Positions 1 through 64,000 of a stretch of DNA of 64,000 nucleotides are shown piece by piece (positions within the stretch are counted from its first letter, which is position 1; each line of letters begins with the position of its first letter). Under the pieces are notes generated by a model. It made no database searches. It was not told the origin of the DNA and was given only the letters and a program-made list of their open reading frames with translations. A program made the translations under genes and the position numbers. The stretch covers positions 1 through 64,000 of the forward strand of contig NZ_JSEP01000025.1 of the NCBI RefSeq assembly GCF_001624695.1, in the 5' to 3' direction. The stretch is from Labrenzia sp. OB1. Lineage in GTDB: Bacteria > Pseudomonadota > Alphaproteobacteria > Rhizobiales > Stappiaceae.

Positions 1-270
1 TTCAAGTGGATCAAGCAGAACCTGAAGATCCGGCATTTCCTCGGAACGTCCGAGAATGCCGTACGCATCCAGATCTTCATCGCCTTGATCGCCTATATCC
101 TGCTGAGAGCCGCTCAGGCGACCCAGACCGCAGTCAAGCAACCACTCGCCTTCGCACGCCTTGTTCGCCTCAACCTCATGCATCGACGCACAATCAACGC
201 ACTAAACACTCACAAACCACCACCGGAAACAGACACAAGGCAGATGACCCTAAACCTTAATCCAATTTAA
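1..270 (+). CDS. IS4-family transposase, C-terminal fragment (cut by window edge)
   Basis: Frame 1 is open from the first base to a TAA at 268-270 and encodes 89 residues. The first 40 contain the typical end of IS4-type DDE transposases: a WIKQNLKI stretch, the FLGTSENAV motif and a hydrophobic IALIAYILL segment. These normally lie just after the catalytic glutamate. The last 30 residues are rich in Thr, Asn and Pro, and their DNA is AC-rich, unlike neighbouring chromosomal genes, which fits acquired DNA. The DDE residues lie outside the window, so I cannot tell whether the element is intact. No terminal inverted repeat could be assigned in the 119 bases before the next gene. Confidence 0.75.
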   Translation, partial: FKWIKQNLKIRHFLGTSENAVRIQIFIALIAYILLRAAQATQTAVKQPLAFARLVRLNLMHRRTINALNTHKPPPETDTRQMTLNLNPI

Positions 271-389
271 ACCGGACAGCAGTGGGCTTGACCATGGCAT
301 GACGAGGAAGAAATGTTCTTCCGGGAACCGTGGCAGAACGGGCGGTTGCTCCTGCCTCGTCGCGGACGAGCGAAGCGAGAGTGATCGGG

Positions 390-1301
390 TCAGCTTCGGC
401 CGTGGTGTGCATGCCAGTGCCAGGCGATGTCGATCCGCCGCGCGACCCACACGTCCTCATGTCCCATGACATAATCGAGGAAACGGGCAAGTGCGGCCGC
501 ACGGCCCGGTCGCCCTATCAGACGGCAATGCAGGCCGACATTCAGCATCTTCGGCGCGCCGTCCACCCCTTCGGCGTAGAGGGTGTCGAAGGAATCCTTG
601 AGATAGGTGAAGAACTGGTCCCCGGAATTGAACCCCTGGATGGCGGCAAAACGCATGTCGTTGCTATCGAGCGTATAGGGAATCACGAGATGATCGCCGT
701 TCGGGCCATCCACCCAGTATGGCAAATCATCCGCGTAGCTGTCGGAATCATAGAGAAAACCGCCCTCCTCCATGACCAGATCGCGGGTCTGCATGGAACA
801 TCGGCCGGTGTACCAGCCAAGTGGCCTGGCTCCGGTCACCTCTTCATGGAGGCGGATCGCTTCCAGTAGCTGGCGGCGCTCCTCCTCCTCGGCCATATCG
901 GCGTATTCGATCCATTTCAACCCATGGGAGGCGATTTCCCAGTCGGCTTCCTTCATGGCCTCAACCACATCGGGATTGCGCTTCAGCGCAGTCGCCACCC
1001 CATAGACCGTGACCGGCAGGGAGCGCTGGGTGAACATGCGCCAGACCCGCCAGAAACCGGCCCGCGAGCCGTATTCGTAGATCGATTCCATGTTCCAGTG
1101 ACGCTTGCCGGGCCATGGTTGCGCCCCGACGATTTCCGAGAGGAACGCTTCGGACCCAGGGTCACCGTGCAGGATGTTGTTTTCGCCGCCTTCTTCGTAG
1201 TTCAGCACGAACTGAACCGCGATTTTCGCTCCCCCGGGCCATTGCGGATCCGGTGGTGTCCGGCCGTATCCGATCATGTCGCGCGGATAAGAATCGCTCA
1301 T
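390..1301 (-). CDS. puuE: PuuE-type allantoinase (polysaccharide deacetylase fold)
   Basis: The 303-residue protein matches the length and landmarks of metal-independent PuuE allantoinases, which hydrolyse allantoin to allantoate in purine catabolism. It starts with RDMIGYGRTPP, has FVLNYEEGGE early, GWYTGR near the middle and a NVGLHCRLIGRPGR block near the C-terminus. All are family hallmarks that distinguish it from chitin deacetylases. The ATG has GGAG six bases upstream. No other purine-degradation genes are in the window, so the rest of the ureide pathway must be elsewhere. Cytoplasmic. Family assignment is confident; substrate is inferred from the family. Confidence 0.88.
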   Translation of the reverse strand: MSDSYPRDMIGYGRTPPDPQWPGGAKIAVQFVLNYEEGGENNILHGDPGSEAFLSEIVGAQPWPGKRHWNMESIYEYGSRAGFWRVWRMFTQRSLPVTVYGVATALKRNPDVVEAMKEADWEIASHGLKWIEYADMAEEEERRQLLEAIRLHEEVTGARPLGWYTGRCSMQTRDLVMEEGGFLYDSDSYADDLPYWVDGPNGDHLVIPYTLDSNDMRFAAIQGFNSGDQFFTYLKDSFDTLYAEGVDGAPKMLNVGLHCRLIGRPGRAAALARFLDYVMGHEDVWVARRIDIAWHWHAHHGRS

Positions 1302-1476
1302 TTTTCACTCCAGGCAGTCTTTCGCTGCCGACAAAAGAGCGCATCCGGTCAAGCCGTGCAAGCATGCAGACAATCCTCCTTGGCAAAAATGCCGGTAAGT
1401 AAAATTTTACAGGAGCTGTTACCGGGACTTTAGAAGCTGCAACGCTATGAATCGCCTGGCAAACAAGGAGAACGTC

Positions 1477-1626
1477 ATGACCGAAAGGCCCGAAGAGATG
1501 AAGCTCTCATCTGCAGGACTGCTGCTTCTTCTCGCGGCTGCCGCCATGACGCTGTTCGCCGATTTCGACCCGCGCCAGACGAACGGCGCGAAAGCGAATG
1601 TCGTCTACAGGACGCTGGCGGACTAA
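1477..1626 (+). CDS. Small single-pass membrane or exported protein, 49 aa
   Basis: An ATG preceded by AAGGAG at six-base spacing opens a 49-codon frame ending in TAA. Residues about 11-28 are a run of Leu, Ala and Met forming one membrane segment or signal sequence, followed by a short polar tail. It is convergent with the next small membrane protein, three bases away. No family recognised. The ribosome-binding site and hydrophobic core support a real gene; the short length keeps confidence moderate. Confidence 0.5.
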   Translation: MTERPEEMKLSSAGLLLLLAAAAMTLFADFDPRQTNGAKANVVYRTLAD

Positions 1627-1629
1627 GTT

Positions 1630-1992
1630 TTATCGGCCGCGGCGGCCACCCGCGACGACAGGCAGTGTCTTGAGATCGCTTTTCACAGGCATCCGCCCGT
1701 ATCTCAGCGGTGGTGCGCCCCCTGTGTCGCTTTCGCCAAGCAGCATGATGGCTGATCCGATGACGACGGATCCGAGCGTAATTACCAGCGCAACCGCCAA
1801 CATGACGACAGGCAGAACCGGGTCTTCGGAATTGAGCACCAGCACGCGCAAATTGCCGATGTTCGACCAAAATATGCCGCTCAGAACCAGTCCGGCGACA
1901 GCAACACCGGCGATACCGTTGATCGCCAATAACCTGAACAGAGGATCGCGTGGCAATTTCAGCCGGCCTGCATTCCTGCCAATCCTGTTCAT
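1630..1992 (-). CDS. Hypothetical membrane protein, two predicted TM helices
   Basis: The 120-residue protein has a basic N-terminus (MNRIGRNAGRLKLPRD) and two hydrophobic segments, about residues 20-45 and 58-85, joined by a short polar loop. A Gly/Pro/Arg-rich cytoplasmic tail follows. I chose the ATG at 1992 because GGAG lies eight bases upstream. A GTG at 2037 in the same frame would add 15 residues but lacks a clear ribosome-binding site. No family recognised; the two-helix pattern is common in small inner-membrane proteins of this group. Confidence 0.6.
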   Translation of the reverse strand: MNRIGRNAGRLKLPRDPLFRLLAINGIAGVAVAGLVLSGIFWSNIGNLRVLVLNSEDPVLPVVMLAVALVITLGSVVIGSAIMLLGESDTGGAPPLRYGRMPVKSDLKTLPVVAGGRRGR

Positions 1993-2168
1993 CCAGCTCA
2001 CTCCCGATGCTGCAATTGCGTAAAGAAGTATCTTCACCCTAACGCCCGCCTTGCACCTTCAACAAGCTGTCAAAAGCAGCGATCAGGCTCAAATCGGTTT
2101 GGGCCGACGGATTTTATTTTCCAAACATGCAAAAATTGTGCGGCGCACTCTTGAATGAAGCGATGAAG

Positions 2169-2204
2169 ACATATATTTGTCCGATATATCGGTCCGGTAT
2201 ATGT
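2169..2204. promoter_or_regulatory. Palindromic operator candidate upstream of padR-RND operon
   Basis: ACATATA and TATATGT arms bracket 36 bases whose centre contains the perfect 12-base palindrome CCGATATATCGG (2181-2192). A near copy of GTCCGATATA, GTCCGGTATA, overlaps it. It lies about 100 bases before the padR start and is the only strong symmetry in the gap between 1992 and 2303. PadR proteins commonly autoregulate from AT-rich dyads, so this is the likely operator (inference). Confidence 0.6.
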
Positions 2205-2302
2205 GACTTTTGACATGCCTGCCAATCGTCACCGTCCCTGCCATTCCCTCAATTGGGGAAGACCGTCAATCCGGGAGCAAGCTCCCGGTCGCGGAGAAGT
2301 CA

Positions 2303-2860
2303 ATGAGCGTACGCAGCTTATGTCTTGCGATCCTGTCTTTCGGGGATGCCACCGGATATGAAATCCGCAAGGAGTCCACGGAAGGGCGGTTCAGCTATTT
2401 CGAAGACGCAAGTTTCGGGTCGATCTACCCGGCCCTGGCACGCCTTGAATCGGAAGGGCTGGTGACCGTGCGCGAGGAACCCCAGGCCGGCAAACCCGCG
2501 CGGAAAGTCTACTCGATCACCGAGGCCGGGCGAGCGGAGTTCACAAGCTCACTTTGCGAGCCCCAGGCACGGGACACCTTCAAATCGCCGTTTCTGCTTA
2601 TCGCCCTGAATGCGGCGCAGCTTCCGCCGGATGTCGTCCGTCGCGCGCTGGAGCGCCGCAAAGCCCAGGTGCAGGAGGAATTGCGCCTGTTGACGGACAC
2701 ACACGAGGACACGGCCTGCCCGCACCCCGGCTCCGGATGGACACGGAACTACGGCATTGCCTGCATGAATTTCACTCTCGCCCACCTGGAAGAACATGGT
2801 GAGGCCCTTATCAAAATTGCTGAAGACGCGGCCAAGCCACTTGCGGCAGCTGCGGAGTAA
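2303..2860 (+). CDS. PadR-family transcriptional regulator
   Basis: The 185-residue protein has the PadR winged helix at about residues 1-80: SLCLAIL, then GDATGYEIRK, then FGSIYPALARLESEGLV, then a wing with RKVYSITEAGR. A helical C-terminal dimerisation domain (Vir_C-like) follows. The start at 2303 has GGAG six bases upstream; the frame extends 31 codons further but without support. It sits 26 bases before a membrane-fusion protein gene and is first in an apparent three-gene efflux operon, so it probably represses the pump until an inducer binds. The dyad at 2169-2204 is its likely site. Confidence 0.88.
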   Translation: MSVRSLCLAILSFGDATGYEIRKESTEGRFSYFEDASFGSIYPALARLESEGLVTVREEPQAGKPARKVYSITEAGRAEFTSSLCEPQARDTFKSPFLLIALNAAQLPPDVVRRALERRKAQVQEELRLLTDTHEDTACPHPGSGWTRNYGIACMNFTLAHLEEHGEALIKIAEDAAKPLAAAAE

Positions 2861-2886
2861 GCCTGAAGTTTCGGAGACAAGACATA

Positions 2887-3990
2887 ATGCGTGTGAAATT
2901 ATCCTACATCCTGGCGACCGGACTTGCGGCAGGCATCGGTTTTTGGATGTACACCGGCACAGTGGTAATCGGCGGAGTGGGCGAAGGCGAAAATGCGGCG
3001 CCGACACCGGCTATGCGCGTCAGCCAGGCAACCAGCGCCCCTTTCCGTGTTCAGGTTCAGGAACTGATCGCACAAGACCGTCAGGCAGTTCTGGAAGTTC
3101 GCGGACGAACGGAAGCCGAGGCGAAGGTCGCCGTGCGGACAGTGACCACCGACACCGTGATCGAGCGCCCGGCCCGTGAGGGCAGCCGTGTGTCTGCGGG
3201 CGATATTCTATGTGTCCTTGACCGGGGAACCCGCGAGGCAAGCGTTCTGGAAGCCAAGGCCGTGCTTGCCCAGGCGAAACTCGATCACGATGCCGCCACG
3301 CAGTTGAACAGCAAAGGCTTCACCGCCGAAAATCGTGTTGCCGCCGTCGTCGCTCAGCGCGACGCTGCCCGGGCCCGCCTCAAGGAGGCTGAGCTCGAAC
3401 TCCAGCGCACCGTGATAATATCCCCGATCGACGGCGTTATCGAAAGCCCGATGGCGGAAGTCGGAGCGCACCTCGAAACAGGCGATATCTGCGCGACCGT
3501 GATCAATTCCGATCCAATGATCGCCATCGGGCAGGTATCCGAACTGGAAATCAGCCACGTCTCCGAAGGCATGCCGGCGACGGTCAAACTGGTGACCGGA
3601 GAATCGCTCGATGGCAAGGTGCGCTACATCTCGCCATCGGCCAATCCCGACACAAAGACGTTTCGCATCGAGATTGAATTGCCGAACGCTGACGGCAGGG
3701 CCCGGGACGGAGTCACCGCCGTCACAATGCTGACGCTGCCGGCTGAAAAGGCACATCTGATCTCACCCGCAATTCTGACGCTCAACGATGCGGGACAAGT
3801 TGGAATTCGCGGCGTGGACGAAAACAACAAAACCATCTTTTATCCAGTCAAGGTATTGGGCGGCGACCAGGACGGCATGTGGATCGGCGGACTGCCGGAC
3901 AAAGTGACCGCCATCACCGTTGGGCAGGAATACGTCTCGGACGGACAGATTGTGGAACCGGTTCTTCAGACCGCAGAGGTCAGCAAATGA
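2887..3990 (+). CDS. RND efflux periplasmic adaptor (membrane fusion protein)
   Basis: The 367-residue protein has an N-terminal membrane anchor (about residues 5-27). A split biotinyl-lipoyl-like domain follows, flanking a coiled hairpin (about 95-150, rich in Ala, Glu, Lys and Arg). The SPIDGVIESP segment typical of HlyD/AcrA adaptors returns into the lipoyl half, then beta-barrel and membrane-proximal domains. It links the inner-membrane RND pump to an outer-membrane channel, which is not encoded nearby. Its TGA overlaps the ATG of the permease gene (ATGA), so the two are translationally coupled. Confidence 0.9.
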   Translation: MRVKLSYILATGLAAGIGFWMYTGTVVIGGVGEGENAAPTPAMRVSQATSAPFRVQVQELIAQDRQAVLEVRGRTEAEAKVAVRTVTTDTVIERPAREGSRVSAGDILCVLDRGTREASVLEAKAVLAQAKLDHDAATQLNSKGFTAENRVAAVVAQRDAARARLKEAELELQRTVIISPIDGVIESPMAEVGAHLETGDICATVINSDPMIAIGQVSELEISHVSEGMPATVKLVTGESLDGKVRYISPSANPDTKTFRIEIELPNADGRARDGVTAVTMLTLPAEKAHLISPAILTLNDAGQVGIRGVDENNKTIFYPVKVLGGDQDGMWIGGLPDKVTAITVGQEYVSDGQIVEPVLQTAEVSK

Positions 3991-6900
3991 TAGACTTGCT
4001 CGAAGGCGTTCTTCGCCGCCCAAAGACTGTTTTCGTTATGATGCTGGCGCTGATCATCGCCGGCACCGCGACCTATATTTCCATTCCGAAGGAAGCAAGT
4101 CCGGATATCGACCTGCCGATCTTCTACATCTCCGTCACCCAGCAGGGCATCTCGCCGGAGGATTCCGAGCGTCTGCTGGTACGGCCGATGGAAACGGAGT
4201 TGCGCGGTCTGGACGGCCTGAAGGAAATCACCGCGATCGCGTCGGAAAGCCACGCGGGCATCGTCCTTGAATTCGACATCTCGTTCAACAAGGACGAGGC
4301 GCTGGCGGACGTACGCGACAAGGTCGATCAGGCGAAAAGCAACCTGCCGGAGGAAGCCGAAGAGCCGACGATCACCGAGATGAACTTCGCGCTGGCGCCG
4401 ACAATGATCATCGCCCTTTCGGGAAATGTTCCCGAGCGCACGCTCTATCAGCATGCCCGCAGGCTCAAGGATGAAGTCGAGGCGATCGATTCCGTGCGGT
4501 CGGCCGATCTCACCGGCCACCGGGAAGAGCTGCTGGAAGTTCTGATAGATACCCAGAAGCTGGAATCCTATTCGATCACCCAGCAGGAACTGCTCAATAC
4601 GCTGCAGCTCAACAACCAGCTGGTTCCGGCCGGTTTCATCGATGGCGGCAAGGGCCGGTTCAACGTCAAGGTTCCCGGTCTCGTCGAAACCGCCGAAGAT
4701 GTTTACACCCTGCCCTTGAAACAGAGTGGCGAAGGTGTCGTCACCCTGGCAGATGTTGCCGAAATCCGCCGTACTTTCAAGGATGCGAACGCCTATACGC
4801 GCGTCAACGGCAATCCCGCGATCTCCCTTCAGGTCGTCAAGCGCATCGGCACGAACATCATCGAGAACAACACTGCCGTGCGGGAAGTCGTCGAAAAGGC
4901 ATCGGAGGACTGGCCGGAGACGATCCGTGTCGACCTGATGCTCGACCAGTCGAACAACATCTTCGAAGTGCTCGGCTCGCTGCAGTCCTCGATCCTCACC
5001 GCGATCTTCCTGGTGATGGTCCTGGTTCTGGCGGCGCTCGGATTGCGATCCGCGCTGCTTGTCGGCCTGGCGATCCCGACCTCCTTCATGGTCGGCTTCC
5101 TCATCCTCGGCGGCATCGGCCAGACGGTCAACAACATGGTCATGTTCGGCCTCGTGCTGACGGTTGGCCTGCTCGTCGATGGCGCGATCGTGATGACCGA
5201 ATATGCCGACCGGAAGATCCAGGAAGGCATGGAGGACCGGGAGGCCTATATCCGGGCCGCGAAGCTGATGTTCTGGCCGATCGTGTCCTCGACCGCGACG
5301 ACACTGGTGGCCTTCCTGCCAATGCTGTTGTGGCCGGGTGTCGCCGGCGAGTTCATGAGCTATCTGCCGATCATGGTGATCATCGTCCTGACCGCGTCGC
5401 TGTTCACAGCGATGGTGTTCCTGCCGGTGACCGGCGGCATACTGGCCCAGGTATCGCACTGGATGAGCCGCCATGCCACTGCGCTGCTGGCCCTGACCAT
5501 TGCATTGCTCTTCGCTCTCGCGGTGATCTCAGGCCCGTTCGTGCCACTCGTCCTGTCCGGGTTCGTTTCAGCGGGCCTGATCCTGCCCCTGAAAATCGTG
5601 CTTGGCGTTCTGGCCTTTGTCCTGATCGGCTATTTCTCCTACCGCATCCTGCGTCCGTTCGTTCTCTGGTCGCAGGCCCGCGCGGCCAAACGCGCCGAAC
5701 TGGACAGAATTGAAGCAGCCAAGCTCTCTGGGTCGGAAGCCTTCGACGTCAAGAATGTCCGCGGGTTCACCGGCATCTATGTCCGGGTTCTGAAGCTTTT
5801 TGCCGGCAATCCCGTCGGCAACATAGCCGCGCTTCTTCTGCTGCTTGTCAGTTGCACCGCAATCATCGGCGCCTTCGTGGCCAATCCCACCGGTGTTCAG
5901 TTCTTCATCGACGAAGAACCGGAACAGGCCGTGGTGCTGGTTTCGGGACGGGGCAACATGTCGGCGGGCGAGGCGCGCGATCTGGTCGTCCAGGTGGAAG
6001 ACCGGATCATGACGATACCCGGCATTGAGAACGTCATCACCAATGCGTTCCCTCCGGGAGGCTCTTCCGGCGGCCCGGCCGTCGGTGACGTCCAGGACAA
6101 GCCTGCCGACGTCATGGGTGAAATCAACATCGAGCTTGCCGATTTCTGCTGCCGGCGTGTGGCGAAGGAAATCTTCGCCGACATCCGCACCCAGACCGCG
6201 GATATCCCCGGCATCAAGGTTGAAACCCGCAAGATCGAAGGTGGTCCGCCGACCGGCAAGGATATCCAGCTTGAAGTCAAATCGACCGACTATGACGACA
6301 TGGTCGCGGCGGTTGCCAGGATCCGGGACCACATCAATGGCGAGGACGTCCTGATGGACCAGGAGGACGACCGTCCCCTGCCCGGCATCGAATGGCAGAT
6401 TTCCATCGACCGGGAACAGGCCGGCCGTTACCAGGCCCATATCGCCTCTGTCGGCAACATGGTCCAGCTTGTCACCAACGGTGTCCTGATCGGGACCTAC
6501 CGTCCGGGCGACAGCGAGGATGAGGTCGATATCCGCGTCCGGCTGCCGGAAGACGAACGCAGTATCGGCCGCTTCGACCAGTTGCGCCTGCAGACCAGTC
6601 TCGGCCTGGTGCCTATGGCGAATTTCGTCAGCCGCGTACCGGCGCCGAAGGTCTCGGAAATCGTTCGCCGGGACGGGCTCTATTCGATGATGGTGAAAGC
6701 CACCGTCAACCCGGAATCCGGATCGAACCCGACAGAACAGGTCGCGGCCTTCCAGACGTGGCTGGACGGTCAGCAATGGCCGGACAACGTTTATCTGAAG
6801 TTCCGCGGCGCGGACGAGGACCAGCAGGAATCGGGCGAGTTCCTGATGAAGGCGATGGTGGCCTCGCTGTTCCTGATGTTCCTGATTCTGCTGACCCAAT

Positions 6901-7553
6901 TCAACTCGTTCTATCAGACCTTCCTGACTCTCTCGACGGTGATCCTGTCGGTCTTCGGTGTGCTGCTGGGGATGCTTGTCACCAACCAGCCCTTCTCGAT
7001 CATCATGACCGGGACCGGGGTGGTCGCGCTGGCGGGGATCGTGGTGAACAACGCCATCGTTCTGATCGACACCTACAACCGGTTCATTGAAGACGGGCTG
7101 CCACCGCTGGACGCGATCCTGAAAACATCCGCCCAGCGAATCCGGCCGATCCTGCTGACCACGATCACCACCATCGCGGGTCTCATCCCGATGGCGACCA
7201 TGGTCAACTTCGACTTCTTCAACCAGGTGATCGCCTATGGCGGCATTACAGCGGTGTGGTGGGTGCAATTGGCGACGGCGGTCATCTCCGGCCTCGCCTT
7301 CTCGACCCTGCTGACGCTTCTGATGATCCCCGTGATGATCGCAGCGCCGAGTGTGTGGTCCAATCTGTTCGCGACCATCATCGCCTTCTTCCAGCGCAAG
7401 CTGGGCTACACGATGCTGCCGGCGACAGGCGGAGCACATGTCGATACGCTGGAGGAGAACAATGACAGGGTTGCCGCGACGGTGGTCACGCTGCCGAAAC
7501 CGGCCTCCCCCAAGCTTCCCCCGCAAGAGGACCTGCCGCACGCAGCGGAGTGA
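3987..7553 (+). CDS. RND-family efflux permease
   Basis: The 1188-residue inner-membrane pump has the AcrB-type layout: TM1 near the N-terminus, porter domain, TM2-6, then a duplicated half. The TM4 proton-relay motif reads GLLVDGAIVM with a single Asp (D398) where AcrB has a pair. TM10 has GIVVNNAIVLID, lacking the AcrB lysine; this fits simpler RND subfamilies. It is about 140 residues longer than AcrB. Part of the excess is a hydrophobic block (about residues 495-555) plus a charged linker between the halves. The start overlaps the adaptor stop; a longer upstream frame is not used. Substrate unknown; PadR control suggests an aromatic or drug-like inducer. Confidence 0.9.
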   Translation: MIDLLEGVLRRPKTVFVMMLALIIAGTATYISIPKEASPDIDLPIFYISVTQQGISPEDSERLLVRPMETELRGLDGLKEITAIASESHAGIVLEFDISFNKDEALADVRDKVDQAKSNLPEEAEEPTITEMNFALAPTMIIALSGNVPERTLYQHARRLKDEVEAIDSVRSADLTGHREELLEVLIDTQKLESYSITQQELLNTLQLNNQLVPAGFIDGGKGRFNVKVPGLVETAEDVYTLPLKQSGEGVVTLADVAEIRRTFKDANAYTRVNGNPAISLQVVKRIGTNIIENNTAVREVVEKASEDWPETIRVDLMLDQSNNIFEVLGSLQSSILTAIFLVMVLVLAALGLRSALLVGLAIPTSFMVGFLILGGIGQTVNNMVMFGLVLTVGLLVDGAIVMTEYADRKIQEGMEDREAYIRAAKLMFWPIVSSTATTLVAFLPMLLWPGVAGEFMSYLPIMVIIVLTASLFTAMVFLPVTGGILAQVSHWMSRHATALLALTIALLFALAVISGPFVPLVLSGFVSAGLILPLKIVLGVLAFVLIGYFSYRILRPFVLWSQARAAKRAELDRIEAAKLSGSEAFDVKNVRGFTGIYVRVLKLFAGNPVGNIAALLLLLVSCTAIIGAFVANPTGVQFFIDEEPEQAVVLVSGRGNMSAGEARDLVVQVEDRIMTIPGIENVITNAFPPGGSSGGPAVGDVQDKPADVMGEINIELADFCCRRVAKEIFADIRTQTADIPGIKVETRKIEGGPPTGKDIQLEVKSTDYDDMVAAVARIRDHINGEDVLMDQEDDRPLPGIEWQISIDREQAGRYQAHIASVGNMVQLVTNGVLIGTYRPGDSEDEVDIRVRLPEDERSIGRFDQLRLQTSLGLVPMANFVSRVPAPKVSEIVRRDGLYSMMVKATVNPESGSNPTEQVAAFQTWLDGQQWPDNVYLKFRGADEDQQESGEFLMKAMVASLFLMFLILLTQFNSFYQTFLTLSTVILSVFGVLLGMLVTNQPFSIIMTGTGVVALAGIVVNNAIVLIDTYNRFIEDGLPPLDAILKTSAQRIRPILLTTITTIAGLIPMATMVNFDFFNQVIAYGGITAVWWVQLATAVISGLAFSTLLTLLMIPVMIAAPSVWSNLFATIIAFFQRKLGYTMLPATGGAHVDTLEENNDRVAATVVTLPKPASPKLPPQEDLPHAAE

Positions 7554-7574
7554 AGCCCCCAAAAGAACACAGGA

Positions 7575-7602
7575 GGGCCGCCGGCATCCGGCGGCCCTTT
7601 TT
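7575..7602 (+). terminator. Rho-independent terminator of the RND operon
   Basis: A perfect 10-bp stem (GGGCCGCCGG / CCGGCGGCCC) closes a three-base loop and is followed directly by TTTTT. It lies 22 bases after the permease stop. Confidence 0.92.
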
Positions 7603-7809
7603 GTTGAAAAGCTGTGTTCTCACCGTAGTCCTCACGGTGACGCGACGCGTGAACCGGGACCGGCGCCACAAGTCCTTTTTGTTCGAGTGATCTTTTCTAC
7701 CGGCAGACATCGCCTTTCCAATCCCCGATCCGCTCTGCGTCCGGGACAGCGCGCGGCTGTTTGCATGCGAACTGAACGAATGGTTTTCAGTCCTGCGGAA
7801 GCCCCGCAC

Positions 7810-7838
7810 TTGAAAAAAGATCCGACCACCCATATAGT
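7810..7838 (+). promoter_or_regulatory. Sigma70-type promoter of the marR-GNAT gene
   Basis: TTGAAA at 7810-7815 and TATAGT at 7833-7838 are separated by exactly 17 bases. A start about seven bases downstream would give a leader near 23 nt. The -10 box lies inside the inverted repeat at 7828-7860. Confidence 0.7.
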
Positions 7839-7860
7839 TGCGCAATACAACTATATGGGT
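7828..7860. promoter_or_regulatory. Perfect 13-bp inverted repeat, probable MarR operator
   Basis: ACCCATATAGTTG and CAACTATATGGGT are exact inverted copies separated by CGCAATA. The repeat covers the -10 box and ends seven bases before the ATG of the MarR-GNAT gene. It could block both transcription and, in RNA, ribosome access. Autoregulation is inferred from position and from the habits of MarR proteins. Confidence 0.75.
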
Positions 7861-7867
7861 TTTAAAA

Positions 7868-8818
7868 ATGACCACAGCCTCTCCCGCCCTTGTGAAGGAC
7901 GTCCGTGCCGCTTCCCGGAAGCTGGTCCGGGAATTCGGCTTTCTCGACAAGACTATCGCCGGAACCAACCTTTCCGGTTCGGGCGTTCACGCCATCATGG
8001 AAATCGGACTTCATCCTGGCATCACGGCCAAAGAGCTCGCGGCCAGGCTGAAACTGGAAAAATCCACCATCAGCCGGCTGCTGAAAACTCTCGAAAAGCG
8101 GGACGAGATTGAATTGACCCGGTCGGAGACAGATCGCCGGGCCTTCGGTTTGAACCTGACGGCGGAAGGCAAGAAGACCTTCCGGACAGTCGATCAGTTT
8201 GGTGAGCGGCTGGCACGCGGCGCTCTTTCAAGGGTAAGGGGGATGACCGCGGAAACCGTGGCAGAAAGCCTCTCCGCCTATGCCGATGCACTGCCATCGC
8301 CGGAAGAGGCAACGGACGCATTGCCACCCTCCCTTGAAATCGTGGAAGGCTATCAGACCGGCATGATCGGTGACATCGCGGCGATGCATGCCCGCACCCA
8401 CGGACCGATCGTCGGCATGGGACCAGCCTTTGAAAGCCTTGTCTCACAAGCCATGGCCGAGTTCATGCCGCGTGTCGGCAATCCGGCGAACAACAGCTGG
8501 AGCGTTGTCGAGGACGGGCAGATCATCGGGTCGATTACCATTGATGGTGAAGACCTTGCCGGCAACATCGCCCATCTGCGCTGGTTCATCCTGTCCGAGC
8601 GCCTGCGCGGCAAGGGGCTGGGCAAGGCCCTCCTCCTGAAAGCTCTGACCCATTGCGACAGCCTCGGGTTCGATGAGGTCCATCTCTGGACCCTGAAGGG
8701 TCTCGATGCCGCCCGCGGCCTGTACGAGAAACACGGTTTCGTGCTTGCCGAAGAATATGTCGGTGACCAATGGGGCAAGCACGTCAGTGAGCAGATGTTT
8801 GTCCTTAAGCGCCCCTGA
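7868..8818 (+). CDS. MarR-type regulator fused to GNAT acetyltransferase
   Basis: The 316-residue protein has an N-terminal MarR winged helix (about 10-145; LHPGITAKELAARLKLEKST is the recognition region, followed by an RSETDRRAF wing). Its C-terminal GNAT domain (about 160-315) carries the acetyl-CoA loop near LRGKGLGKALL and a GLYEKHGF motif at the end. Such fusions are a known bifunctional class; acetyl-CoA or a substrate may tune DNA binding. I use ATG 7868 rather than an upstream TTG that lies inside the operator. It is convergent with a separate GNAT gene 15 bases away. Confidence 0.88.
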   Translation: MTTASPALVKDVRAASRKLVREFGFLDKTIAGTNLSGSGVHAIMEIGLHPGITAKELAARLKLEKSTISRLLKTLEKRDEIELTRSETDRRAFGLNLTAEGKKTFRTVDQFGERLARGALSRVRGMTAETVAESLSAYADALPSPEEATDALPPSLEIVEGYQTGMIGDIAAMHARTHGPIVGMGPAFESLVSQAMAEFMPRVGNPANNSWSVVEDGQIIGSITIDGEDLAGNIAHLRWFILSERLRGKGLGKALLLKALTHCDSLGFDEVHLWTLKGLDAARGLYEKHGFVLAEEYVGDQWGKHVSEQMFVLKRP

Positions 8819-8833
8819 CAAACTTCGCTTATC

Positions 8834-9361
8834 CTAATCTATCCAAAGCGTGCGTTCCTGCCATGGCGGCGGTACGACCAACCGGCCGGTCCCGGGAACT
8901 TTACTCCCGTCCAGATTCAGAAATTGCCACGCCGCGGCCCAGTCTTCAGGGATTTCATAAGGGGGCGCAATCGGGCACCGGGGCATGAAACCGAAGCGCC
9001 CGTAGTATTCCGGATCGCCCAGAACAAGCACCTGCACCGTCTGCCAGGCTGCCAGATGCTCCAACCCGGCCCGGACCAGACGGCTGCCGATGCCCTGCTT
9101 GCGGACGGAGCGCGCGCTGCAAAGCGGTCCAAGCAATGCGAGCGTGTGACCGCCCGGTTCGACGGTACATCTGGTGTAGATCACATGACCGACAATATCA
9201 TCGCCCGAAACCGCCACCAGCGACAGGACACCGTCCCGCGCCCGCAGCAACTGACGGACCAGTGGAACCAGATCCTCCTCCGGAAACGCCGACCTGTAGA
9301 GAGTTTCGATAGATTGAATGTCGGCTTCCGTGCTCGGGCGCAGGTCTGTTTCTTCGGTCAC
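8834..9361 (-). CDS. GNAT-family N-acetyltransferase (YhbS-like)
   Basis: The 175-residue cytoplasmic protein has a complete GNAT fold: an N-terminal LRPSTEADI strand-helix, a central beta-hairpin (GHVIYTRCTV), the acyl-CoA binding loop SVRKQGIGSRLV, and YYGRFGFMP near the end. This pattern is typical of the COG3153/YhbS group. The acceptor is unknown. It is convergent with the MarR-GNAT gene, so the two acetyltransferase genes face each other without sharing a transcript. Confidence 0.85.
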   Translation of the reverse strand: MTEETDLRPSTEADIQSIETLYRSAFPEEDLVPLVRQLLRARDGVLSLVAVSGDDIVGHVIYTRCTVEPGGHTLALLGPLCSARSVRKQGIGSRLVRAGLEHLAAWQTVQVLVLGDPEYYGRFGFMPRCPIAPPYEIPEDWAAAWQFLNLDGSKVPGTGRLVVPPPWQERTLWID

Positions 9362-9474
9362 GACTGAAGCTCCTCAGGGCGTCTGCCTTGTATTGCCGGG
9401 CCCGGTTGCCAGGGCAAGCGGATATCCGTCTCCGGGCGGGAGGCGGGATTCCCCCCCCGCCCACCGGTCGCGTT

Positions 9475-10224
9475 TCATCCTTTGCAGATAGAGTTGCCAC
9501 CGTCGCACACCATAGCCGATCCTGTGACAAAGGAGGCTGCGTCGGAGAGCAGAAACTCGGCGGCCCGCGCAATTTCATCAGGCTCCGCCATCCGCTTGAG
9601 CACGTGCAGTCCCGCGACATAGTCATGAAACGCAGGGTCGTCGCCAGCCATCTCCGTTTTGGTCCCCCCCGGCAACAAGGCGTTCACGCGGATGTTGTCT
9701 GTTCCGTGTTCCACTGCAAGTACCTGGGTCAGACCGATCAGGCCGGCCTTCGCCGCCGCATAGGCGGCCATCCCCGGCAGACCGATGGTGTGACCGACAA
9801 AGGAGGAAGTGAAGACGATCGATCCGGCTCCGCGGGCTTTCATTGCGGGAATCTGATACTTTGCCGCCAGAAAGGCGCTGGTGAGATTTGTCGTGACGAC
9901 CTCGTTCCAGGAGTCCAGGGTCATTTGCGGAACAGGGCCCATGTCGCCCAGCATCCCGGCGTTGTTGAAGGCCGCATCCAGGCCGCCAAAGGCCTCTTCG
10001 GCGGCCCTGACGGAGTTTTCCGAGAAATCCGGGTCCGCGACATCGCCTGCGAAAACGCAAATCCGTCCGGCCGCCTCCGGCAACGCCTCCCTCACCTCTT
10101 CCAGCTTGTTCTGGCGTCGGGCCGCAAGTACGAGGTTGGCGCCTTTGCCGGCAAACAGCCGCGCTGCGGCTGCACCGATGCCGCTGCTGGCGCCCGTGAT
10201 CAGAACAGTTTTTCCGGTTAACAT
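9475..10224 (-). CDS. Short-chain dehydrogenase/reductase
   Basis: The 249-residue protein is a classical SDR. TGASSGIG at residues 10-17 binds the nucleotide; NNAG follows near 88; the catalytic Ser lies in VFTSSF and YAAAK supplies the Tyr and Lys. The ending VTGSAMVCDGG is usual for the FabG-like group. Arg after the second strand (AARRQ) suggests NADP preference. It has no close operon partner, lying 97 bases downstream of pssA on the same strand. Substrate cannot be told from sequence. Confidence 0.87.
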   Translation of the reverse strand: MLTGKTVLITGASSGIGAAAARLFAGKGANLVLAARRQNKLEEVREALPEAAGRICVFAGDVADPDFSENSVRAAEEAFGGLDAAFNNAGMLGDMGPVPQMTLDSWNEVVTTNLTSAFLAAKYQIPAMKARGAGSIVFTSSFVGHTIGLPGMAAYAAAKAGLIGLTQVLAVEHGTDNIRVNALLPGGTKTEMAGDDPAFHDYVAGLHVLKRMAEPDEIARAAEFLLSDAASFVTGSAMVCDGGNSICKG

Positions 10225-10321
10225 GTATTTGGCTCCTCAAGATTTCGAGGGCCTTTAAATGAACGGCAACCCGGTGCCTGGAAACCCGAAACGCGAGCGC
10301 CCGGGCATCCTGAACATCGAG

Positions 10322-11194
10322 CTACCCGCCGTGATCCTTGTCCCGGTCTCCGAGATTGTCGAGATCGGTGTCGCATTCGTCGCCATCGTCATCCAGGACC
10401 ATGGAGGCATCGGCAAGAACCAGGTTGCGGTGCGCCCGCCAGGAGAACGGAATGCTCAGCAGATACAGCACCGACCCTCCGGCCAGCATCCGGAACGGGT
10501 AGCTGACGACAAGCGCCACGACCAATACGGCGAAAACAAACAGCGGCAAGACGAAGTCCCTCCGCACACGGGTGCCGAACGACTTGCCGGAATAGGTCGG
10601 CAGACGGCTGATCAGCAGGAAGGCGATGGCGATCGTATAGAACGCTACAAAGGCTTCGTCGGCGAACCAGTGTGGAAACAGCCCGAGAAAGTCGAGGTAG
10701 AGCGGCAACAGCACCGTCAAAGCTCCCGCCGGTGCGGGCACACCTGTAAAGAAATTATGTGCCCAGGCCGGTTTTTGTGGATCTTCAAGTGCCACATTGA
10801 AGCGGGCAAGGCGGAGAGCTGCGGAAATAGCGAAAATCAGTGCCGCAATCCAGCCGAGCGAACCGGCGTCCTTCAGGATCCACAGATACAGCATCAGCGC
10901 CGGAGTGACGCCGAAATTGACGAAATCGGCGAGCGAATCCAGCTCCGCACCGAAACGGGACGTCCCTTTCATGTACCGCGCAACCCGACCGTCCACACCA
11001 TCGAGAACCGCCGCAAGGAGGATCGCACCGACGGCGAAGTCCCAGAACCCTTCATACGCCATGCGCACAGCCGTCAGGCCGGAACACAGGGCCAGCAACG
11101 TGACCAGGTTCGGGATGATCAACCGCATGGGCACGCGGCGGAATCTCGGTTGCCGCCGTGGTTGCGCCACCTTGGGTTCGGGAGACTCAGTCAC
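10322..11194 (-). CDS. pssA: CDP-diacylglycerol-serine O-phosphatidyltransferase
   Basis: The 290-residue inner-membrane protein makes phosphatidylserine from CDP-diacylglycerol and L-serine. It carries the CDP-alcohol phosphotransferase motif DG..AR........G...D...D in the segment starting DGVDGRVAR and ending SLADF, with about eight hydrophobic helices. A basic N-terminus (RRQPRFRRVP) precedes the first helix. An acidic, Asp-rich C-terminus (DDDGDECDTD) is a minor oddity. It starts 12 bases after the psd stop; the pair forms the standard phosphatidylethanolamine operon. Confidence 0.93.
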   Translation of the reverse strand: MTESPEPKVAQPRRQPRFRRVPMRLIIPNLVTLLALCSGLTAVRMAYEGFWDFAVGAILLAAVLDGVDGRVARYMKGTSRFGAELDSLADFVNFGVTPALMLYLWILKDAGSLGWIAALIFAISAALRLARFNVALEDPQKPAWAHNFFTGVPAPAGALTVLLPLYLDFLGLFPHWFADEAFVAFYTIAIAFLLISRLPTYSGKSFGTRVRRDFVLPLFVFAVLVVALVVSYPFRMLAGGSVLYLLSIPFSWRAHRNLVLADASMVLDDDGDECDTDLDNLGDRDKDHGG

Positions 11195-11206
11195 AATGCC
11201 CGCTCC

Positions 11207-11911
11207 TCAGCTGACACGGGTCAGAGGCTGCGAGGGAGCTTGCGGCTGCGCCAGATCGGCAAGGACCGTCTCACCGGCAATCATGGTCTGGCCGAAGGCC
11301 ACCTTCGGCACAGTCCCCACCGGGAAGTAGACATCCAGCCTGGAGCCGAACCGGATCAGGCCGAAACGGTCCCCTGTCGAGATAGATTCCCCTTCGCGCA
11401 CGAAACAGACAATCCGCCGGGCGACCAGACCGGCGATCTGAACCACCCCAATCTGCGTATCGCCTGCCTCGATCACCAGACCGTTACGCTCGTTGTCCTC
11501 GCTCGCCTTGTCGAGATCGGCATTGAGAAACTTGCCGGCGCGATAGGCCACACGGGTGATCCTGCCTCCGAACGGCGCACGGTTCACATGGCAGTTGAAC
11601 ACATTCATGAAGATCGAAACCCGCATAAGCGGTTCGTTGCCGAGCTCCAGCTCTGCCGGCGGCCTCGTAAGGCCCACATGGCTGACAACCCCGTCGGCCG
11701 GGGAAATCACCAGACTCTCGCCAACGGGGGTCACCCGCTTGGGGTCGCGGAAAAAGTAACAAATCCAGCCAGTGAAAATGAGCCCTATCCAGAACAGGGG
11801 GTCGATGAACCAGCCGATGACCAGCGTCGCGACGAGCGCGATCGCGATAAAGGGCCAGCCCTCCCGGTGAATCGGGACCATGGCCTTGGAGACTGAATCT
11901 ACAATCGACAT
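11207..11911 (-). CDS. psd: Phosphatidylserine decarboxylase proenzyme (short type)
   Basis: The 234-residue protein belongs to the short, archaeal-like Psd class usual in alphaproteobacteria. Two N-terminal hydrophobic helices (about 20-53) precede the catalytic domain with [11 protein letters not shown] and FNCHVNRAP. The self-cleavage site is IRFGSR, so Ser190 becomes the pyruvoyl group. ATG 11911 is preferred over a GTG two codons earlier. It acts with pssA, immediately downstream, to make phosphatidylethanolamine. Confidence 0.93.
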
Positions 11912-12031
11912 TGTCACTTTCCGCTTTCAGAACAGGCGCGTTTCAGCTCGTCAAATGCACCAGTTGCGTCTTTTTTTCTCCCCTCGCTTCTAGAGGCTTT
12001 TGGAGCGGAAGAGAACAGGCATTGCGGAATT

Positions 12032-12982
12032 TCAAGCGCTTTTCAAAGCACTTTGCCCGGATGTGCCGGTGGCGGCCTTCCGGTAGTCGGTTTCCCAGTA
12101 AGCCGGACGGCCGAATTTCGAGATCAGGAAGTCGACGAAGGTGGTGATCTTGGGTGGAATGAACCTGGTCGGCGGATAGGCGGCATAGATGTTGCCGGTA
12201 CGGGTAATCGGATAATCCTCCAGCAGTTCCACCAACCGGCCGTCGCGCAGGTCCTCCCAGACATGCGCCAGAGACTTGACCGTCAATCCGAGACCGTAAA
12301 TCGCCGCATCATAGGCGAAATCGCCATTGTCTCCCGAGATCACCGGGGATTCGGCCTGATAGGCAATCTCGCCATCCGGGCCGTTGAAGTACCACACGGG
12401 CATGGAATCGAAGCCGATGCAATCGTGGGTGCGCAGGTCGTCCAGTGTCTGCGGCGTCCCCTTGCGGGCAAGATAGTCTGGGCTGGCGCATAAAACGCGC
12501 CGGTTGCCGCCGAGCTTGCGGGCGATAAGGCTGGAATCGGGCATCGGGCCGCCGCGAATACCCAGGTCGTATCCCGCCTCCAGAAGATCGACCATCCGGT
12601 CCGTCATGTCGACCTGAAGATGGAGATCCGGATAGAGCTCCCGGTATTCAGCAAGGTGAGGCAGGATGTGCTTGCGGCCGAAGAAGACATTGGACGATAT
12701 CCGCAGAGTGCCGCGGGGCGTGTCCTCAGCTGCATCGATCAGTGCCTGGGCCTGGTCCATTTCGCGCACGGCGGAACTGGCATGACGCAGGAACACTTCG
12801 CCAGCTTCCGTCAGCCGTGTACGCCGGGTGGTCCTGGAAACAAGCTGGGCTCCCAGGTTCTTTTCCAGCGTGGTGAGCCGGCTGCTGGCAGCGGAAGCCG
12901 ACAGGCCGATTTCACGCCCGGCGGCGGACAGGCTGCCGAGTTCCGCGACACGTTTGAAGAATTTCAGGTCATCAAGGCGCAT
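12032..12982 (-). CDS. LysR-family transcriptional regulator
   Basis: The 316-residue protein begins MRLDDLKFF and has the LysR helix-turn-helix at about 18-40 (GSLSAAGREIGLSASAASSR) followed by a periplasmic-binding-like effector domain. The sequence TPRGTLRISS starting the effector domain, and DLGIRGG in the middle, are typical of the subgroup near DhmR/PecT-type regulators. The open frame runs 85 codons upstream, but that part lacks LysR character. Overlapping palindromes at 12992-13010 sit just upstream and probably mediate autoregulation. Targets unknown; a small divergent ORF starts at 13080. Confidence 0.9.
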   Translation of the reverse strand: MRLDDLKFFKRVAELGSLSAAGREIGLSASAASSRLTTLEKNLGAQLVSRTTRRTRLTEAGEVFLRHASSAVREMDQAQALIDAAEDTPRGTLRISSNVFFGRKHILPHLAEYRELYPDLHLQVDMTDRMVDLLEAGYDLGIRGGPMPDSSLIARKLGGNRRVLCASPDYLARKGTPQTLDDLRTHDCIGFDSMPVWYFNGPDGEIAYQAESPVISGDNGDFAYDAAIYGLGLTVKSLAHVWEDLRDGRLVELLEDYPITRTGNIYAAYPPTRFIPPKITTFVDFLISKFGRPAYWETDYRKAATGTSGQSALKSA

Positions 12983-12991
12983 TATCCGAAA

Positions 12992-13010
12992 CTTTCGAAA
13001 GATGTCTTTC
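12992..13010. promoter_or_regulatory. Overlapping palindromes before the lysR start
   Basis: CTTTCGAAAG (12992-13001) is a perfect palindrome, and GAAAGA-TG-TCTTTC (12997-13010) is a second dyad sharing half of it. They lie 10-28 bases upstream of the LysR start, where an autoregulatory site would sit. Confidence 0.45.
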
Positions 13011-13079
13011 AAATTAGCCCAATTCTTCGAGGAAACGCAACATGCGATAAACTCCGCACCGACACGGAGAACCAAGCTG

Positions 13080-13271
13080 ATGATGCACACAGGAGACGAA
13101 TACGAGGCCCGCGCCCGAAGCGCCAGGCATGCCGAACTGAGAGCATTGGTCCGGGCAGTGTCCGGAATTCTGTTCCGTCCGCGGCCCGCGCACGATTCAG
13201 GCTGCCCTGCCTCTTTCGGGGGCAATACATGCGCCAACGACCAGATGCCCCGAAAAGACCGGGCGGCGTAG
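13080..13271 (+). CDS. Possible small protein, 63 aa
   Basis: Tandem ATGs at 13080 and 13083 follow CGGAGA at eight-base spacing. The first 35 residues are charged and helical (YEARARSARHAELRALVRAV), a pattern seen in short alphaproteobacterial proteins encoded next to regulators. The rest is low-complexity with three Cys. The TAG stop falls in the loop of the hairpin that terminates the opposite-strand ABC gene. Divergence from lysR hints at a regulated target, but no family is recognised. Confidence 0.4.
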   Translation: MMHTGDEYEARARSARHAELRALVRAVSGILFRPRPAHDSGCPASFGGNTCANDQMPRKDRAA

Positions 13272-13277
13272 CCGCCC
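13253..13277 (-). terminator. Terminator of the arsR-ABC operon
   Basis: On the minus strand a 7-bp stem GGGCGGC/GCCGCCC with a three-base loop is followed after GGTC by TTTT. It begins 17 bases after the ABC transporter stop. Confidence 0.65.
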
Positions 13278-13293
13278 TACAGACCCCGCAGTC

Positions 13294-15252
13294 TCAGTTT
13301 TCCGGCACGTAGTCCGCTGTCTGACCACGCGTGACGATGCCAAGTTCGTCGTTTTCCCGTGCCGCCCGCAGCCGCTCCTCGGCTTCGTCCGCCTCACGCT
13401 GACGCGCCCACATGGAGGTATAGAGCCCGCCGCCGTCCAGCAGTTCCGTATGGGTTCCGCGCTCGGCGATCCGGCCGGCTTCCAGGACGATGATCTGATC
13501 CGCGTTGACCACCGTCGACAGCCGGTGGGCGATGACCAGGGTCGTACGGTTCTGTGAAACCTCGTCCAGCGCGGACTGGATTTCCCGTTCAGTGTGGGTA
13601 TCGAGCGCGGATGTCGCCTCATCGAGGATCAGGATCGGCGGCGATTTGAGGATCGTACGGGCAATGGCCACGCGCTGTTTCTCGCCGCCGGAGAGTTTCA
13701 GGCCGCGTTCGCCGACTTCCGATGCATAGCCCTTCGGCAGTTTTTCGATGAAATCGTGGATTTGCGCCATACGCGCCGCGTCCCGGACCTCCTCTTCACT
13801 CGCGTCCGGACGGCCGTAGCGGATGTTGTAGGCGATGGTGTCGTTGAAGAGCACCGTGTCCTGCGGCACCATGCCGATGGCGTGGCGCACGCTTTCCTGG
13901 GTGACATCGCGCAAGTCCTGCCCGTCGATCTCCACCGCTCCTCCGGTCACGTCATAAAAGCGGAACAGCAGCCGGGAAATCGTCGACTTGCCTGCTCCGG
14001 AAGGGCCGACAATCGCGATTGTCCTTCCGGCCGGCACCTCAAAGTCGATCCCCTTGAGGATAGGCCTGTCAGGATCGTAGTGAAAGCGGACGTCCTTGAA
14101 GGTGATCGTGCCCTCGACCGCCTTGAGAGGAACGGCGTCCGGCTTGTCGCAGATTTCCGTGGGAACCAGCAGCAGATCGAACATGGCTTCCATATCCGCG
14201 AGCCCTTGCCGGATCTCCCGGTAAAGGAAGCCGATGAAATGCAGGGGAATGGAGATCTGCATCAGCAGCGCATTGATGAGGACGAAATCGCCGATATCCT
14301 GTTCGCCCGACAGAACCGCCTGGGCGGACAACGCCATGCAGGCGGCCATGCCTAAGCCGAGAATCACCGACTGACCGAAGTTGAGCCACGCGAGCGATGT
14401 CCAGGTTTTGGTTGCCGCGCTCTCGTAGTTCGCCATGGTTTCATCGAAGCGCTGCGCTTCCATCTTCTCATTGCCGAAATACTTGACGGTCTCGAAATTC
14501 AACAGGCTATCGATGGCCTTAGAGTTGGCGTCCGTGTCGCTGTCATTCATCTCACGCCGGATTTCGATGCGCCAGTTGGAGCATTTGATCGTGAACCAGA
14601 CATAAGCAACGATCATCACAGCCACGATGGTGACGTAGAAAAATCCGAACTGATACCAGATCACCCCGGCCATCAGCGCGAATTCCAGAACGGTGGGGAT
14701 GCCGTTCAGAATTGTGAAGCGGACAATGGATTCAATACCCTTGACGCCGCGCTCGATGACCCGGCTGAGCCCACCGGTTCGTCGGGCAAGATGAAAACGA
14801 AGCGACAGTTCGTGCAGATGGCGGAAAGTCAGGTATGCGAGCTGGCGCACGGCGTGCTGCCCGACCCGGGCAAACAGCGCATCGCGAAGCTGGTTGAAGG
14901 CGACAGCCAGAATGCGGGCGGCATTATAGGCCAGAACAAGCATGACCGGCGCGACGAGGAAAGCCGGCAGGTTGGGCGTGCCCTCCCCTGTCAGCGCATC
15001 GGTTGCCCAGGCGAAGAAATAGGGTGAGAGCACCGTGACGAATTTTGCGATGACCAGCGCAAAGATTGCCATCAGGACGCGGTTCTTCAGGTCCGGACGC
15101 TGGGAGGGCCAGATGTAGGGCCACAGGTTGGCAAGCGTCGTCAGTGTGCTGCCTTCATCGGCGTTCACTGCCTTGACCCGGGCCTGTTTCGGCTGGCTGC
15201 CTGATGCCGCGTCAGATGGCTCTCGCGGCGAGGTGGCTGATGGATCTGTCAA
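13294..15252 (-). CDS. Atm1-type ABC exporter (permease-ATPase fusion)
   Basis: The 652-residue half-transporter joins a six-helix ABC export domain (about 50-350) to a nucleotide-binding domain with GPSGAGKST (Walker A), LSGGEKQRVAIA (signature) and ILILDEATSALD (Walker B). FLYREIRQGLADMEAMFDLL is characteristic of Atm1/ABCB7 transporters, which export glutathione-linked or metal-glutathione species. A TTG at 15252 with GGAG seven bases upstream is the best start, since the longer frame would run into the upstream regulator. It follows an ArsR gene by 37 bases, suggesting metal or thiol-stress control. Confidence 0.88.
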   Translation of the reverse strand: MTDPSATSPREPSDAASGSQPKQARVKAVNADEGSTLTTLANLWPYIWPSQRPDLKNRVLMAIFALVIAKFVTVLSPYFFAWATDALTGEGTPNLPAFLVAPVMLVLAYNAARILAVAFNQLRDALFARVGQHAVRQLAYLTFRHLHELSLRFHLARRTGGLSRVIERGVKGIESIVRFTILNGIPTVLEFALMAGVIWYQFGFFYVTIVAVMIVAYVWFTIKCSNWRIEIRREMNDSDTDANSKAIDSLLNFETVKYFGNEKMEAQRFDETMANYESAATKTWTSLAWLNFGQSVILGLGMAACMALSAQAVLSGEQDIGDFVLINALLMQISIPLHFIGFLYREIRQGLADMEAMFDLLLVPTEICDKPDAVPLKAVEGTITFKDVRFHYDPDRPILKGIDFEVPAGRTIAIVGPSGAGKSTISRLLFRFYDVTGGAVEIDGQDLRDVTQESVRHAIGMVPQDTVLFNDTIAYNIRYGRPDASEEEVRDAARMAQIHDFIEKLPKGYASEVGERGLKLSGGEKQRVAIARTILKSPPILILDEATSALDTHTEREIQSALDEVSQNRTTLVIAHRLSTVVNADQIIVLEAGRIAERGTHTELLDGGGLYTSMWARQREADEAEERLRAARENDELGIVTRGQTADYVPEN

Positions 15253-15289
15253 ATAAAATCTCCGGGCTGCCGAGGCAGCCTGTAACTCT

Positions 15290-15682
15290 CTATTTTGTGG
15301 TGGGAACAGACGGTTCGTCTGATTGAAGACCGGACGTTTCAAAGGAATTGAGGCGGGACCAGAAATCGTTTGAACTCTGTTCAGCCTGACGCAGCTTCTC
15401 CCGATTCAAGAGATAGTGGCAATTGCGTCCACGGGTATCGCAGGACAGAAGACCAGCTTCCTTGAGCACTTGCAGATGCTGGGAAACTGTCGATTGGGCG
15501 AGCGGAAGATGGCTCACGATTTCCCCGCAACAGGCATCGTTCTGCCTGGCAAGCTGCCTGACAATCGCAAGACGCGCAGGGTGTCCCAGAGCGCGGAAAA
15601 TGGCGGCGAGATCCTCGCAACTCGACATTTCCTCCCTCGGTGTTGCGCCTTTCGTGTCCGACGGCGATCCCGCCCCGCTCAT
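15290..15682 (-). CDS. ArsR/SmtB-family transcriptional regulator
   Basis: The 130-residue protein has a winged helix at about 22-100: LAAIFRALGHPARLAIV, then a CCGEIV pair of cysteines, then LAQSTVSQHLQVLKEAGLL as recognition helix. Adjacent cysteines just ahead of that helix are where ArsR-type sensors bind metalloids or thiol oxidants, so sensing is plausible but unproven. The start has GGGAG eight bases upstream. It is first in a two-gene operon with the Atm1-type exporter. Confidence 0.88.
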   Translation of the reverse strand: MSGAGSPSDTKGATPREEMSSCEDLAAIFRALGHPARLAIVRQLARQNDACCGEIVSHLPLAQSTVSQHLQVLKEAGLLSCDTRGRNCHYLLNREKLRQAEQSSNDFWSRLNSFETSGLQSDEPSVPTTK

Positions 15683-15862
15683 TTTTCAGCTCCCTGGAAG
15701 AAATCCGCGTCAGCCGCTTTGACGCAATGGCGAGCGACAGCCGGCATGCCGGGTTTCAAGGTTGAACCGGGCTGCCCGCGTCCGGTGAGCCGCGCGCAGG
15801 AAACCCGATAGATCTTATCGGTGATATGCGATGGATTATCCCCAAGACAAGGGGGGGAGATC

Positions 15863-15905
15863 AAAAAGGACAGAAAGCCGGGTGCGGTTTCCTGTCCTTT
15901 TTTGC
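15863..15905 (-). terminator. Bidirectional hairpin terminator
   Basis: A long stem built on AAAAGGACAG / CTGTCCTTTT carries oligo-A on one side and oligo-T on the other. It lies 21 bases past the LysM gene stop and reads as its terminator on the minus strand; it would also stop plus-strand transcripts. Confidence 0.85.
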
Positions 15906-15925
15906 TTGAAAAGCCCGAACTGAAC

Positions 15926-17461
15926 TCAGCCGTTGTCGGCTGGTGCCTTTGGCCAGTTCAGATCCCCTTCCGGTGTCAGGAAAACCTGTCCTGGATAGAT
16001 AAGATCAGGATTGCGGATCTGATCCTGGTTGGCCTGATAGATTGTGGAGTAGCGAAAACCGTCGCCATAAAGACGACGGGAAATCCGCCAGAGGTTGTCG
16101 CCCTTGCGGATGATGACCACCGGCAGCGATTTGCGCACGTCAGCCTTCTGGTCACCGCTGCCGCCGCTGACGCCGGTCGCGACGACCTTGGTGAGAACGA
16201 TCTGCTGGTCCTGTTCTTTTTCAAAGGTCACAGCCGCGCGGGCGTCCACCGAATTACCGTCGTCTCCGATCAGATCGGCACGGACTTCCACATTACCTTC
16301 GGCAACGTTCTTGGTTCCCTGCACCAGCCATTTTCCAGTGGAATCGATCTTGGCTTCACCCTGAAAATCATCGCCGACATAGACCCGGACCGAGGATCCG
16401 GGTTCGCCGGTGCCGGCGATGTAAACCTTGTCGGTTTCCGACTCGACCGCCTCAACCGTGACAGTCGGAGCCCCAACACCGGCCGATCCGCTGTCTGCGG
16501 TTGCAGCGGGCGGCTGGGAGGTTTGGCTTTCGGCGGTCTCAAGGGAGCTCTTCGAGGCGGCGGGGTTCTCCTGAGATGCCTCGGCAACCGTTTCCTGTTC
16601 CGCCGTCCCGGCAGCCGGTTCATCGGACGCCGTTGCCACGGCAACATCCGTTCCCGGGCCGTCGTCATCCGATACCGGTTCGGGAGTTGCCACCGCGGTA
16701 CTCTCTTGACCCGGGAGAGCGGGTTTGTTCTCCGCCGCGGCCGGTTCGGCGGACGCGACGACTGTTTCAGATGCGCCGATTTCCGCCGCGTCCGGTTTCG
16801 CCGTGACTTCGGCCACCTGCTCTTCGCTTGCTGCGGGAGCCCCTTCTGTCTGTGCAACATCCTGCGCTGCATCGGGAATTTGAAGAATGTCGGACGGCCC
16901 TTCCGGCGAGTTCAGGACAACGAGCGGCTGTTGGTTGCCGCCTTCTGCAAAGGACACCGCGACACGCTGTTCGGATTGCGCGATGGCCTGGCCCTTCTCG
17001 TCATGGATTTCCAGACCGACGTCGTAATCGCCCGGTTTCAGCGGTTCGTCGAGAATGATGGTCCACTCTCCCGCTTCGTTGGCGATGCTCTTGCCGACGA
17101 CTATGCCATTGGCGGTCAGCGCAACTATCGCACCGGCCTCGGAGCGACCGGCAACGACCGTTTCGCCCGTGGGTTCGACACCGACCACGTCAAAGCTCGG
17201 CACTGTCGCGGAAGCCGTCTCAACGGCCTGACCCTGGGGGTCTGCCACCGCTGACTGGCCACTCTGTTCGTCGAGGGGCTGAGCATCCGAGGCAGCCGCC
17301 TGATCCTGCGGCTTGTTGTCGGTCACGGCTTGCGTGGAAGCGGTCTCGGCGGGCGTCTGGAACGGCAACCGGCCGGTCTCGTGATAGATATAGCCTGTCA
17401 CCGCCGCTGCGGCGGCGGGCACCGCTACGATCAAACTCCAGATCAGTGTCTGCTTGTTCAT
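15926..17461 (-). CDS. LysM domain protein with Ig-like modules and acidic linker
   Basis: The 511-residue protein has an N-terminal membrane anchor or signal (about 8-27) and two Ig-like segments. One is near 75-140 (GRSEAGAIVALTANG). The other is near 345-400 (GTGEPGSSVRVYVGDDFQG). A long Ala/Glu/Pro/Ser-rich acidic linker separates them. A single LysM ends the protein (VVIIRKGDNLWRISRRLYGDG ... LIYPGQVFLTP). This architecture is widespread in alphaproteobacteria and points to peptidoglycan association in the periplasm. It is divergent from the LOG gene. Precise role unknown. Confidence 0.87.
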   Translation of the reverse strand: MNKQTLIWSLIVAVPAAAAAVTGYIYHETGRLPFQTPAETASTQAVTDNKPQDQAAASDAQPLDEQSGQSAVADPQGQAVETASATVPSFDVVGVEPTGETVVAGRSEAGAIVALTANGIVVGKSIANEAGEWTIILDEPLKPGDYDVGLEIHDEKGQAIAQSEQRVAVSFAEGGNQQPLVVLNSPEGPSDILQIPDAAQDVAQTEGAPAASEEQVAEVTAKPDAAEIGASETVVASAEPAAAENKPALPGQESTAVATPEPVSDDDGPGTDVAVATASDEPAAGTAEQETVAEASQENPAASKSSLETAESQTSQPPAATADSGSAGVGAPTVTVEAVESETDKVYIAGTGEPGSSVRVYVGDDFQGEAKIDSTGKWLVQGTKNVAEGNVEVRADLIGDDGNSVDARAAVTFEKEQDQQIVLTKVVATGVSGGSGDQKADVRKSLPVVIIRKGDNLWRISRRLYGDGFRYSTIYQANQDQIRNPDLIYPGQVFLTPEGDLNWPKAPADNG

Positions 17462-17674
17462 TGCTCATCCCATCAGAAAGGCGGAAGGATTCTCCGAAGC
17501 CTTTCTGAAACTGTCCCCTTCAGTGCGGAGCGGCGGTTGCGCCGTCGCATAATTCCATCAGGTTTCATGCATAGCCGCCTTTTACAGGCGCGGCAAGAAA
17601 TCCTGCTTGAGAGCCAAGGACCTTCGAACAGAAGGCTTGACGTCTCACCCGTCACGATGCCACATCTTTTAGTC

Positions 17675-18292
17675 ATGAATACGGTCACTCAAAGTCAGCT
17701 CAAAAGCGTGTGTGTATATTGCGGATCCAGCTTCGGCTCGGATCCCTCACATGAGGCGGCGGCAACCCGGCTGGGTCAACTCATAGCCGAATCAGGTCTG
17801 CGCCTGGTGTATGGCGGCGGATCTGTTGGCCTGATGGGGACGGTCGCCAATGCAGCGCTGGAATCGGGCGGAGACGTCACGGGCATCATTCCACACTTCC
17901 TGGAAAAGCGGGAAGTCATGCTGGAATCCCTAGACGACCTGATCGTCACCAAGGACATGCACGAGCGCAAGCATCTGATGTTTCAGAAGTCGGACGCCTT
18001 TATCGCCTTGCCCGGCGGCATCGGCACGCTTGAGGAAGCTGTTGAAATGATGACCTGGGCACAGCTCGGCCAGCATCGCAAGCCGGTCGCGCTGGCCAAT
18101 ATCAACGGTTTCTGGTCACCGCTGCTGGAACTTCTCGATCACATGCGGGCGCAGGGCTATATCCGGCCTGAAACCGAAGTACCCTATCTGGTTGCCAATC
18201 AGTTGGACGATATCCTGCCAATGCTGCGCCGGTCTCTCTCAGGCGCTCCCCGGGAGGTTTCCGAAGAAATGCTCTCCGTGTCGGAACTCTAG
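17675..18292 (+). CDS. LOG-family cytokinin riboside 5'-monophosphate phosphoribohydrolase
   Basis: The 205-residue protein has the Rossmann-like lysine-decarboxylase-like fold of LOG proteins: SVCVYCGSS near the start, YGGGSVGLMG at about 48-57, and the signature PGGIGTLEEAVE in the middle. These bind and hydrolyse nucleoside 5'-monophosphates, releasing ribose 5-phosphate. No lysine decarboxylase activity is expected. Two in-frame ATGs (17657 and 17675) are possible; I use the second because it best fits family length. It converges on rarD with a seven-base gap. Confidence 0.88.
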   Translation: MNTVTQSQLKSVCVYCGSSFGSDPSHEAAATRLGQLIAESGLRLVYGGGSVGLMGTVANAALESGGDVTGIIPHFLEKREVMLESLDDLIVTKDMHERKHLMFQKSDAFIALPGGIGTLEEAVEMMTWAQLGQHRKPVALANINGFWSPLLELLDHMRAQGYIRPETEVPYLVANQLDDILPMLRRSLSGAPREVSEEMLSVSEL

Positions 18293-18299
18293 CGGCTCC

Positions 18300-19235
18300 T
18301 CACGCTGCTTGTTTATTGGTGACGGACCGGCTTTTGCGGTAACGCCGCCAGCTGTCCCAGGTGAAAACCACCAGTGCGGCCCAGATCATGACGAAGCCGA
18401 TCAGCCCGGTTTGATCCAGCGGCTCCCCCCAGACATAGACAGCCATCAGGAAATGGATGGACGGTGCGAGATACTGCATCAGCCCAAGCATGAAGAGCGG
18501 CACCCGGCGGGCGGCCGAGGAAAAGAAGATCAGCGGCAGAGCCGTGACAATGCCTGTTCCCGCGAGCGCCGCCAGAACCGGCAGATCGTTGAGAATGAGC
18601 GCGTCCACGCCCCAGCTCAGGTTCAACAGAATATAAAATGCCGCCAGGGGAAACAGCAGCAGTGTTTCGACGAACAGGCCGGGCGTTGCCTTGACGGGTG
18701 TAACTTTCCGGATGTAGCCGTACCCGGCGAAGGAAAACGCCAGGACAAGCGACACCCACGGCAACCCGCCCGCCAGCACAGCCTGCAGGAGCACAGCCAG
18801 CACCGCGATCGAAATCGCGACGGCCTGCCCGCGAGACAGTTTTTCGTGCAGAACCACAAGCCCCACCAGAATGCTCACCAGCGGATTGATGAAATATCCG
18901 AGCGAAATGTCGAGAACCTGGTTGTTGGAGATCGCCCAGACGAACACCAGCCAATTCACCGCGATAAGGGTGGCGGATGCACTCAGGGCCATAAGCACCT
19001 TCGGCTCTCGAAAGACCCCGCGCACTTCCGGCCAGCGGCCGCGCAGGTAAAGATACAGCCCGACGAACAGCACCGACCACAGGATACGGTGAGAGACGAC
19101 GATATCGGCCGGCACCGTCTCCGTCAGCTTGTAGTAGGCCGGAAAGAAGCCCCACATGCCATAAGCTGCGAGGCCGAACAGGAGACCCTGACGCAAATCG
19201 GCCTGCGCGTCGGTGTCGGACACCGTCTGCGGCAT
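18300..19235 (-). CDS. rarD: RarD-type EamA-family transporter
   Basis: The 311-residue inner-membrane protein has about ten hydrophobic helices and the RarD landmarks GLLFGLAAYGMWGFFPAYYK, SHRILWS and NWLVFVWAI, ending in the second EamA half (MQYLAPSIHFLMAVYVWGE). RarD is a drug/metabolite-type permease of unclear substrate; the E. coli name reflects an old chloramphenicol link. The start at 19235 has AAGGGA at six-base spacing. It is on the same strand as cimA, 123 bases downstream, possibly under its own promoter. Confidence 0.9.
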   Translation of the reverse strand: MPQTVSDTDAQADLRQGLLFGLAAYGMWGFFPAYYKLTETVPADIVVSHRILWSVLFVGLYLYLRGRWPEVRGVFREPKVLMALSASATLIAVNWLVFVWAISNNQVLDISLGYFINPLVSILVGLVVLHEKLSRGQAVAISIAVLAVLLQAVLAGGLPWVSLVLAFSFAGYGYIRKVTPVKATPGLFVETLLLFPLAAFYILLNLSWGVDALILNDLPVLAALAGTGIVTALPLIFFSSAARRVPLFMLGLMQYLAPSIHFLMAVYVWGEPLDQTGLIGFVMIWAALVVFTWDSWRRYRKSRSVTNKQAA

Positions 19236-19358
19236 GAAATGTCCCTTTCTGGATAAACCCGCCGTCATCCGATTTCGAACGCGGCGTGGCTGACCGGATG
19301 TCAGTCGGGCGTGCTGTCTCGCGGCGGCCGATATGAAACTGTTTCCGGCTGACCCGTA

Positions 19359-20954
19359 TCAGCTGGCGTTCGCTTTCAGAAGCGCAAAAGTGATGGAGTC
19401 CACCAGCGCCTGGAAGGACGCATCGACGATGTTGGAGGAAACCCCGATAGTGAACCACCGGCGATGGGTTTTCGTGTCGTGGCTTTCGATCAGCACGCGC
19501 GTTACCGCGCCGGTGCCGCCATTGAGGATACGCACCTTGTAGTCGATCAGTTCCAGACCTTCTATGGCAGACTGGTATTTGCCGAGGTCCTTGCGCAAGG
19601 CCATGTCGAGCGCGTTGACAGGGCCGTTGCCTTCAGCGACCGACATGCGGACCTCGCCGTCGACATCGACCTTCACCACGGCTTCCGAAACGGTGAGCAG
19701 ATCTCCGATGGCATTGAACCGGCGCTCCACCATCACGCGGAAGGAATTGACTTCAAAGAAGCGCGGTACATCGCCGAGTTCCTTGCGGGCAAGCAATTCG
19801 AACGAGGCATCGGCGGCCTCATAGGCATAGCCTTCCGTCTCGCGTTCCTTGACCTTCGCCAAAAGCCGGTCCAGGCGCGGATCTGACTTTTCAACCTCGA
19901 TGCCCACCCGGTTGAGTTCACCGATCAGATTGCTCTTGCCCGCCTGATCGGAGACGAGCACGCGGCGCTGATTGCCGACGCTTCCCGGTGTGACATGCTC
20001 ATAGGTCTGAGGATCCTTCAGGATCGCGGAGGCATGAATTCCGGCCTTGGTGGTAAAGGCGGTTTCGCCGACATAGGGTGCCTGTCTGGCGGGAGACCGG
20101 TTCAGGACTTCATCGAACGCATGCGAGATCGCGGTGATTTCCCTGAGCTGGTCGTCACTGACACCGATCTCGAAGCGGTCCGCGAAGGAGGACTTCAGCT
20201 TGAGGGTCGGAATCAGCGTGATCAGGTTGGCGTTGCCGCAACGTTCGCCGAGACCGTTCAGGGTCCCCTGGATCTGCCGGACACCGGCGTCGACAGCCGC
20301 CAGCGAGTTGGCGACCGCGTGACCGGTGTCGTCATGGGTGTGAATGCCGAGATGCGAGCCGGGAACGACGTCCTGAACCTTTGTGACGATGTCGAAGATC
20401 TCGTCCGGCAAGGTGCCGCCATTGGTATCGCACAGGACGACCCAGCGGGCGCCTGCCTGATAGGCGGCGCGCACGCAGTCGAGCGCATAGTCCGGATTGG
20501 CCTTGTAACCGTCGAAGAAATGCTCGCAATCGATCATCGCCTCCTTGCCGGCGGCAACCGTGGCGGCAACCGTGTCCGCGATGGAGTCCAGATTTTCCTC
20601 GTTGCTGCAACCCAGCGCGACGCGGACGTGATAATCCCACGCCTTGGCCACGAAACAGCAGGCGTCCGAGCTGCTGGACAGGATCTCCTGCAGACCGGGG
20701 TCGTTGGCTGCCGAACGCCCGGCCCGCTTGGTCATGCCGAAGGCTGTAAAGATTGCATTTTCCGTCCGTTTCCGGCTGAAAAACTCTGTATCGGTCGGAT
20801 TGGCGCCAGGGTATCCGCCCTCGACATAATCGACCCCCAACCGCTCCAGCAGCTCGGCGACGACGATCTTTTCATTGACCGAAAAATCCACGCCACTGGT
20901 CTGCGCGCCGTCGCGCAGCGTCGTGTCGAATAGATAGAGACGTTCCTTGGTCAT
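19359..20954 (-). CDS. cimA: Citramalate synthase
   Basis: The 531-residue enzyme condenses pyruvate and acetyl-CoA to (R)-citramalate, a threonine-independent route to 2-oxobutanoate for isoleucine. The HMGL-type barrel starts with FDTTLRDGAQTSG; HTHDDTGHAVANSLAA and GTLNGLGERCGNANL supply metal and substrate residues. A linker and the LeuA-type allosteric domain (about 400-531) follow. The length and TSGVDF variant mark the CimA clade rather than LeuA. An AGGAAA ribosome-binding site supports the start. It ends the cysS-GFA-GFA-cimA minus-strand cluster. Confidence 0.93.
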   Translation of the reverse strand: MTKERLYLFDTTLRDGAQTSGVDFSVNEKIVVAELLERLGVDYVEGGYPGANPTDTEFFSRKRTENAIFTAFGMTKRAGRSAANDPGLQEILSSSSDACCFVAKAWDYHVRVALGCSNEENLDSIADTVAATVAAGKEAMIDCEHFFDGYKANPDYALDCVRAAYQAGARWVVLCDTNGGTLPDEIFDIVTKVQDVVPGSHLGIHTHDDTGHAVANSLAAVDAGVRQIQGTLNGLGERCGNANLITLIPTLKLKSSFADRFEIGVSDDQLREITAISHAFDEVLNRSPARQAPYVGETAFTTKAGIHASAILKDPQTYEHVTPGSVGNQRRVLVSDQAGKSNLIGELNRVGIEVEKSDPRLDRLLAKVKERETEGYAYEAADASFELLARKELGDVPRFFEVNSFRVMVERRFNAIGDLLTVSEAVVKVDVDGEVRMSVAEGNGPVNALDMALRKDLGKYQSAIEGLELIDYKVRILNGGTGAVTRVLIESHDTKTHRRWFTIGVSSNIVDASFQALVDSITFALLKANAS

Positions 20955-21022
20955 TGACGTTTCCTGCCCGGGCCGCGCAGCATCAGCGCAAAAGCGCAAT
21001 GCGACCGGTCCTTTTTGTCTTG

Positions 21023-21520
21023 TTATCCGTTGTCCGTTTCGCCGGGCTGAACCGGCGTCCAGGTGTCCGTGTCGTGATCGGGATGCTGGTTCGAGACGAT
21101 TGAAGCCAGAAAGGCCAGCGCCTCGAAATCGTCTTCGGTCGTGCGCGCCGAGATGTCTGCCATGTGGTCGGTATAGGGAAGCTTGCCTTCCACACCATAC
21201 TGGATGACGGGCGCGATGGCGTTCGGCTCGTCAAAAGCCCCAATCGCGAGCGCAATTCCATCCGGCGCTTCATAGGTCAGCGGCGTACCGCACTCCGGGC
21301 AGAAGCCGCGAGCAACCACATTGGAGCTCTGAAACCGCTTCGGCTCGGCCCGCGTCCAGACAAGGTCTGTCTCCCTGGCTACACTGACCAGGGGCGCGTA
21401 AAAGCCGCCGAATGCCTTCTGGCACATGCGGCAATGGCAGATCGATGCCTTGCCGAGAGTTCCCGAAACCCGGAACCGGACAGCACCGCATTGGCACCCG
21501 CCTGTGTGAACGTCACTCAT
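21023..21520 (-). CDS. GFA-family zinc protein, copy 1
   Basis: The 165-residue protein has the Gfa/CENP-V fold with zinc cysteines in GCQCGAVRF, CHCRMC and CPECG. The family includes glutathione-hydroxymethylglutathione activating enzymes, but most members, including this one, have no proven function. Its ATG overlaps the TGA of an adjacent paralogue (four bases), so the two are coupled. They differ mainly in the C-terminal third. Confidence 0.88.
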   Translation of the reverse strand: MSDVHTGGCQCGAVRFRVSGTLGKASICHCRMCQKAFGGFYAPLVSVARETDLVWTRAEPKRFQSSNVVARGFCPECGTPLTYEAPDGIALAIGAFDEPNAIAPVIQYGVEGKLPYTDHMADISARTTEDDFEALAFLASIVSNQHPDHDTDTWTPVQPGETDNG

Positions 21521-22011
21521 GTCGCTTCGCAGCTCCAGTTTTCCGTTTCATGGTCGGGATGTTGCCGGTTCGTTGCCGCCACATCGCCGATGCCGCCCGG
21601 CAGATCGTCCCGATTGGAGTGCGTTTCGCTCAGGGTGAACAATTCGGCATAGAACGGCACCCGCCCCTCGACCCCGGACTGTTCGACCGGGATCACGGCC
21701 GCAACCTCGTCAAGGCTGCCATGGGTGAAGGCGATATAGTCGTCTCCGACCGTCTCGAAGGCGAGCGGCGTGCCGCAATTCCCGCAAAACCCGCGCCGGA
21801 CCGGTTTTGAGGAATGGAACCAGGAGGGTTCTCCGCGGGTCCATTGAAAATCTTCTTTCGCCGCTCCGATCAGTGGCAGAAAGAAATTTCCCGACGCCTT
21901 CTGGCACATGCGGCAATGACACAGATGCGGGTAGCCGACCTCCCCCGTCACCCGGTAGCGCACGGCACCGCATTGGCAGCCACCGGAAAGATCCATTGCT
22001 TCACTCGCCAT
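21517..22011 (-). CDS. GFA-family zinc protein, copy 2
   Basis: The 164-residue paralogue of the next gene has the same zinc ligands: GCQCGAVRY, CHCRMC and CGNCG. Shared features such as LCHCRMCQKASGNFF and EQSGVEG... in place of QYGVEG point to an old tandem duplication. The start has AAGGA about nine bases upstream. It lies 87 bases after cysS on the same strand, so co-transcription with a cysteine/thiol-related gene is possible but not shown. Confidence 0.88.
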   Translation of the reverse strand: MASEAMDLSGGCQCGAVRYRVTGEVGYPHLCHCRMCQKASGNFFLPLIGAAKEDFQWTRGEPSWFHSSKPVRRGFCGNCGTPLAFETVGDDYIAFTHGSLDEVAAVIPVEQSGVEGRVPFYAELFTLSETHSNRDDLPGGIGDVAATNRQHPDHETENWSCEAT

Positions 22012-22098
22012 CAGAAATTTTCCTTGCCGCAGGCGTACAAGCGAGATGTCCCCGCTGGGGACCGAGGGGGGCCTGCAGCGTGTGCGCCAGAACGGCCC

Positions 22099-23514
22099 TC
22101 ACCTCTTGACCTCCCAGGAGGTCAGACGTTCACCGGTTTCTGAGTCTTTTGAATCCTTTAGGAGAATTCCCTGAGACGTCAGCTCATCCCGTATCCTGTC
22201 TGCTTCCGCCCAGTTGTTGTCCTTGAGCTCTGTCAGGCGGGCCGCGACGGATGCTTCAACCGCAGCCGTGTCGATGCCTGAAAGGTCGGCCTTGACCGGC
22301 GTGAGGCCGAGCAAGGCAGTTGAAGCGGAATAGACTGCCAGTTTATCCGGGTCCTTCGCCGCTTCGCCGGCCAGCGCATGCAGGGATTGAATGGCCGCCG
22401 TGGTATTCAGGTCATCGCACAGGGCCGCGACGATTTCCGGCGCGGGCTCGGCCTGCGACGGCACCGGGTCCGGCCATTTGGCCAGAAGGTTTTCCGCTTC
22501 CTCCAGCTTGCGCACAGAGAAGTCTATCGGCTCGCGGTAGTTTGTCATCAGCATGGCAAGCCGCAGAACTTCGCCTGGCCACGTGCGTCCGCCGAAACTT
22601 TCCGTTTCCAGCAGTTCCTGAATGGTGAAGAAGTTGCCCTCCGACTTGGACATCTTGCTGCCTTCGACCTGCAGAAAGCCGTTGTGAAGCCAGTAGTTGG
22701 CCATCGTCTGCGTACCATGAGCGCAGCGCGACTGGGCGATTTCGTTTTCATGATGCGGGAAAATCAGATCCAGCCCGCCGCCGTGGATGTCGAACACCTT
22801 TCCGAGGTGATATTCGCTCATGACGGAGCACTCGATATGCCAGCCCGGGCGCCCGCGGCCCCAGGGGCTCTCCCAGCCAGGCTCATCACCGGAGGATTGT
22901 TTCCAGAGGACAAAATCGCCGGGATTTTTCTTGTGTTCATCGACGGCGATACGGGCACCCGCCAACTGTTCGTCCAGCTTGCGTCTGGAAAGACCGCCAT
23001 AGTCCGGCATGGACGCCGTATCGAAGAGCACCTCCCCGCCCGCTTCATAGGCGTGACCTTTTCCGATCAACACCGCGATCATCTCGATCATGCCGCCGAT
23101 ATGGCCGGTCGCACGCGGTTCGAAACTCGGCTCCAGAACACCCAGCGCGCCGATGTCCTTGTGGAACTGGTCTGCGGTTCTCTTCGTGACCCTGGCGATG
23201 GCCTCGTTCAGCGGCAGATCCGGAAAGTCCCTAAGCGCCCGTGCGTTGATCTTGTCGTCGACGTCGGTGATGTTGCGCACATAGGTGACATGATCCCCGC
23301 CGTAGAGATGCCGCAACAGGCGGAACAGAACGTCGAAGACGATCACAGGCCGGGCATTGCCGATATGGGCGAAATCGTAAACGGTCGGCCCGCAGACATA
23401 AAGACGCACGTTGTCATCATCGATCGCCCGGAAGTCTTCCTTGTGGCGCGTCAATGTGTTGGTGAGCTTCAAACCCTTGAAGGTGCCGGATTGCCCGGTC
23501 TCGGCGGCGCTCAT
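22099..23514 (-). CDS. cysS: Cysteine-tRNA ligase
   Basis: The 471-residue class I synthetase charges tRNA-Cys. It shows the zinc Cys in [10 protein letters not shown] followed by the HIGH-type DFAHIGNAR, zinc ligands in GWHIECS and HHENEIAQS, and the KMSKS loop as [14 protein letters not shown]-type helical C-terminus with [13 protein letters not shown] is present. Length is normal. It is first in a minus-strand cluster with two GFA proteins and cimA. Confidence 0.96.
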
Positions 23515-23789
23515 GTCAAACGGTCTCCTGGCCGGCTGGCCGGGCGGTCCGTCTCAGGGGAAATCATGCCATGAGGGATCGGCCACAGCCAGCGGTGTCG
23601 CTAGCTGCAAATAATGGTGATCGAAATGATGTTCCGTGTGGCCGTCATCATGGCGGCTTTATGGACCGGAAGACGGAAGCCGGTCAAGACCGCAATTGCC
23701 GTCAAATGCTGAAAGCCGCCAATGCGGCGTTGGCGGCCGGCACGACTTCGACTAGTCTTGTGCATGTGGGAATCAGAGGGGGCTTTCCC

Positions 23790-25460
23790 GTGAAATGCAT
23801 TCGTTCGTTCCGTTCTTTATCTTCTGCTTTGCTGTTGATGTGCCTTGTGGCGCTGCCACCGGCGCTGTCCACCGGTTTCGCGCAGACACAGTCCGCGGCG
23901 CCAGAGACTTCTGGGGCCGCACCGGTTCCGCCACCGGCCGCCGGTGAGCCACAAACGCCGATCGCGGAAGCGATTCAGGCCGCCATATCCACGGATATCC
24001 CCGAAGGTCTGGCGCTTTATTACGGCAACAGAGCCTTTGCCCCCGTGTGGTTCGACAAAAACGGCTTGAGCGAAAAAGCGCATCTGGTGATTGCCGCGAT
24101 GGCGGCAGCCAACGACCACGCACTCAATCCGAACAACTATGGCCCGCTGGACCTGGTTGAATTGTCGGAAACGGCACGCACGCCCGATGAGTGGGCCCAG
24201 TTCGATCTTCAGCTTTCCAATCAGTTCCTGCGCTATGCCACACATCTGTCCTCCGGCCGTGTCCAGCCGAACAAGGTCAACCAGGCGCTCAATGTTTTTC
24301 CGGACCGCCCTGAACCGGAAGAGTTGTTCGAAACGGCGGAAAATGCAGTCGATTTCAGTGCGTTTCTCGAAACCCTTGCGCCCCGTTCCGACAATTACGC
24401 CAGACTGAAGCGGCGACTTGCCCAATACAGAAAAAAGGCCGCGGAAGGCGGGTTCACGCCGGTCCCGGACGGCGAAGTACTCAAACCCGGCATGAGCGAC
24501 CCGCGTGTGGCGGCGCTGCGCACCCGGCTGATGGAAGAGGACATTCCGGGCGCTGGAGATCACACCGGCGAGATTTATGACGGCGCGCTCGTGGAGGCGG
24601 TGAAGGTCTTTCAGGACTACCACGGTCTCGAGACGGACGGTGTCATCGGCAAGAACACGCTGGAGCGCATCAATATCCCCATCCAGGAAAAGCTCATCCA
24701 GATGGAGCTCAACATGGAGCGGCGGCGCTGGATGCGGGACGACCTCGGGGAGTTCTACGTCTTCGTCAATCTTGCCGACCAGAACCTGAAAGTGGTGCGC
24801 GACGGCCAGACCGTCCACACGACACGGGTCGTCGTTGGCAAGCCATATCATGCGACACCGGTGTTTTCCGACCAGATGGAATATGTGGAGATCAATCCCT
24901 ACTGGAACGTGCCCTATTCAATTGCGACAAAGGAATACCTTCCGAAGCTGAAGAAAAATCCGTCCGCCCTGAGCGCACAAAACATCCGGATCTTCGAGAA
25001 CGATCGGGAAATTCCTGCCACTCAGGTTGCCTGGAACAGCTATTCGGGGGGCAATTTCCCCTTCAGGCTGCGCCAGGACCCGGGCAAGGGCAATGCGCTT
25101 GGCCGGGTCAAGTTCATGTTTCCCAACAAGTTCAACATCTACATTCACGACACGCCGTCGAAATCGCTTTTCTCACGCTCCGAACGGGCCTTCAGCCATG
25201 GCTGCATAAGGGTTTCCGATCCCTTCGCGCTTGCCGATGTGGTGCTGCAGGACGTCAACTCCACACCCGGGCAATGGGAACAGGTGCGCGACAGCGGAGA
25301 GCGGCGGGTCGTCACGCTGCCAACCCCCATCGAGGTTCACCTGACCTATCTGACCGCCTGGATGAACAAGGACGGGTCCACGCACTTCAGAAAGGACATC
25401 TACGGACGTGACGACGTCCTGCTCGAAGCGCTCAGAACGGCCATGACGCAGAACCTTTGA
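23790..25460 (+). CDS. L,D-transpeptidase of the YcbB/LdtD type
   Basis: The 556-residue periplasmic enzyme forms 3-3 crosslinks in peptidoglycan. A GTG start with GAGGGGG seven bases upstream opens a signal peptide (about 1-33, hydrophobic LSSALLLMCLVALPPAL). A scaffold domain (about 60-220), a PG-binding helix bundle (FQDYHGLETDGVIGKNTLERI near 275) and the YkuD catalytic domain follow. Catalytic Cys472 sits in SHGCIRVS. Length and order match the YcbB group. The open frame extends 73 codons further upstream but does not start with a signal sequence. Confidence 0.9.
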   Translation: MKCIRSFRSLSSALLLMCLVALPPALSTGFAQTQSAAPETSGAAPVPPPAAGEPQTPIAEAIQAAISTDIPEGLALYYGNRAFAPVWFDKNGLSEKAHLVIAAMAAANDHALNPNNYGPLDLVELSETARTPDEWAQFDLQLSNQFLRYATHLSSGRVQPNKVNQALNVFPDRPEPEELFETAENAVDFSAFLETLAPRSDNYARLKRRLAQYRKKAAEGGFTPVPDGEVLKPGMSDPRVAALRTRLMEEDIPGAGDHTGEIYDGALVEAVKVFQDYHGLETDGVIGKNTLERINIPIQEKLIQMELNMERRRWMRDDLGEFYVFVNLADQNLKVVRDGQTVHTTRVVVGKPYHATPVFSDQMEYVEINPYWNVPYSIATKEYLPKLKKNPSALSAQNIRIFENDREIPATQVAWNSYSGGNFPFRLRQDPGKGNALGRVKFMFPNKFNIYIHDTPSKSLFSRSERAFSHGCIRVSDPFALADVVLQDVNSTPGQWEQVRDSGERRVVTLPTPIEVHLTYLTAWMNKDGSTHFRKDIYGRDDVLLEALRTAMTQNL

Positions 25461-25601
25461 AGGCATCAAAACACTGATTTCAAAGGTGTTTTCATTTTGT
25501 TTAGATAGCTGAACGCAAGCTGAACGAACCACTCAGCATGAGTTCAAGGCAGCGCCGGTAATCTCCGGGCAATCGAAACGGATTGCCTTCAGGAGACGAC
25601 C

Positions 25602-25790
25602 ATGTTGAACCGCCTTTTTGTCCTCATCTTCCTCGCCATCGTACTGGCAGGTCCTTTTGCGGCCATCATCGTAATCACCGATGGCACCAAGGCTTTCGGT
25701 CAGGAAATGCAGCAGAAAAGCCTGTGCCTCTTGTCCGGAACCGGTTGCGGCAATGGAAACATCATTGTCACGGCTGCGAGCCGCATATAA
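25602..25790 (+). CDS. Small exported or membrane protein, 62 aa
   Basis: AGGAG lies six bases before an ATG opening a 62-residue frame. Residues 3-27 are strongly hydrophobic, resembling a signal peptide or single helix. The mature part is about 35 residues with two Cys in a SLCLLSGTGCG segment. No family recognised. It follows the L,D-transpeptidase by 141 bases, too far for certain co-transcription. A long inverted repeat starts ten bases after its stop. Confidence 0.6.
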   Translation: MLNRLFVLIFLAIVLAGPFAAIIVITDGTKAFGQEMQQKSLCLLSGTGCGNGNIIVTAASRI

Positions 25791-25800
25791 AAGCAATTGA

Positions 25801-25854
25801 CGATCAACTTCTCCACTTTCATACACGATGGTGTGAAAGCTGAAAAGTTGATCG
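25801..25854. repeat. Long imperfect inverted repeat
   Basis: CGATCAACTT and AAGTTGATCG are exact 10-bp arms. Inside, CTTTCA(T)ACAC pairs with GTGTGAAAG around a four-base loop. The whole could fold into a 54-base hairpin. No T-run follows on the plus strand. It sits between the small protein and the ArsR gene and may be a regulatory or mRNA-stabilising structure. Confidence 0.6.
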
Positions 25855-25962
25855 AACTGGAGGTGTTCAAGCATCTTGTCCGCCTTTATTGGCCCACAGG
25901 AGGCTCCGAGGCGGGAATGCCTCCTGCTTGAAGTCGTCCGGCATGTTTGGCAAGGTTGCTCA

Positions 25963-26304
25963 ATGGACTATGATCTACTTGAAGAGAAGGCGGAATCCGC
26001 TGCCGAGTTCCTGAAGATGATGGCGTCCGCGCCGCGCCTTCTTTTGATGTGCCTCGTTCTGGAAGAAGAGCGCAGCGTCGGTGAACTTGCCGAAAAGACG
26101 GGTCTGCGCATGCCCACGGTCTCCCAGCAGCTTGCCCTTTTGCGCGCTCAGGGACTGGTGACCACCCGCCGGGAAGGCACCACCATCTACTACAGGCTTG
26201 CGAGCGAACCGGTCAAAGACATCATGGCGATGCTTTACAAGCATTTCTGCGCCGGAGCGGATCTGCCCGTCAGTAAACATCTGGAGAGCCTGGAAGCGGA
26301 GTGA
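25963..26304 (+). CDS. ArsR-family transcriptional regulator
   Basis: The 113-residue protein has a compact winged helix: AAEFLKMMASAPRLLLMCLVL, then RSVGELAEKTGLRMPTVSQQLALLRAQGLV, then a wing with REGTTIYYRLA. It lacks the paired cysteines of metal sensors, so it may belong to the redox or sulfide-responsive (BigR/SqrR-like) or another non-metal class. The ATG at 25963 opens the conserved part; the frame continues upstream from a TTG with no support. Targets unclear; CreA is convergent downstream. Confidence 0.85.
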   Translation: MDYDLLEEKAESAAEFLKMMASAPRLLLMCLVLEEERSVGELAEKTGLRMPTVSQQLALLRAQGLVTTRREGTTIYYRLASEPVKDIMAMLYKHFCAGADLPVSKHLESLEAE

Positions 26305-26340
26305 TCCCCGCTCCGGCGCCAGACAAGAGCGTTATTCGCG

Positions 26341-26856
26341 TCAATCCGTGAGGAAATCGCCGCACTTCGGTGGTGCCTGGTCTCCCCAGGGCATCAACGG
26401 AACGGTTGACGTCGAGTTTTTGGGGCTGCCCTCGATCAGCTTGTCGGAATAGACCAGATAAACCAGCACGTTGCGCTTGATGTCGCAGCCCCGAACGATG
26501 CGCATCTTCTTGAAGACGAAGGAGCGGCGCTGGCGGAACATTTCCTCGCCCTGCTCAAACTCTTCCTTGATGGTAACCGGCCCCACCTGTCTGCAGGCGA
26601 GCGAGACGTCGGAGACTTCTTCGGCAACACCCAGCCAGCCGGAGACACCGCCCTTTTCAGGAACCGTGAAATGGCAGGAGACACCTTCAACGACCGGGTC
26701 GTCGATTGCGTAGGTGGCCAGCTTGTGGTCGGGTGTCAGGAATTTCCAAACGGTCGATTTCTTGAAGATCAGATCGGGTTCGTCAGCGGCAAGGGATGCT
26801 CCTGCCCCCTGAACGCATAGGACAAGGGCGACAGCGATTGCGGTCAGGAAACGCAT
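26341..26856 (-). CDS. creA: CreA-family periplasmic protein
   Basis: The 171-residue protein has a signal peptide (about 1-22) and the CreA block: DLIFKKSTVWKFLTPDHKL, then DDPVVEGVSCHFT, then KGGVSGWLGVAEE. It ends with the conserved RNVLVYLVYSDKLIEGSPKNS. Function in the cell is not established in any organism to my knowledge. The start has GGAGGT six bases upstream, which decides for 26856 over an ATG ten codons earlier. Confidence 0.9.
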   Translation of the reverse strand: MRFLTAIAVALVLCVQGAGASLAADEPDLIFKKSTVWKFLTPDHKLATYAIDDPVVEGVSCHFTVPEKGGVSGWLGVAEEVSDVSLACRQVGPVTIKEEFEQGEEMFRQRRSFVFKKMRIVRGCDIKRNVLVYLVYSDKLIEGSPKNSTSTVPLMPWGDQAPPKCGDFLTD

Positions 26857-26930
26857 TTGGACCTCCAGGTGTGAATCGAATGACATGTGGGGGTTGCCCC
26901 ACCGCGATCAAGCAAGCCCCTAAAATATAC

Positions 26931-26955
26931 AAAACGCGCGCCTGAACGGCGCGCG
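26931..26955 (-). terminator. Terminator of the MBL-fold gene
   Basis: On the minus strand the perfect 8-bp stem CGCGCGCC/GGCGCGCG with a five-base loop is followed by TTTTG. It lies 37 bases past the MBL gene stop. Confidence 0.8.
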
Positions 26956-26992
26956 CATGGCAAATATCCTGAAAGGCCGTTTCCGCTTGCTG

Positions 26993-28243
26993 TCAGCGGG
27001 CGTTTTCCAGAACTTTTTCCGTGTCTGCCCCGGCCGTATCTCCGGACTGGACGGCTTCAGCATCTTCGTCTTGCATCCCGGAGGAGCCTTCCGCAGAGAC
27101 GTCCGGACCTGCGTCCTCTTCAAGCTGCTCCAGAGAAGCTGCGAAATCACTATCGGCAACAAGCTCCCGCTTGCCGTCTTCGTCGGCTGTTTCTTCGGCA
27201 CCGGGCTCCTGCATCTCCAGATCAGCGCCCACCCCGGAAGCATCGTCCGCGGCGGTTTCAGCAGTCTCTCCAGCAGGCTTGGCGATGGACGAAAGGTCGC
27301 CCAGGGCATCGTCCAGATCCGCAAGGCGCTCGCGAGTCCACACCTGAGGCTGATCCAGGCCCAGCGCTTCGTCATAAGCCCGCGCCAGGCTCAGGGGCAG
27401 ATTGAATTCAAAATCGGTCATGGTTCCGAAGCGCGGCTCCAGGGCATCCCTCACGGCCAGAAAAGTATCCCTCAAACCGAGGCTCTGGACGACGCAGGCA
27501 GAGGCGGCATCGTTCAGGGTTGTGACGAAATCGCGCGTTGTCTCGATGGCCTGGGTAACGGCGGAAGCGCCAATCGCCGGGCGTCCGCGCCCCGGCATGA
27601 GAGCCGCAGGCCGGAAAGCGGAAATGCGGTCGAGTGCACGCGGCCAGTCTGCCAAATGCGCGTCGCCGCAACAAGGTACCGCGGATTTCTGGACCATATC
27701 GCCCGCGAACAGAACCGCCTGGTCCGGTACCCAGACCACAAGGTCACCCATCGTATGTCCACGACCGAGATGCATCAGCCGAACATCAAGCCCTCCAAGG
27801 TCAATCGTCATCGAGGAGGCAATCGTCATTGTCGGGCTGACGACATCGGCATTTTCGGGCAGTCCCACGAACAGACCCGGCAGGCGTTGCCTGGAGACGC
27901 GGATCTCTTCCCTGCCGCGTGTGTCCATCATCCGCCGGGTCAGGTCGGAAGCGACAATCTCTCCCGGTTCAAAAGCCGTGGCTCCAAGACAGCCACCCGA
28001 ATGAAAATGTGTCAGAACAACCTGTTTGACGGGTTTGTCCGTAATGTCACGAATTTTCTGGAGTACCTTTTGCGCCATTTGAGGTGTCGCCTGAGCGTCA
28101 ACGACCAGCACCGCCTTTTCGCCGATGATCACACCGGTATTGGAACATCCGTCTGCGCTGTAGGCGTAGCATCCACGTCCGAGTTCCTCGAACCGTTCGT
28201 TTGCGCCGAGTACACCATCCGACTTGTTCGCGTTGTCTGTCAT
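26993..28243 (-). CDS. MBL-fold hydrolase with atypical metal motif and acidic tail
   Basis: The 416-residue protein has a metallo-beta-lactamase fold at about 15-260. The usual HxHxDH is replaced: after LTH the sequence reads FHSGGCLGA, keeping two His but not the Asp and third His. The block HLGRGHTMGDLVVWVPDQAVLFAGDMV retains the later His and Asp. This matches a subgroup of MBL proteins with a degenerate first site. Residues about 310-416 are low-complexity and very acidic. No signal peptide. The frame extends 17 codons above the chosen ATG. Divergent from a MarR gene. Confidence 0.83.
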   Translation of the reverse strand: MTDNANKSDGVLGANERFEELGRGCYAYSADGCSNTGVIIGEKAVLVVDAQATPQMAQKVLQKIRDITDKPVKQVVLTHFHSGGCLGATAFEPGEIVASDLTRRMMDTRGREEIRVSRQRLPGLFVGLPENADVVSPTMTIASSMTIDLGGLDVRLMHLGRGHTMGDLVVWVPDQAVLFAGDMVQKSAVPCCGDAHLADWPRALDRISAFRPAALMPGRGRPAIGASAVTQAIETTRDFVTTLNDAASACVVQSLGLRDTFLAVRDALEPRFGTMTDFEFNLPLSLARAYDEALGLDQPQVWTRERLADLDDALGDLSSIAKPAGETAETAADDASGVGADLEMQEPGAEETADEDGKRELVADSDFAASLEQLEEDAGPDVSAEGSSGMQDEDAEAVQSGDTAGADTEKVLENAR

Positions 28244-28676
28244 AGCAGTCTCGCTTTCCTGACGTCTGACGGTCCGCTTTATCTTGTTTTTCATTCGGAA
28301 AAACGCCTTTTACTGTTGACTGCAGCGTCTCAGTTTCAATCCCCGATTCGCAAACTTTCATTCCCCAATTCGTTAACTAATCCTTTCTTATCAACAGATA
28401 GGTTAGCTAATGTCTTAGCCTCTCGACTATATCAGACCAAGCTCTCCCTCAACCTTGCTTGCATTCGTGTATTTTCTTCAAAGCAGCTCAGGCTGCCTTT
28501 TCCGGTTTGTTCAATTGGCTATACTTGCCTGAGCATTTTCTGTTCATTTTGAACAAACTGGTCAGAAAGTGCTCTAGTAATTGATAATGGCCGGATGACG
28601 GCAGCTTTATCTGCCGGCTGCGGCGCGCGCCGGGTGTGACAGTGCAAAACCGAATGTTCGAGGCAGCTTCCTACCC
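28244..28676. other. Divergent intergenic region, 433 bp, AT-rich
   Basis: No gene seen. It separates the MBL-fold gene (leftward) from the MarR gene (rightward), is clearly more AT-rich than its surroundings between 28290 and 28590, and holds the repeated element at 28372-28411. Confidence 0.6.
28372..28411. promoter_or_regulatory. Paired GTTARCTAAT elements, candidate operator
   Basis: GTTAACTAAT (28372-28381) and GTTAGCTAAT (28402-28411) differ at one base and start 30 bp apart, near three helical turns, so they face the same side of the DNA. Each contains a TTARCTAA dyad. Position between divergent marR and MBL genes suggests a regulator site. Confidence 0.5.
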
Positions 28677-29189
28677 ATGTCCGACAACCCCCTTCCCCCC
28701 CTCGACGAGACCGGCGAGCCGGACGAACTCCGGCAGGTTCTGAAGCTCAACAGGTTCCTGCCCTACCGACTCAACCATCTTGCGGAGACCGTCAGCCGCT
28801 CCTTTTCGAAAATCTATGCCGGCAAATACGGCATCGGCGTTCCCGAATGGCGGGTGGTCGCCACCCTCGGCGAGCATCACGCCATGACCGCGCGTGACAT
28901 CAGCCAGGCTACCGCCATGCACAAGACGAAGGTAAGCCGCGCCGTCGCCGCCCTGGAACAGCGTGCGCTGATCGTGCGCGGCCGGAATCCGGACGACCAG
29001 CGCGAGCAGATGCTGAAGCTCAGCTCCAAGGGCTGCGCCATGTATGAGGAGCTGATCCCGGAAGCCCTTGCCTATTCCGCAAATCTTCAAGAGGCCCTCA
29101 CGGAAGAGCAGAAAGCGCTACTTGACGACATCTTCGAGCGCCTGCTCACCGCGGCAAATCCAACGTCGCCCCAGGATAAGGGCGCGTGA
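28677..29189 (+). CDS. MarR-family transcriptional regulator
   Basis: The 170-residue protein has the standard MarR layout: helical dimerisation N-terminus with LNRFLPYRLNHLAETVSR, winged helix (about 60-125) with MTARDISQATAMHKTKVSRAV as recognition element, NPDDQREQMLKLSSKG as wing, and a long C-terminal helix pair. The TKVSRAV sequence is common in regulators near the HpaR/aromatic catabolism group, but effectors cannot be predicted. It is divergent from the MBL-fold gene; paired elements at 28372-28411 are the likely binding site. Confidence 0.9.
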   Translation: MSDNPLPPLDETGEPDELRQVLKLNRFLPYRLNHLAETVSRSFSKIYAGKYGIGVPEWRVVATLGEHHAMTARDISQATAMHKTKVSRAVAALEQRALIVRGRNPDDQREQMLKLSSKGCAMYEELIPEALAYSANLQEALTEEQKALLDDIFERLLTAANPTSPQDKGA

Positions 29190-29441
29190 TATTACGCTTT
29201 CAGGTCATTCTGCAAACGACTGCCGCCGCATTGCGAAACCTGGGCAGACGAAAACACCGCCCGGCGCCGGTATTAACCTAACGTCAGAGCTTTCATTGCT
29301 ATAGGTTGGGGCAGCAGCGATAGTGAAGTCGGCGTCCCGGATCAGTCTTCAAATTTCGGAGCCTCTTGTCAGCGTTCATTTGAACAAGAGGATGCTCCAA
29401 CGCCGATCCGGTGCAAGGCAGTACGCTGCAGGGGAAGGGTT

Positions 29442-30809
29442 ATGTGGTTTCGCCGCACCGTCAGGTCTGATGATTTCGTGCGCGCACTTGTCGTGTGCGC
29501 CGCATTCCTGTTGCCCTTGAACGCAGCCGTTGCCGCCAGCTGTTCCGTTCTGAAGAGCGAATTGCGCCGGCTGGAGTCCGGCTCTGCTTCCGGATCACCC
29601 GCCGCGCAGAAATGGATCTCGGCAAAAAAACAGCAGCAGAAGGCGATCTCGGCGGCGGAGCGCGATGCAGGATATTTCGGCTGCGCCAGCGCAGCTTCTG
29701 CCAACTGCCGGAGCCTCAACGGCAAGATCAAGCGCATGAAGACCAATCTGTCCGCGATCGACCGCCAGCTTGCAAAGGCCGGCGGCGGCTCTTCAGGCAC
29801 CGCCAAACGGCTGAAGCAGGTGCGCTCGCAACTCGCCAGGCAGAATTGCAATGCGCCTGCCGCGCGGCAGGCAAAGAGCGGGCAAGATGGCGCTCAGGAG
29901 AAACCACGCTCCCTGCTGTCACGCCTGTTCAACCCGGGCTCCCAGTCGGAGCAACGCTCACGCGCAAGTGTGAACCTGGCTTCCGCCAAAACGGGAGACA
30001 GGGAAATTGCAGCCGTTCGGGCGCGGAAGAACAGTGCGGCGTCGCGCGTGCGTCTTCCTTCCGGCGGCACATTCCGCACCCTTTGCGTGCGGACATGCGA
30101 CGGCTACTTTTTCCCGCTGAGCTTTTCTGCCGGCAAAAACCAGTTTGCCTACGACGAGGCCCGCTGTTCGGAAATCTGCCCGGCCGCGCAGACAGAACTT
30201 TACGTCTACCGCAATCCGGGAGGCGACCAGGCGCAAATGACATCTCTGGCCGGGGCCCTCTATTCGGAACAACCCTTCGCGGATCGCTACAAATCGGAAT
30301 TCGTGGAAGGCTGCAGCTGCCGTTCGACTCGACAGTCCAAAATGCGTTCCGACTGGACGGAGCTGACCTCGGGGTCCGGCAACCGCGTATTCTTCGCCGA
30401 TATCAGCGCCGGCCTGCCGAGGAGAACCCTGCAGCCGAGCCGCGGCGGGACATTCGATGAGACAAGCGATACGCCTTCGCCCCTGGCACGGCCGCCGCTG
30501 CGAAGAGCGCAATTGCCTGTTCACGAGGATCCGGACACCCTGATCAACCTTGAAAAAGGTTTTGACGTCACTGTTTCGCTGCGCCAGGCGGCCATGAGAC
30601 TGTCTTCAGATCAGCCCCCGCCCGCCGGCTCGCCGGAAACCGTGAACGGGTTGCCGTTGCTGTCCGTACGGGCACTGCCGGGAGGCAATCCTTCCATGGA
30701 GTCGCCCCTGGCCCCGGTGTTCAAGAGCAACGATACGGGGTTCCGTCCTGCCCCCGGCGACAAGACGTCCGTCAGGGTAGTCGGTCCAGAATATTTTGTC
30801 GCCCAATAA
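29442..30809 (+). CDS. DUF2865 secreted protein
   Basis: The 455-residue protein has a signal peptide (about 1-32), then a Lys/Ala/Ser-rich helical region with spaced Cys residues. The DUF2865 core (about 205-295) follows, with [26 protein letters not shown], and YVYRNPGGD, ending near FVEGCSC. The remaining 150 residues are Pro/Arg/Ser-rich. The family is restricted to alphaproteobacteria and is of unknown role; conserved Cys pairs suggest disulfides in the periplasm. AAGGG lies just before the ATG. Its 3' end overlaps gltX on the opposite strand by 38 bases. Confidence 0.87.
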
Positions 30810-32133
30810 GAGGCAGCATGGCCTTCATGTCAGGGCCGTGATCCATACCTGTCAGGACACGCCGTAGCGGCATGAAGAGACCGCGGCCCTTGCGTCCGGT
30901 CGCTTCCTTCAGCGCCGCCGTCCAGAGGCCCCAGGTATCCGGAGTGATTTCCCCGTCCGGAAGCAGAGCCTTGGCGCTGATGACAAACTCCCTGTCCTCG
31001 TCCTCGATCCGGCTTTCGACAGGCCCGGTGACGACCTTCCAGTAGTCGAGAGCATCTGCGACCGTCTGGCAATTGCCGCGCACGGTTTCCCAGAAGTCCG
31101 CGTCCGCCGGGATATCCATGCCGGCCAGCCTGTCCTTGACCGCCTCGTAAGGCAGATCGTGGACCAGACGGGCGTTGAGGTTCCGGAGTTCGTCAGGGTC
31201 GAATTTCGCCAGGGACCGGGAAACGCTGGATAGATCAAATTTCTGCGCCAGAGCGTCCATGGTCGCGACTGGTTCGACGGCCTGGCTTGTTCCTGTCAAC
31301 ACGGCAAGCGAGGCAACCGCCATCGCCTCCAGGCCTTCGTCCCGCAAAGATCCGATCGACAGTGCGCCCTTGCGTTTCGATAGCCCCTCTCCCTCCTGTG
31401 TCGTCAGGAGATTGTGGTGACCGAACACCGGCGCAGTTGCGCCGAGCGCTTCGAAAATCGCGATCTGGACACCCGTGTTCGATACGTGATCCTCGCCACG
31501 GATGATGTGAGTGACGCCCATGTCCATGTCGTCGACAATCGACGTGAAGGTATAAAGGAAAGTGCCGTCGGCACGGATGAGAACCGGATCGGAAAGCGAC
31601 GCCAGGTCCACAGCCTGCGTGCCCCGGCAAAGATCGTCCCAGGAGACTTCCGTGCGCCGGGTCTGCAACGGGTCGCCGTCGTGATTGGGCAACAGGAACC
31701 GCCAATGCGGCTTGCGGCCATCCACCTCGAAAGCCGCCCGCTCTTCCGCGGTCAGCTTGAGGCCCGTGCGGTCGTAAACGGGTGGACGGCCCATGGCGCG
31801 CTGGCGAGACCGGCGGCGTTCCAATTCCTCCGGGGTCTCGTAACACGGGTATAGCAGCCCCGCATCCTTCAGCTTCTGCGCGGCGGCACCATAGCTGGCA
31901 ACACGCTCCGACTGGCGCTCCACCCGGTCCGGCTGGATCCCCAGCCAGCGAAGGTCGCGTTCGGTCGATTCAACATATTCCTGCCTGGAGCGTTCCAGGT
32001 CGGTGTCGTCAAAGCGCAGGATGAACCGCCCGCCCGCCTTTTTGGCGAACAGCCAGTTGAAGAGCGCAGGACGGCTATTGCCGATATGGATGTGGCCGGT
32101 CGGCGACGGCGCAAAACGTACGATGACAGTCAT
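30772..32133 (-). CDS. gltX: Glutamate-tRNA ligase
   Basis: The 453-residue class I synthetase opens [21 protein letters not shown], with HIGN as the HIGH-type motif; LSKRKG serves as [13 protein letters not shown] and the anticodon-binding helical C-terminus are present. Alphaproteobacteria often carry two GltX copies, one of which can mischarge tRNA-Gln for GatCAB; this shorter form may be the second, but I cannot tell without the other copy. The chosen ATG is 17 codons inside the open frame and matches the family start. Confidence 0.94.
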
Positions 32134-32177
32134 GGCGTTTGAGTTAGCCGGGGATCGGCCGCACGGCAACCCCAAAC

Positions 32178-33404
32178 TCATTCTGTTTTCAAGATTGTTT
32201 CCCTCTCCCGGTACGCCCGGGCCATCAGCGCCAGAACAGCGCAGAAGATGAGACAGTAAAGCCCCATCACCCTCACCTGCAGGTCGAACGGCACACCGAT
32301 GTCGATCAGCCAGCCGACCAGACCGGGCCCGGCGGCCGAAGCGAAGACCGCGACGGAGAAGGCGGCGGCGCGAATTGCGCCCATGTGGCGCGTTCCATAC
32401 ACCTCGGGCCAGAAGGAACTGACAAGCGTGCTGTTGAAGCCATTGGAGATGCCTATCAGACCGAGGAAAATATACGGCGAAAAGGGTGCATGATATTGCG
32501 CAAGCACGAGGCAGGCCAGCGACAGCGCTATGAGTGTGAACGGCAGGAGACGGCGGGCGGAAAACCGGTCAATGAGCGGCCCGATCACCAGTGAGGCACA
32601 GACGACGCCGGCGGCCATGACAAGAAAGGCGCTGGCGAACACTTCAAGCGACCAGCCGCGCAGCTCGACAAGATAGACCTGGTGGAAGAAAATCGCCGTA
32701 CCGATAAAGGCCGGGGCGTTGATGCCGCAGGACACCAGCCAGAAGCGCGGGTCGCGAAGCACCTCGTTTCGCGTCCACTGCCGGCCTTCCGGCTTTATGG
32801 AGGCGATTTCCGTCGCACTCGGCACCCGGTTCCTGGCGAGCAGCGTCATAAGTACGGGCAACACCGCCAGAAGCAGAACCAGGGCTGCGACGATCCATGC
32901 TCCGCGCCAGCCGAGGAAGCCCGCCAGGGTCACGAAACACAATGGGAACAGGGCCTCGGCCGTCGGCAAGCCCAGAAGCGCGATCGAAACCGCCCGGCCA
33001 CGCTGCTCGGAAAACCAGCGCCCGGCCGCGGTGACCGCGGTATGGGTCATCATGCCCTGCCCGCACAGGCGAAGCCCATAGAAAGACAAGGCGATCATCC
33101 AGACGGAAAAGGTGCTCGCCATGGCGAGACAGAAAAGGGCAAGTGCCGTCACCACCACGACCGCGACCGTTCGCACCGGGAAGTGGTCGACGCTCTTGCC
33201 GACATAAGGCAACGTCATCGCGCTGCCGAGCGTCGCCAACATGTAGAGCAGTCCCAGATCTCCGTGGCTGAGACCGAACTCCAGCCGCAACTGGCCCGCC
33301 GAAAGCGAGATGAAAAACGTCTGGCCAAAGCCGGAAAACATGGCGAGCAGATAGCTGGCCGACAGCCAGCGCACATTCTCGCGCAGGAACGTGAAATAGG
33401 TCAT
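32178..33404 (-). CDS. Major facilitator superfamily transporter
   Basis: The 408-residue inner-membrane protein has twelve hydrophobic helices in two halves separated by a basic loop (about 185-215). The [41 protein letters not shown] sequence spans TM2 and the typical MFS loop 2-3. Similarity is to oxalate/formate and monocarboxylate-type MFS members. Substrate unknown. It lies between nadE and gltX on the same strand, 32 and 44 bases away, so these three may form a transcript. Confidence 0.87.
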
Positions 33405-33436
33405 GGGGCCTGCATTGACAGGAGCCCCGGATCGCG

Positions 33437-35104
33437 TCAGCTGCGGTCGCGGAACCGGTTGGTGATGGGATAGCGGCGGTCCTTGCCGAAATTCCGTTCG
33501 GTAATCTTGACGCCAGGGGGGGCCTGGCGTCGTTTGTATTCGGCAATGTACAGGAGATGTTCGATCCTGTGGATCAACGCGCGGTCATGCCCGCGTTTTT
33601 CGATCTCGCCGACCGACATTTCCTCTTCCACCAGGCATTTCAGGATATCGTCCAGCACATCATAAGGCGGCAGGGAATCCTGATCTGTCTGATTTTCCCG
33701 CAGTTCCGCGGTCGGAACCTTTGTGATGATGTTGTCCGGGATCACCTCACCTGCCGGGCCATGCAGACCTTCGGGATGGTTGGCGTTGCGCCAGGCCGCC
33801 AGATGGTAGACTTGGGTCTTGTAAAGATCCTTGATCGGATTGTAGCCGCCGTTCATATCGCCATAGAGCGTGGCGTAGCCGACCGACATTTCCGATTTGT
33901 TGCCGGTGGTCAGCACCATCCAGCCGAACTTGTTGGAGACCGCCATCAGGATCACGCCACGTGCGCGCGATTGCAGGTTTTCCTCGGTGGTGTCCTCTTT
34001 CGTGCCCTTGAAGAGGTCACTCAACACTGTCCGGAAGCCCTCAACGGGCTCGGCGATCGGAACCGTGTCGTAACGAATACCGAGGGCGGAGGCACATGCT
34101 GCGGCGTCCTTGATGCTCTCTTCGGAGGTATAGCGGTAGGGCAACATGATCGCATGCACCTTGTCGGCGCCGAGGGCATCGACCGCCATGGCCGCGCAGA
34201 TCGCGGAATCAATCCCTCCGGACAGGCCCAGGACCACGCCCGAAAAACCGTTCTTGTTGACGTAATCGCCGAGACCCAGGACACAAGCCCGCCAGTTCGC
34301 TTCATCGAGGTCGGGCAGCGGCGCGGTGATGCCGTTCTCGCAAATCCAGTGATCCCCGGAACGTACCCAGTCGGTGATGGCGAGCCCCGGTTCGAATTGA
34401 GGCATCTGGAAAGCCAGCGACCGGTCGCCCTGAAGGGCGAAGGAACCGCCATCGAACACCAGTTCGTCCTGACCGCCGAGCTGGTTGCAGTACACCAGCG
34501 GCAGACCCGTCTCGACCACGCGGGCAACGACCACCTGCAAGCGTTCCTCGGCCCGGTTTTCCCAGTAAGGCGATCCATTGGGGACCAGCAGCAGTTCCGC
34601 GCCGGTTTCCTCAAGGCACTCGCACACCTCGTCGTTCCAGATGTCCTCGCAGACAGGAAGGCCGATGCGCACGCCGCGGAAATCGACCGGTCCCGGCAAG
34701 GGGCCGGCGGCGAATACGCGCTTTTCGTCAAAGACGCTGTAATTGGGCAGGTCGTACTTGTAGCGGACCGCCTTGATCTCCCCCTGATCGAGAAGAAGCG
34801 CGGCGTTATAAACCTTGCCGTCCTCGCCTTTCCAGGGCGTTCCGATCACCAGCCCGGGGCCACCGTCGGCGGTCTCCTTCGCAAGAGACTGCGCGGCATC
34901 CATACAGCGGCGCACGAATGCAGGTTTCAGCACCAGATCCTCGGGCAGATACCCCGCGAGGACGAGTTCGGAAGACAGCACCAGATCGGCGCCTCCGGCA
35001 GCCGCCTTCGCGCGGGCCTCGCGCACCAGCTGCGCATTTCCATCAACATCGCCGACAGTCGGGTTGAGCTGCGCGACAGCCAGTTTGAATCGATCTGAAA
35101 TCAT
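33437..35104 (-). CDS. nadE: Glutamine-dependent NAD+ synthetase
   Basis: The 555-residue enzyme amidates nicotinate adenine dinucleotide using glutamine. The N-terminal nitrilase-type glutaminase shows the Glu46-Lys116-Cys152 triad (SSELVL, RYKYDL, LPVCEDIW). The C-terminal synthetase has the PP-loop GLSGGIDSA and the conserved TTGNKSE and GDMNGGYNPIKDLYKT segments. Start ATG 35104 begins MISDRFK; two further in-frame ATGs lie upstream without ribosome-binding sites. A 16-bp palindrome lies 113 bases upstream. Confidence 0.95.
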   Translation of the reverse strand: MISDRFKLAVAQLNPTVGDVDGNAQLVREARAKAAAGGADLVLSSELVLAGYLPEDLVLKPAFVRRCMDAAQSLAKETADGGPGLVIGTPWKGEDGKVYNAALLLDQGEIKAVRYKYDLPNYSVFDEKRVFAAGPLPGPVDFRGVRIGLPVCEDIWNDEVCECLEETGAELLLVPNGSPYWENRAEERLQVVVARVVETGLPLVYCNQLGGQDELVFDGGSFALQGDRSLAFQMPQFEPGLAITDWVRSGDHWICENGITAPLPDLDEANWRACVLGLGDYVNKNGFSGVVLGLSGGIDSAICAAMAVDALGADKVHAIMLPYRYTSEESIKDAAACASALGIRYDTVPIAEPVEGFRTVLSDLFKGTKEDTTEENLQSRARGVILMAVSNKFGWMVLTTGNKSEMSVGYATLYGDMNGGYNPIKDLYKTQVYHLAAWRNANHPEGLHGPAGEVIPDNIITKVPTAELRENQTDQDSLPPYDVLDDILKCLVEEEMSVGEIEKRGHDRALIHRIEHLLYIAEYKRRQAPPGVKITERNFGKDRRYPITNRFRDRS

Positions 35105-35216
35105 GGGAACATCGCCAGAAAGTGTCATGGCATCATGATGTAGCCGCAAGGCCTGGCGGTTGCAATCACCCAGGCCCGTAGAACAGGGACAAGACGCATA
35201 ATCCCTTCACGGCCGT

Positions 35217-35232
35217 TCGGCCTCGAGGCCGA
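35217..35232. promoter_or_regulatory. Perfect 16-bp palindrome upstream of nadE
   Basis: TCGGCCTCGAGGCCGA is self-complementary throughout. It sits between the response regulator stop and the nadE start, with no T-run on either side, so a protein-binding site is likelier than a terminator. No regulator can be named. Confidence 0.4.
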
Positions 35233-35324
35233 CAATCCGGTTCGATCAGATATCCGCGGCCCGAAATGCCGAGGCAGGTTCGTTGCATTTCGTATTCATT
35301 GATCGCCCAGCGCCCTAGGGGACC

Positions 35325-35858
35325 CTAAAGCAGCGCCAGCGAGTTCTCTCTTGAGCCGGCAGCAGGCGCGGCCATGCCGGACAGGTCGAGACTGTCGGTT
35401 TCGCGGTCCGTCCAGGTGTTTCCGGGAGCGGGAATGCCTCTGGTCCGGCCATACAGGCGCTGGCGTTCCAGAATGCTGCCGATATGCTGGTAGAGGATGG
35501 CCGGGGCAATCGGCTTGGCGACGAAGCCGTGAATGCCGAGGTCAACGGCCTCCAGTATCGTGGCCCGCCTGGTATGCGCGGTGACCACAAGAACAGGCGT
35601 CGTACTGAGCTGACGGTCCCGGTCGGCACGCAATATGCGCAGAAACTCGCTGCCGCCGAAGAGCTTCATCTCCCAATCGCACAAGACTAGGTCGGGCCTC
35701 CGGTCCACCGCGAGCTCAAGCGCCTCCGCGCCGTCGCCGGCCTCGAAAAGAGTTCGAATTCCGAATCCCGACAGCACCGACCGCAGGATCGTGCGCATGT
35801 GAGGATTGTCCTCCGTGATCAGGCAGGAAATGCTGGAAAGGTCCCACTTTTCACGCAA
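35325..35858 (-). CDS. Receiver-only response regulator
   Basis: The 177-residue protein is a CheY-like receiver (about 8-128) plus a 45-residue unstructured tail, with no output domain. E16 and D17 make the acidic pocket; D61 (LVLCDWEM) accepts phosphate; the switch Thr and conserved Lys lie in VVTAHT and VAKPI. A TTG start is chosen because AAGGAGG sits six bases upstream. No histidine kinase gene is adjacent, so it is an orphan. Confidence 0.88.
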   Translation of the reverse strand: MREKWDLSSISCLITEDNPHMRTILRSVLSGFGIRTLFEAGDGAEALELAVDRRPDLVLCDWEMKLFGGSEFLRILRADRDRQLSTTPVLVVTAHTRRATILEAVDLGIHGFVAKPIAPAILYQHIGSILERQRLYGRTRGIPAPGNTWTDRETDSLDLSGMAAPAAGSRENSLALL

Positions 35859-36077
35859 ACTCCACCTCCTTCCCTAGCGTAAGACATCGCCATGGAGAAA
35901 GGTATGCGCTCTGAGCGTTAAATGAGCCTTACCGAACACTCGAATCATCAAAAAAAACTACTTTTACGAGTAAAATGGTCTGATCATCATATCAGTTGTG
36001 ACAATCGGATAATGTTCTCAACGGCAGCAAATCTGCCGGTCTACGTCACGCTGCAGCACTCCTGCAGCAAGAGCCAA

Positions 36078-36097
36078 GGGGCGGCCTTTGCCGCCCC
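36078..36097 (-). terminator. Hairpin after the DAHP synthase gene
   Basis: GGGGCGGC and GCCGCCCC form an exact 8-bp stem with a four-base loop 28 bases past the aroG stop. On the minus strand a T-poor TTGGCTCTTG follows, so termination may be weak. Confidence 0.55.
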
Positions 36098-36124
36098 GCT
36101 CCGTTTTCGGCAATCAGACCCCGC

Positions 36125-37507
36125 TTACGCGCTGGCGACCATCGGTTCCGTCTGGCGGCCATCGCGCTCCTTCTTGAGGTTTTCGGCGATGAGGAAAGCC
36201 AGCTCAAGGGCCTGATCCGCGTTCAGACGCGGATCGCAATGGGTGTGGTAACGGTCGCCGAGCTGTTCAGCCGTCAGCGCCCGCGCACCGCCGGTGCATT
36301 CGGTCACGTTCCGGCCGGTCATCTCGACATGAACACCACCGGCATGGGTACCCTCCGCGTTGTGGACTTCGAAAAACGATTCCACTTCCTTGAGGATGCG
36401 ATCGAACGGCCGGGTCTTGTATCCGCCCGCCGTGATGGTGTTGCCGTGCATCGGGTCGCAGGACCAGACGACCGACTTGCCTTCGCGTTCGACGGCCCGG
36501 ATCAGTTGCGGCAGATGATCGAAAACCTTGTCCGCCCCGAAGCGGGCAATCAGCGTCAGCCGGCCGGGTTCGTTTTCCGGATTGAGAATGTCGATCAGTT
36601 CCAGCAATCCGTCCGGCGTCATCGACGGACCGCATTTCAATCCGATCGGGTTCTTGATGCCGCGGCAGAATTCCACATGCGCGTGATCGGGTTGACGGGT
36701 CCGGTCTCCGATCCAGATCATGTGACCGGAAGTCGCGTACCAGTCGCCGGACGTGGAATCGACGCGTGTCAGGGATTCCTCATAGCCCAGAAGCAGCGCT
36801 TCGTGGCTGGTGAAGAAATCGGTCGAACGCAACTGCGGAACGCTGTCGGAATTGATGCCGCAAGCCTTCATGAAGTTGAGGGCTTCCGAGATCCGGTCGG
36901 CGAGTTCCTGATAGCGATGACCCTGCGGGCTGTCGGAAATGAAGCCGAGCATCCAGCGGTGCACCTGATCCAGATTGGCGAAACCGCCCTGGGCGAAGGC
37001 GCGCAGCAGGTTCAGCGTCGCGGCCGACTGGCGATAGGCCATGGCCATGCGGCCGGGATCGGGAACGCGGCTCTCTGTGGTGAAATTGATGTCGTTGATG
37101 ATGTCGCCACGATAGCTCGGCAGCTCCACATCGCCCTTTTTCTCGAAGTTGGACGAACGCGGCTTGGCGAACTGGCCGGCGATCCGGCCGACCTTCACGA
37201 CAGGCTGGCTGGCGGCATAGGTCAGCACCACCGACATCTGCAGGAACACACGGAAAAAGTCACGGATGTGATCGGGATGATGTTCGGCGAAGCTTTCGGC
37301 GCAGTCGCCGCCCTGGAGGAGAAAACCGTTGCCATTGGCAATGTTCGCCAGCTGGTGCTTCAGCGAACGCGCCTCACCTGCAAAAACGAGCGGCGGATAA
37401 GTCGCAAGGCGTTGTTCAACATCCGCCACAGCGGCCTGATCCGGATATTCCGGCACCTGAAGGATCGGCTTCGATCTCCAGCTTTCCGGGCTCCACTTCT
37501 GCGACAT
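36125..37507 (-). CDS. aroG: Class II 3-deoxy-7-phosphoheptulonate synthase
   Basis: The 460-residue enzyme condenses phosphoenolpyruvate and erythrose 4-phosphate, the first step of the shikimate pathway. Plant/Mycobacterium-type class II features include the metal Cys69 in [20 protein letters not shown], the WIGDRTR block and CDPMHGNTI near the end. It is the main DAHP synthase type in many alphaproteobacteria. Class II enzymes are allosterically controlled; no attenuator peptide was found upstream. The gene stands alone on the minus strand, divergent from the VIT1-type gene. Confidence 0.94.
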
Positions 37508-37838
37508 ACTTCCTACTCCTCAATGGACCCGCCGATATGTTCCAGATCAGCTGCATTCACCTGGAACGCATGATTTATCCGGTCAGGGCCACGCGGTCCG
37601 CGACATTGTCAATTGTCTGAGAGCATCAGGCGAGAACGCCGCCCGAACTCAGCAAACGTGCGGCCTTATACACCCCGAAAGCTGTTAAGGCCACCGTTCA
37701 ATCCAGCTATTATACTTCGATTTTCAGCCAGTGGGCCCAGTTCGGCCATATGGTGGAATTCCGGGTCTTTTGAGGCTGATCAAGGTGCCCGCTTACCCGA
37801 CGTGAAATGTATTCAATCAAATTCGCAAGGACGCAGCC
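37508..37838. other. Divergent intergenic region, 331 bp
   Basis: No gene supported. It separates aroG (leftward) from the VIT1-type gene. It includes the 7-bp inverted pair GTTCCAG/CTGGAAC (37540-37568) and no strong promoter that I can name with confidence. Confidence 0.5.
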
Positions 37839-38570
37839 ATGCCAGGCAAAAGACTTGAACACAGCCACCGTCCGGCAGACATCGCCTCCCGGCTGGCGTC
37901 GGGGCCGGATGCCAGTTACCTGAGGGACTGGATCTATGGCGGCATCGACGGTGCGGTTACCACCTTTGCCGTCGTCGCCGGCTCGCTGGGCGCCGACCTG
38001 TCATCGAAGGTCATTCTTATCCTTGGTATTGCCAATCTGCTTGCCGACGGCTTCTCCATGGCTGCGGCGAATTTCAGCGGTTCAAAATCCGAAAACGAGG
38101 ACTACGCCAGGCTCAAGGCGGTGGAGGAAAAACATATCTCCGTCGCACCGGACGGCGAACGGGAAGAGATCCGCCAGATCTTTCTGGCCAAGGGGTTCGA
38201 AGGCGAGGACCTGGAAACCATGGTGCGCCTTGTCTCCTCCAACAGAACGACCTGGATCGAAACCATGATGCAGGGGGAATACGGCATGACGGATGCGGCC
38301 CGCACACCCTTGAAAGCAGCACTTTACACATTCGCCGCCTTCATCGTGTTCGGTTCGATCCCGCTTCTGCCCTTTGTCCTCGATCTCCCGGCGAGCGCCA
38401 TGACCGCCACTGTCATGACGGCGCTGGCTTTCTTCACCATCGGCTCCTTCCGTGCGCACTGGTCGCAGAGACACTGGATTTCCTGCGGTCTGGAAACGAT
38501 GGCGATCGGCATGCTGGCGGCGGGCATCGCCTTTGCCGCCGGTCACGGATTGCAGACGCTGCTCGGCTAG
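37839..38570 (+). CDS. VIT1/CCC1-family metal transporter
   Basis: The 243-residue membrane protein has the VIT1 layout: first helix with GGIDGAVTTFAVVAGS, the LADGFSMAAANF second helix, a cytoplasmic helical hub (about 80-150) rich in Glu, and three further helices. Family members move Fe2+ or Mn2+ out of the cytoplasm; the Glu-rich hub binds metal in plant VIT1. Its stop overlaps the stop of the convergent cyclotransferase gene by four bases. Confidence 0.88.
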   Translation: MPGKRLEHSHRPADIASRLASGPDASYLRDWIYGGIDGAVTTFAVVAGSLGADLSSKVILILGIANLLADGFSMAAANFSGSKSENEDYARLKAVEEKHISVAPDGEREEIRQIFLAKGFEGEDLETMVRLVSSNRTTWIETMMQGEYGMTDAARTPLKAALYTFAAFIVFGSIPLLPFVLDLPASAMTATVMTALAFFTIGSFRAHWSQRHWISCGLETMAIGMLAAGIAFAAGHGLQTLLG

Positions 38571-39169
38571 GAGTGTTCGTCCGGCGTCAGATAGCTGACA
38601 CCCAGCGCTGCCAGCCTGGCGTCGATCAGATCGGCCAGTTGCGGGGCCGGAACGATCGTCCTCGGATAGTGTGGCCTGTGCCGGTCCTTCAGCACCGGCA
38701 CGTGCCAGCCATCGGTGGTCTCGATGAAGTGCTCGATGCCCTCTTCCCCCCAGATCCGGAAATATCCGGCGAGAACACAATCGAGATAGCTCTGAAGGAT
38801 GGGATGGCTGCGCGATCCCCAACGGTGGTGGCCGGGCGCCGCCTTGAAAAGAAACATGTCGTCCGAACCCGGCTTTTGTTCCGCTTCGCAGCGGAACGTC
38901 GCGCCAATGGCGTCCACCTTGTGGTAGCGCCGTTCCCGCAGTTCCAGATCCTTCAGCCCGCTGCGCGGTTCCCGCGCCATGATACCGCGGATCTCGACAC
39001 CTTCCTGTTTGCGTACGGTCAAGGCGCAACGGCCCTGACCGTCTTCCCCCTCCCCGCAGACCTTCCATTCACGCATCCATCCGCTCAGTCTTCCGGGGAC
39101 TGTCTGAGTGGCGGCGGGAATAGTGTCAATATTGACGAGTGAACCGTAACCAAAATATGTGATCGTCAT
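38567..39169 (-). CDS. Gamma-glutamylcyclotransferase-like protein
   Basis: The 200-residue protein opens ITYFGYGSLVN, the glycine-rich loop of the GGCT/AIG2-like fold, and continues with GRLSGWMREWKV and YHKVDAIGATF strands. The fold typically cleaves gamma-glutamyl dipeptides or glutathione to 5-oxoproline. The last third (TDGWHVPVLKDRHRPHYPR) is less conserved. With a glutathione reductase at 42-44 kb it may join glutathione turnover, but the two are not in one operon. Confidence 0.8.
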   Translation of the reverse strand: MTITYFGYGSLVNIDTIPAATQTVPGRLSGWMREWKVCGEGEDGQGRCALTVRKQEGVEIRGIMAREPRSGLKDLELRERRYHKVDAIGATFRCEAEQKPGSDDMFLFKAAPGHHRWGSRSHPILQSYLDCVLAGYFRIWGEEGIEHFIETTDGWHVPVLKDRHRPHYPRTIVPAPQLADLIDARLAALGVSYLTPDEHS

Positions 39170-39232
39170 GTAGCGCTAAACTTGATTCTGTAACCTGAAA
39201 TCTGAAATCCAAGCCAAGTCCCCGGGGGTCTC

Positions 39233-40426
39233 ATGAGTGTTCCGTCCCTTTCGCAGCAAGATGTCGAAGCTCTAAGGGAAGATACTCCCGGTGTAGGGCA
39301 GCTGATCCACTTTAACAATGCCGGCACGGGCCTCGCCCTTGCGCCGTCCCTCAATGCCGTGAAGCAGCATCTGGACCTTGAAGCCAGGCTGGGTGGCTAT
39401 GAAGCCGCCGCGCATGCGAGCGCGGACTTGGATGCCTTCTACAGCGCCCTTGCCGCGCTGATCGGCGGCAAACCTCACGAAATCGCCTATGTGGAAAATG
39501 CCACCCGCGCCTGGGACATGGCTTTCTACGGCATCGATTTCCGCGAGGGAGACCGGATCGTGACCGGCAGGGCGGAATATGTGTCCAACTATGTCGCCTT
39601 TCTGCAAATGAAGCGCCGCAAGGGTATCGAAATCGACATCGTCGAGGACGACGCGAGCGGGCAGATCGATCTGAAAGGCGTGAAAGAGGCCATCGGCGCG
39701 CGGACGCGCCTGATAGCCCTGACCCATATTCCGACTTTCTCCGGACTGATCAACCCGGCGGAGGAGGTCGGGGAAATTGCCCGGGCGGCGAATGTTCTCT
39801 ATCTGCTGGATGCGTGCCAGTCCGCCGGACAGATACCCCTGAATGTGGGCGAAATCGGTTGCGGCATCCTCTCCGGCACAGGCCGCAAATATCTGCGCGG
39901 ACCGCGTGGCACCGGTTTTTTGTATGTCAGCGACGCTGTGCTGGATCAGCTTGACCCTCCATTCGTCGATCTGCAGTCCGCTGACTGGATTGACGAAGCG
40001 TCCTATGAACTCGTCCCGCATGCGCGGCGCTTCGAGACGTGGGAGCGCTATGTTGCCGGCCAGATAGGTCTCGGCGTTGCCACCGGCTATGCGATCGGGT
40101 TCGGAATGGAACGGATCGGCAATCGGGTGTGCGCTCTGGGAGCTTACCTGAGATCGGAGCTTTCCGGTCTGTCGGATGTCACGCTGCATGACAAGGGACG
40201 CCGGAAGGGCGGAATCGTGACCTTCGCCGTTGCGGGTGAGACTCCGGCTCAGACAAAAGCTCGCCTCTCGGCGGCACAGATCAATGTCTCGGTCAGCAAT
40301 GCAAGTTCCGCCAGGATCGACCTGCCTCACCGCAATCTTGATGCCGTGGTGCGCGCGTCCGTGCATGCCTTCAACACCGAAACCGAAATAGAAACGTTCG
40401 TTAAAGCCATCGGCAAGCTCACCTGA
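39233..40426 (+). CDS. Class V aminotransferase-fold PLP enzyme
   Basis: The 397-residue cytoplasmic protein has the NifS/isopenicillin-epimerase-like fold. HFNNAGTGLA is the N-terminal small-domain motif, YLLDACQSAGQ carries the Asp that contacts the PLP nitrogen, and Lys219 in SGTGRKYLRGPRGTGF forms the Schiff base. It lacks the extra cysteine loop of cysteine desulfurases. The overall pattern is close to hercynylcysteine-lyase/epimerase-type proteins, but substrate is unassigned. The start (ATGAGTGTT) is 63 bases from the divergent cyclotransferase. Confidence 0.85.
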   Translation: MSVPSLSQQDVEALREDTPGVGQLIHFNNAGTGLALAPSLNAVKQHLDLEARLGGYEAAAHASADLDAFYSALAALIGGKPHEIAYVENATRAWDMAFYGIDFREGDRIVTGRAEYVSNYVAFLQMKRRKGIEIDIVEDDASGQIDLKGVKEAIGARTRLIALTHIPTFSGLINPAEEVGEIARAANVLYLLDACQSAGQIPLNVGEIGCGILSGTGRKYLRGPRGTGFLYVSDAVLDQLDPPFVDLQSADWIDEASYELVPHARRFETWERYVAGQIGLGVATGYAIGFGMERIGNRVCALGAYLRSELSGLSDVTLHDKGRRKGGIVTFAVAGETPAQTKARLSAAQINVSVSNASSARIDLPHRNLDAVVRASVHAFNTETEIETFVKAIGKLT

Positions 40427-40778
40427 AACTGCAAGGCAGGGCCCGGACGACGGACGCCGTGCCTGACATCCACGGGTTTCCGTTACAATTGGGCTGAACA
40501 CAGGATCACGTGCAAATACACTGCAATCGCGTCAAAATACAAGAAAGCAACCTTCGCGCGCAATCTCTGGGAAGACAAACAGATTACATCCACTCGAATC
40601 CACATTGTCATGTTTGACATTGTTAAAAAATTTACTTATCAAATGTTAAGAAAGCTCCCTAAACCTCGTACGTATTACCACCCGTACACTCATAAATTAT
40701 TTGTCCATATATTTCTCATTACATACAGTAAATTGACAAGAGCCTGCAAAGTTGTGCGGCCTCTAACAGGATTGAAGT
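40427..40778. other. AT-rich leader of the diguanylate cyclase gene, 352 bp
   Basis: No gene supported. From about 40600 to 40750 the DNA is strikingly AT-rich. TTGACA (40614-40619) and TATCAA (40637-40642), 17 bases apart, form a plausible promoter, giving an untranslated leader near 130 bases. Confidence 0.5.
40614..40642 (+). promoter_or_regulatory. Candidate sigma70 promoter for the diguanylate cyclase
   Basis: A perfect TTGACA is followed at 17-base spacing by TATCAA (four of six consensus bases). Confidence 0.5.
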
Positions 40779-42320
40779 TTGACCGAGTTCCGCCGGAGAT
40801 ACAGCGATCAGCCCGTGACCGTGGCACGGCAGCATATATCGCGGCTTGCATTTCTTCTTGCCGGTCTTCTGATTGCCGTAACGTCCGCGTCCTTGCTGTT
40901 TGTCGGGTTTATCGCCTCGCAGGCATCGACCGAGCAGGCGATCGCCAACGAACAGCGATTGTTCCGCAATACACTCGCGGATCGTATGCGCGTCCTGGTG
41001 CGCGAGCAGATCACTGTCGCCTCGTCGGATAACTCCGTTGCCGGACTGGTTCTGAATTTTAACGCGAACTACGCATATAAGGCGATAGACACACTGTGGT
41101 CCGACTACCGGCACAGCAAGGTCATGGTGATCTCCGGTGACGGTCATGTTCTGGCGGAATCCTTTGAACACTACACCCATATTCTGAAGCGGCCGATTGC
41201 CGAAACTCCGGAACTGGCAATCCTGTTTGAAAAAACCAAAGACCTGTTTGAAAAAAACAGGGTGCGCGTTCCCGAGGGATACGGTCACCGTTCTCTGCAG
41301 GGGGTGAACCCTGACGAATACGCCCTCATGGGGTTCACCGAAATAGATGGAAGGCCCGCAATGTTCGGTGCGGTGCCTGTTATTCCGGACGATTACGAGA
41401 ATGTGCTTCCGGACGGTCCACCGACGGTAATCCTGTCTGCCCACTACATTGACGAAACCCTGCTCAGACAAGTGAATGCCCAGTTGAATTTTGCGTCGCT
41501 CAAATTCGTAACGGACGCACCGGCGGACTCTGCCGCGTTTCACATGATTGCGAACCCGGACGAAGAATCCATCGGCTTCTTCACATGGGACAGCCAGACC
41601 ATCGGCAACGCCATCTGGCCGACAATTATTCCGGTCATCGTGCTGTTGAGCATTTCCCTGGCGGCACTGGCGTTCGGCATCGCCTGGAGGATCGGCCAGC
41701 TGACCTCGTCCCTGCAGGCGAGTGAACAGCAGAACCGCCACCTTGCCCTGCACGACACCCTGACGGGTCTGGCGAACAGGCTGCAGTTCAACCGGGTTCT
41801 GGCAACTTCCGTGAAATCACTGCCGGAGAAGCAGTTTGCCGTCATTCATTGCGATCTCGACAAGTTCAAGGCGGTCAACGACACATTCGGACACGCGGCA
41901 GGAGACCTGGTCATCAAGACCATGGCCGGGCGCCTCAAGAAGGTGATTGGCCAGGAGGGCCTTGTCTGCCGTGTCGGCGGCGACGAGTTCATGATCATTT
42001 ACCGCAAGACAACGGACAGAGAGAATCTGCACAAGCTGAGCACGGAGTTGGTGGAAACGGCCCAGACGCCCATCGCGATCCGGGACGAGGGAGAGGCGAC
42101 GATAGGACTGAGCGTCGGGATCGCGGTTGCCCCTGAAGACGGTTCGACAACAGAAAGTCTCGTCGCACGGTCAGACGCAGCGCTTTACAAATCGAAGAAA
42201 CTCGGACGCAACCGCTATTCGCTGTTTTCCGACTTCTTCGACAACAAAGGCGACCCCGAAGAGCCTCCGCTTTCCCTAGAGGATCCGAAGCCTCAGGCCC
42301 GCGCCGTCAAGGCCGGGTAG
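40779..42320 (+). CDS. Membrane diguanylate cyclase with periplasmic sensor
   Basis: The 513-residue protein has two membrane helices (about 24-48 and 285-308) enclosing a 235-residue periplasmic domain that resembles CHASE-type sensors. A GGDEF domain follows: HDTLTGLANR, DLDKFKAVNDTFGH and GGDEF at 400-404 (active form). The position of the inhibitory RxxD I-site reads GQEG, so product inhibition is not expected. It makes c-di-GMP. A TTG start has AGGA seven bases upstream; a GTG about 12 codons later is the alternative. Confidence 0.9.
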   Translation: MTEFRRRYSDQPVTVARQHISRLAFLLAGLLIAVTSASLLFVGFIASQASTEQAIANEQRLFRNTLADRMRVLVREQITVASSDNSVAGLVLNFNANYAYKAIDTLWSDYRHSKVMVISGDGHVLAESFEHYTHILKRPIAETPELAILFEKTKDLFEKNRVRVPEGYGHRSLQGVNPDEYALMGFTEIDGRPAMFGAVPVIPDDYENVLPDGPPTVILSAHYIDETLLRQVNAQLNFASLKFVTDAPADSAAFHMIANPDEESIGFFTWDSQTIGNAIWPTIIPVIVLLSISLAALAFGIAWRIGQLTSSLQASEQQNRHLALHDTLTGLANRLQFNRVLATSVKSLPEKQFAVIHCDLDKFKAVNDTFGHAAGDLVIKTMAGRLKKVIGQEGLVCRVGGDEFMIIYRKTTDRENLHKLSTELVETAQTPIAIRDEGEATIGLSVGIAVAPEDGSTTESLVARSDAALYKSKKLGRNRYSLFSDFFDNKGDPEEPPLSLEDPKPQARAVKAG

Positions 42321-42364
42321 AAGCGCGGCTGCGCTTCGCCCTCGCCCAGTGCGCTCGCCGGGTG

Positions 42365-43741
42365 CTATCCGCGCAAACGCTCCGTCGGCTCGCGCATGGT
42401 CACGAGTTCTTCCGCGGCCGTCGGGTGCACGGCAATGGTCCGGTCGAAGTCCGCCTTGGTTGCCCCCATTTGCAGCGTCACGCCGAGTATCTGCGCCAGT
42501 TCGCCGGCATCGGGCCCGACTATGTGCACACCCAGGACCTTCTGGCTGTCGGCATCCACGATCATCTTCATAAGCATTTTCTCGTCCCTGCCGGACAAGG
42601 TGTGCTTCATCGGCCGGAAACCTGACTTGTAGATATCGAGGTTGGCCGTCCGGCTCAAAGCTTCTTCCTGCGTCACCCCGACCGTGCCCATTTCAGGCTG
42701 AGAAAATACAGCCGTGGCGATCAGGCTGTGATCCACCGCCCAAGGATTGCCGCCGAAAACGGTGTCGGCAAAGGCATGGCCTTCGCGGATCGCCACCGGT
42801 GTCAGATTGGCGCGGTTGGTGACATCGCCGACCGCGTAAATGGAGTCGATATTGGTCCTGGAGTCCGCGCTGACCTTGATCGCTCCGGACGCATCCATTT
42901 CAACGCCGGCCTTCTCAAGGCCAAGGTCGCTGGTGTGCGGATTGCGGCCGATCGCGAACATGATCTGCCCGGCGTCCAGAGTCTCACCGTTTTTGGTCTT
43001 GCCGCTCAGGGAGCCGTCGGCATGTTTCTCGATCCCGGTGAAGACGTCGTTCAGAAGTACCCTGATACCCTTCTTCTCCATTTCCTCGCGAACCATCGTC
43101 CGCAAATCCATGTCGAAGCCGCGCAGGATTTCCTCACCACGATAGATCAGCGTCGTGTCGACCCCGAGGCCGTTGAAGATGCCGGCAAACTCGACGGCGA
43201 TATACCCGCCTCCGGCAACCACGATCTTCTCGGGAAGCTCATCGAGATGAAACGCTTCATTGGAGGTGATGACATGCTGAACACCGGGCAAGCCGGCATC
43301 GACATTCGGAGAGGCTCCCACGGCGATAAGAATGTACTTGGCGGTAACTTTCTGCCCGGTCGTCAGCAGGCGCACTGTGTGAGCATCTTCGATCACGGCA
43401 CGGCTGTCATGAACTTCGACGTTGGTACGTTCCAGGTTGCGCCGGTAAAGGCCTTCCAGGCGGGTGATCTCCTGGTCCTTGGCGGCAACCAGCTTGCTCC
43501 AGGAAAAGCCGCGCTCGCCGACAGTCCAGCCGAAGCCTTCCGCATCTTCAAATTCCTCGGAAAACTTGGAAGCGTAGACGAAGAGCTTTTTGGGCACACA
43601 GCCGCGGATAACGCAGGTTCCGCCGTATCTGTATTCTTCGGCGATCCCGACACGTGCGCCATGGGTTGCCGCTATGCGAGCGGCTCGGACTCCGCCGGAC
43701 CCACCGCCAATAACAAAAAGATCGTAGTCGTACTCGCTCAT
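42365..43741 (-). CDS. gor: Glutathione-disulfide reductase
   Basis: The 458-residue flavoenzyme reduces glutathione disulfide with NADPH. It has the FAD loop GGGSGGVRAA (12-21), the redox pair Cys43/Cys48 in GGTCVIRGC, a second dinucleotide fold VVAGGGYIAVEFAGIF, GDVTNRANLTPVA, and the C-terminal His-Pro in IAVHPTAAEE. Start ATG 43741 gives MSEYDYDLFV. The frame extends 39 codons upstream without support. It stands apart from other thiol genes. Confidence 0.95.
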   Translation of the reverse strand: MSEYDYDLFVIGGGSGGVRAARIAATHGARVGIAEEYRYGGTCVIRGCVPKKLFVYASKFSEEFEDAEGFGWTVGERGFSWSKLVAAKDQEITRLEGLYRRNLERTNVEVHDSRAVIEDAHTVRLLTTGQKVTAKYILIAVGASPNVDAGLPGVQHVITSNEAFHLDELPEKIVVAGGGYIAVEFAGIFNGLGVDTTLIYRGEEILRGFDMDLRTMVREEMEKKGIRVLLNDVFTGIEKHADGSLSGKTKNGETLDAGQIMFAIGRNPHTSDLGLEKAGVEMDASGAIKVSADSRTNIDSIYAVGDVTNRANLTPVAIREGHAFADTVFGGNPWAVDHSLIATAVFSQPEMGTVGVTQEEALSRTANLDIYKSGFRPMKHTLSGRDEKMLMKMIVDADSQKVLGVHIVGPDAGELAQILGVTLQMGATKADFDRTIAVHPTAAEELVTMREPTERLRG

Positions 43742-44025
43742 TTTTCGGCCTCTTGATATGTCTTGCGCAGCTTTGGAGCGCCGCCTGGCCGGACAAACGC
43801 GGGTCCGGCGGAGATGGTTCCGGTCCGCCCCACATAAGCGGTTGCCGTTACCATGCAAGAGCGGCGCAGAACCGCCCTCCCCCGAAGGTGGCGACCAAAT
43901 GTTCGCGATAGAATGGATCGGGCCGCGTTCGCGGCCCGCAGACCGGAAATCAAACCAGTCTCACTATCCTGTGTGTCACCTGTAATTCAGCAAAAGCGCG
44001 ATGCGATCGCCGAAATCACAGTACC

Positions 44026-44541
44026 TCACTCCACCACGTTCCGCTTGGCGAGTTCTTCCTGAACCATCGTTACCATTTCCGTGGAGATCTTGTCCTGCCA
44101 CTCGCGGGCTGCGCCGACGGAATACTGGGTGATGGCCGGGATGGAATTGGTCAGCTTCTGTCCCAACTCCGTGCCGTAGAATTCGGCAAGGCTGTTCAGC
44201 TCGGCTTCGGTGAACATGTCTGCCCAGGCCTGATAGACCAGACCGTTCAGTTCCACGCGTTTGGGAGCCAGCTTAAGCGCGACTTCCTGGGTGACCTCGA
44301 TGATCTCTTCCGCACGGGTCGGATCGGTCTGAATGAACGCGGTACGGGTCTGTTCGGCGAGGATCGGCAGAATATCGTCGAAGGGCTCGAGGACCTTGGT
44401 CGCAGCAGCTACCTTTTTCGCGGCAGCCATGTGACTCTCGGAAACGGCGTTCTGCGCGGACGCGGCAGTGGAAAGAAATCCGGCGGCAATCATGGCTGCG
44501 CCCACTACAGCTGCACGCTGGAAAGTCTTGACAAGTTTCAT
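44026..44541 (-). CDS. DUF2059 exported protein
   Basis: The 171-residue protein has a signal peptide (about 1-29, ending SAQA-like at TAASAQN) and an all-helical DUF2059 region: YQAWADMFTEAELNSLAEFYGTELGQKLTNSIPA. The family is common in Gram-negative periplasms and has no firm function. It lies 45 bases downstream of rpiA on the same strand, so co-transcription is likely. Confidence 0.88.
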   Translation of the reverse strand: MKLVKTFQRAAVVGAAMIAAGFLSTAASAQNAVSESHMAAAKKVAAATKVLEPFDDILPILAEQTRTAFIQTDPTRAEEIIEVTQEVALKLAPKRVELNGLVYQAWADMFTEAELNSLAEFYGTELGQKLTNSIPAITQYSVGAAREWQDKISTEMVTMVQEELAKRNVVE

Positions 44542-44586
44542 TTTTCTACTCCTAGGCGGCTTTCATCGCTCGTTCGAAAAGCCAAA

Positions 44587-45288
44587 TCACACCACTTGGA
44601 TGGGCAAGACGGTCTTTACCCCATCTGCGCCTGCCACGTAAGCCTTAGTTGCAAGATTGATGAAGAGGCCGTGCTCGACAACGCCGGGGATCGCGACCAG
44701 TCGGTCAGCCAGCAGTTCGGCCTGTTTGATTTCCTGAAGACGTGCATCCAGAATGAAATGGCCACCATCGGTTTTAAACGGCCGGTCGCCGCCGCCACGC
44801 AACTCCAGGTCCGAAGGAAGGCCAAGGTCTTCCAGAACCTTGAGAATTGCGAGCCTTGCGGTTTCCAGCCCAAAGGGAATGACCTCGATCGGCAAAGGAA
44901 ACCGCCCGAGGGTTTCAACCTGCTTGCTGGCGTCCGCTATGACGATCATCTGGCCGGAAGCCGATGCGACGATTTTTTCGCGCAGGAGCGCGCCGCCGCC
45001 TCCCTTGATCAGCACCAGATGCGGATCAAGCTCGTCAGCACCGTCAACTGTCAGGTCCAGTTGTGGCATTTCGTCCAGTGTCGTCAGCCTGATTCCCAGA
45101 CTGGAGGCCAGTTCCGCGGTCCGTTCGGATGTCGGCACGCCAATCACATCCAGCCCGTCACCAACCCGCCTTGCAAGCGCATATACAAAAAGCTCGGCCG
45201 TCGACCCGGTACCAATACCAAGACGCATGCCGGAAGTGACGTCTTCCGCAGCGCGTTCAGCAGCTTGCTTCTTGAACTGGTCGCTCAT
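44587..45288 (-). CDS. rpiA: Ribose-5-phosphate isomerase A
   Basis: The 233-residue enzyme interconverts ribose 5-phosphate and ribulose 5-phosphate in the pentose phosphate pathway. Active-site segments are all present: [42 protein letters not shown] and the C-terminal [12 protein letters not shown]. Length is normal. Downstream DUF2059 gene is 45 bases away. Confidence 0.95.
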
Positions 45289-45551
45289 TCAACGCTCCTC
45301 TTGCCCCCTCCTCCGGCACCTTTGCCGGTGGACGAAACCCTGGCCATCGTCCGGGCGGTCAAGCATGGCAGGTTATCTCGTTTTGGCCGCCGGGTGCTTA
45401 ACATGGCCGGGCTCGGGCGGTCCAGTGACATTCCCTACTTCACCCGGAGAAACTGCGCATTCGAAAGTGTCCAACTCTTGGTTAACCATACCTTCAGGAT
45501 ACCCATGCATAATAATGAAATTAGTCTGGGGACTGGAAAGCAAAAATTCAA

Positions 45552-47324
45552 ATGAACATACTTCGACTTGGATCAAGACAAAAATCACGGGAGGAATTCT
45601 CTCCTGATATTTTTGCTCCCCCTGAGGCATCTGAAGACGAAAACGGATCCGTTTCTGAAAAGGCAAATTCTTCAGACCGGATGAGTTTCGTTCTGGACAG
45701 CCTCGAGGACGATCTGACGGTGGCGGCGAAAGCCATCAGTTCAGCCGCCGAGAAGGTTCAGGACCAGCTCGACAGCCAGATGGACAAGCTGGAAACCATC
45801 CGCAGTGACAGCCAATCGCTTGCCGATCAGTCGGCAACCGCAGGAGAAAATGCTTCCGGGCTGGCGGATTCCATTCAGCAGCTGTCAACGTCGAGCGGCG
45901 AAATCGGCAGCCAGGTCGGGCTTTCCAATCAGCTTGCCGACGAAGCCCGGGATGTGGCCGACCAGGCCAACGGCGGGGTGATGGAACTCAAGCAGGCCAT
46001 CGATGACATTGCGAATGTGGTCAATCTGATTTCGGACATAGCAAAGCAAACCAACCTGCTGGCCCTTAACGCCACAATCGAGGCCGCCCGGGCCGGAGAA
46101 GCCGGCAGGGGCTTTTCTGTGGTCGCCAGCGAAGTCAAGGCACTGTCCGTCGAGACCCAGTCGGCCACGGAACAGATCATCGCCAATATCGACCGGCTCA
46201 ATCATTCGGCCGAGAACAGTCTCGGTTCGGTCAACCAGATTATCGATGTTATCGGACGTATCCGGCCGAGCTTTGCCGCTGTCGAGGGAGCAGTACAGAC
46301 CCAGGTCGAAACCACCAATTTGATCGGCGAACAGGCCCAGCAGACCGCGAACTTCGTCCAGGAAGTGGTGAAGAAAGTCAACACGATTACAGATTCCGCC
46401 TCCGCCGCGGAAGAGGGAGGAACGCGCGCCCGGACCCTGGGGACGGACATGAGCACAGCAGCGTATTCGCTGCAGTCGCGTTTCACCATGATGATCCGGC
46501 AGACCGAAATAGGTGACCGGCGGCAGCATGACAGGCTTCCCGTCAAGCTGGGCGGGACCGTCACCACCGGTGGAACGGCGGCAAAGATCGAAACACTGGA
46601 TATCTCGGAAGGTGGCGTTCTGTTCAAGCCGGACAGCGACGGACTTCTGCGCACAGGCAGCAGAGCTCATCTCGAGCTTGACGGCATCGGCGGAGCCGAC
46701 ATTTCGGTTGTTTCCGTATCCGACAATGGCTGTCATAGCCGCTTCGACAATCCGGCCTCGAACTTCCAGGAACGACTTGTCGCGAAAATCGCTTCCGTTC
46801 ATTCCACGCACGCCAGAGAGGTGGAATTGGCGCAATCGGGTGCGACCCAGATAATCGCAGCAATGGAAGGTCTTCTGGCAAACCGCCAGCTGAGCCAGGA
46901 CGACCTGTTCGACACCAACTACATGCCGATAGAGGGATCCAATCCCCTGCAGCTTTCCAACCGCGCCCTTGCCCATCTGCAAAAAGTCCTGCCGGACATC
47001 CAGGAGGCAATTCTTGGCGCCGGAAATAGCATGGTGTTCTGTGCCGCGATCGACCGGAACGGCTATCTGCCCGTTCACAATCTGATCTATTCGAAACCGC
47101 AAAGACCTGACGATCCTGCCTGGAACACGGCGAATTGCCGCAACAAGCGGATATTCGACGACAGGGCCGGTCTCAGTGCGGCGCGCAATACCCGCCCCTT
47201 CCTGATCCAGTCCTACGCCCGCGACATGGGCGGCGGCAAAATCGTCTGGATGAAGGAGATCGACGCGCCGATCATCGTTGAGGGACGCCATTGGGGCGGT
47301 TTCCGCACGGCCTACAAGCTTTAG
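45552..47324 (+). CDS. Cytoplasmic chemotaxis protein with PilZ domain
   Basis: The 590-residue protein has no membrane helix. MCP signalling coils run from about 60 to 310, with the hairpin tip DIAKQTNLLALNATIEAARAG. A PilZ domain follows at about 320-415: DRRQHDR (322-328, the RxxxR c-di-GMP contact) and DISEGG (350-355, the D/NxSxxG contact). A C-terminal sensory domain (about 450-590) with DRNGYLPVHN and RPFLIQSYARDMGGG resembles Cache-like domains seen on alphaproteobacterial MCPs. It should let c-di-GMP and another signal enter the chemotaxis array. Upstream by about 3 kb is a diguanylate cyclase. Confidence 0.9.
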   Translation: MNILRLGSRQKSREEFSPDIFAPPEASEDENGSVSEKANSSDRMSFVLDSLEDDLTVAAKAISSAAEKVQDQLDSQMDKLETIRSDSQSLADQSATAGENASGLADSIQQLSTSSGEIGSQVGLSNQLADEARDVADQANGGVMELKQAIDDIANVVNLISDIAKQTNLLALNATIEAARAGEAGRGFSVVASEVKALSVETQSATEQIIANIDRLNHSAENSLGSVNQIIDVIGRIRPSFAAVEGAVQTQVETTNLIGEQAQQTANFVQEVVKKVNTITDSASAAEEGGTRARTLGTDMSTAAYSLQSRFTMMIRQTEIGDRRQHDRLPVKLGGTVTTGGTAAKIETLDISEGGVLFKPDSDGLLRTGSRAHLELDGIGGADISVVSVSDNGCHSRFDNPASNFQERLVAKIASVHSTHAREVELAQSGATQIIAAMEGLLANRQLSQDDLFDTNYMPIEGSNPLQLSNRALAHLQKVLPDIQEAILGAGNSMVFCAAIDRNGYLPVHNLIYSKPQRPDDPAWNTANCRNKRIFDDRAGLSAARNTRPFLIQSYARDMGGGKIVWMKEIDAPIIVEGRHWGGFRTAYKL

Positions 47325-47397
47325 GGAGCTCCGGGACCTTGCGGCGGCGCCCCAATACGGCTAGGCAAAGCTTCGTTTCGTCTTTGCCGGAGTTTTC

Positions 47398-48081
47398 ATG
47401 TCTGTTCTGGTGTTCGATCTCGACGGCACCCTGGTGTCTTCCATGGAGGACCTGGTTGCCACGCTGAATGTCGTGATGACCACGGCCGGCCACTCCGCGA
47501 TCCCGCAAGAAGATGTCGCCCACATGGTCGGCATGGGGGCGAAAGTTCTCATCCAGCGCGGGCTGGACTACAACGGCGTCGCCTGGACAGACCCCGAAAT
47601 CGCGCCGCTCTACAGCCATTTCCTCGACCACTACGCAGGCAATTTAGCCGTTCGGACGCGGCCGTTCGAAGGCGTGCTTCCGGCCCTTGAAGTGTTCCGC
47701 AACGAAGGCTGGAAACTCGCGGTGTGCACAAACAAGGCCGAAAGGCTGACCCTTCCGCTGCTCAAGGAGCTCGATCTCGGCAAATATTTCGACGCCGTTG
47801 TCGGAGGCGACACCTTTGCGGTTTCCAAGCCCCATGCCGAACCGGTTCACGGCGCCATTGAGCGGGCCGGCGGCCAGGTGGCGGGCTCCATCATGATCGG
47901 TGACAGCGGCACCGATATCAACGCTGCCCGCAACGCAGGCATTCCGGTAATCGCGGTCGATTTCGGTTACACGCCCGTGCCGGTGCGCGACCTCGCACCG
48001 GACCGGGTGATTTCCCATTTCGACGAATTGGCCGCAGCCGTCGCAGAGCTTTCACCGCAACGTCCCGGCGCCGTAACCTGA
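47398..48081 (+). CDS. HAD-family phosphoglycolate phosphatase-like protein
   Basis: The 227-residue protein has the HAD motifs: VFDLDGTL with nucleophile D7 and D9, VCTNK (motif II Thr), the Lys in motif III before KPHAEPV, and MIGDSGTDINAA (motif IV). Its length and GMGAKVLIQRGL cap segment match the Gph group that hydrolyses 2-phosphoglycolate from DNA repair. It is 73 bases after the MCP gene. Confidence 0.86.
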   Translation: MSVLVFDLDGTLVSSMEDLVATLNVVMTTAGHSAIPQEDVAHMVGMGAKVLIQRGLDYNGVAWTDPEIAPLYSHFLDHYAGNLAVRTRPFEGVLPALEVFRNEGWKLAVCTNKAERLTLPLLKELDLGKYFDAVVGGDTFAVSKPHAEPVHGAIERAGGQVAGSIMIGDSGTDINAARNAGIPVIAVDFGYTPVPVRDLAPDRVISHFDELAAAVAELSPQRPGAVT

Positions 48082-48138
48082 CCCTGGCGCCGCGCTCCTG
48101 CACTCAGGGGATTTTGGCAGAGCTCAGTTCCGGATCAT

Positions 48139-50124
48139 TCAGAATGTTCTGATCGCCTCACCCAGCGTCGCGCGGATCTCCGCCTGCCTGTCCTTCAGCG
48201 ATGTGCTCTGGGTGTCGATTTCCTCGATGCGCGTTTCCGACTCGGCGAGATTGCGCGCGGCACGCTTGTACAGGTCGGCGCCCGGCTGAACAGCGATCAG
48301 ATTGGCGCGGTGGCGCTCCTGGTCCCTTGTCTCTTCGTCCTTGTTCTCCAGCAATCGCCGCAGTTGCCATTCGATCTGCGAGATTTCGGCCTGCAGGCTG
48401 GCCAGACGCTGCAGCTTTTTGCTGGTTTCCGCGTCCGGAGACCGCTCCGCCAGACTCAAAAGCAGGTTTTCACCGGTCGACATCAGGGCGTAGGTTTCCG
48501 AAACTATACGCTCGGCAACCGCGCGCACCGTTTCAGAACCGCCCTCGGGCACATGGATCCTGAGACGATGATGAGTTGCCGTTGCCTCCGTTTCCTGCGC
48601 AGAGGTGAACGTCCAGCCCGGCCGCTTTGGGTGTTCGATGACGATCGTGCGCTCCGCGTCCGGCGCTCCCTTTATCGCATAGACGGTTTCGGAACGCTGA
48701 CGGACGGAGGCGGTCAGAACACCCTCGGCGACCTTGATCGAAACGATCCTGTCATCCGGCTCGGTCTTCTGTGCGATGCGGACCTTCCTGTCGGTTGCGA
48801 AACTCGCCATGCGGCCTTCGCCGGACGGCATTCCGCCAATCTGCGCATCGCCGACATAGCCTTCCCGTTCGTCATAAACGGTCAGGATGCCCTTCGGCAG
48901 GCTTGTATCGGTTTCATTCTCGATCAGGATTGCCGCCACCGGATGCGGCAGCCCGCTTTCCGGTTGAAACACGGAAACGGTTTCAGCGCTCACGACCTGA
49001 TCGACGATCGGCGCGGAAAGAGTGTCTCCGCTTTTAAGGGTCACCGGGAAAGGCAGCGTGAAGGCGGCTGTGACCGCCCCCTCCACCGCTTCGCCTACAT
49101 TGGCGGCGGCGAGGACGGCAGGTGCTTCCTGCGCTGCGGCAGGCGCCGCAAGAAAGGCGCTCGCGGCAGCACCGCCTCGTTTCAGACGGCTGTCCGTCTC
49201 GGCCAGCTCGAACACGGGTTCGGCGCCGCTGTCCGGCCTGGGAACGTAGCCCTCGGAGACATCGACCGGAACTTCGCGCCGCTCTTTCCAGTAAAGGTCA
49301 TGCAGGCGCTGCTTCAAGGTGACAGGAGCGCCGGAGGACAGGGTGACGCGCACGTTCTCCCAGTCCTCACCGCTGGCGTTTTCCAGCACAGCCCAGGCCT
49401 GCAGCCGGGCCTTGCCCGCCGGCAGGGTCACCACCCGGTAGGCGGTTTTCCAGATCGGTGCCGGAACCACATAGGAGACGGTCACTTCACGTTCCCCCTC
49501 CCCGGTCACTTTCAACGTGACGGAGCGCGCGCCATCCGACTTTCCGTTTCCGACCGCAGTCAGAGCCCTGGCAACCTGCTGGCGGATTTCATCCTCAAGG
49601 AAAACGATCTCCGTCTCCGGGGTCAGGTCCACACCGACGATCCGCCCGTCATCACTGAGCACGGAAGCGATGTCTGCCTGCCCCTTGTCCCCCTGGTCCT
49701 TCACGGAGACACCCAGCACAAGGCCCTCGATTGTCGAGCCCGCCATTTCCAGGCGCACGCGCGTGCCCTGCAGTTGCGCCAGAAGACGCGCCGGAGACTG
49801 GAGATCGTCTTGAGAGAACGGCAGATTCTTGAAGGTTTCGGCGCGTGGATCGGGACCGGGCAGCGTCAGCCCCTCAACGACACCCTTGCCGTCATAGACG
49901 ACAATGCTTTTCAGGACATCGTTCACCTGATCCAGAGGCAGTGTCATCTCGATGAGGCCGGTGCTGTCGATATCGGCCTTGCGCACCACCTCGGCGAGGC
50001 CGCCGGACGACAGCGTAATGGATGTCACCGGCCCGTTGCCTGCGGACCAGCCGGCGGTTGGCAAACAGAGAAAGAATATGGCTGCTGGTGAAAAGAATGC
50101 AGCGGAAGACTTGCTGAAAAACAT
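48139..50124 (-). CDS. DUF4139 protein
   Basis: The 661-residue protein has a signal peptide (about 1-28), a beta-rich N-terminal region, a DUF4139 core (about 190-480) with PAPIWKTAYRV and EGYVPRP, and a coiled C-terminus (about 560-661) rich in Gln, Glu and Arg. Function unknown; extracytoplasmic by signal sequence. GGAG eight bases before ATG 50124 fixes the start 16 codons inside the open frame. Confidence 0.85.
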   Translation of the reverse strand: MFFSKSSAAFFSPAAIFFLCLPTAGWSAGNGPVTSITLSSGGLAEVVRKADIDSTGLIEMTLPLDQVNDVLKSIVVYDGKGVVEGLTLPGPDPRAETFKNLPFSQDDLQSPARLLAQLQGTRVRLEMAGSTIEGLVLGVSVKDQGDKGQADIASVLSDDGRIVGVDLTPETEIVFLEDEIRQQVARALTAVGNGKSDGARSVTLKVTGEGEREVTVSYVVPAPIWKTAYRVVTLPAGKARLQAWAVLENASGEDWENVRVTLSSGAPVTLKQRLHDLYWKERREVPVDVSEGYVPRPDSGAEPVFELAETDSRLKRGGAAASAFLAAPAAAQEAPAVLAAANVGEAVEGAVTAAFTLPFPVTLKSGDTLSAPIVDQVVSAETVSVFQPESGLPHPVAAILIENETDTSLPKGILTVYDEREGYVGDAQIGGMPSGEGRMASFATDRKVRIAQKTEPDDRIVSIKVAEGVLTASVRQRSETVYAIKGAPDAERTIVIEHPKRPGWTFTSAQETEATATHHRLRIHVPEGGSETVRAVAERIVSETYALMSTGENLLLSLAERSPDAETSKKLQRLASLQAEISQIEWQLRRLLENKDEETRDQERHRANLIAVQPGADLYKRAARNLAESETRIEEIDTQSTSLKDRQAEIRATLGEAIRTF

Positions 50125-50333
50125 CAAAAATACTCCGGAAATCAATCGGGGAGAGACGAAAGAACAGTACATTCAATGGGCAGAAATTACGGCAATTCTA
50201 CGAAGAACGGGATTTGAGCTGTCGAGAGAGAAGCGAAAGCCGGACGCGCCGGGAACAGCGCCCGAGGCCGCAAAAAGACCTTGCCAAGTCCTGCCACATC
50301 CCTTAGACACCCGCCATCCAAATCAGGATTTTG

Positions 50334-50408
50334 GGGCGATTAGCTCAGCGGGAGAGCACTCCCTTCACACGGGAGGGGTCACTGGTTCAATCCCAGTATC
50401 GCCCACCA
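50334..50408 (+). tRNA. tRNA-Val, anticodon CAC
   Basis: The cloverleaf is complete: 7-bp acceptor GGGCGAT/ATCGCCC, 4-bp D stem GCTC/GAGC, 5-bp anticodon stem CTCCC/GGGAG with loop TTCACAC, TΨC stem ACTGG/CCAGT with loop TTCAATC, and encoded CCA. It reads GTG codons. It stands alone. Confidence 0.97.
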
Positions 50409-50670
50409 TTTTCCTTCATTGCGACCTGAATACGATCACGCCGACCTCCAAAAGCGGCAGATCGAACGACAGCAAGTTTCAGCCCAAGGTACGGCCATTC
50501 CGAAACCTGCGCTTTGGCCAGTAAAAAACGGCCCGCCTGCGAGCATGTTGTGAATGGCAAACACCCGGCCCGCAATCCCCAGACGATTTGGCTCAATTGA
50601 GCGGCGTACCTTTGTTTCGCGCGGGCTCCTGCTATCCTTCGGATCGTGATTCCATGAGGATAGAGACAAT

Positions 50671-52524
50671 ATGGCCACGCAAACCGCTGCGAACCCTCTT
50701 CGGGAGAAGATGCTGAAGGGACTTGCCCTGCAAAAGGCAGGCGAGGTCAAGGAAGCGCAGCGGTGCTACAAGCAGGTCCTCAAGAAAGCGCCCAACAATG
50801 CCGATGCGCTCAATCTGCTGGGCGTCACCTACCGGCAACTGGGCAATCCCAAGCGGGCGATTGAATATATTCAAAAAGCCATCGCGGCCAACAACAACCA
50901 AGCCCCGTTTTACGCCAATCTGGCGCGGGCCATGATGGATGTGGGGACGGATTCGGAAAGCCTGCTGCTCGTGTGCGACAAGGCCTTGTCGATCAACCCC
51001 AAAGAGCGCGAAGCCCGGAACATGAAGTCCATCGCGCTTACACAGTTGAAAAGATACGAGGAGGCTGAACTGATCCTGCAGTCCCTGCTCGTCGAGGATC
51101 CCGACTATCTGGAGGCCTACCAGAACTACGCGAACCTGCTCATGAATGCCAACAGGCCGGAGCATGCCATCACCTTCCTGACCAAGTCGATCATGCTCAG
51201 CCCGGACAACCCAATCAACTACATTCACAGATCGCGCTGCAGGCAGAAACTCAAGCAATTCGAGCCCTCCCAGTACGAGTTGAGCGATGCGCTGGAGCGT
51301 TTTCCCGACAACAGCGATATCCAGCACGAGGCCGCCCGGTTGCTTTTCAGCATGAACGAAACCGCGAAAGCCATTCAATACGCGCGCAAAAGCTTTGAAA
51401 CGGACCCCAACAATTTCCACAAGTGCGTAACCATGGGAGTAACCTTGCTGATGCACGGCGATCAGGTGGAATCGCTCGAGATGATGAAGCTGGCTGAAAA
51501 GATTTCTGGAGGGACGAACCAGACGGTCAACTGGAACCTCTCGCTCGCCTATCTTGCCAATGGCGATCTGGAAAACGGCTGGCGATTGCACACAGCCCGT
51601 TTTGGCGATGCCGCTGCCCAGGTCACACGCAGGAAGTTCAACGTGCCTGCCTGGGAAGGCGAGGACATTTCCGACAAGACAGTTCTCGTGTGGGCCGATC
51701 AGGGGCTCGGCGATGCCCTGAAAGCGGGGACAATGCTGCCGCAGCTTGCCGAGAAGGCCGGAAAGGTCATTGTCGAGGTCTCGGAAAAAGGCGCGGCCTT
51801 AATGCAGCACTCCTTTCCCCAGATCGAGTGCCGTGCAGCCCTGATGAACGCGGAACTCGAAGCGACCGCCTCGGATTTCGATGTGACAGCCAATATCAGT
51901 GATCTGGTCGAGTTCTTCCGTCCGAATCTCGAGGCCTTCAAATCTGCTCCAAGCCCCGTCTATTCGTTCCAGAAAGACCGGGCCCGGGAGTATCTGGAAA
52001 GATTGCGAGGCTATGAGGACAAGCCGGTTATCGGGTTTTCCTGGCGGTCCCAGAACCTGGCAGCGAACCGCGCGAGATATTATCTCTCCGCACCCGCCAT
52101 TTCGCCTGTCCTGGAGTCGCGCGACGCGATCTTCGTGAACCTGCAATACAAGGCAATTCAAAAGGAAATCGAGTTCTTCCAGACGAAGTTTCCCGAAAAA
52201 TTTCAGTTTTTCGAGGATGTAGATCTGTTCGACGACCTGCTCGGCGCCGCGGCCCTGACCGGTATCTGCGACTTTGTCGTTTCCGCCAATACGAGCGTTG
52301 CCGATATGGCGGGTATCCTCAACATTCCGTGCATCCGCTTCGGTCAGCAGGAACCCGCCCTGCTTCTCGGGCAGAAAAACCCGCCCTGGTATCCGACCAT
52401 GACCTATATGCGTCCCTATACGGACCGGCCGTGCTCGGAATTCGTTCCAGAAATTATCGCGGAACTGGATCGCCAGATGGAAAACTGGACGCCGGAGAGA
52501 CGGAACAAGCGTCTCGGCCTTTAA
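50671..52524 (+). CDS. TPR protein with glycosyltransferase-like C-terminus
   Basis: The 617-residue cytoplasmic protein has about seven tetratricopeptide repeats (residues 10-300), such as ALNLLGVTYRQLGNPKRAIEY. Its C-terminal half (about 340-600) is like ADP-heptose/O-GlcNAc transferase-type folds, with ISDKTVLVWADQGLGDAL and NTSVADMAGILNIPCI. Such TPR-GT proteins often glycosylate flagellins or other surface proteins. It converges on the nonulosonate operon (16-base gap to the methyltransferase), which fits a transferase for that sugar; this is inference. Confidence 0.83.
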   Translation: MATQTAANPLREKMLKGLALQKAGEVKEAQRCYKQVLKKAPNNADALNLLGVTYRQLGNPKRAIEYIQKAIAANNNQAPFYANLARAMMDVGTDSESLLLVCDKALSINPKEREARNMKSIALTQLKRYEEAELILQSLLVEDPDYLEAYQNYANLLMNANRPEHAITFLTKSIMLSPDNPINYIHRSRCRQKLKQFEPSQYELSDALERFPDNSDIQHEAARLLFSMNETAKAIQYARKSFETDPNNFHKCVTMGVTLLMHGDQVESLEMMKLAEKISGGTNQTVNWNLSLAYLANGDLENGWRLHTARFGDAAAQVTRRKFNVPAWEGEDISDKTVLVWADQGLGDALKAGTMLPQLAEKAGKVIVEVSEKGAALMQHSFPQIECRAALMNAELEATASDFDVTANISDLVEFFRPNLEAFKSAPSPVYSFQKDRAREYLERLRGYEDKPVIGFSWRSQNLAANRARYYLSAPAISPVLESRDAIFVNLQYKAIQKEIEFFQTKFPEKFQFFEDVDLFDDLLGAAALTGICDFVVSANTSVADMAGILNIPCIRFGQQEPALLLGQKNPPWYPTMTYMRPYTDRPCSEFVPEIIAELDRQMENWTPERRNKRLGL

Positions 52525-52539
52525 AAGTCTGCTTTCCAG

Positions 52540-53418
52540 TCAGCCTGGGTTTCTGGCGACTGCCATCAGCGTATCCGTTGCATCGATCCTGTTCAGAGCC
52601 GCCTCGTAGACAGACAGGAGATCCGGCGTATCGAGCGCCGCAAGCGTCGATTTATGGCCGCCAGGCCGGCCGGCCGAGAGCCAATGGAGATGATTTGACA
52701 GCGGATAACGCTGGACCCCTTCCACAACCGGATTTTCAAATCCCGCTGCCGCCAGGAGCCGTCGCAAACTGTCCCTAGTGTGCAGGACCAGATGCTGGCT
52801 CCACAATGTGAAAGCCTTGAAGGCATCACATTTCAACTCGCGCAGCAACAGGTCTCCGGCATGAGGCACTTCAACAATCAGGGTTCCACCGGGCTTGAGC
52901 ACGCGTTTCAGCTCCCGCAGCACCGGCAGCGGATCGGGCAAATGTTCCAGGACGTGAAAACTGACGGCTGTATCCATGCTGCCGTCTTCAAGATCTGCCA
53001 GGGAGGTGTGGCAAGCGATGCCCTCGTCCCTGAGCGCCCGCACATAGTCTTTTTGCAGTTCCACACCGCAGCAGGACGCGGTCTCGTCTTGAACGTTGCG
53101 GAGAAAGCTGCCGTCGCCGCACCCGAAGTCTACGATATTCCGTCCGCAGACAAAGGGTTTGCAGGCAGAGGACCGGCGGGTGGCATCGCGGGTGATTTCG
53201 TAATCGCGCGAACCGGTTTTCGCCAGATTGACCTGTCGATACTCCCCCTCCTCGTAGATTTCGTCGCCGCCATAAAAGCCGTCGATATAGATGACGCCTG
53301 ACTGGCGGTCCCTGTAAACGGTGACATCGCCGCGGTCGCGGGTTCCTTTCGCGAAGACTTCCCGATGCGCCTCGCTCGCCGCACCGATTTCCGACAGGGT
53401 CTCGAATATGTTCGTCAT
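52540..53418 (-). CDS. SAM-dependent methyltransferase
   Basis: The 292-residue protein has the class I Rossmann fold: motif I IVDFGCGDGSF (95-105), an acidic VELQKDYV strand 2, HVLEHLPDPL as motif III-like region and LKPGGTLIVEVPHAGDLLL. A helical extension follows. It is the last gene of the minus-strand nonulosonate cluster, 36 bases after the cytidylyltransferase; GAGG lies eight bases before its ATG. It may methylate the sugar or its carrier (inference). Confidence 0.85.
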   Translation of the reverse strand: MTNIFETLSEIGAASEAHREVFAKGTRDRGDVTVYRDRQSGVIYIDGFYGGDEIYEEGEYRQVNLAKTGSRDYEITRDATRRSSACKPFVCGRNIVDFGCGDGSFLRNVQDETASCCGVELQKDYVRALRDEGIACHTSLADLEDGSMDTAVSFHVLEHLPDPLPVLRELKRVLKPGGTLIVEVPHAGDLLLRELKCDAFKAFTLWSQHLVLHTRDSLRRLLAAAGFENPVVEGVQRYPLSNHLHWLSAGRPGGHKSTLAALDTPDLLSVYEAALNRIDATDTLMAVARNPG

Positions 53419-53454
53419 CGCAGCAGGCCTCGCCGGGCGTTCGGTTTGTGGGGT

Positions 53455-54153
53455 CTATCCCAGGTGTGGTTTGCGTCCACACGCCACCGCAAAGGCCTCC
53501 AGGGCAAGCCAATCGCGCGGAGTGTCGAGATCGATTTCCGTCGCGTCTGGGAGAACGACCGGCACGCTTTTTCCGAAAAACCGCTGCCCCGCTTCAATGA
53601 ACCCGCTTTTGCGCAGTGCATAGATCGCTCCCGTTTCCCTGAATTGTTCCGGCCGGTCCTGACGACGCTGGCGGGGTTTTGAGACGTTGTGATTGACGCC
53701 AATCCCCGTGCCGTCGGGCGCGATTTCCCAAAGAAACGCATGCACTTCAACGACCGAAAAAACCGTATCGGCGGCCAGGCGTTCGCCTGTACGCACCACC
53801 AGATCGATCTCGTCCGGTGTGGTCAGCGGAGACGTGCATTGCAGGAAGACGATCGTCTCGGCATCTTCACATTCCCTGCAGGCTTCGACCGCGTGTAAAA
53901 GCGCTGCTTCCGAAGAGGCTTCGTCGCCGGCAATCTCCGCTGGCCGCAACACGCCGGTCGCGCCGTATTTGGCGGCAACGTCGAGAATCCCGGGATCATC
54001 GCTGGAAACGACCACATCTGAAACGGTCTCGGCGGCCAGCGCAGCGCGTATGGTATGGGCAATCAGGGGGACTCCCAGGAAGGGTTTGACGTTCTTTCCC
54101 GGAATACCCTTGGACCCGCCCCGTGCGGGAATGATCGCAACTGCGCGCTTCAT
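53455..54153 (-). CDS. CMP-nonulosonate cytidylyltransferase (NeuA-like)
   Basis: The 232-residue enzyme starts AVAIIPARGGSKGIPGKN, the CTP-binding loop of NeuA/KdsB-type transferases, followed by SDDPGILDVAAKYGA and VFLQCTSPL. It ends with a DLDTPRDW segment that carries metal-binding Asp residues. It would activate an eight- or nine-carbon 2-keto sugar acid as its CMP derivative. The start 54153 is 75 codons inside the open frame. Specificity (sialic, legionaminic, pseudaminic or Kdn) cannot be assigned from sequence alone. Confidence 0.87.
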   Translation of the reverse strand: MKRAVAIIPARGGSKGIPGKNVKPFLGVPLIAHTIRAALAAETVSDVVVSSDDPGILDVAAKYGATGVLRPAEIAGDEASSEAALLHAVEACRECEDAETIVFLQCTSPLTTPDEIDLVVRTGERLAADTVFSVVEVHAFLWEIAPDGTGIGVNHNVSKPRQRRQDRPEQFRETGAIYALRKSGFIEAGQRFFGKSVPVVLPDATEIDLDTPRDWLALEAFAVACGRKPHLG

Positions 54154-54173
54154 GGCGTTCAATCCGCGTTCCC

Positions 54174-55205
54174 TCAAAGACCGGGGTTGCTGACGGCTGC
54201 CTTTTTCAGATCGTAGATCGCCATGCGGCGGGCAATCTCCGGCGCAAGGATCTCCGGCTTCCAGCCGAGAAGCTTCTGTGCCTTGCTGTTGTCGCCGCGC
54301 AGATAGACAACATCCGAAGCGCGGAAATAGCGGGGATCGACATAGGCGACCAGTTTGCCCGTCTTGCGATTGTAGCATTTCTCCTCAAGGCCCTCGCCTT
54401 CGGAATAGAGGTCGAACCCCACTTCCTGCGCCGCCATGAAAAGGAATTCCCGAACAGTGTATTCGGTATTGGTCGAGATGACGAAGTCGTCCGGCTCACC
54501 GTGATCCAGCATCTTGATCATCATGTCGGTATATTCGGGGGCATATCCCCAGTCACGAACGCTGCTGAGATTTCCCAGCGGCATGGCTTCGGCGTTCTGA
54601 AGCTTGATGCGGGCGAGCCAGCTGGTGATCTTTCTGGTGACGAACTCATAGCCACGCAGCTCGGATTCGTGATTGAAGAGAATGCCGGAGGTCGCGAACA
54701 TGTCATAAGCCTGCCGGTAGTTCACCACCAGGGAATGGGCAGCAAGCTTTGAAACCGCATAGGGGCTCAGCGGATTGAACGGCGTCTTTTCCGACTGCGG
54801 CTTTTCCAGCACGTCGCCGTACATTTCCGATGTCGATGCCTGATACAGCTTCGCATCCAGCTTCAGAAGACGCATGGCCTCCAGGATGTTCAACACACCC
54901 ATGTAGTTCACGTCGGACGTATAGTGCGGGAACTGGAAACTGTCCGCGACGAAACTCTGGGCCGCAAGATTGAAGATCATGTCAGGGCGAATTTCGTTCA
55001 GGACATTCTGCACATTGGCGAATTCCGTGACCTCGAGGGTGCACAGTTTCACTTTCTCGCGAATGCCGAGTTCCTTCAGGCGCCCCGTCTTGGACGTGCT
55101 TCCCCGCCGCATGGCGCCGTAGACCTCGTCGCCGCGCTCAAGAAGGGCGCGCGCCAGAAAAGCACCGTCCTGACCGGAAATGCCGGTGATCAGTACCTTA
55201 GCCAT
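54174..55205 (-). CDS. gmd: GDP-mannose 4,6-dehydratase-like enzyme
   Basis: The 343-residue SDR has GISGQDG at 8-14, the catalytic STSEMYG (124-130) and YAVSK (Tyr149, Lys153), and RKITSWLARIKLQ. It should convert GDP-mannose to GDP-4-keto-6-deoxymannose, or perhaps a related GDP-sugar. NHESELRGYEFVTRK departs from the usual NHESPRRG, so substrate may be changed. GGGAG lies just before the ATG, which overlaps the preceding gene's stop by eight bases. Confidence 0.87.
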   Translation of the reverse strand: MAKVLITGISGQDGAFLARALLERGDEVYGAMRRGSTSKTGRLKELGIREKVKLCTLEVTEFANVQNVLNEIRPDMIFNLAAQSFVADSFQFPHYTSDVNYMGVLNILEAMRLLKLDAKLYQASTSEMYGDVLEKPQSEKTPFNPLSPYAVSKLAAHSLVVNYRQAYDMFATSGILFNHESELRGYEFVTRKITSWLARIKLQNAEAMPLGNLSSVRDWGYAPEYTDMMIKMLDHGEPDDFVISTNTEYTVREFLFMAAQEVGFDLYSEGEGLEEKCYNRKTGKLVAYVDPRYFRASDVVYLRGDNSKAQKLLGWKPEILAPEIARRMAIYDLKKAAVSNPGL

Positions 55206-57021
55206 GTTGTTCTCCCAGTTGCAGGATCGCTTTTTCAAATCCGTCACCTTCGGACAGATGACCTTGCCAGATTTCCAGCACCTTGCGGCCCGGACCGTCG
55301 ATATAGGCACCCGGGTCTCCGAGATCGCCCTTGCCGAATTCGATGCCCTCGCCGTCGATGCCGACAGCGTCGGCTATATGCAGGTGACGGGCAAGCGGCA
55401 CGAGCTTTTCGTACCAGCCATGCCAGTCCTGCTTGGCGTAATTCGCGGAGAGGATAAGATGCGACAGATCCAGACACAGTTCCATGCCGATGTCATTGAG
55501 GATCTCGATGTCGTCCGCCCCGCAGAACATGTCCAGTATATCCGCCCCGCCGAAGTACCAGGCGATGCGCGGCAGCCACTGGGGATAAACAGGTATGCCC
55601 CGTTTCCGGCCGGTCCGGTCCAGATAATCCTGCAGGCGGCCGTAGGTTGCCCGCTTGCCCTCCTCAAGCAGTCTGGAGAAACTACCGACGACAGGAACCG
55701 CCGCACCGGTCCTCGACTCCAGTTCCAGCGCCAGATCCACGCAGGTGCCGATCACGCGGTCACTGCCCGCAACCGTCGCCTCATCGCTCGAGAGCGGATC
55801 GATCAGCGTCTTGCTGTCGATATAGTCGGGAATGTGAATGGAATAGTGACGCGACAGGTCAAGCCGCGCGAGCCCCTCCTCCATCGAACCGCCAAAGGTG
55901 GCGACCTCTTCATACGACAGGTGCAGTTCGTAGTTCTTGATTGGAAAACGGGTCTGCAGCGCCTTGGCGTCATGCAGGCGGACCGGGATGGAGAGCTGTT
56001 TTTCATCGCAGAACGCGATCAGCTTCTTGTTCAGCGGCGGTTTGGGGCCGCTGAAATGGAGATCTGAAATGGCGGAACCTTCGGTTACCCGCCGTTTGAC
56101 CGCCTTCAAGCCGCGTTGTTTCACATCCGCCCAGGTGAGGCCTTTCCTCGGTGCCTTGATGACGGTGTTTCGCGCATCGAGCGTTTCGCCCGGAGCGATG
56201 TCCCGGCTGGCATAGAGCGACGAGCCGAGGTTCTGCATGTTGATGCGCTCACCCTGATTGACCTCGCGCCGTCCGGTGCCCTGAACCGTCTCATAGGCAT
56301 TTAGAAGTCTGCACATGCGGCGAAATTCTTCAGGATCGGAACTCGAGCTGTCGTCGATACCCTTGCCGAACTTGTCCATCGTCAGATGGCGTTCGAAAAC
56401 GGTCGCGCCGTTGGCCGCTGCAACAAGACAGACCTCCCAGTCCTGATCGTGACTGGAATAGCCAACGGGCAATGCGGTGCGTTCCTTCAGAGTCCGGAGA
56501 AACCCCATCTGCTGATTTCCGAGCAGAACCGGATAATTGGAGATGCAGTGAAGAAAGATGACATCCGGGATGTCGCGGGTACGGTCAATCGCATTGAAGA
56601 TATCTTCTTCCGAGTGGCCGCCGGTGCTCAGGATCAAGGGTTTCCCGAAGCCTGCCATGGCCGAAATCAGGTCTTCGTTGAGAAGTTCCGCCGAAGGGAC
56701 CTTGAAGAAATCGAAGCGGGAAATGTCATCGCCGAAATCCGCGGCGTCCCCGGATTTGAAAAAGCTGATCCCCGCGGCCATTCCCTGCTGCTTTATCAGG
56801 TCCACCAACTGCAGAACGCGCTCGGGCGGGATGTAATTGTCGTCGATCTCCCGGGAAAGGATCTCGTCGCCAATCTCATTCGTCGCCTGATAGAAGCCGT
56901 GCTTTGCCCGATACTGGAACTTGGCGCCCCAGGCGCCGGCTTCCGCCGCGATGTTTATGAGCTGCCCGGCAACTTCGGTAGACCCGCGGTGGTTGATGCC
57001 AAGTTCAGCAATGATTTTCAT
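55198..57021 (-). CDS. Nonulosonate synthase fused to a TIM-barrel isomerase-like domain
   Basis: The 607-residue protein joins three parts. Residues 1-245 are a NeuB-type synthase: GINHRGSTEVAGQLI, FLHCISNYPV, GYSSHDQDW and ERHLTMDK, with H191 and H212 spaced 21 residues apart like the metal His of NeuB. Residues 265-323 are an SAF/antifreeze-like lid (LYASRDIAPGETL). Residues 333-607 are a xylose-isomerase-like (AP endonuclease 2) barrel, ending in HLHIADAVGIDGEGIEFG-type sequence. Ordinary NeuB ends after the lid. The second barrel may prepare or modify the acceptor sugar (inference). First gene of the operon, overlapping gmd. Confidence 0.85.
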   Translation of the reverse strand: MKIIAELGINHRGSTEVAGQLINIAAEAGAWGAKFQYRAKHGFYQATNEIGDEILSREIDDNYIPPERVLQLVDLIKQQGMAAGISFFKSGDAADFGDDISRFDFFKVPSAELLNEDLISAMAGFGKPLILSTGGHSEEDIFNAIDRTRDIPDVIFLHCISNYPVLLGNQQMGFLRTLKERTALPVGYSSHDQDWEVCLVAAANGATVFERHLTMDKFGKGIDDSSSSDPEEFRRMCRLLNAYETVQGTGRREVNQGERINMQNLGSSLYASRDIAPGETLDARNTVIKAPRKGLTWADVKQRGLKAVKRRVTEGSAISDLHFSGPKPPLNKKLIAFCDEKQLSIPVRLHDAKALQTRFPIKNYELHLSYEEVATFGGSMEEGLARLDLSRHYSIHIPDYIDSKTLIDPLSSDEATVAGSDRVIGTCVDLALELESRTGAAVPVVGSFSRLLEEGKRATYGRLQDYLDRTGRKRGIPVYPQWLPRIAWYFGGADILDMFCGADDIEILNDIGMELCLDLSHLILSANYAKQDWHGWYEKLVPLARHLHIADAVGIDGEGIEFGKGDLGDPGAYIDGPGRKVLEIWQGHLSEGDGFEKAILQLGEQHG

Positions 57022-57235
57022 CTCAAGCAACCCAAACCAAAACACGCACCACAGAGTTGGGACCCATGTTTTTCAAAGCAATTTGACCGGAGAGTATTGC
57101 AAGGCCCAAGCAGTTGATATTGATCCGGACGCCCCTCAGCGCACCTTCCACAGATAAGCGCGCAATTTTGCACGCATTTTTCCCAAACACGTCGGCAGGC
57201 CGGTTTGCGGGACGTTTTCGAAGAGCGGAAAAACG

Positions 57236-57260
57236 AAAAAGGCCGGACTGATCCGGCCTT
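57236..57260 (-). terminator. Rho-independent terminator of the ferredoxin reductase gene
   Basis: On the minus strand a 9-bp perfect stem AAGGCCGGA/TCCGGCCTT with a four-base loop is followed by TTTTTCG. It lies 27 bases past the stop. Confidence 0.92.
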
Positions 57261-57287
57261 CAGGTGATTCTTCAATGCAAGCTGCGA

Positions 57288-58100
57288 CTAGCCGACAAAC
57301 GCCCGTTCGACGACGAATTCAGCAGGCTTGTTGTTGGCGCCTTCGCTCAGGCCGGCTTCTTCCAGAAGCGCCTTCGTGTCGCGGAGCATGTCCATGGAAC
57401 CGCAAATCATGCCGCGATCGATGGCCGGATCCAGGGGCGGAACGCCAAGATCCTCGAACAGCTTCCCGGACTTGATCAGGTCGGTGATCCGCCCCTTGCG
57501 CGGAAACTCCTCGCGCGTCACGGACGTGTAATGCACCAGCTTGTCCTTTGCGAACCCGCCGATCAGCGGATCGTTGATGGTTTCCTGGACAAGGTCCTCA
57601 CCGTATTTCAACTCGGCGACTTCCCGGCAAGTATGCGTCAGGATGACCTGATCGAACTTTTCATAGGTGTCCGGATCGCGGATCAGACTGGCAAAGGGGG
57701 CAATGCCGGTTCCGGTGGAGAACATATAGACCCGCTTGCCTGGAACCAGCGCGTCGTTGACGAGCGTGCCGGTCGACTTCTTCTTCATCAGAACAGCGTC
57801 GCCGGGCTGGATTTTCTGCAGATGCGACGTCAGCGGTCCGTCCGGAACCTTGATCGAGAAGAACTCCAACTCCTCATCCCATGCCGGGCTCGCGATGGAA
57901 TAGGCCCGGTAGAGCGGTTTGCCGTCGATCATCAGGCCGATCATGACAAATTCGCCGGACCGGAACCGGAAGCTTGCCGGGCGGGTCATGCGGAAGCGGA
58001 ACAGATGGTCCGTGTAATGCTGGACGGTCTTCACTTCTTCCACGAACACACCGGCCGGTGCGGCGGCTTCCAGATCTGCGGGTTTGGCAAGTACATTCAT
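57288..58100 (-). CDS. fpr: Ferredoxin-NADP reductase
   Basis: The 270-residue flavoprotein exchanges electrons between NADPH and ferredoxin or flavodoxin. The FAD motif RAYS (65-68), the VPDGPLTSHL segment and the NADP loop GTGIAPFASLI match bacterial Fpr. It ends in a conserved FVVERAFVG aromatic-short tail of the plastid-unlike class. ATG 58100 begins MNVLAKPADLE; the frame continues upstream 35 codons without support. Confidence 0.93.
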   Translation of the reverse strand: MNVLAKPADLEAAAPAGVFVEEVKTVQHYTDHLFRFRMTRPASFRFRSGEFVMIGLMIDGKPLYRAYSIASPAWDEELEFFSIKVPDGPLTSHLQKIQPGDAVLMKKKSTGTLVNDALVPGKRVYMFSTGTGIAPFASLIRDPDTYEKFDQVILTHTCREVAELKYGEDLVQETINDPLIGGFAKDKLVHYTSVTREEFPRKGRITDLIKSGKLFEDLGVPPLDPAIDRGMICGSMDMLRDTKALLEEAGLSEGANNKPAEFVVERAFVG

Positions 58101-58319
58101 TTCAATCGGCTTCCGTGAGTCATCGCATAATGGGTATTGTGTCTCATGTAGCACCACTCGTGCGTTGACTTGAAGCAACTCTGGACCACTAAAGCGACTT
58201 GACACAAAAAAATCTTTCTAATTTTGGTCAGGTTTTGGGGCGCAGCCAACACGCCCTGTCGTTTCCGGCCACCCGGTCACGGGCAACCGGTTTCGATCAC
58301 GGCAAAGGCAACAGCTCCG

Positions 58320-58790
58320 TCAGGCCTCGACTTCCCGTTCGCCGAGGTCAACAACATTGGTGACGGTCTCCCGAAAATAGTCGAGCCTGCCGTCCTTTTC
58401 GTGGCTGAGAATTAAGGTGACGCTCTCACAGTCGCATTGGCGCACCTCATAGAAGAACACCTGGTGAAACCGGGTCAGGAACCAGCCCTCTCCAAGCGCC
58501 ACCGACGACAGGCCGGCAATGCGCGTGCCCTTCGTGAAGACCCCCTGCGCCAGCCGCTGAAGGACCGACGTCATCTCGGCTAGATTTCTGGCGGATTGCC
58601 ACGATACATCCAGCTCGTCTCGATAGTGATCGATCCGGAAATCCAGATCCTCGGCCATAAGGGCGAGCAGCTCGGGGCTGCCTTTCTCGAACAGGTTCAG
58701 GATCTGATGGATCGCAATCGGCTCGGTGCGCGGCAACGGAAAGGTCCGGTCCTGCTCAAGGCGCTGGTCCGGGGTCGTAACGGCAGTCAT
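58320..58790 (-). CDS. NTF2-like (SnoaL-type) protein
   Basis: The 156-residue protein has a helical start followed by a curved sheet pattern (LNLFEKGSPELLALMAEDLDFRIDHYRDELD) typical of NTF2-like folds. It ends with strand pairs LILSHEKDGRLDYFRETVTNVV. No catalytic motif can be assigned. AGGAG sits seven bases before ATG 58790. It is divergent from a LysR regulator 110 bases away, a common regulator-target arrangement. Confidence 0.7.
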   Translation of the reverse strand: MTAVTTPDQRLEQDRTFPLPRTEPIAIHQILNLFEKGSPELLALMAEDLDFRIDHYRDELDVSWQSARNLAEMTSVLQRLAQGVFTKGTRIAGLSSVALGEGWFLTRFHQVFFYEVRQCDCESVTLILSHEKDGRLDYFRETVTNVVDLGEREVEA

Positions 58791-58900
58791 GTCGGATCTC
58801 CTGTAGTCGCCGTTAGAGGCGGGGTCGATGCCGCAATTGTCCCCGGAGGCCAAATCAAAGTATATTCCTATGCGACCTATATCTTGAATTGGTTTTTCCT

Positions 58901-59746
58901 ATGATTGAAGTAACCCCGCTCCGCTACTTTGTCAGCGCCTTTGAACTCGGCACCATCAGCGCTGCCGCCGCCGCGCATGGCATCGCGCAGCCATCCCTGT
59001 CCCAGGCCCTGCACAAGCTGGAGGAGAATATTGCCGCGCCGCTGTTTGTCCGCACGCGCAAAGGTCTGCGCCCGACCACGCAGGGCAGCCGGCTCTACCA
59101 GCACGCCCTGTCGATCCTTGGCGCGGTCCAGAACGCGGAAGACAGTTTTCGACCGCTGGCACAGCGGCATGCCAGCTTCTACACGTCGCCCGACATTCTC
59201 CTAAAACCGTTCCGCGGCGCCTTTCAGGGACTAAAGCGTGCCTGTCCAGAACTGGAGCTGCGTTTTGAAACCAATGCCGCGGACGCCGAACTGGCACTGG
59301 TCGACCAGGCCTGCGCCCCGAAAAGCCACCGGTTCCACGAACTGATCCGGGAACCCTATGTGCTGGCGCTCAACAAGGGCCATCCGCTTGCGGCCATGCG
59401 GGTACTGGACCTCGGCGAGCTTCACGCCGTGCCTTTGATAGCGCGCAGATACTGCCCCCGCTATGACGCCTTGCTTGCGGAACTTGCGCGGGAAGAGCTG
59501 ACCCTGACGTCCTCCGCCGAAGCGGTTCACGACCAGCAGGTTCTGGAACTGGTCCGGCTGGGCTTTGGCGGCGCCCTCTTGCCGGCTGGTCACGTGGCCC
59601 GGCACGAGGCGATCGCCGCCATCGCCATCGCCATCGACCACCCTTTCCTATCGGAACGTAGAGTGGGTCTTGCTGTCAAAAAGACGGCCGCCGCCAACGA
59701 AGTGTTTCGTATTTGGATGACGGGTTTTAACGCGCCTTCACCATAA
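58901..59746 (+). CDS. LysR-family transcriptional regulator
   Basis: The 281-residue protein begins MIEVTPLRYFVSAFELGTISAAAAAHGIAQPSLSQALHKLEENI, the LysR helix-turn-helix, and ends in an effector domain (about 90-281) with QVLELVRLGFGGALLPAGH. ATG 58901 is preferred over a TTG four codons earlier. It is divergent from the NTF2-like gene and probably controls it. Inducer unknown. Confidence 0.9.
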   Translation: MIEVTPLRYFVSAFELGTISAAAAAHGIAQPSLSQALHKLEENIAAPLFVRTRKGLRPTTQGSRLYQHALSILGAVQNAEDSFRPLAQRHASFYTSPDILLKPFRGAFQGLKRACPELELRFETNAADAELALVDQACAPKSHRFHELIREPYVLALNKGHPLAAMRVLDLGELHAVPLIARRYCPRYDALLAELAREELTLTSSAEAVHDQQVLELVRLGFGGALLPAGHVARHEAIAAIAIAIDHPFLSERRVGLAVKKTAAANEVFRIWMTGFNAPSP

Positions 59747-59808
59747 ATGTGACACCTCAAACAAAGATTGATCTTAAATTGCCTTTTTTATTTGACACAT
59801 CAATAAAA

Positions 59809-59829
59809 ACTGCAAAACTTACTGCAAAA
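59809..59829 (+). repeat. Direct repeat ACTGCAAAA x2 upstream of the GlxA-type regulator
   Basis: Two exact nine-base copies start 12 bp apart, followed by AT-rich DNA and the gene start 43 bases later. TTGACA lies about 20 bases upstream. Possible activator half-sites. Confidence 0.45.
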
Positions 59830-59871
59830 TAAAGACAATCTTCAATAATACCTTCCAATGAGGCCAAGTAA

Positions 59872-60909
59872 ATGTCCGGACGCACACACGAAGAAACAGG
59901 CCAGACAATAGCATTCGTGTTGTTGGACCGGTTTTCCATGAACGCATTCGCCAGCGTCATTGAGCCCTTGCGAATAGCAAACAGGCTACTTGGGAGAGAC
60001 TACTATGCATGGACAACTTATTCCCTTGACGGGAATTCAGTCCTGGCAAGTAACTCTTGCGAAGTTACCGTAAATAAATCTATTCGTGAACTTCACGACG
60101 CCGATATCACGCTTCTTTGTACTGGTATTGACGTAGAGCGGCTTCCCCTGGACCCCGACCTCGGCAGCAAGCTGCGCCGACTCAACGCGATGGGCCGGAC
60201 CTTCGGCGCGATCTGCACCGGAGCTTACCTGCTTGCCCGCTACAATCTTCTCGACGGCAGGCGCTGCACCATTCACTGGGAAAACCTGCGCTCGCTGCGG
60301 GAGGAATTTCCGGACGTGGAGGTCACTTCCGACATTTTCGCGATCGACCGCAACTGTATCACCTGCGCCGGCGGCATGGCGTCCCTCGACATGATGCTGC
60401 GGCTGATCGCCATTCAGCATGGCGCTTATCTCGCCCATGAAGTGGCCGAGGTCGCGCTTTACCAGAACATGCGGTCGGGCGAATCCGCCCAGCGGCACGA
60501 TATCGAGGCGCGCACAGGCATCTCCAACGCCAAGATCCTCGATGCCATTCGCATCATGGACCTGCATATCGAAGACCCGCTGAGCTGCCAGCAGCTTGCC
60601 ATGACGGTCAATCTGTCGCCGCGCCAGCTGGAACGCCTTTTCCGCCGTCATTTCAACTGCACGCCGGGTCAGTATTACCTGCGCCTGCGTCTGGAAACGG
60701 CCCGCGACCTTCTGCGCCGGACCAGCCGTCCGGTTCTGGACGTCGCCCTGGCCTGCGGCTTCGCCTCGACCTCGCATTTCACCAAATGCTACCGGGAGCG
60801 CTTCCTGTGCACGCCAACCGAGGAACGCCAGTCCTATCAATGGGCCAACACAAAGCAGACCTCCGGCGTCGGCACGGCAACACCGCCAATGCGCCTCGTC
60901 GCCAAGTAA
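59872..60909 (+). CDS. GlxA-type AraC regulator with DJ-1/PfpI domain
   Basis: The 345-residue protein has an N-terminal DJ-1-like domain (about 10-185), with FGAICTGAYLLA placing Cys115 at the nucleophile elbow. A C-terminal AraC pair of helix-turn-helices follows (about 215-325), including LAMTVNLSPRQLERLFRRHF and PVLDVALACGFASTSHFTKCYR. Relatives control choline, carnitine or glycine-betaine catabolism, but no such genes are next to it. GAGG lies nine bases before the ATG. Confidence 0.9.
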   Translation: MSGRTHEETGQTIAFVLLDRFSMNAFASVIEPLRIANRLLGRDYYAWTTYSLDGNSVLASNSCEVTVNKSIRELHDADITLLCTGIDVERLPLDPDLGSKLRRLNAMGRTFGAICTGAYLLARYNLLDGRRCTIHWENLRSLREEFPDVEVTSDIFAIDRNCITCAGGMASLDMMLRLIAIQHGAYLAHEVAEVALYQNMRSGESAQRHDIEARTGISNAKILDAIRIMDLHIEDPLSCQQLAMTVNLSPRQLERLFRRHFNCTPGQYYLRLRLETARDLLRRTSRPVLDVALACGFASTSHFTKCYRERFLCTPTEERQSYQWANTKQTSGVGTATPPMRLVAK

Positions 60910-60950
60910 CCGGCGCTCAACACTGTCCTGACTGGATGGTCTCGCGATAG

Positions 60951-61018
60951 GTCATCGCCGCCCCGGCCCTGAGCCGGGGCCTCGTTGTCGATTGCGGGTC
61001 CCGGCTGAGGGCCGTGAC
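60951..61018. repeat. Palindromic intergenic element
   Basis: GTCA and TGAC bound 68 bases that contain the exact stem GCCCCGGC/GCCGGGGC (60960-60980) and a second GC-rich half-dyad. The layout resembles the short palindromic intergenic repeats of Hyphomicrobiales. A single copy is visible here. It may also stop transcription from both convergent genes. Confidence 0.45.
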
Positions 61019-61057
61019 AGCCCGACGTTCGGGGGTCTTCATTTATGAGTTTACGCC

Positions 61058-61828
61058 CTAATGAATCAGCCGCCAGAGCCCCAGGGGTATGAGGTAAAGG
61101 CCAAGCAGCAGGATCGAGGCGAGGATCAGCCTGCGGAAGGCGGTCTCGGAGATTCGCCGGCGGATTTTCTGGCCAGTGAGGACGCCGGCAAGCGAGGGAA
61201 CCACCAGCGCCAGCGACGCCAGGGCTTCGCGCCCGCCCATCAATCCGAACCCGCCCAGAGATGCCCCCAGCGCAATGGTCGACAGCAGGAACAGCAGTCC
61301 CATGGCCTGGATAAGCTCGTCCCGTTTCAAACCAAGCGCCTGGAGATACATGACGCCGGGCACCGAGTAGGACCCGGTCAATCCGGAGAGGATGCCGTTG
61401 ATCAGCCCCAGTCCCACGCCAAGCGGGACTTCCAGCCTGGCGGGAATGCTCACGACAATGCCGATGAGCATGGGAACCGCATAGGCGACCATCAGCACAC
61501 CAAGCAGCAGATCGGCCGCACCGTCCGGTATCTGCGTCAGGATGAAGGTGCCGGCGGACAGCATGGCAACGGCCGCCAGCAGGAACGGCCACAGGCGGCG
61601 CAGCAGCGGTTTGAGATATCCGCCGGACAGTGCTTGCCAGACATTGACGAGGAACGCCGGCCAGAGGATCAGCACCATGGCCTTTTCGACACCGACGAAC
61701 ACCGTCATCAGACCGAGACCGATCGTCGGCAAGCCGAAACCGACCAGCCCCTTGACGAATCCCGCCCAGATGAAGACCAGCACCGCGACGAGGATCAGCT
61801 CAGGTGAGACCGCCGTCAGCCCCGTCAC
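61058..61828 (-). CDS. TauE/SafE-family sulfite exporter-like permease
   Basis: The 256-residue inner-membrane protein has about eight hydrophobic helices. It has the family's repeated glycine-rich helix starts: FVKGLVGFGLPTIGLGLM near residue 23 and NGILSGLTGSYSVPGVMY near 145. Members export sulfite, sulfoacetate or organic anions; substrate here is unknown. No sulfur gene is adjacent. Confidence 0.88.
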   Translation of the reverse strand: MTGLTAVSPELILVAVLVFIWAGFVKGLVGFGLPTIGLGLMTVFVGVEKAMVLILWPAFLVNVWQALSGGYLKPLLRRLWPFLLAAVAMLSAGTFILTQIPDGAADLLLGVLMVAYAVPMLIGIVVSIPARLEVPLGVGLGLINGILSGLTGSYSVPGVMYLQALGLKRDELIQAMGLLFLLSTIALGASLGGFGLMGGREALASLALVVPSLAGVLTGQKIRRRISETAFRRLILASILLLGLYLIPLGLWRLIH

Positions 61829-62030
61829 GCCTTGGTTCTCCGTCTCATCCGAGCCTCTTCATTGCATTGGGTACTTCATTTTCCAAATCGCCGGATCCGA
61901 AATTCAAGGGTGTCGAACCCGTCCTGAATAGAACCAACCCGGGGATTGTCAAAGTCCCGGCCGCGAAAGTTGCTCTGGAAGAAGGCCAGGCGGCGTTCCA
62001 CCTCCGAAGTGAAAGTGCTAACCTCCTGAC

Positions 62031-63239
62031 ATGACGTCCATCAAGCCTCCCAGACTGCCGAACGCATCCGCGCGGCGCCTCTTCCTCGACAAACATGGCC
62101 TTGGCAGCGCTCCGAAAGGAAATGGCAAGGGCGAAGACCTGGCGGCGGTCATCGACGAGCTCGGATTCGTGCAGGTCGACAGTATCAACACGGTCGCCCG
62201 TGCCCACCACATGATCCTTGCGGCTCGCAGACCCGCCTACAAGGAAAAGAACCTGAAACGGCTGCTGGAACGGGACCGGCATCTGTTCGAGCACTGGACC
62301 CACGACGCAGCCGTGATTCCGGCGGCTTTCTTTCCACACTGGCGCCTTCGGTTTTCGCGCGACAAGGAGAGGCTCATCGGGCGTTGGCGAAACTGGCGGC
62401 GCGACGGTTTTGAGGAAAAATTCGACGCGATCCTCAAACAGGTCAGCGCGCATGGCCCGGTTACCTCCGCGACGGTCGGCGAAGACGAAAAGCGCAGCAG
62501 CGGCGGTTGGTGGGATTGGCACCCGTCAAAGACCGCGCTGGAATTCCTCTGGCGTACGGGTGAGTTGTCCGTCTGCGGACGGGATGGGTTCAAGAAAATC
62601 TATGACCTGACCGAACGCGTCATTCCGGCGGAGCATCGGGCCACGCGTATCGACACCGGGGAGACGATCGACTGGGCGGCCCGCTCCGCGCTCGACCGGC
62701 TCGGGTTCGCCACCTCCGGGGAAATCGCTGCCTTCTGGGACCTGATAACACCACAGGAAGCGAAACTCTGGTGCCAGCGCGCTCTTGAGAAAGGCTCCAT
62801 CGTGGAGATCGAAATCGAGTGCGTGGACGGTCCGCCGCGCAAGGCGTTCGCCTATCCCGAAACGCTGGAGACGCTGGACGCCCTGCCCGAGCCTCCGGCT
62901 CGCGTCCGCATCCTGTCCCCCTTCGACCCGGCGCTGCGCGACCGCAAACGCGCCGAGCGGCTCTTCGGATTTTCCTACCGCATAGAGATCTTCGTGCCCG
63001 AACCCAAACGTAAATACGGCTATTATGTCTTTCCGGTCCTGGAGCGCGACAGGATGATCGGCCGCATCGACATGAAGGTCTTCAGGGCCGAGGGGCGGCT
63101 GAACATCCGTGCGTTCTGGCCGGAAGACGGCATCCGCATGACCAAGGGCCGCCTTGCGCGACTGGAAGCCGAACTGGCAAGAACCGCCAGGTTCTCCGGC
63201 TGTAGGGATATCAGCTTCGAGAGTGCCTGGCTGCGCTGA
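62031..63239 (+). CDS. YcaQ/AlkX-type DNA glycosylase
   Basis: The 402-residue protein is a winged-helix DNA glycosylase of the HTH_42 family (AlkZ/AlkX). The catalytic motif is QVD (Gln48-Val49-Asp50 in FVQVDSINTVARAHH), the QxD form of AlkX/YcaQ rather than the QxQ of AlkZ. Further landmarks are FEHWTHDAAVIP, ILSPFDPALRDRKRAERLFGF and YYVFPVLERDRMIGRIDMK. It should unhook interstrand crosslinks or excise N7-alkylated purines. It is a free-standing gene. Confidence 0.88.
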   Translation: MTSIKPPRLPNASARRLFLDKHGLGSAPKGNGKGEDLAAVIDELGFVQVDSINTVARAHHMILAARRPAYKEKNLKRLLERDRHLFEHWTHDAAVIPAAFFPHWRLRFSRDKERLIGRWRNWRRDGFEEKFDAILKQVSAHGPVTSATVGEDEKRSSGGWWDWHPSKTALEFLWRTGELSVCGRDGFKKIYDLTERVIPAEHRATRIDTGETIDWAARSALDRLGFATSGEIAAFWDLITPQEAKLWCQRALEKGSIVEIEIECVDGPPRKAFAYPETLETLDALPEPPARVRILSPFDPALRDRKRAERLFGFSYRIEIFVPEPKRKYGYYVFPVLERDRMIGRIDMKVFRAEGRLNIRAFWPEDGIRMTKGRLARLEAELARTARFSGCRDISFESAWLR

Positions 63240-63323
63240 AATGGCGCGGCCGTTCTACTGGCTCGCGGTAACCGGAGGGGTTAGTTTCAAAGTATCGAAA
63301 CTATTTACTTATCGGAGACTGTC

Positions 63324-63527
63324 ATGACAGTGGAACGGGGAATTCTCTTGGTCGTCGGCGTGCTGGTACTCGCCTCGGTGCTGCTCGCCGTTTACGTCAA
63401 CATCAACTGGCTCTGGCTGACAGGCATTCTCGGCTTGCATCTGATACAGGCGTCCTTCACCGGTCTCTGCCCGGTGGTAATGACCCTGAAGAAGCTCGGT
63501 CTTCCGCAGAAGGCAGGGTTTGCCTGA
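63324..63527 (+). CDS. DUF2892 membrane protein
   Basis: The 67-residue protein has two helices (about 6-26 and 29-47) with a short Cys-containing end, FTGLCPVV, typical of DUF2892/YgaP-type proteins that often accompany rhodanese or sulfur genes. None is visible here. GGAG lies six bases before the ATG. Confidence 0.87.
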   Translation: MTVERGILLVVGVLVLASVLLAVYVNINWLWLTGILGLHLIQASFTGLCPVVMTLKKLGLPQKAGFA

Positions 63528-63665
63528 CATAACGCCGGTAGCGAAGTTTCCGGCCTCAATTGAGAGAAAACGCTCCAGTCGCATAAGGTGACGGAGTGGG
63601 TTGGCATTGCACGCCTCGGCGTCCCTGCGAAGGTAGGGATTTGGCTAGCGCTCCGACGCCGTCCA

Positions 63666-64000
63666 TCATCTCCAGTTGAGAACCACCTTGCCGGCCTCGC
63701 CGGATTTCATCGCGGCAAAGCCTTCGTCGAATTGATCGACGGCGAAGCGGTGGGTGATGACCTTTCGCACATCAAGGCCGTTCTGGAGCATGGCGATCAT
63801 CTTGTACCAGGTCTCGAAGATCTCGCGGCCATAGACCCCCTTGATGGTGATCGCCTTGAAAACGATCTTCGACCAGTCAACCGGTGACTTGCCGGGCGGA
63901 ATGCCAAGCAGCGCGATCCGGCCGCCCATGACGAGATTTTCGACCATCTGATCCAGGGCCACCTGGCTTCCGGACATTTCCAGCCCGACGTCGAAGCCCT
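63666..64000 (-). CDS. tdh: L-threonine 3-dehydrogenase, C-terminal part (cut by window edge)
   Basis: The minus-strand frame is open from the right edge to the stop at 63666 and encodes about 111 residues. GLEMSGSQVALDQMVENLVMGGRIALLGIPP, IKGVYGREIFETWYKM and the ending KSGEAGKVVLNW match the C-terminal third of Tdh, a zinc medium-chain dehydrogenase that oxidises threonine to 2-amino-3-ketobutyrate. Catalytic and cofactor parts lie outside. The companion kbl gene is not in the window. Confidence 0.88.
   Translation of the reverse strand, partial: GFDVGLEMSGSQVALDQMVENLVMGGRIALLGIPPGKSPVDWSKIVFKAITIKGVYGREIFETWYKMIAMLQNGLDVRKVITHRFAVDQFDEGFAAMKSGEAGKVVLNWR

What the first reader, a model, noticed from the sequence alone, without database searches (positions are those of the whole stretch)
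52540..57021. Nonulosonate operon built around a synthase fused to a second TIM barrel
Sequence shows a 607-residue NeuB-type synthase that continues past the normal SAF lid (ends near 323) into a xylose-isomerase-like barrel (333-607). It overlaps a GDP-mannose 4,6-dehydratase-like gene and is followed by a cytidylyltransferase and a methyltransferase, all within 36-base gaps. Known neuraminate, legionaminate and pseudaminate sets need epimerase, aminotransferase and acetyltransferase genes, none of which is here. The combination suggests an unusual, possibly deaminated or methylated nonulosonate. That last step is inference.
Basis: partly seen in the sequence, partly recalled or inferred. 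Interest (0 to 1): 0.78.

Follow-up and report, generated by a model that had tools for sequence, protein, structure and literature searches.

The report
Swappable sialic-acid-like sugar operon
A marine Roseibium bacterium carries a four-gene operon, built around a two-barrel fusion enzyme, that probably makes an unusual nitrogen-free relative of sialic acid for a neighbouring, flagellin-modifier-like glycosyltransferase, and related species have other versions of this sugar operon at the same spot.

Summary
In detail: 57021-52540 (-) encodes a 607-aa NeuB-SAF synthase fused to a second, xylose-isomerase/endonuclease-IV-like TIM barrel, then a GDP-mannose-dehydratase-like protein, a CMP-sugar synthetase and a methyltransferase. 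The fusion is not new: it is a large family, and a Serratia NeuB with a similar extra domain is published (PMC9000132), needed for capsules that contain Kdn and Neu5Ac at about 20:1. New here: (1) the convergent neighbour 50671-52524 is a FlmG-like TPR-glycosyltransferase present in 45 of 45 genomes of the genus; in 35 of 37 a NulO synthase lies within 8 kb of such a gene, the fusion in 16, other synthases in 19. (2) The alternatives pair NeuB with a Kdn-9-phosphatase-like HAD (12 of 18 loci); fusion loci have none (0 of 16). (3) The fusions examined lack the Arg that positions ManNAc's N-acetyl group. (4) Barrel-2 active-site residues are invariant apart from a correlated Glu/His to Gln/other switch. 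Best reading: a deaminated (Kdn-type) NulO pathway without the HAD phosphatase, feeding flagellin-like O-glycosylation. Barrel 2's reaction and the sugar are unproven. A full pseudaminate set lies elsewhere in the genome with its own synthase.

The parts
55198..57021 (-). 607-aa fusion: NeuB-type synthase + SAF lid + second TIM barrel
56227..57021 (-). residues 1-265: NeuB catalytic barrel; K34, Q36, K107, Y163, S189, H191, E210, H212 shared with 58 of 58 non-fused relatives
56053..56226 (-). residues 266-323: SAF (antifreeze-like) lid; Ala290 stands where NmeNeuB has Arg314
55201..56049 (-). residues 325-607: xylose-isomerase/endonuclease-IV-like barrel; invariant E365, H367, H396, D518, H521, H546, H548, D551, E558, E583, H588; Gln481 at the beta-5 position
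54174..55205 (-). GMD-like short-chain dehydratase (paralogue of GDP-mannose 4,6-dehydratase; STSE and YxxxK motifs kept)
53455..54153 (-). CMP-sugar synthetase (cytidylyltransferase; best NCBIfam hit PseF, below its cut-off)
52540..53418 (-). SAM-dependent methyltransferase; a homologue lies in 12 of 18 non-fused cassettes, nine of them at 52-67% identity
50671..52524 (+). TPR + C-terminal glycosyltransferase domain, FlmG-like, 617 aa; convergent with the operon; in 45 of 45 genomes of the genus
57288..58205 (-). FAD/NAD-binding oxidoreductase ORF: conserved upstream border of the island (15 of 15 fused, 16 of 18 non-fused loci)

Best explanation
The operon is one version of an exchangeable nonulosonate (NulO) cassette that feeds a conserved FlmG-like TPR-glycosyltransferase. 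Shown: the gene content, the fusion, the genus-wide pairing of TPR-GT with a NulO synthase, the presence of NeuB + HAD phosphatase in place of the fusion + GMD-like pair in many other species, and conserved active sites. Inferred: the fusion's NeuB half condenses phosphoenolpyruvate with an unphosphorylated, non-acetamido hexose (mannose or a 6-deoxy/keto derivative made through the GMD-like enzyme), giving a Kdn-type sugar; the second barrel, a metal-dependent isomerase/epimerase or phospho/nucleotide-sugar hydrolase, prepares that hexose (or dephosphorylates the product), so that the HAD phosphatase is not needed; the third gene makes the CMP-sugar, the fourth methylates it or its glycan, and the TPR-GT transfers it to a protein, most likely flagellin.
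For: TPR-GT in 45 of 45 genomes of the genus; a NeuB within 8 kb in 35 of the 37 genomes covered by both searches, 16 fused and 19 not. HAD phosphatase (best phosphatase-specific NCBIfam hit: Kdn-9-phosphatase NF058599, 85.6 bits, below its cut-off of 180) in 12 of 18 fetched non-fused loci and 0 of 16 fused loci (15 loci, the window); GMD-like and barrel 2 in 16 of 16 fused and 0 of 18 non-fused; PseC-probe match in 1 of 18 and 0 of 16. No KdsC-type phosphatase anywhere in the window's genome at E <= 0.001; a GDP-mannose pyrophosphorylase is present. The position of NmeNeuB Arg314 is never Arg in 120 window-type proteins, 24 fused sequences (window + 23 loci, partly the same proteins), 120 CBS-type proteins and 4 further loci; R314A NmeNeuB is inactive (PMC6795526 passages). 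Serratia NeuB with an extra COG1082 domain is required for sialic acid and capsule; KL1/KL2 capsules have Kdn:Neu5Ac about 20:1 (PMC9000132). Barrel-2 polar residues invariant. TPR-GT resembles a TPR protein beside flbT in a Caulobacter sp. (E 3.7e-27); C. crescentus FlmG (596 aa, TPR + GT-B) glycosylates flagellins (PMC7591256 passages).
Against: No chemistry is known for any gene here. Loss of the Arg is not unique to fusions: of 20 near non-fused synthases with a residue there, 10 have Gly, one Ala, one Thr and only 8 Arg. The GMD-like gene is not universal beside fusions: none was matched next to those in L024, L026, L028, L031, L035, L037, L039 and L153-L156 (L031 ends 0.7 kb past the fusion), and L027 has LegB there. 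The HAD match is below its curated cut-off, and 6 of 18 non-fused loci have none. A different HAD-superfamily phosphatase (phosphoglycolate-phosphatase-like, below its cut-offs) lies at 47398-48081, 2.6 kb beyond the TPR-GT, and could act on sugar phosphates. In Serratia, Kdn was shown absent in the mutant lacking the whole variable region; the neuB mutants were tested by a colour assay and fell four-fold; that protein's sequence was not compared here. The target protein is not shown.
Confidence: 0.55

Rival explanations
1. Barrel 2 is a multi-metal phosphatase that replaces the HAD enzyme: the NeuB half makes Kdn-9-phosphate from mannose-6-phosphate and barrel 2 removes the phosphate; the GMD-like gene serves another sugar.
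For: The first two sequence-profile hits of barrel 2 in the PDB are MJ1311 (E 1.9e-13) and endonuclease IV 5zhz (E 8.4e-6); several endonuclease IV chains are among the structural matches. Fusion loci lack the Kdn-9-phosphatase-like HAD and the genome has no KdsC-type enzyme. Conserved His at the ends of beta-2 and beta-3. Several fusions have a cytidylyltransferase and no GMD-like neighbour.
Confidence: 0.2
2. The product is an ordinary N-acylated NulO (neuraminate or legionaminate type) whose precursor comes from genes elsewhere, and this locus is a partial set.
For: A full pseudaminate set exists on contig C68 and could supply intermediates. In L027 a fusion sits beside a LegB over its cut-off (514.8 against 475). 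Serratia KL1/KL2 capsules also contain some Neu5Ac.
Against: The C68 set has its own PseI over the cut-off (485.6 bits) and a cytidylyltransferase. The fusion misses the NeuB and PseI equivalog cut-offs (174.8 and 146.8 against 399.65 and 340.25). Arg314 is replaced. PseC-probe match in 0 of 16 fused loci.
Confidence: 0.15
3. The second barrel is non-catalytic (scaffold or regulatory) and the NeuB half alone matters.
For: The beta-5 Glu of the xylose-isomerase-like site is Gln in the window clade.
Against: Invariant E365, H367, H396, D518, H521, H546, H548, E558, E583 in the 121-sequence set and in 120 CBS-type proteins; Gln481 itself is invariant in both sets.
Confidence: 0.07

Closest known systems
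Serratia marcescens KL1/KL2 capsule NeuA/NeuB (PMC9000132)
   Same: NeuB with an added COG1082 isomerase/epimerase domain, next to a CMP-sugar synthetase, needed for sialic acid and capsule; Kdn is the main NulO of those capsules.
   Different: Longer protein (2241-bp ORF), probably with CBS domains (inferred from length; the sequence was not obtained); capsule, not a TPR-GT locus; the words GDP-mannose, methyltransferase and phosphatase do not occur in the paper's main text.
Kdn pathway with Kdn-9-P synthase, HAD phosphatase and CMP-Kdn synthetase (recalled; phosphatase model NF058599 in NCBIfam)
   Same: Deaminated NulO; 12 of 18 alternatives at this locus carry a HAD of that kind, below the model's cut-off in the one protein scored.
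   Different: The window locus has no such HAD; it has the fused barrel and the GMD-like gene instead.
CMP-legionaminate pathway with GDP-linked precursors (recalled; LegB model TIGR04180)
   Same: A nucleotide-sugar 4,6-dehydratase together with a NeuB-family synthase and a CMP-sugar synthetase.
   Different: The window enzyme is GMD-like, not LegB (96.4 against 475 bits); no LegC, LegH or LegG in the operon.
Caulobacter crescentus FlmG/NeuB flagellin glycosylation (PMC7591256)
   Same: TPR + GT-B transferase with a NulO pathway; about 600 aa; detectable GT-domain homology to a Caulobacter sp. protein.
   Different: Caulobacter uses pseudaminate; here the synthase is the fusion and no aminotransferase is in the operon.
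Shewanella oneidensis sfmABCDE (PMC3765264)
   Same: Operon with a NeuB-domain protein (290 aa) and a methyltransferase, needed to modify flagellin with a putative NulO carrying a further moiety that can be methylated (passages).
   Different: No fusion, GMD-like or cytidylyltransferase gene among the five genes described.

Membership tests
NeuB family of NulO synthases | PF03102 match over the gathering score | tested here: met
   141.1 bits against 22.1
NeuB family of NulO synthases | Catalytic Lys, Ser-x-His and Glu-x-His motifs | tested here: met
   K107, S189, H191, E210, H212 shared with 58 of 58 non-fused relatives
N-acetylneuraminate synthase (equivalog) | TIGR03569 cut-off | tested here: not met
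   174.8 bits against 399.65
Pseudaminate synthase (equivalog) | TIGR03586 cut-off | tested here: not met
   146.8 bits against 340.25
N-acetylneuraminate synthase (equivalog) | Arg contacting the N-acetyl group (NmeNeuB Arg314) | tested here: not met
   Ala290 in the window
Xylose-isomerase-like TIM barrel (AP_endonuc_2) | PF01261 over cut-off | tested here: inconclusive
   No hit at E 0.001 for the window protein; homologue P0010 29.9 bits, below 31.1; P0083 and P0104 53 bits, above
Xylose-isomerase-like TIM barrel (AP_endonuc_2) | Fold | tested here: met
Xylose-isomerase-like TIM barrel (AP_endonuc_2) | Glu-Asp-His-Glu metal ligands (pattern recalled) | tested here: inconclusive
   Asp518, His546, Glu583 invariant; the Glu position is Gln481 in the window; the assignment rests on strand positions and alignment, not on a metal-bound structure
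GDP-mannose 4,6-dehydratase (GMD) | TIGR01472 cut-off | tested here: not met
   370.6 bits against 415; G018 has both a 624.6-bit GMD and the 361.8-bit operon paralogue. The counterpart in L033 does pass (428.4)
GDP-mannose 4,6-dehydratase (GMD) | S/T-S-E and YxxxK catalytic motifs (recalled) | tested here: met
   STSE and YAVSK in the window protein
FlmG-type flagellin glycosyltransferase | N-terminal TPR and C-terminal GT domain, homologous to a Caulobacter TPR-GT | tested here: met
   TPR families by Pfam; residues 285-582 match a 598-aa ORF beside flbT, E 3.7e-27
FlmG-type flagellin glycosyltransferase | Modifies flagellin with a NulO | not testable with these tools
   Needs mutants and mass spectrometry
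HAD-dependent Kdn pathway | Kdn-9-P phosphatase gene with the synthase | tested here: not met
   No match to two HAD probes in the window or in 15 of 15 further fused loci; no KdsC-type match in the genome

The most novel reading that the evidence does not exclude
The fusion is a self-contained, phosphate-free Kdn-type synthase in which the second metal barrel makes or releases the hexose acceptor for the NeuB barrel; together with the GMD paralogue it yields a new 9-deoxy or 7-keto deaminated NulO, methylated and placed on flagellin, and this module is a non-homologous replacement for the NeuB + HAD-phosphatase module at one genomic locus.
Probability: 0.25. Interest if true: 0.75.

Novelty: new variant of a known kind. 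Interest (0 to 1): 0.52.

Why it matters
NeuB fused to an isomerase-like barrel is common in databases (names such as 'SpsE/sugar phosphate isomerase/epimerase'), yet no reaction for the second barrel turned up in my paper searches (open-licence papers only). The Roseibium locus offers a natural experiment: the same transferase, and mostly the same methyltransferase family, with either a NeuB + phosphatase pair or a fusion + GMD-like pair. That makes the barrel's role, and the existence of a Kdn-type route without the usual phosphatase in bacteria, directly testable in harmless marine bacteria, and suggests how surface sugars are exchanged between species.

Tried and rejected
Neuraminate or pseudaminate synthase identity: equivalog cut-offs missed. 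Locus as accessory of another NulO set: the only other NeuB match in the genome belongs to a complete pseudaminate-type set with a formyltransferase on C68. Canonical GMD: rejected on score and on the tree, where the GMD-like genes of the window, L016, L017, L018, L021, L033, L034 and L111 form a clade apart from four true GMDs (support 0.97, 18 sequences; L022 and L030 fall outside it). Against this, the L033 member passes the gmd cut-off (428.4 against 415). One clade member, L018, has lost the Lys of YxxxK, so dehydration need not be conserved in the clade.

Arg314 loss as proof of deamination: weakened by its absence in 12 of 20 non-fused near relatives; that comparison set was chosen by similarity to the window protein and is biased. 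Fold search with the whole fusion filled up with NeuB and related synthases, so barrel 2 was folded alone. A barrel-2 profile at E <= 1e-30 matched 5 of 398 Pseudomonadota genomes, the window's own included, all five inside open frames of 624 aa or more, so no free-standing close relative was found there. Neither protein search showed a Serratia name among its 120 listed rows, so the Serratia fusion was not compared residue by residue. The Shewanella sfm operon is an analogue only. PMC7371886 has none of the whole words isomerase, fusion, CBS, bifunctional or TIM in its main text. PMC8053191 describes Kdn detection but no fusion in the passages seen.

The adjacency count used rows copied by hand. 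Dropped: genomes outside the genus, eight genus genomes not covered, and all second TPR-GT copies except that of G017. G017 counts only through its second copy (41% identical, with PseB/PseC-like genes nearby), so with best copies alone the figure is 34 of 37. G024 and G036 have no NeuB near. G022 is among the 19 non-fused genomes but was not fetched, so HAD counts are of 18. One more fusion (G032, locus L111) lies away from that genome's TPR-GT and is not in the 16. The Fisher value (3.7e-5) and its chance estimate ignore relatedness. Presence or absence of HAD, GMD-like, PseC and PseB genes rests on tblastn with probes from this genus at E 1e-5 (window: 1e-3).
Full report
What is there. The window lies in a 6.0-Mb draft genome (G000, contig C19) of the genus Roseibium, judged by the names of its closest homologues (Roseibium, Labrenzia). 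On the minus strand, 57021 to 52540, four genes run head to tail with an 8-base overlap and gaps of 20 and 36 bases: a 607-aa NeuB fusion, a GMD-like protein, a cytidylyltransferase and a methyltransferase. The first 250 residues of the fusion are a NeuB barrel. An SAF lid and a xylose-isomerase-like barrel follow; they are too diverged in this one protein for Pfam but are found in homologues and in the models.

Is the fusion real and common? Yes. A search with the window protein gave 583 relatives, the 120 listed almost all full-length. A second, longer form (about 750 aa) has CBS domains in front. That form is abundant: 7982 of 7998 scored candidates reached E 1e-60, and the 120 listed bear PF03102 and PF01261 (how many of the unlisted are fused was not checked), with names from Aeromonas, Rheinheimera, Rhizobium and Magnetococcales among them. 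Within Pseudomonadota close relatives of barrel 2 are nevertheless patchy: 5 of 398 sampled genomes at E 1e-30, the window's own included. The nearest published case is Serratia marcescens (PMC9000132; abstract, section 10 and passages read). NeuB there has an extra COG1082 domain; neuB mutants have four-fold less sialic acid in a colour assay and lose the capsule; the capsules contain Kdn and Neu5Ac at about 20:1, and both are absent when the whole variable region is deleted. The authors note the extra domain and say that it may add properties; no function is given in the passages read.

The genomic setting is the main new result. The gene past the operon's end, 50671-52524 on the plus strand, is a TPR protein with a glycosyltransferase-like C-terminus. 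Residues 285-582 match a 598-aa TPR protein next to flbT in a Caulobacter species (E 3.7e-27), close in size and domain order to FlmG, which glycosylates flagellins in C. crescentus (PMC7591256 passages). The protein is present in 45 of 45 genomes of the genus. Among the 37 of them also searched with the fusion protein, 35 have a NeuB match within 8 kb of a TPR-GT (34 if only the best TPR-GT copy counts): the fusion in 16, other synthases in 19. The oxidoreductase gene that borders the island is found in 15 of 15 further fused and 16 of 18 non-fused loci, the AraC gene in 15 of 15 and 11 of 18, and a homologue of the window's methyltransferase in 15 of 15 and 12 of 18 (nine at 52-67% identity, three at 37-39%). 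What changes between them is the sugar cassette.

The alternatives tell what kind of sugar is made. Of 18 fetched non-fused loci, 12 carry a HAD phosphatase, fused to or following the cytidylyltransferase or separate; in the one protein scored, its best phosphatase-specific NCBIfam match is the Kdn-9-phosphatase (85.6 bits, below its cut-off of 180). Five carry a match to a B12-binding radical-SAM gene, shorter in two. A PseC-probe match was found in 1 of 18. Fifteen fused loci and the window have no match to the HAD or PseC probes, and all have the GMD-like gene and barrel 2. The window's genome has no KdsC-type phosphatase at E 0.001 but has a GDP-mannose pyrophosphorylase and six flagellin-family matches over the cut-off. 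Another HAD-superfamily gene, phosphoglycolate-phosphatase-like, lies at 47398-48081 beyond the TPR-GT; matches to it also lie near some fused and non-fused loci (3 of 15, 6 of 18; flanks differ), so it does not track the cassette type but is a possible sugar phosphatase. I read the pattern as two interchangeable solutions for a nitrogen-free NulO, one through a phosphorylated intermediate and one without it. That step is inference.

The GMD-like gene. In the genomes it scores 362-382 bits, while ten of the twelve matches over the 415-bit cut-off score 588-625 (the other two 424 and 454), and one genome has both kinds. GMD-type genes (best NCBIfam hit TIGR01472, 244-428 bits) sit directly after fusions in L018, L021, L022, L030, L033 and L111, and by similarity in L034. 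These include Alphaproteobacteria, a Thioploca MAG, a Bacteroidia MAG and Sulfurimonas MAGs (record titles). Beside other fusions it was not matched, is doubtful (L020 no family hit at E 1e-20, L025 147.6 bits) or is LegB (L027). A cytidylyltransferase match lies in the fetched flanks of 13 of the 22 non-Roseibium loci L018-L039 (several on short contigs) and in all four of L153-L156. So fusion plus CMP-sugar synthetase is the commoner core, and the GMD-like enzyme is a branch-specific addition that probably changes the hexose.

The rest of the genome. Contig C68 has PseB, PseC, PseG and PseI over their cut-offs, a cytidylyltransferase and a formyltransferase, near a capsule-synthesis gene. 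This is a second NulO pathway with its own synthase.

Limits. No product is known; the Serratia sequence was not compared; relatedness among the genomes of the genus inflates the counts; labels such as FlmG-like rest on homology and domain order. The paper library holds open-licence papers only.

Noticed in passing
L095 (G000:C68:1-16000), 4067-9988: Complete pseudaminate-type set (PseB, PseC, PseG, PseI over cut-offs) with a formyltransferase and a capsule-synthesis gene nearby: possibly a formylated pseudaminate.
   Followed up: partly
L132, L133, L134, L136, L138: Match to a B12-binding radical-SAM gene in alternative cassettes at the same locus (shorter in L133 and L136), suggesting a C-methylated or otherwise radically modified NulO.
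   Followed up: partly
L128 5472-6707, with similar arrangements in L129, L130, L131, L133, L136, L141, L143, L146: CMP-sugar synthetase fused to, or followed directly by, a Kdn-9-phosphatase-like HAD domain.
   Followed up: partly
window residues 444 and 481 of the fusion; alignment A2: Correlated switch in barrel 2: Glu481 goes with His444 (8 of 8), Gln481 with other residues (14 of 14), as if one metal site had been lost together.
   Followed up: partly
window 47398-48081 (+): Phosphoglycolate-phosphatase-like HAD gene (below its curated cut-offs) 2.6 kb from the TPR-GT; a conceivable sugar phosphatase.
   Followed up: partly
L153 (G103:C42), 1069-8224: CBS-type fusion (identical to Magnetococcales MAG protein P0121) with a cytidylyltransferase and a distant TPR-GT relative (23% identity) on the same strand nearby.
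   Followed up: no
L134, L135, L137, L139, L140: Polysaccharide pyruvyl-transferase-like genes (Pfam in L134 and L135, similarity in the others) in some alternative cassettes beside the TPR-GT.
   Followed up: no
L018 9815-10843: GMD-like neighbour of a fusion whose YxxxK Lys is Gln: probably a changed or lost dehydratase activity.
   Followed up: no
L142 (G010), 925-8681: TPR-GT locus with two NeuB-like genes and no match to the HAD or GMD-like probes.
   Followed up: no
window 50334-50408 (+): tRNA-Val (cac) gene just upstream of the TPR-GT, a possible anchor for cassette exchange; not tested.
   Followed up: no
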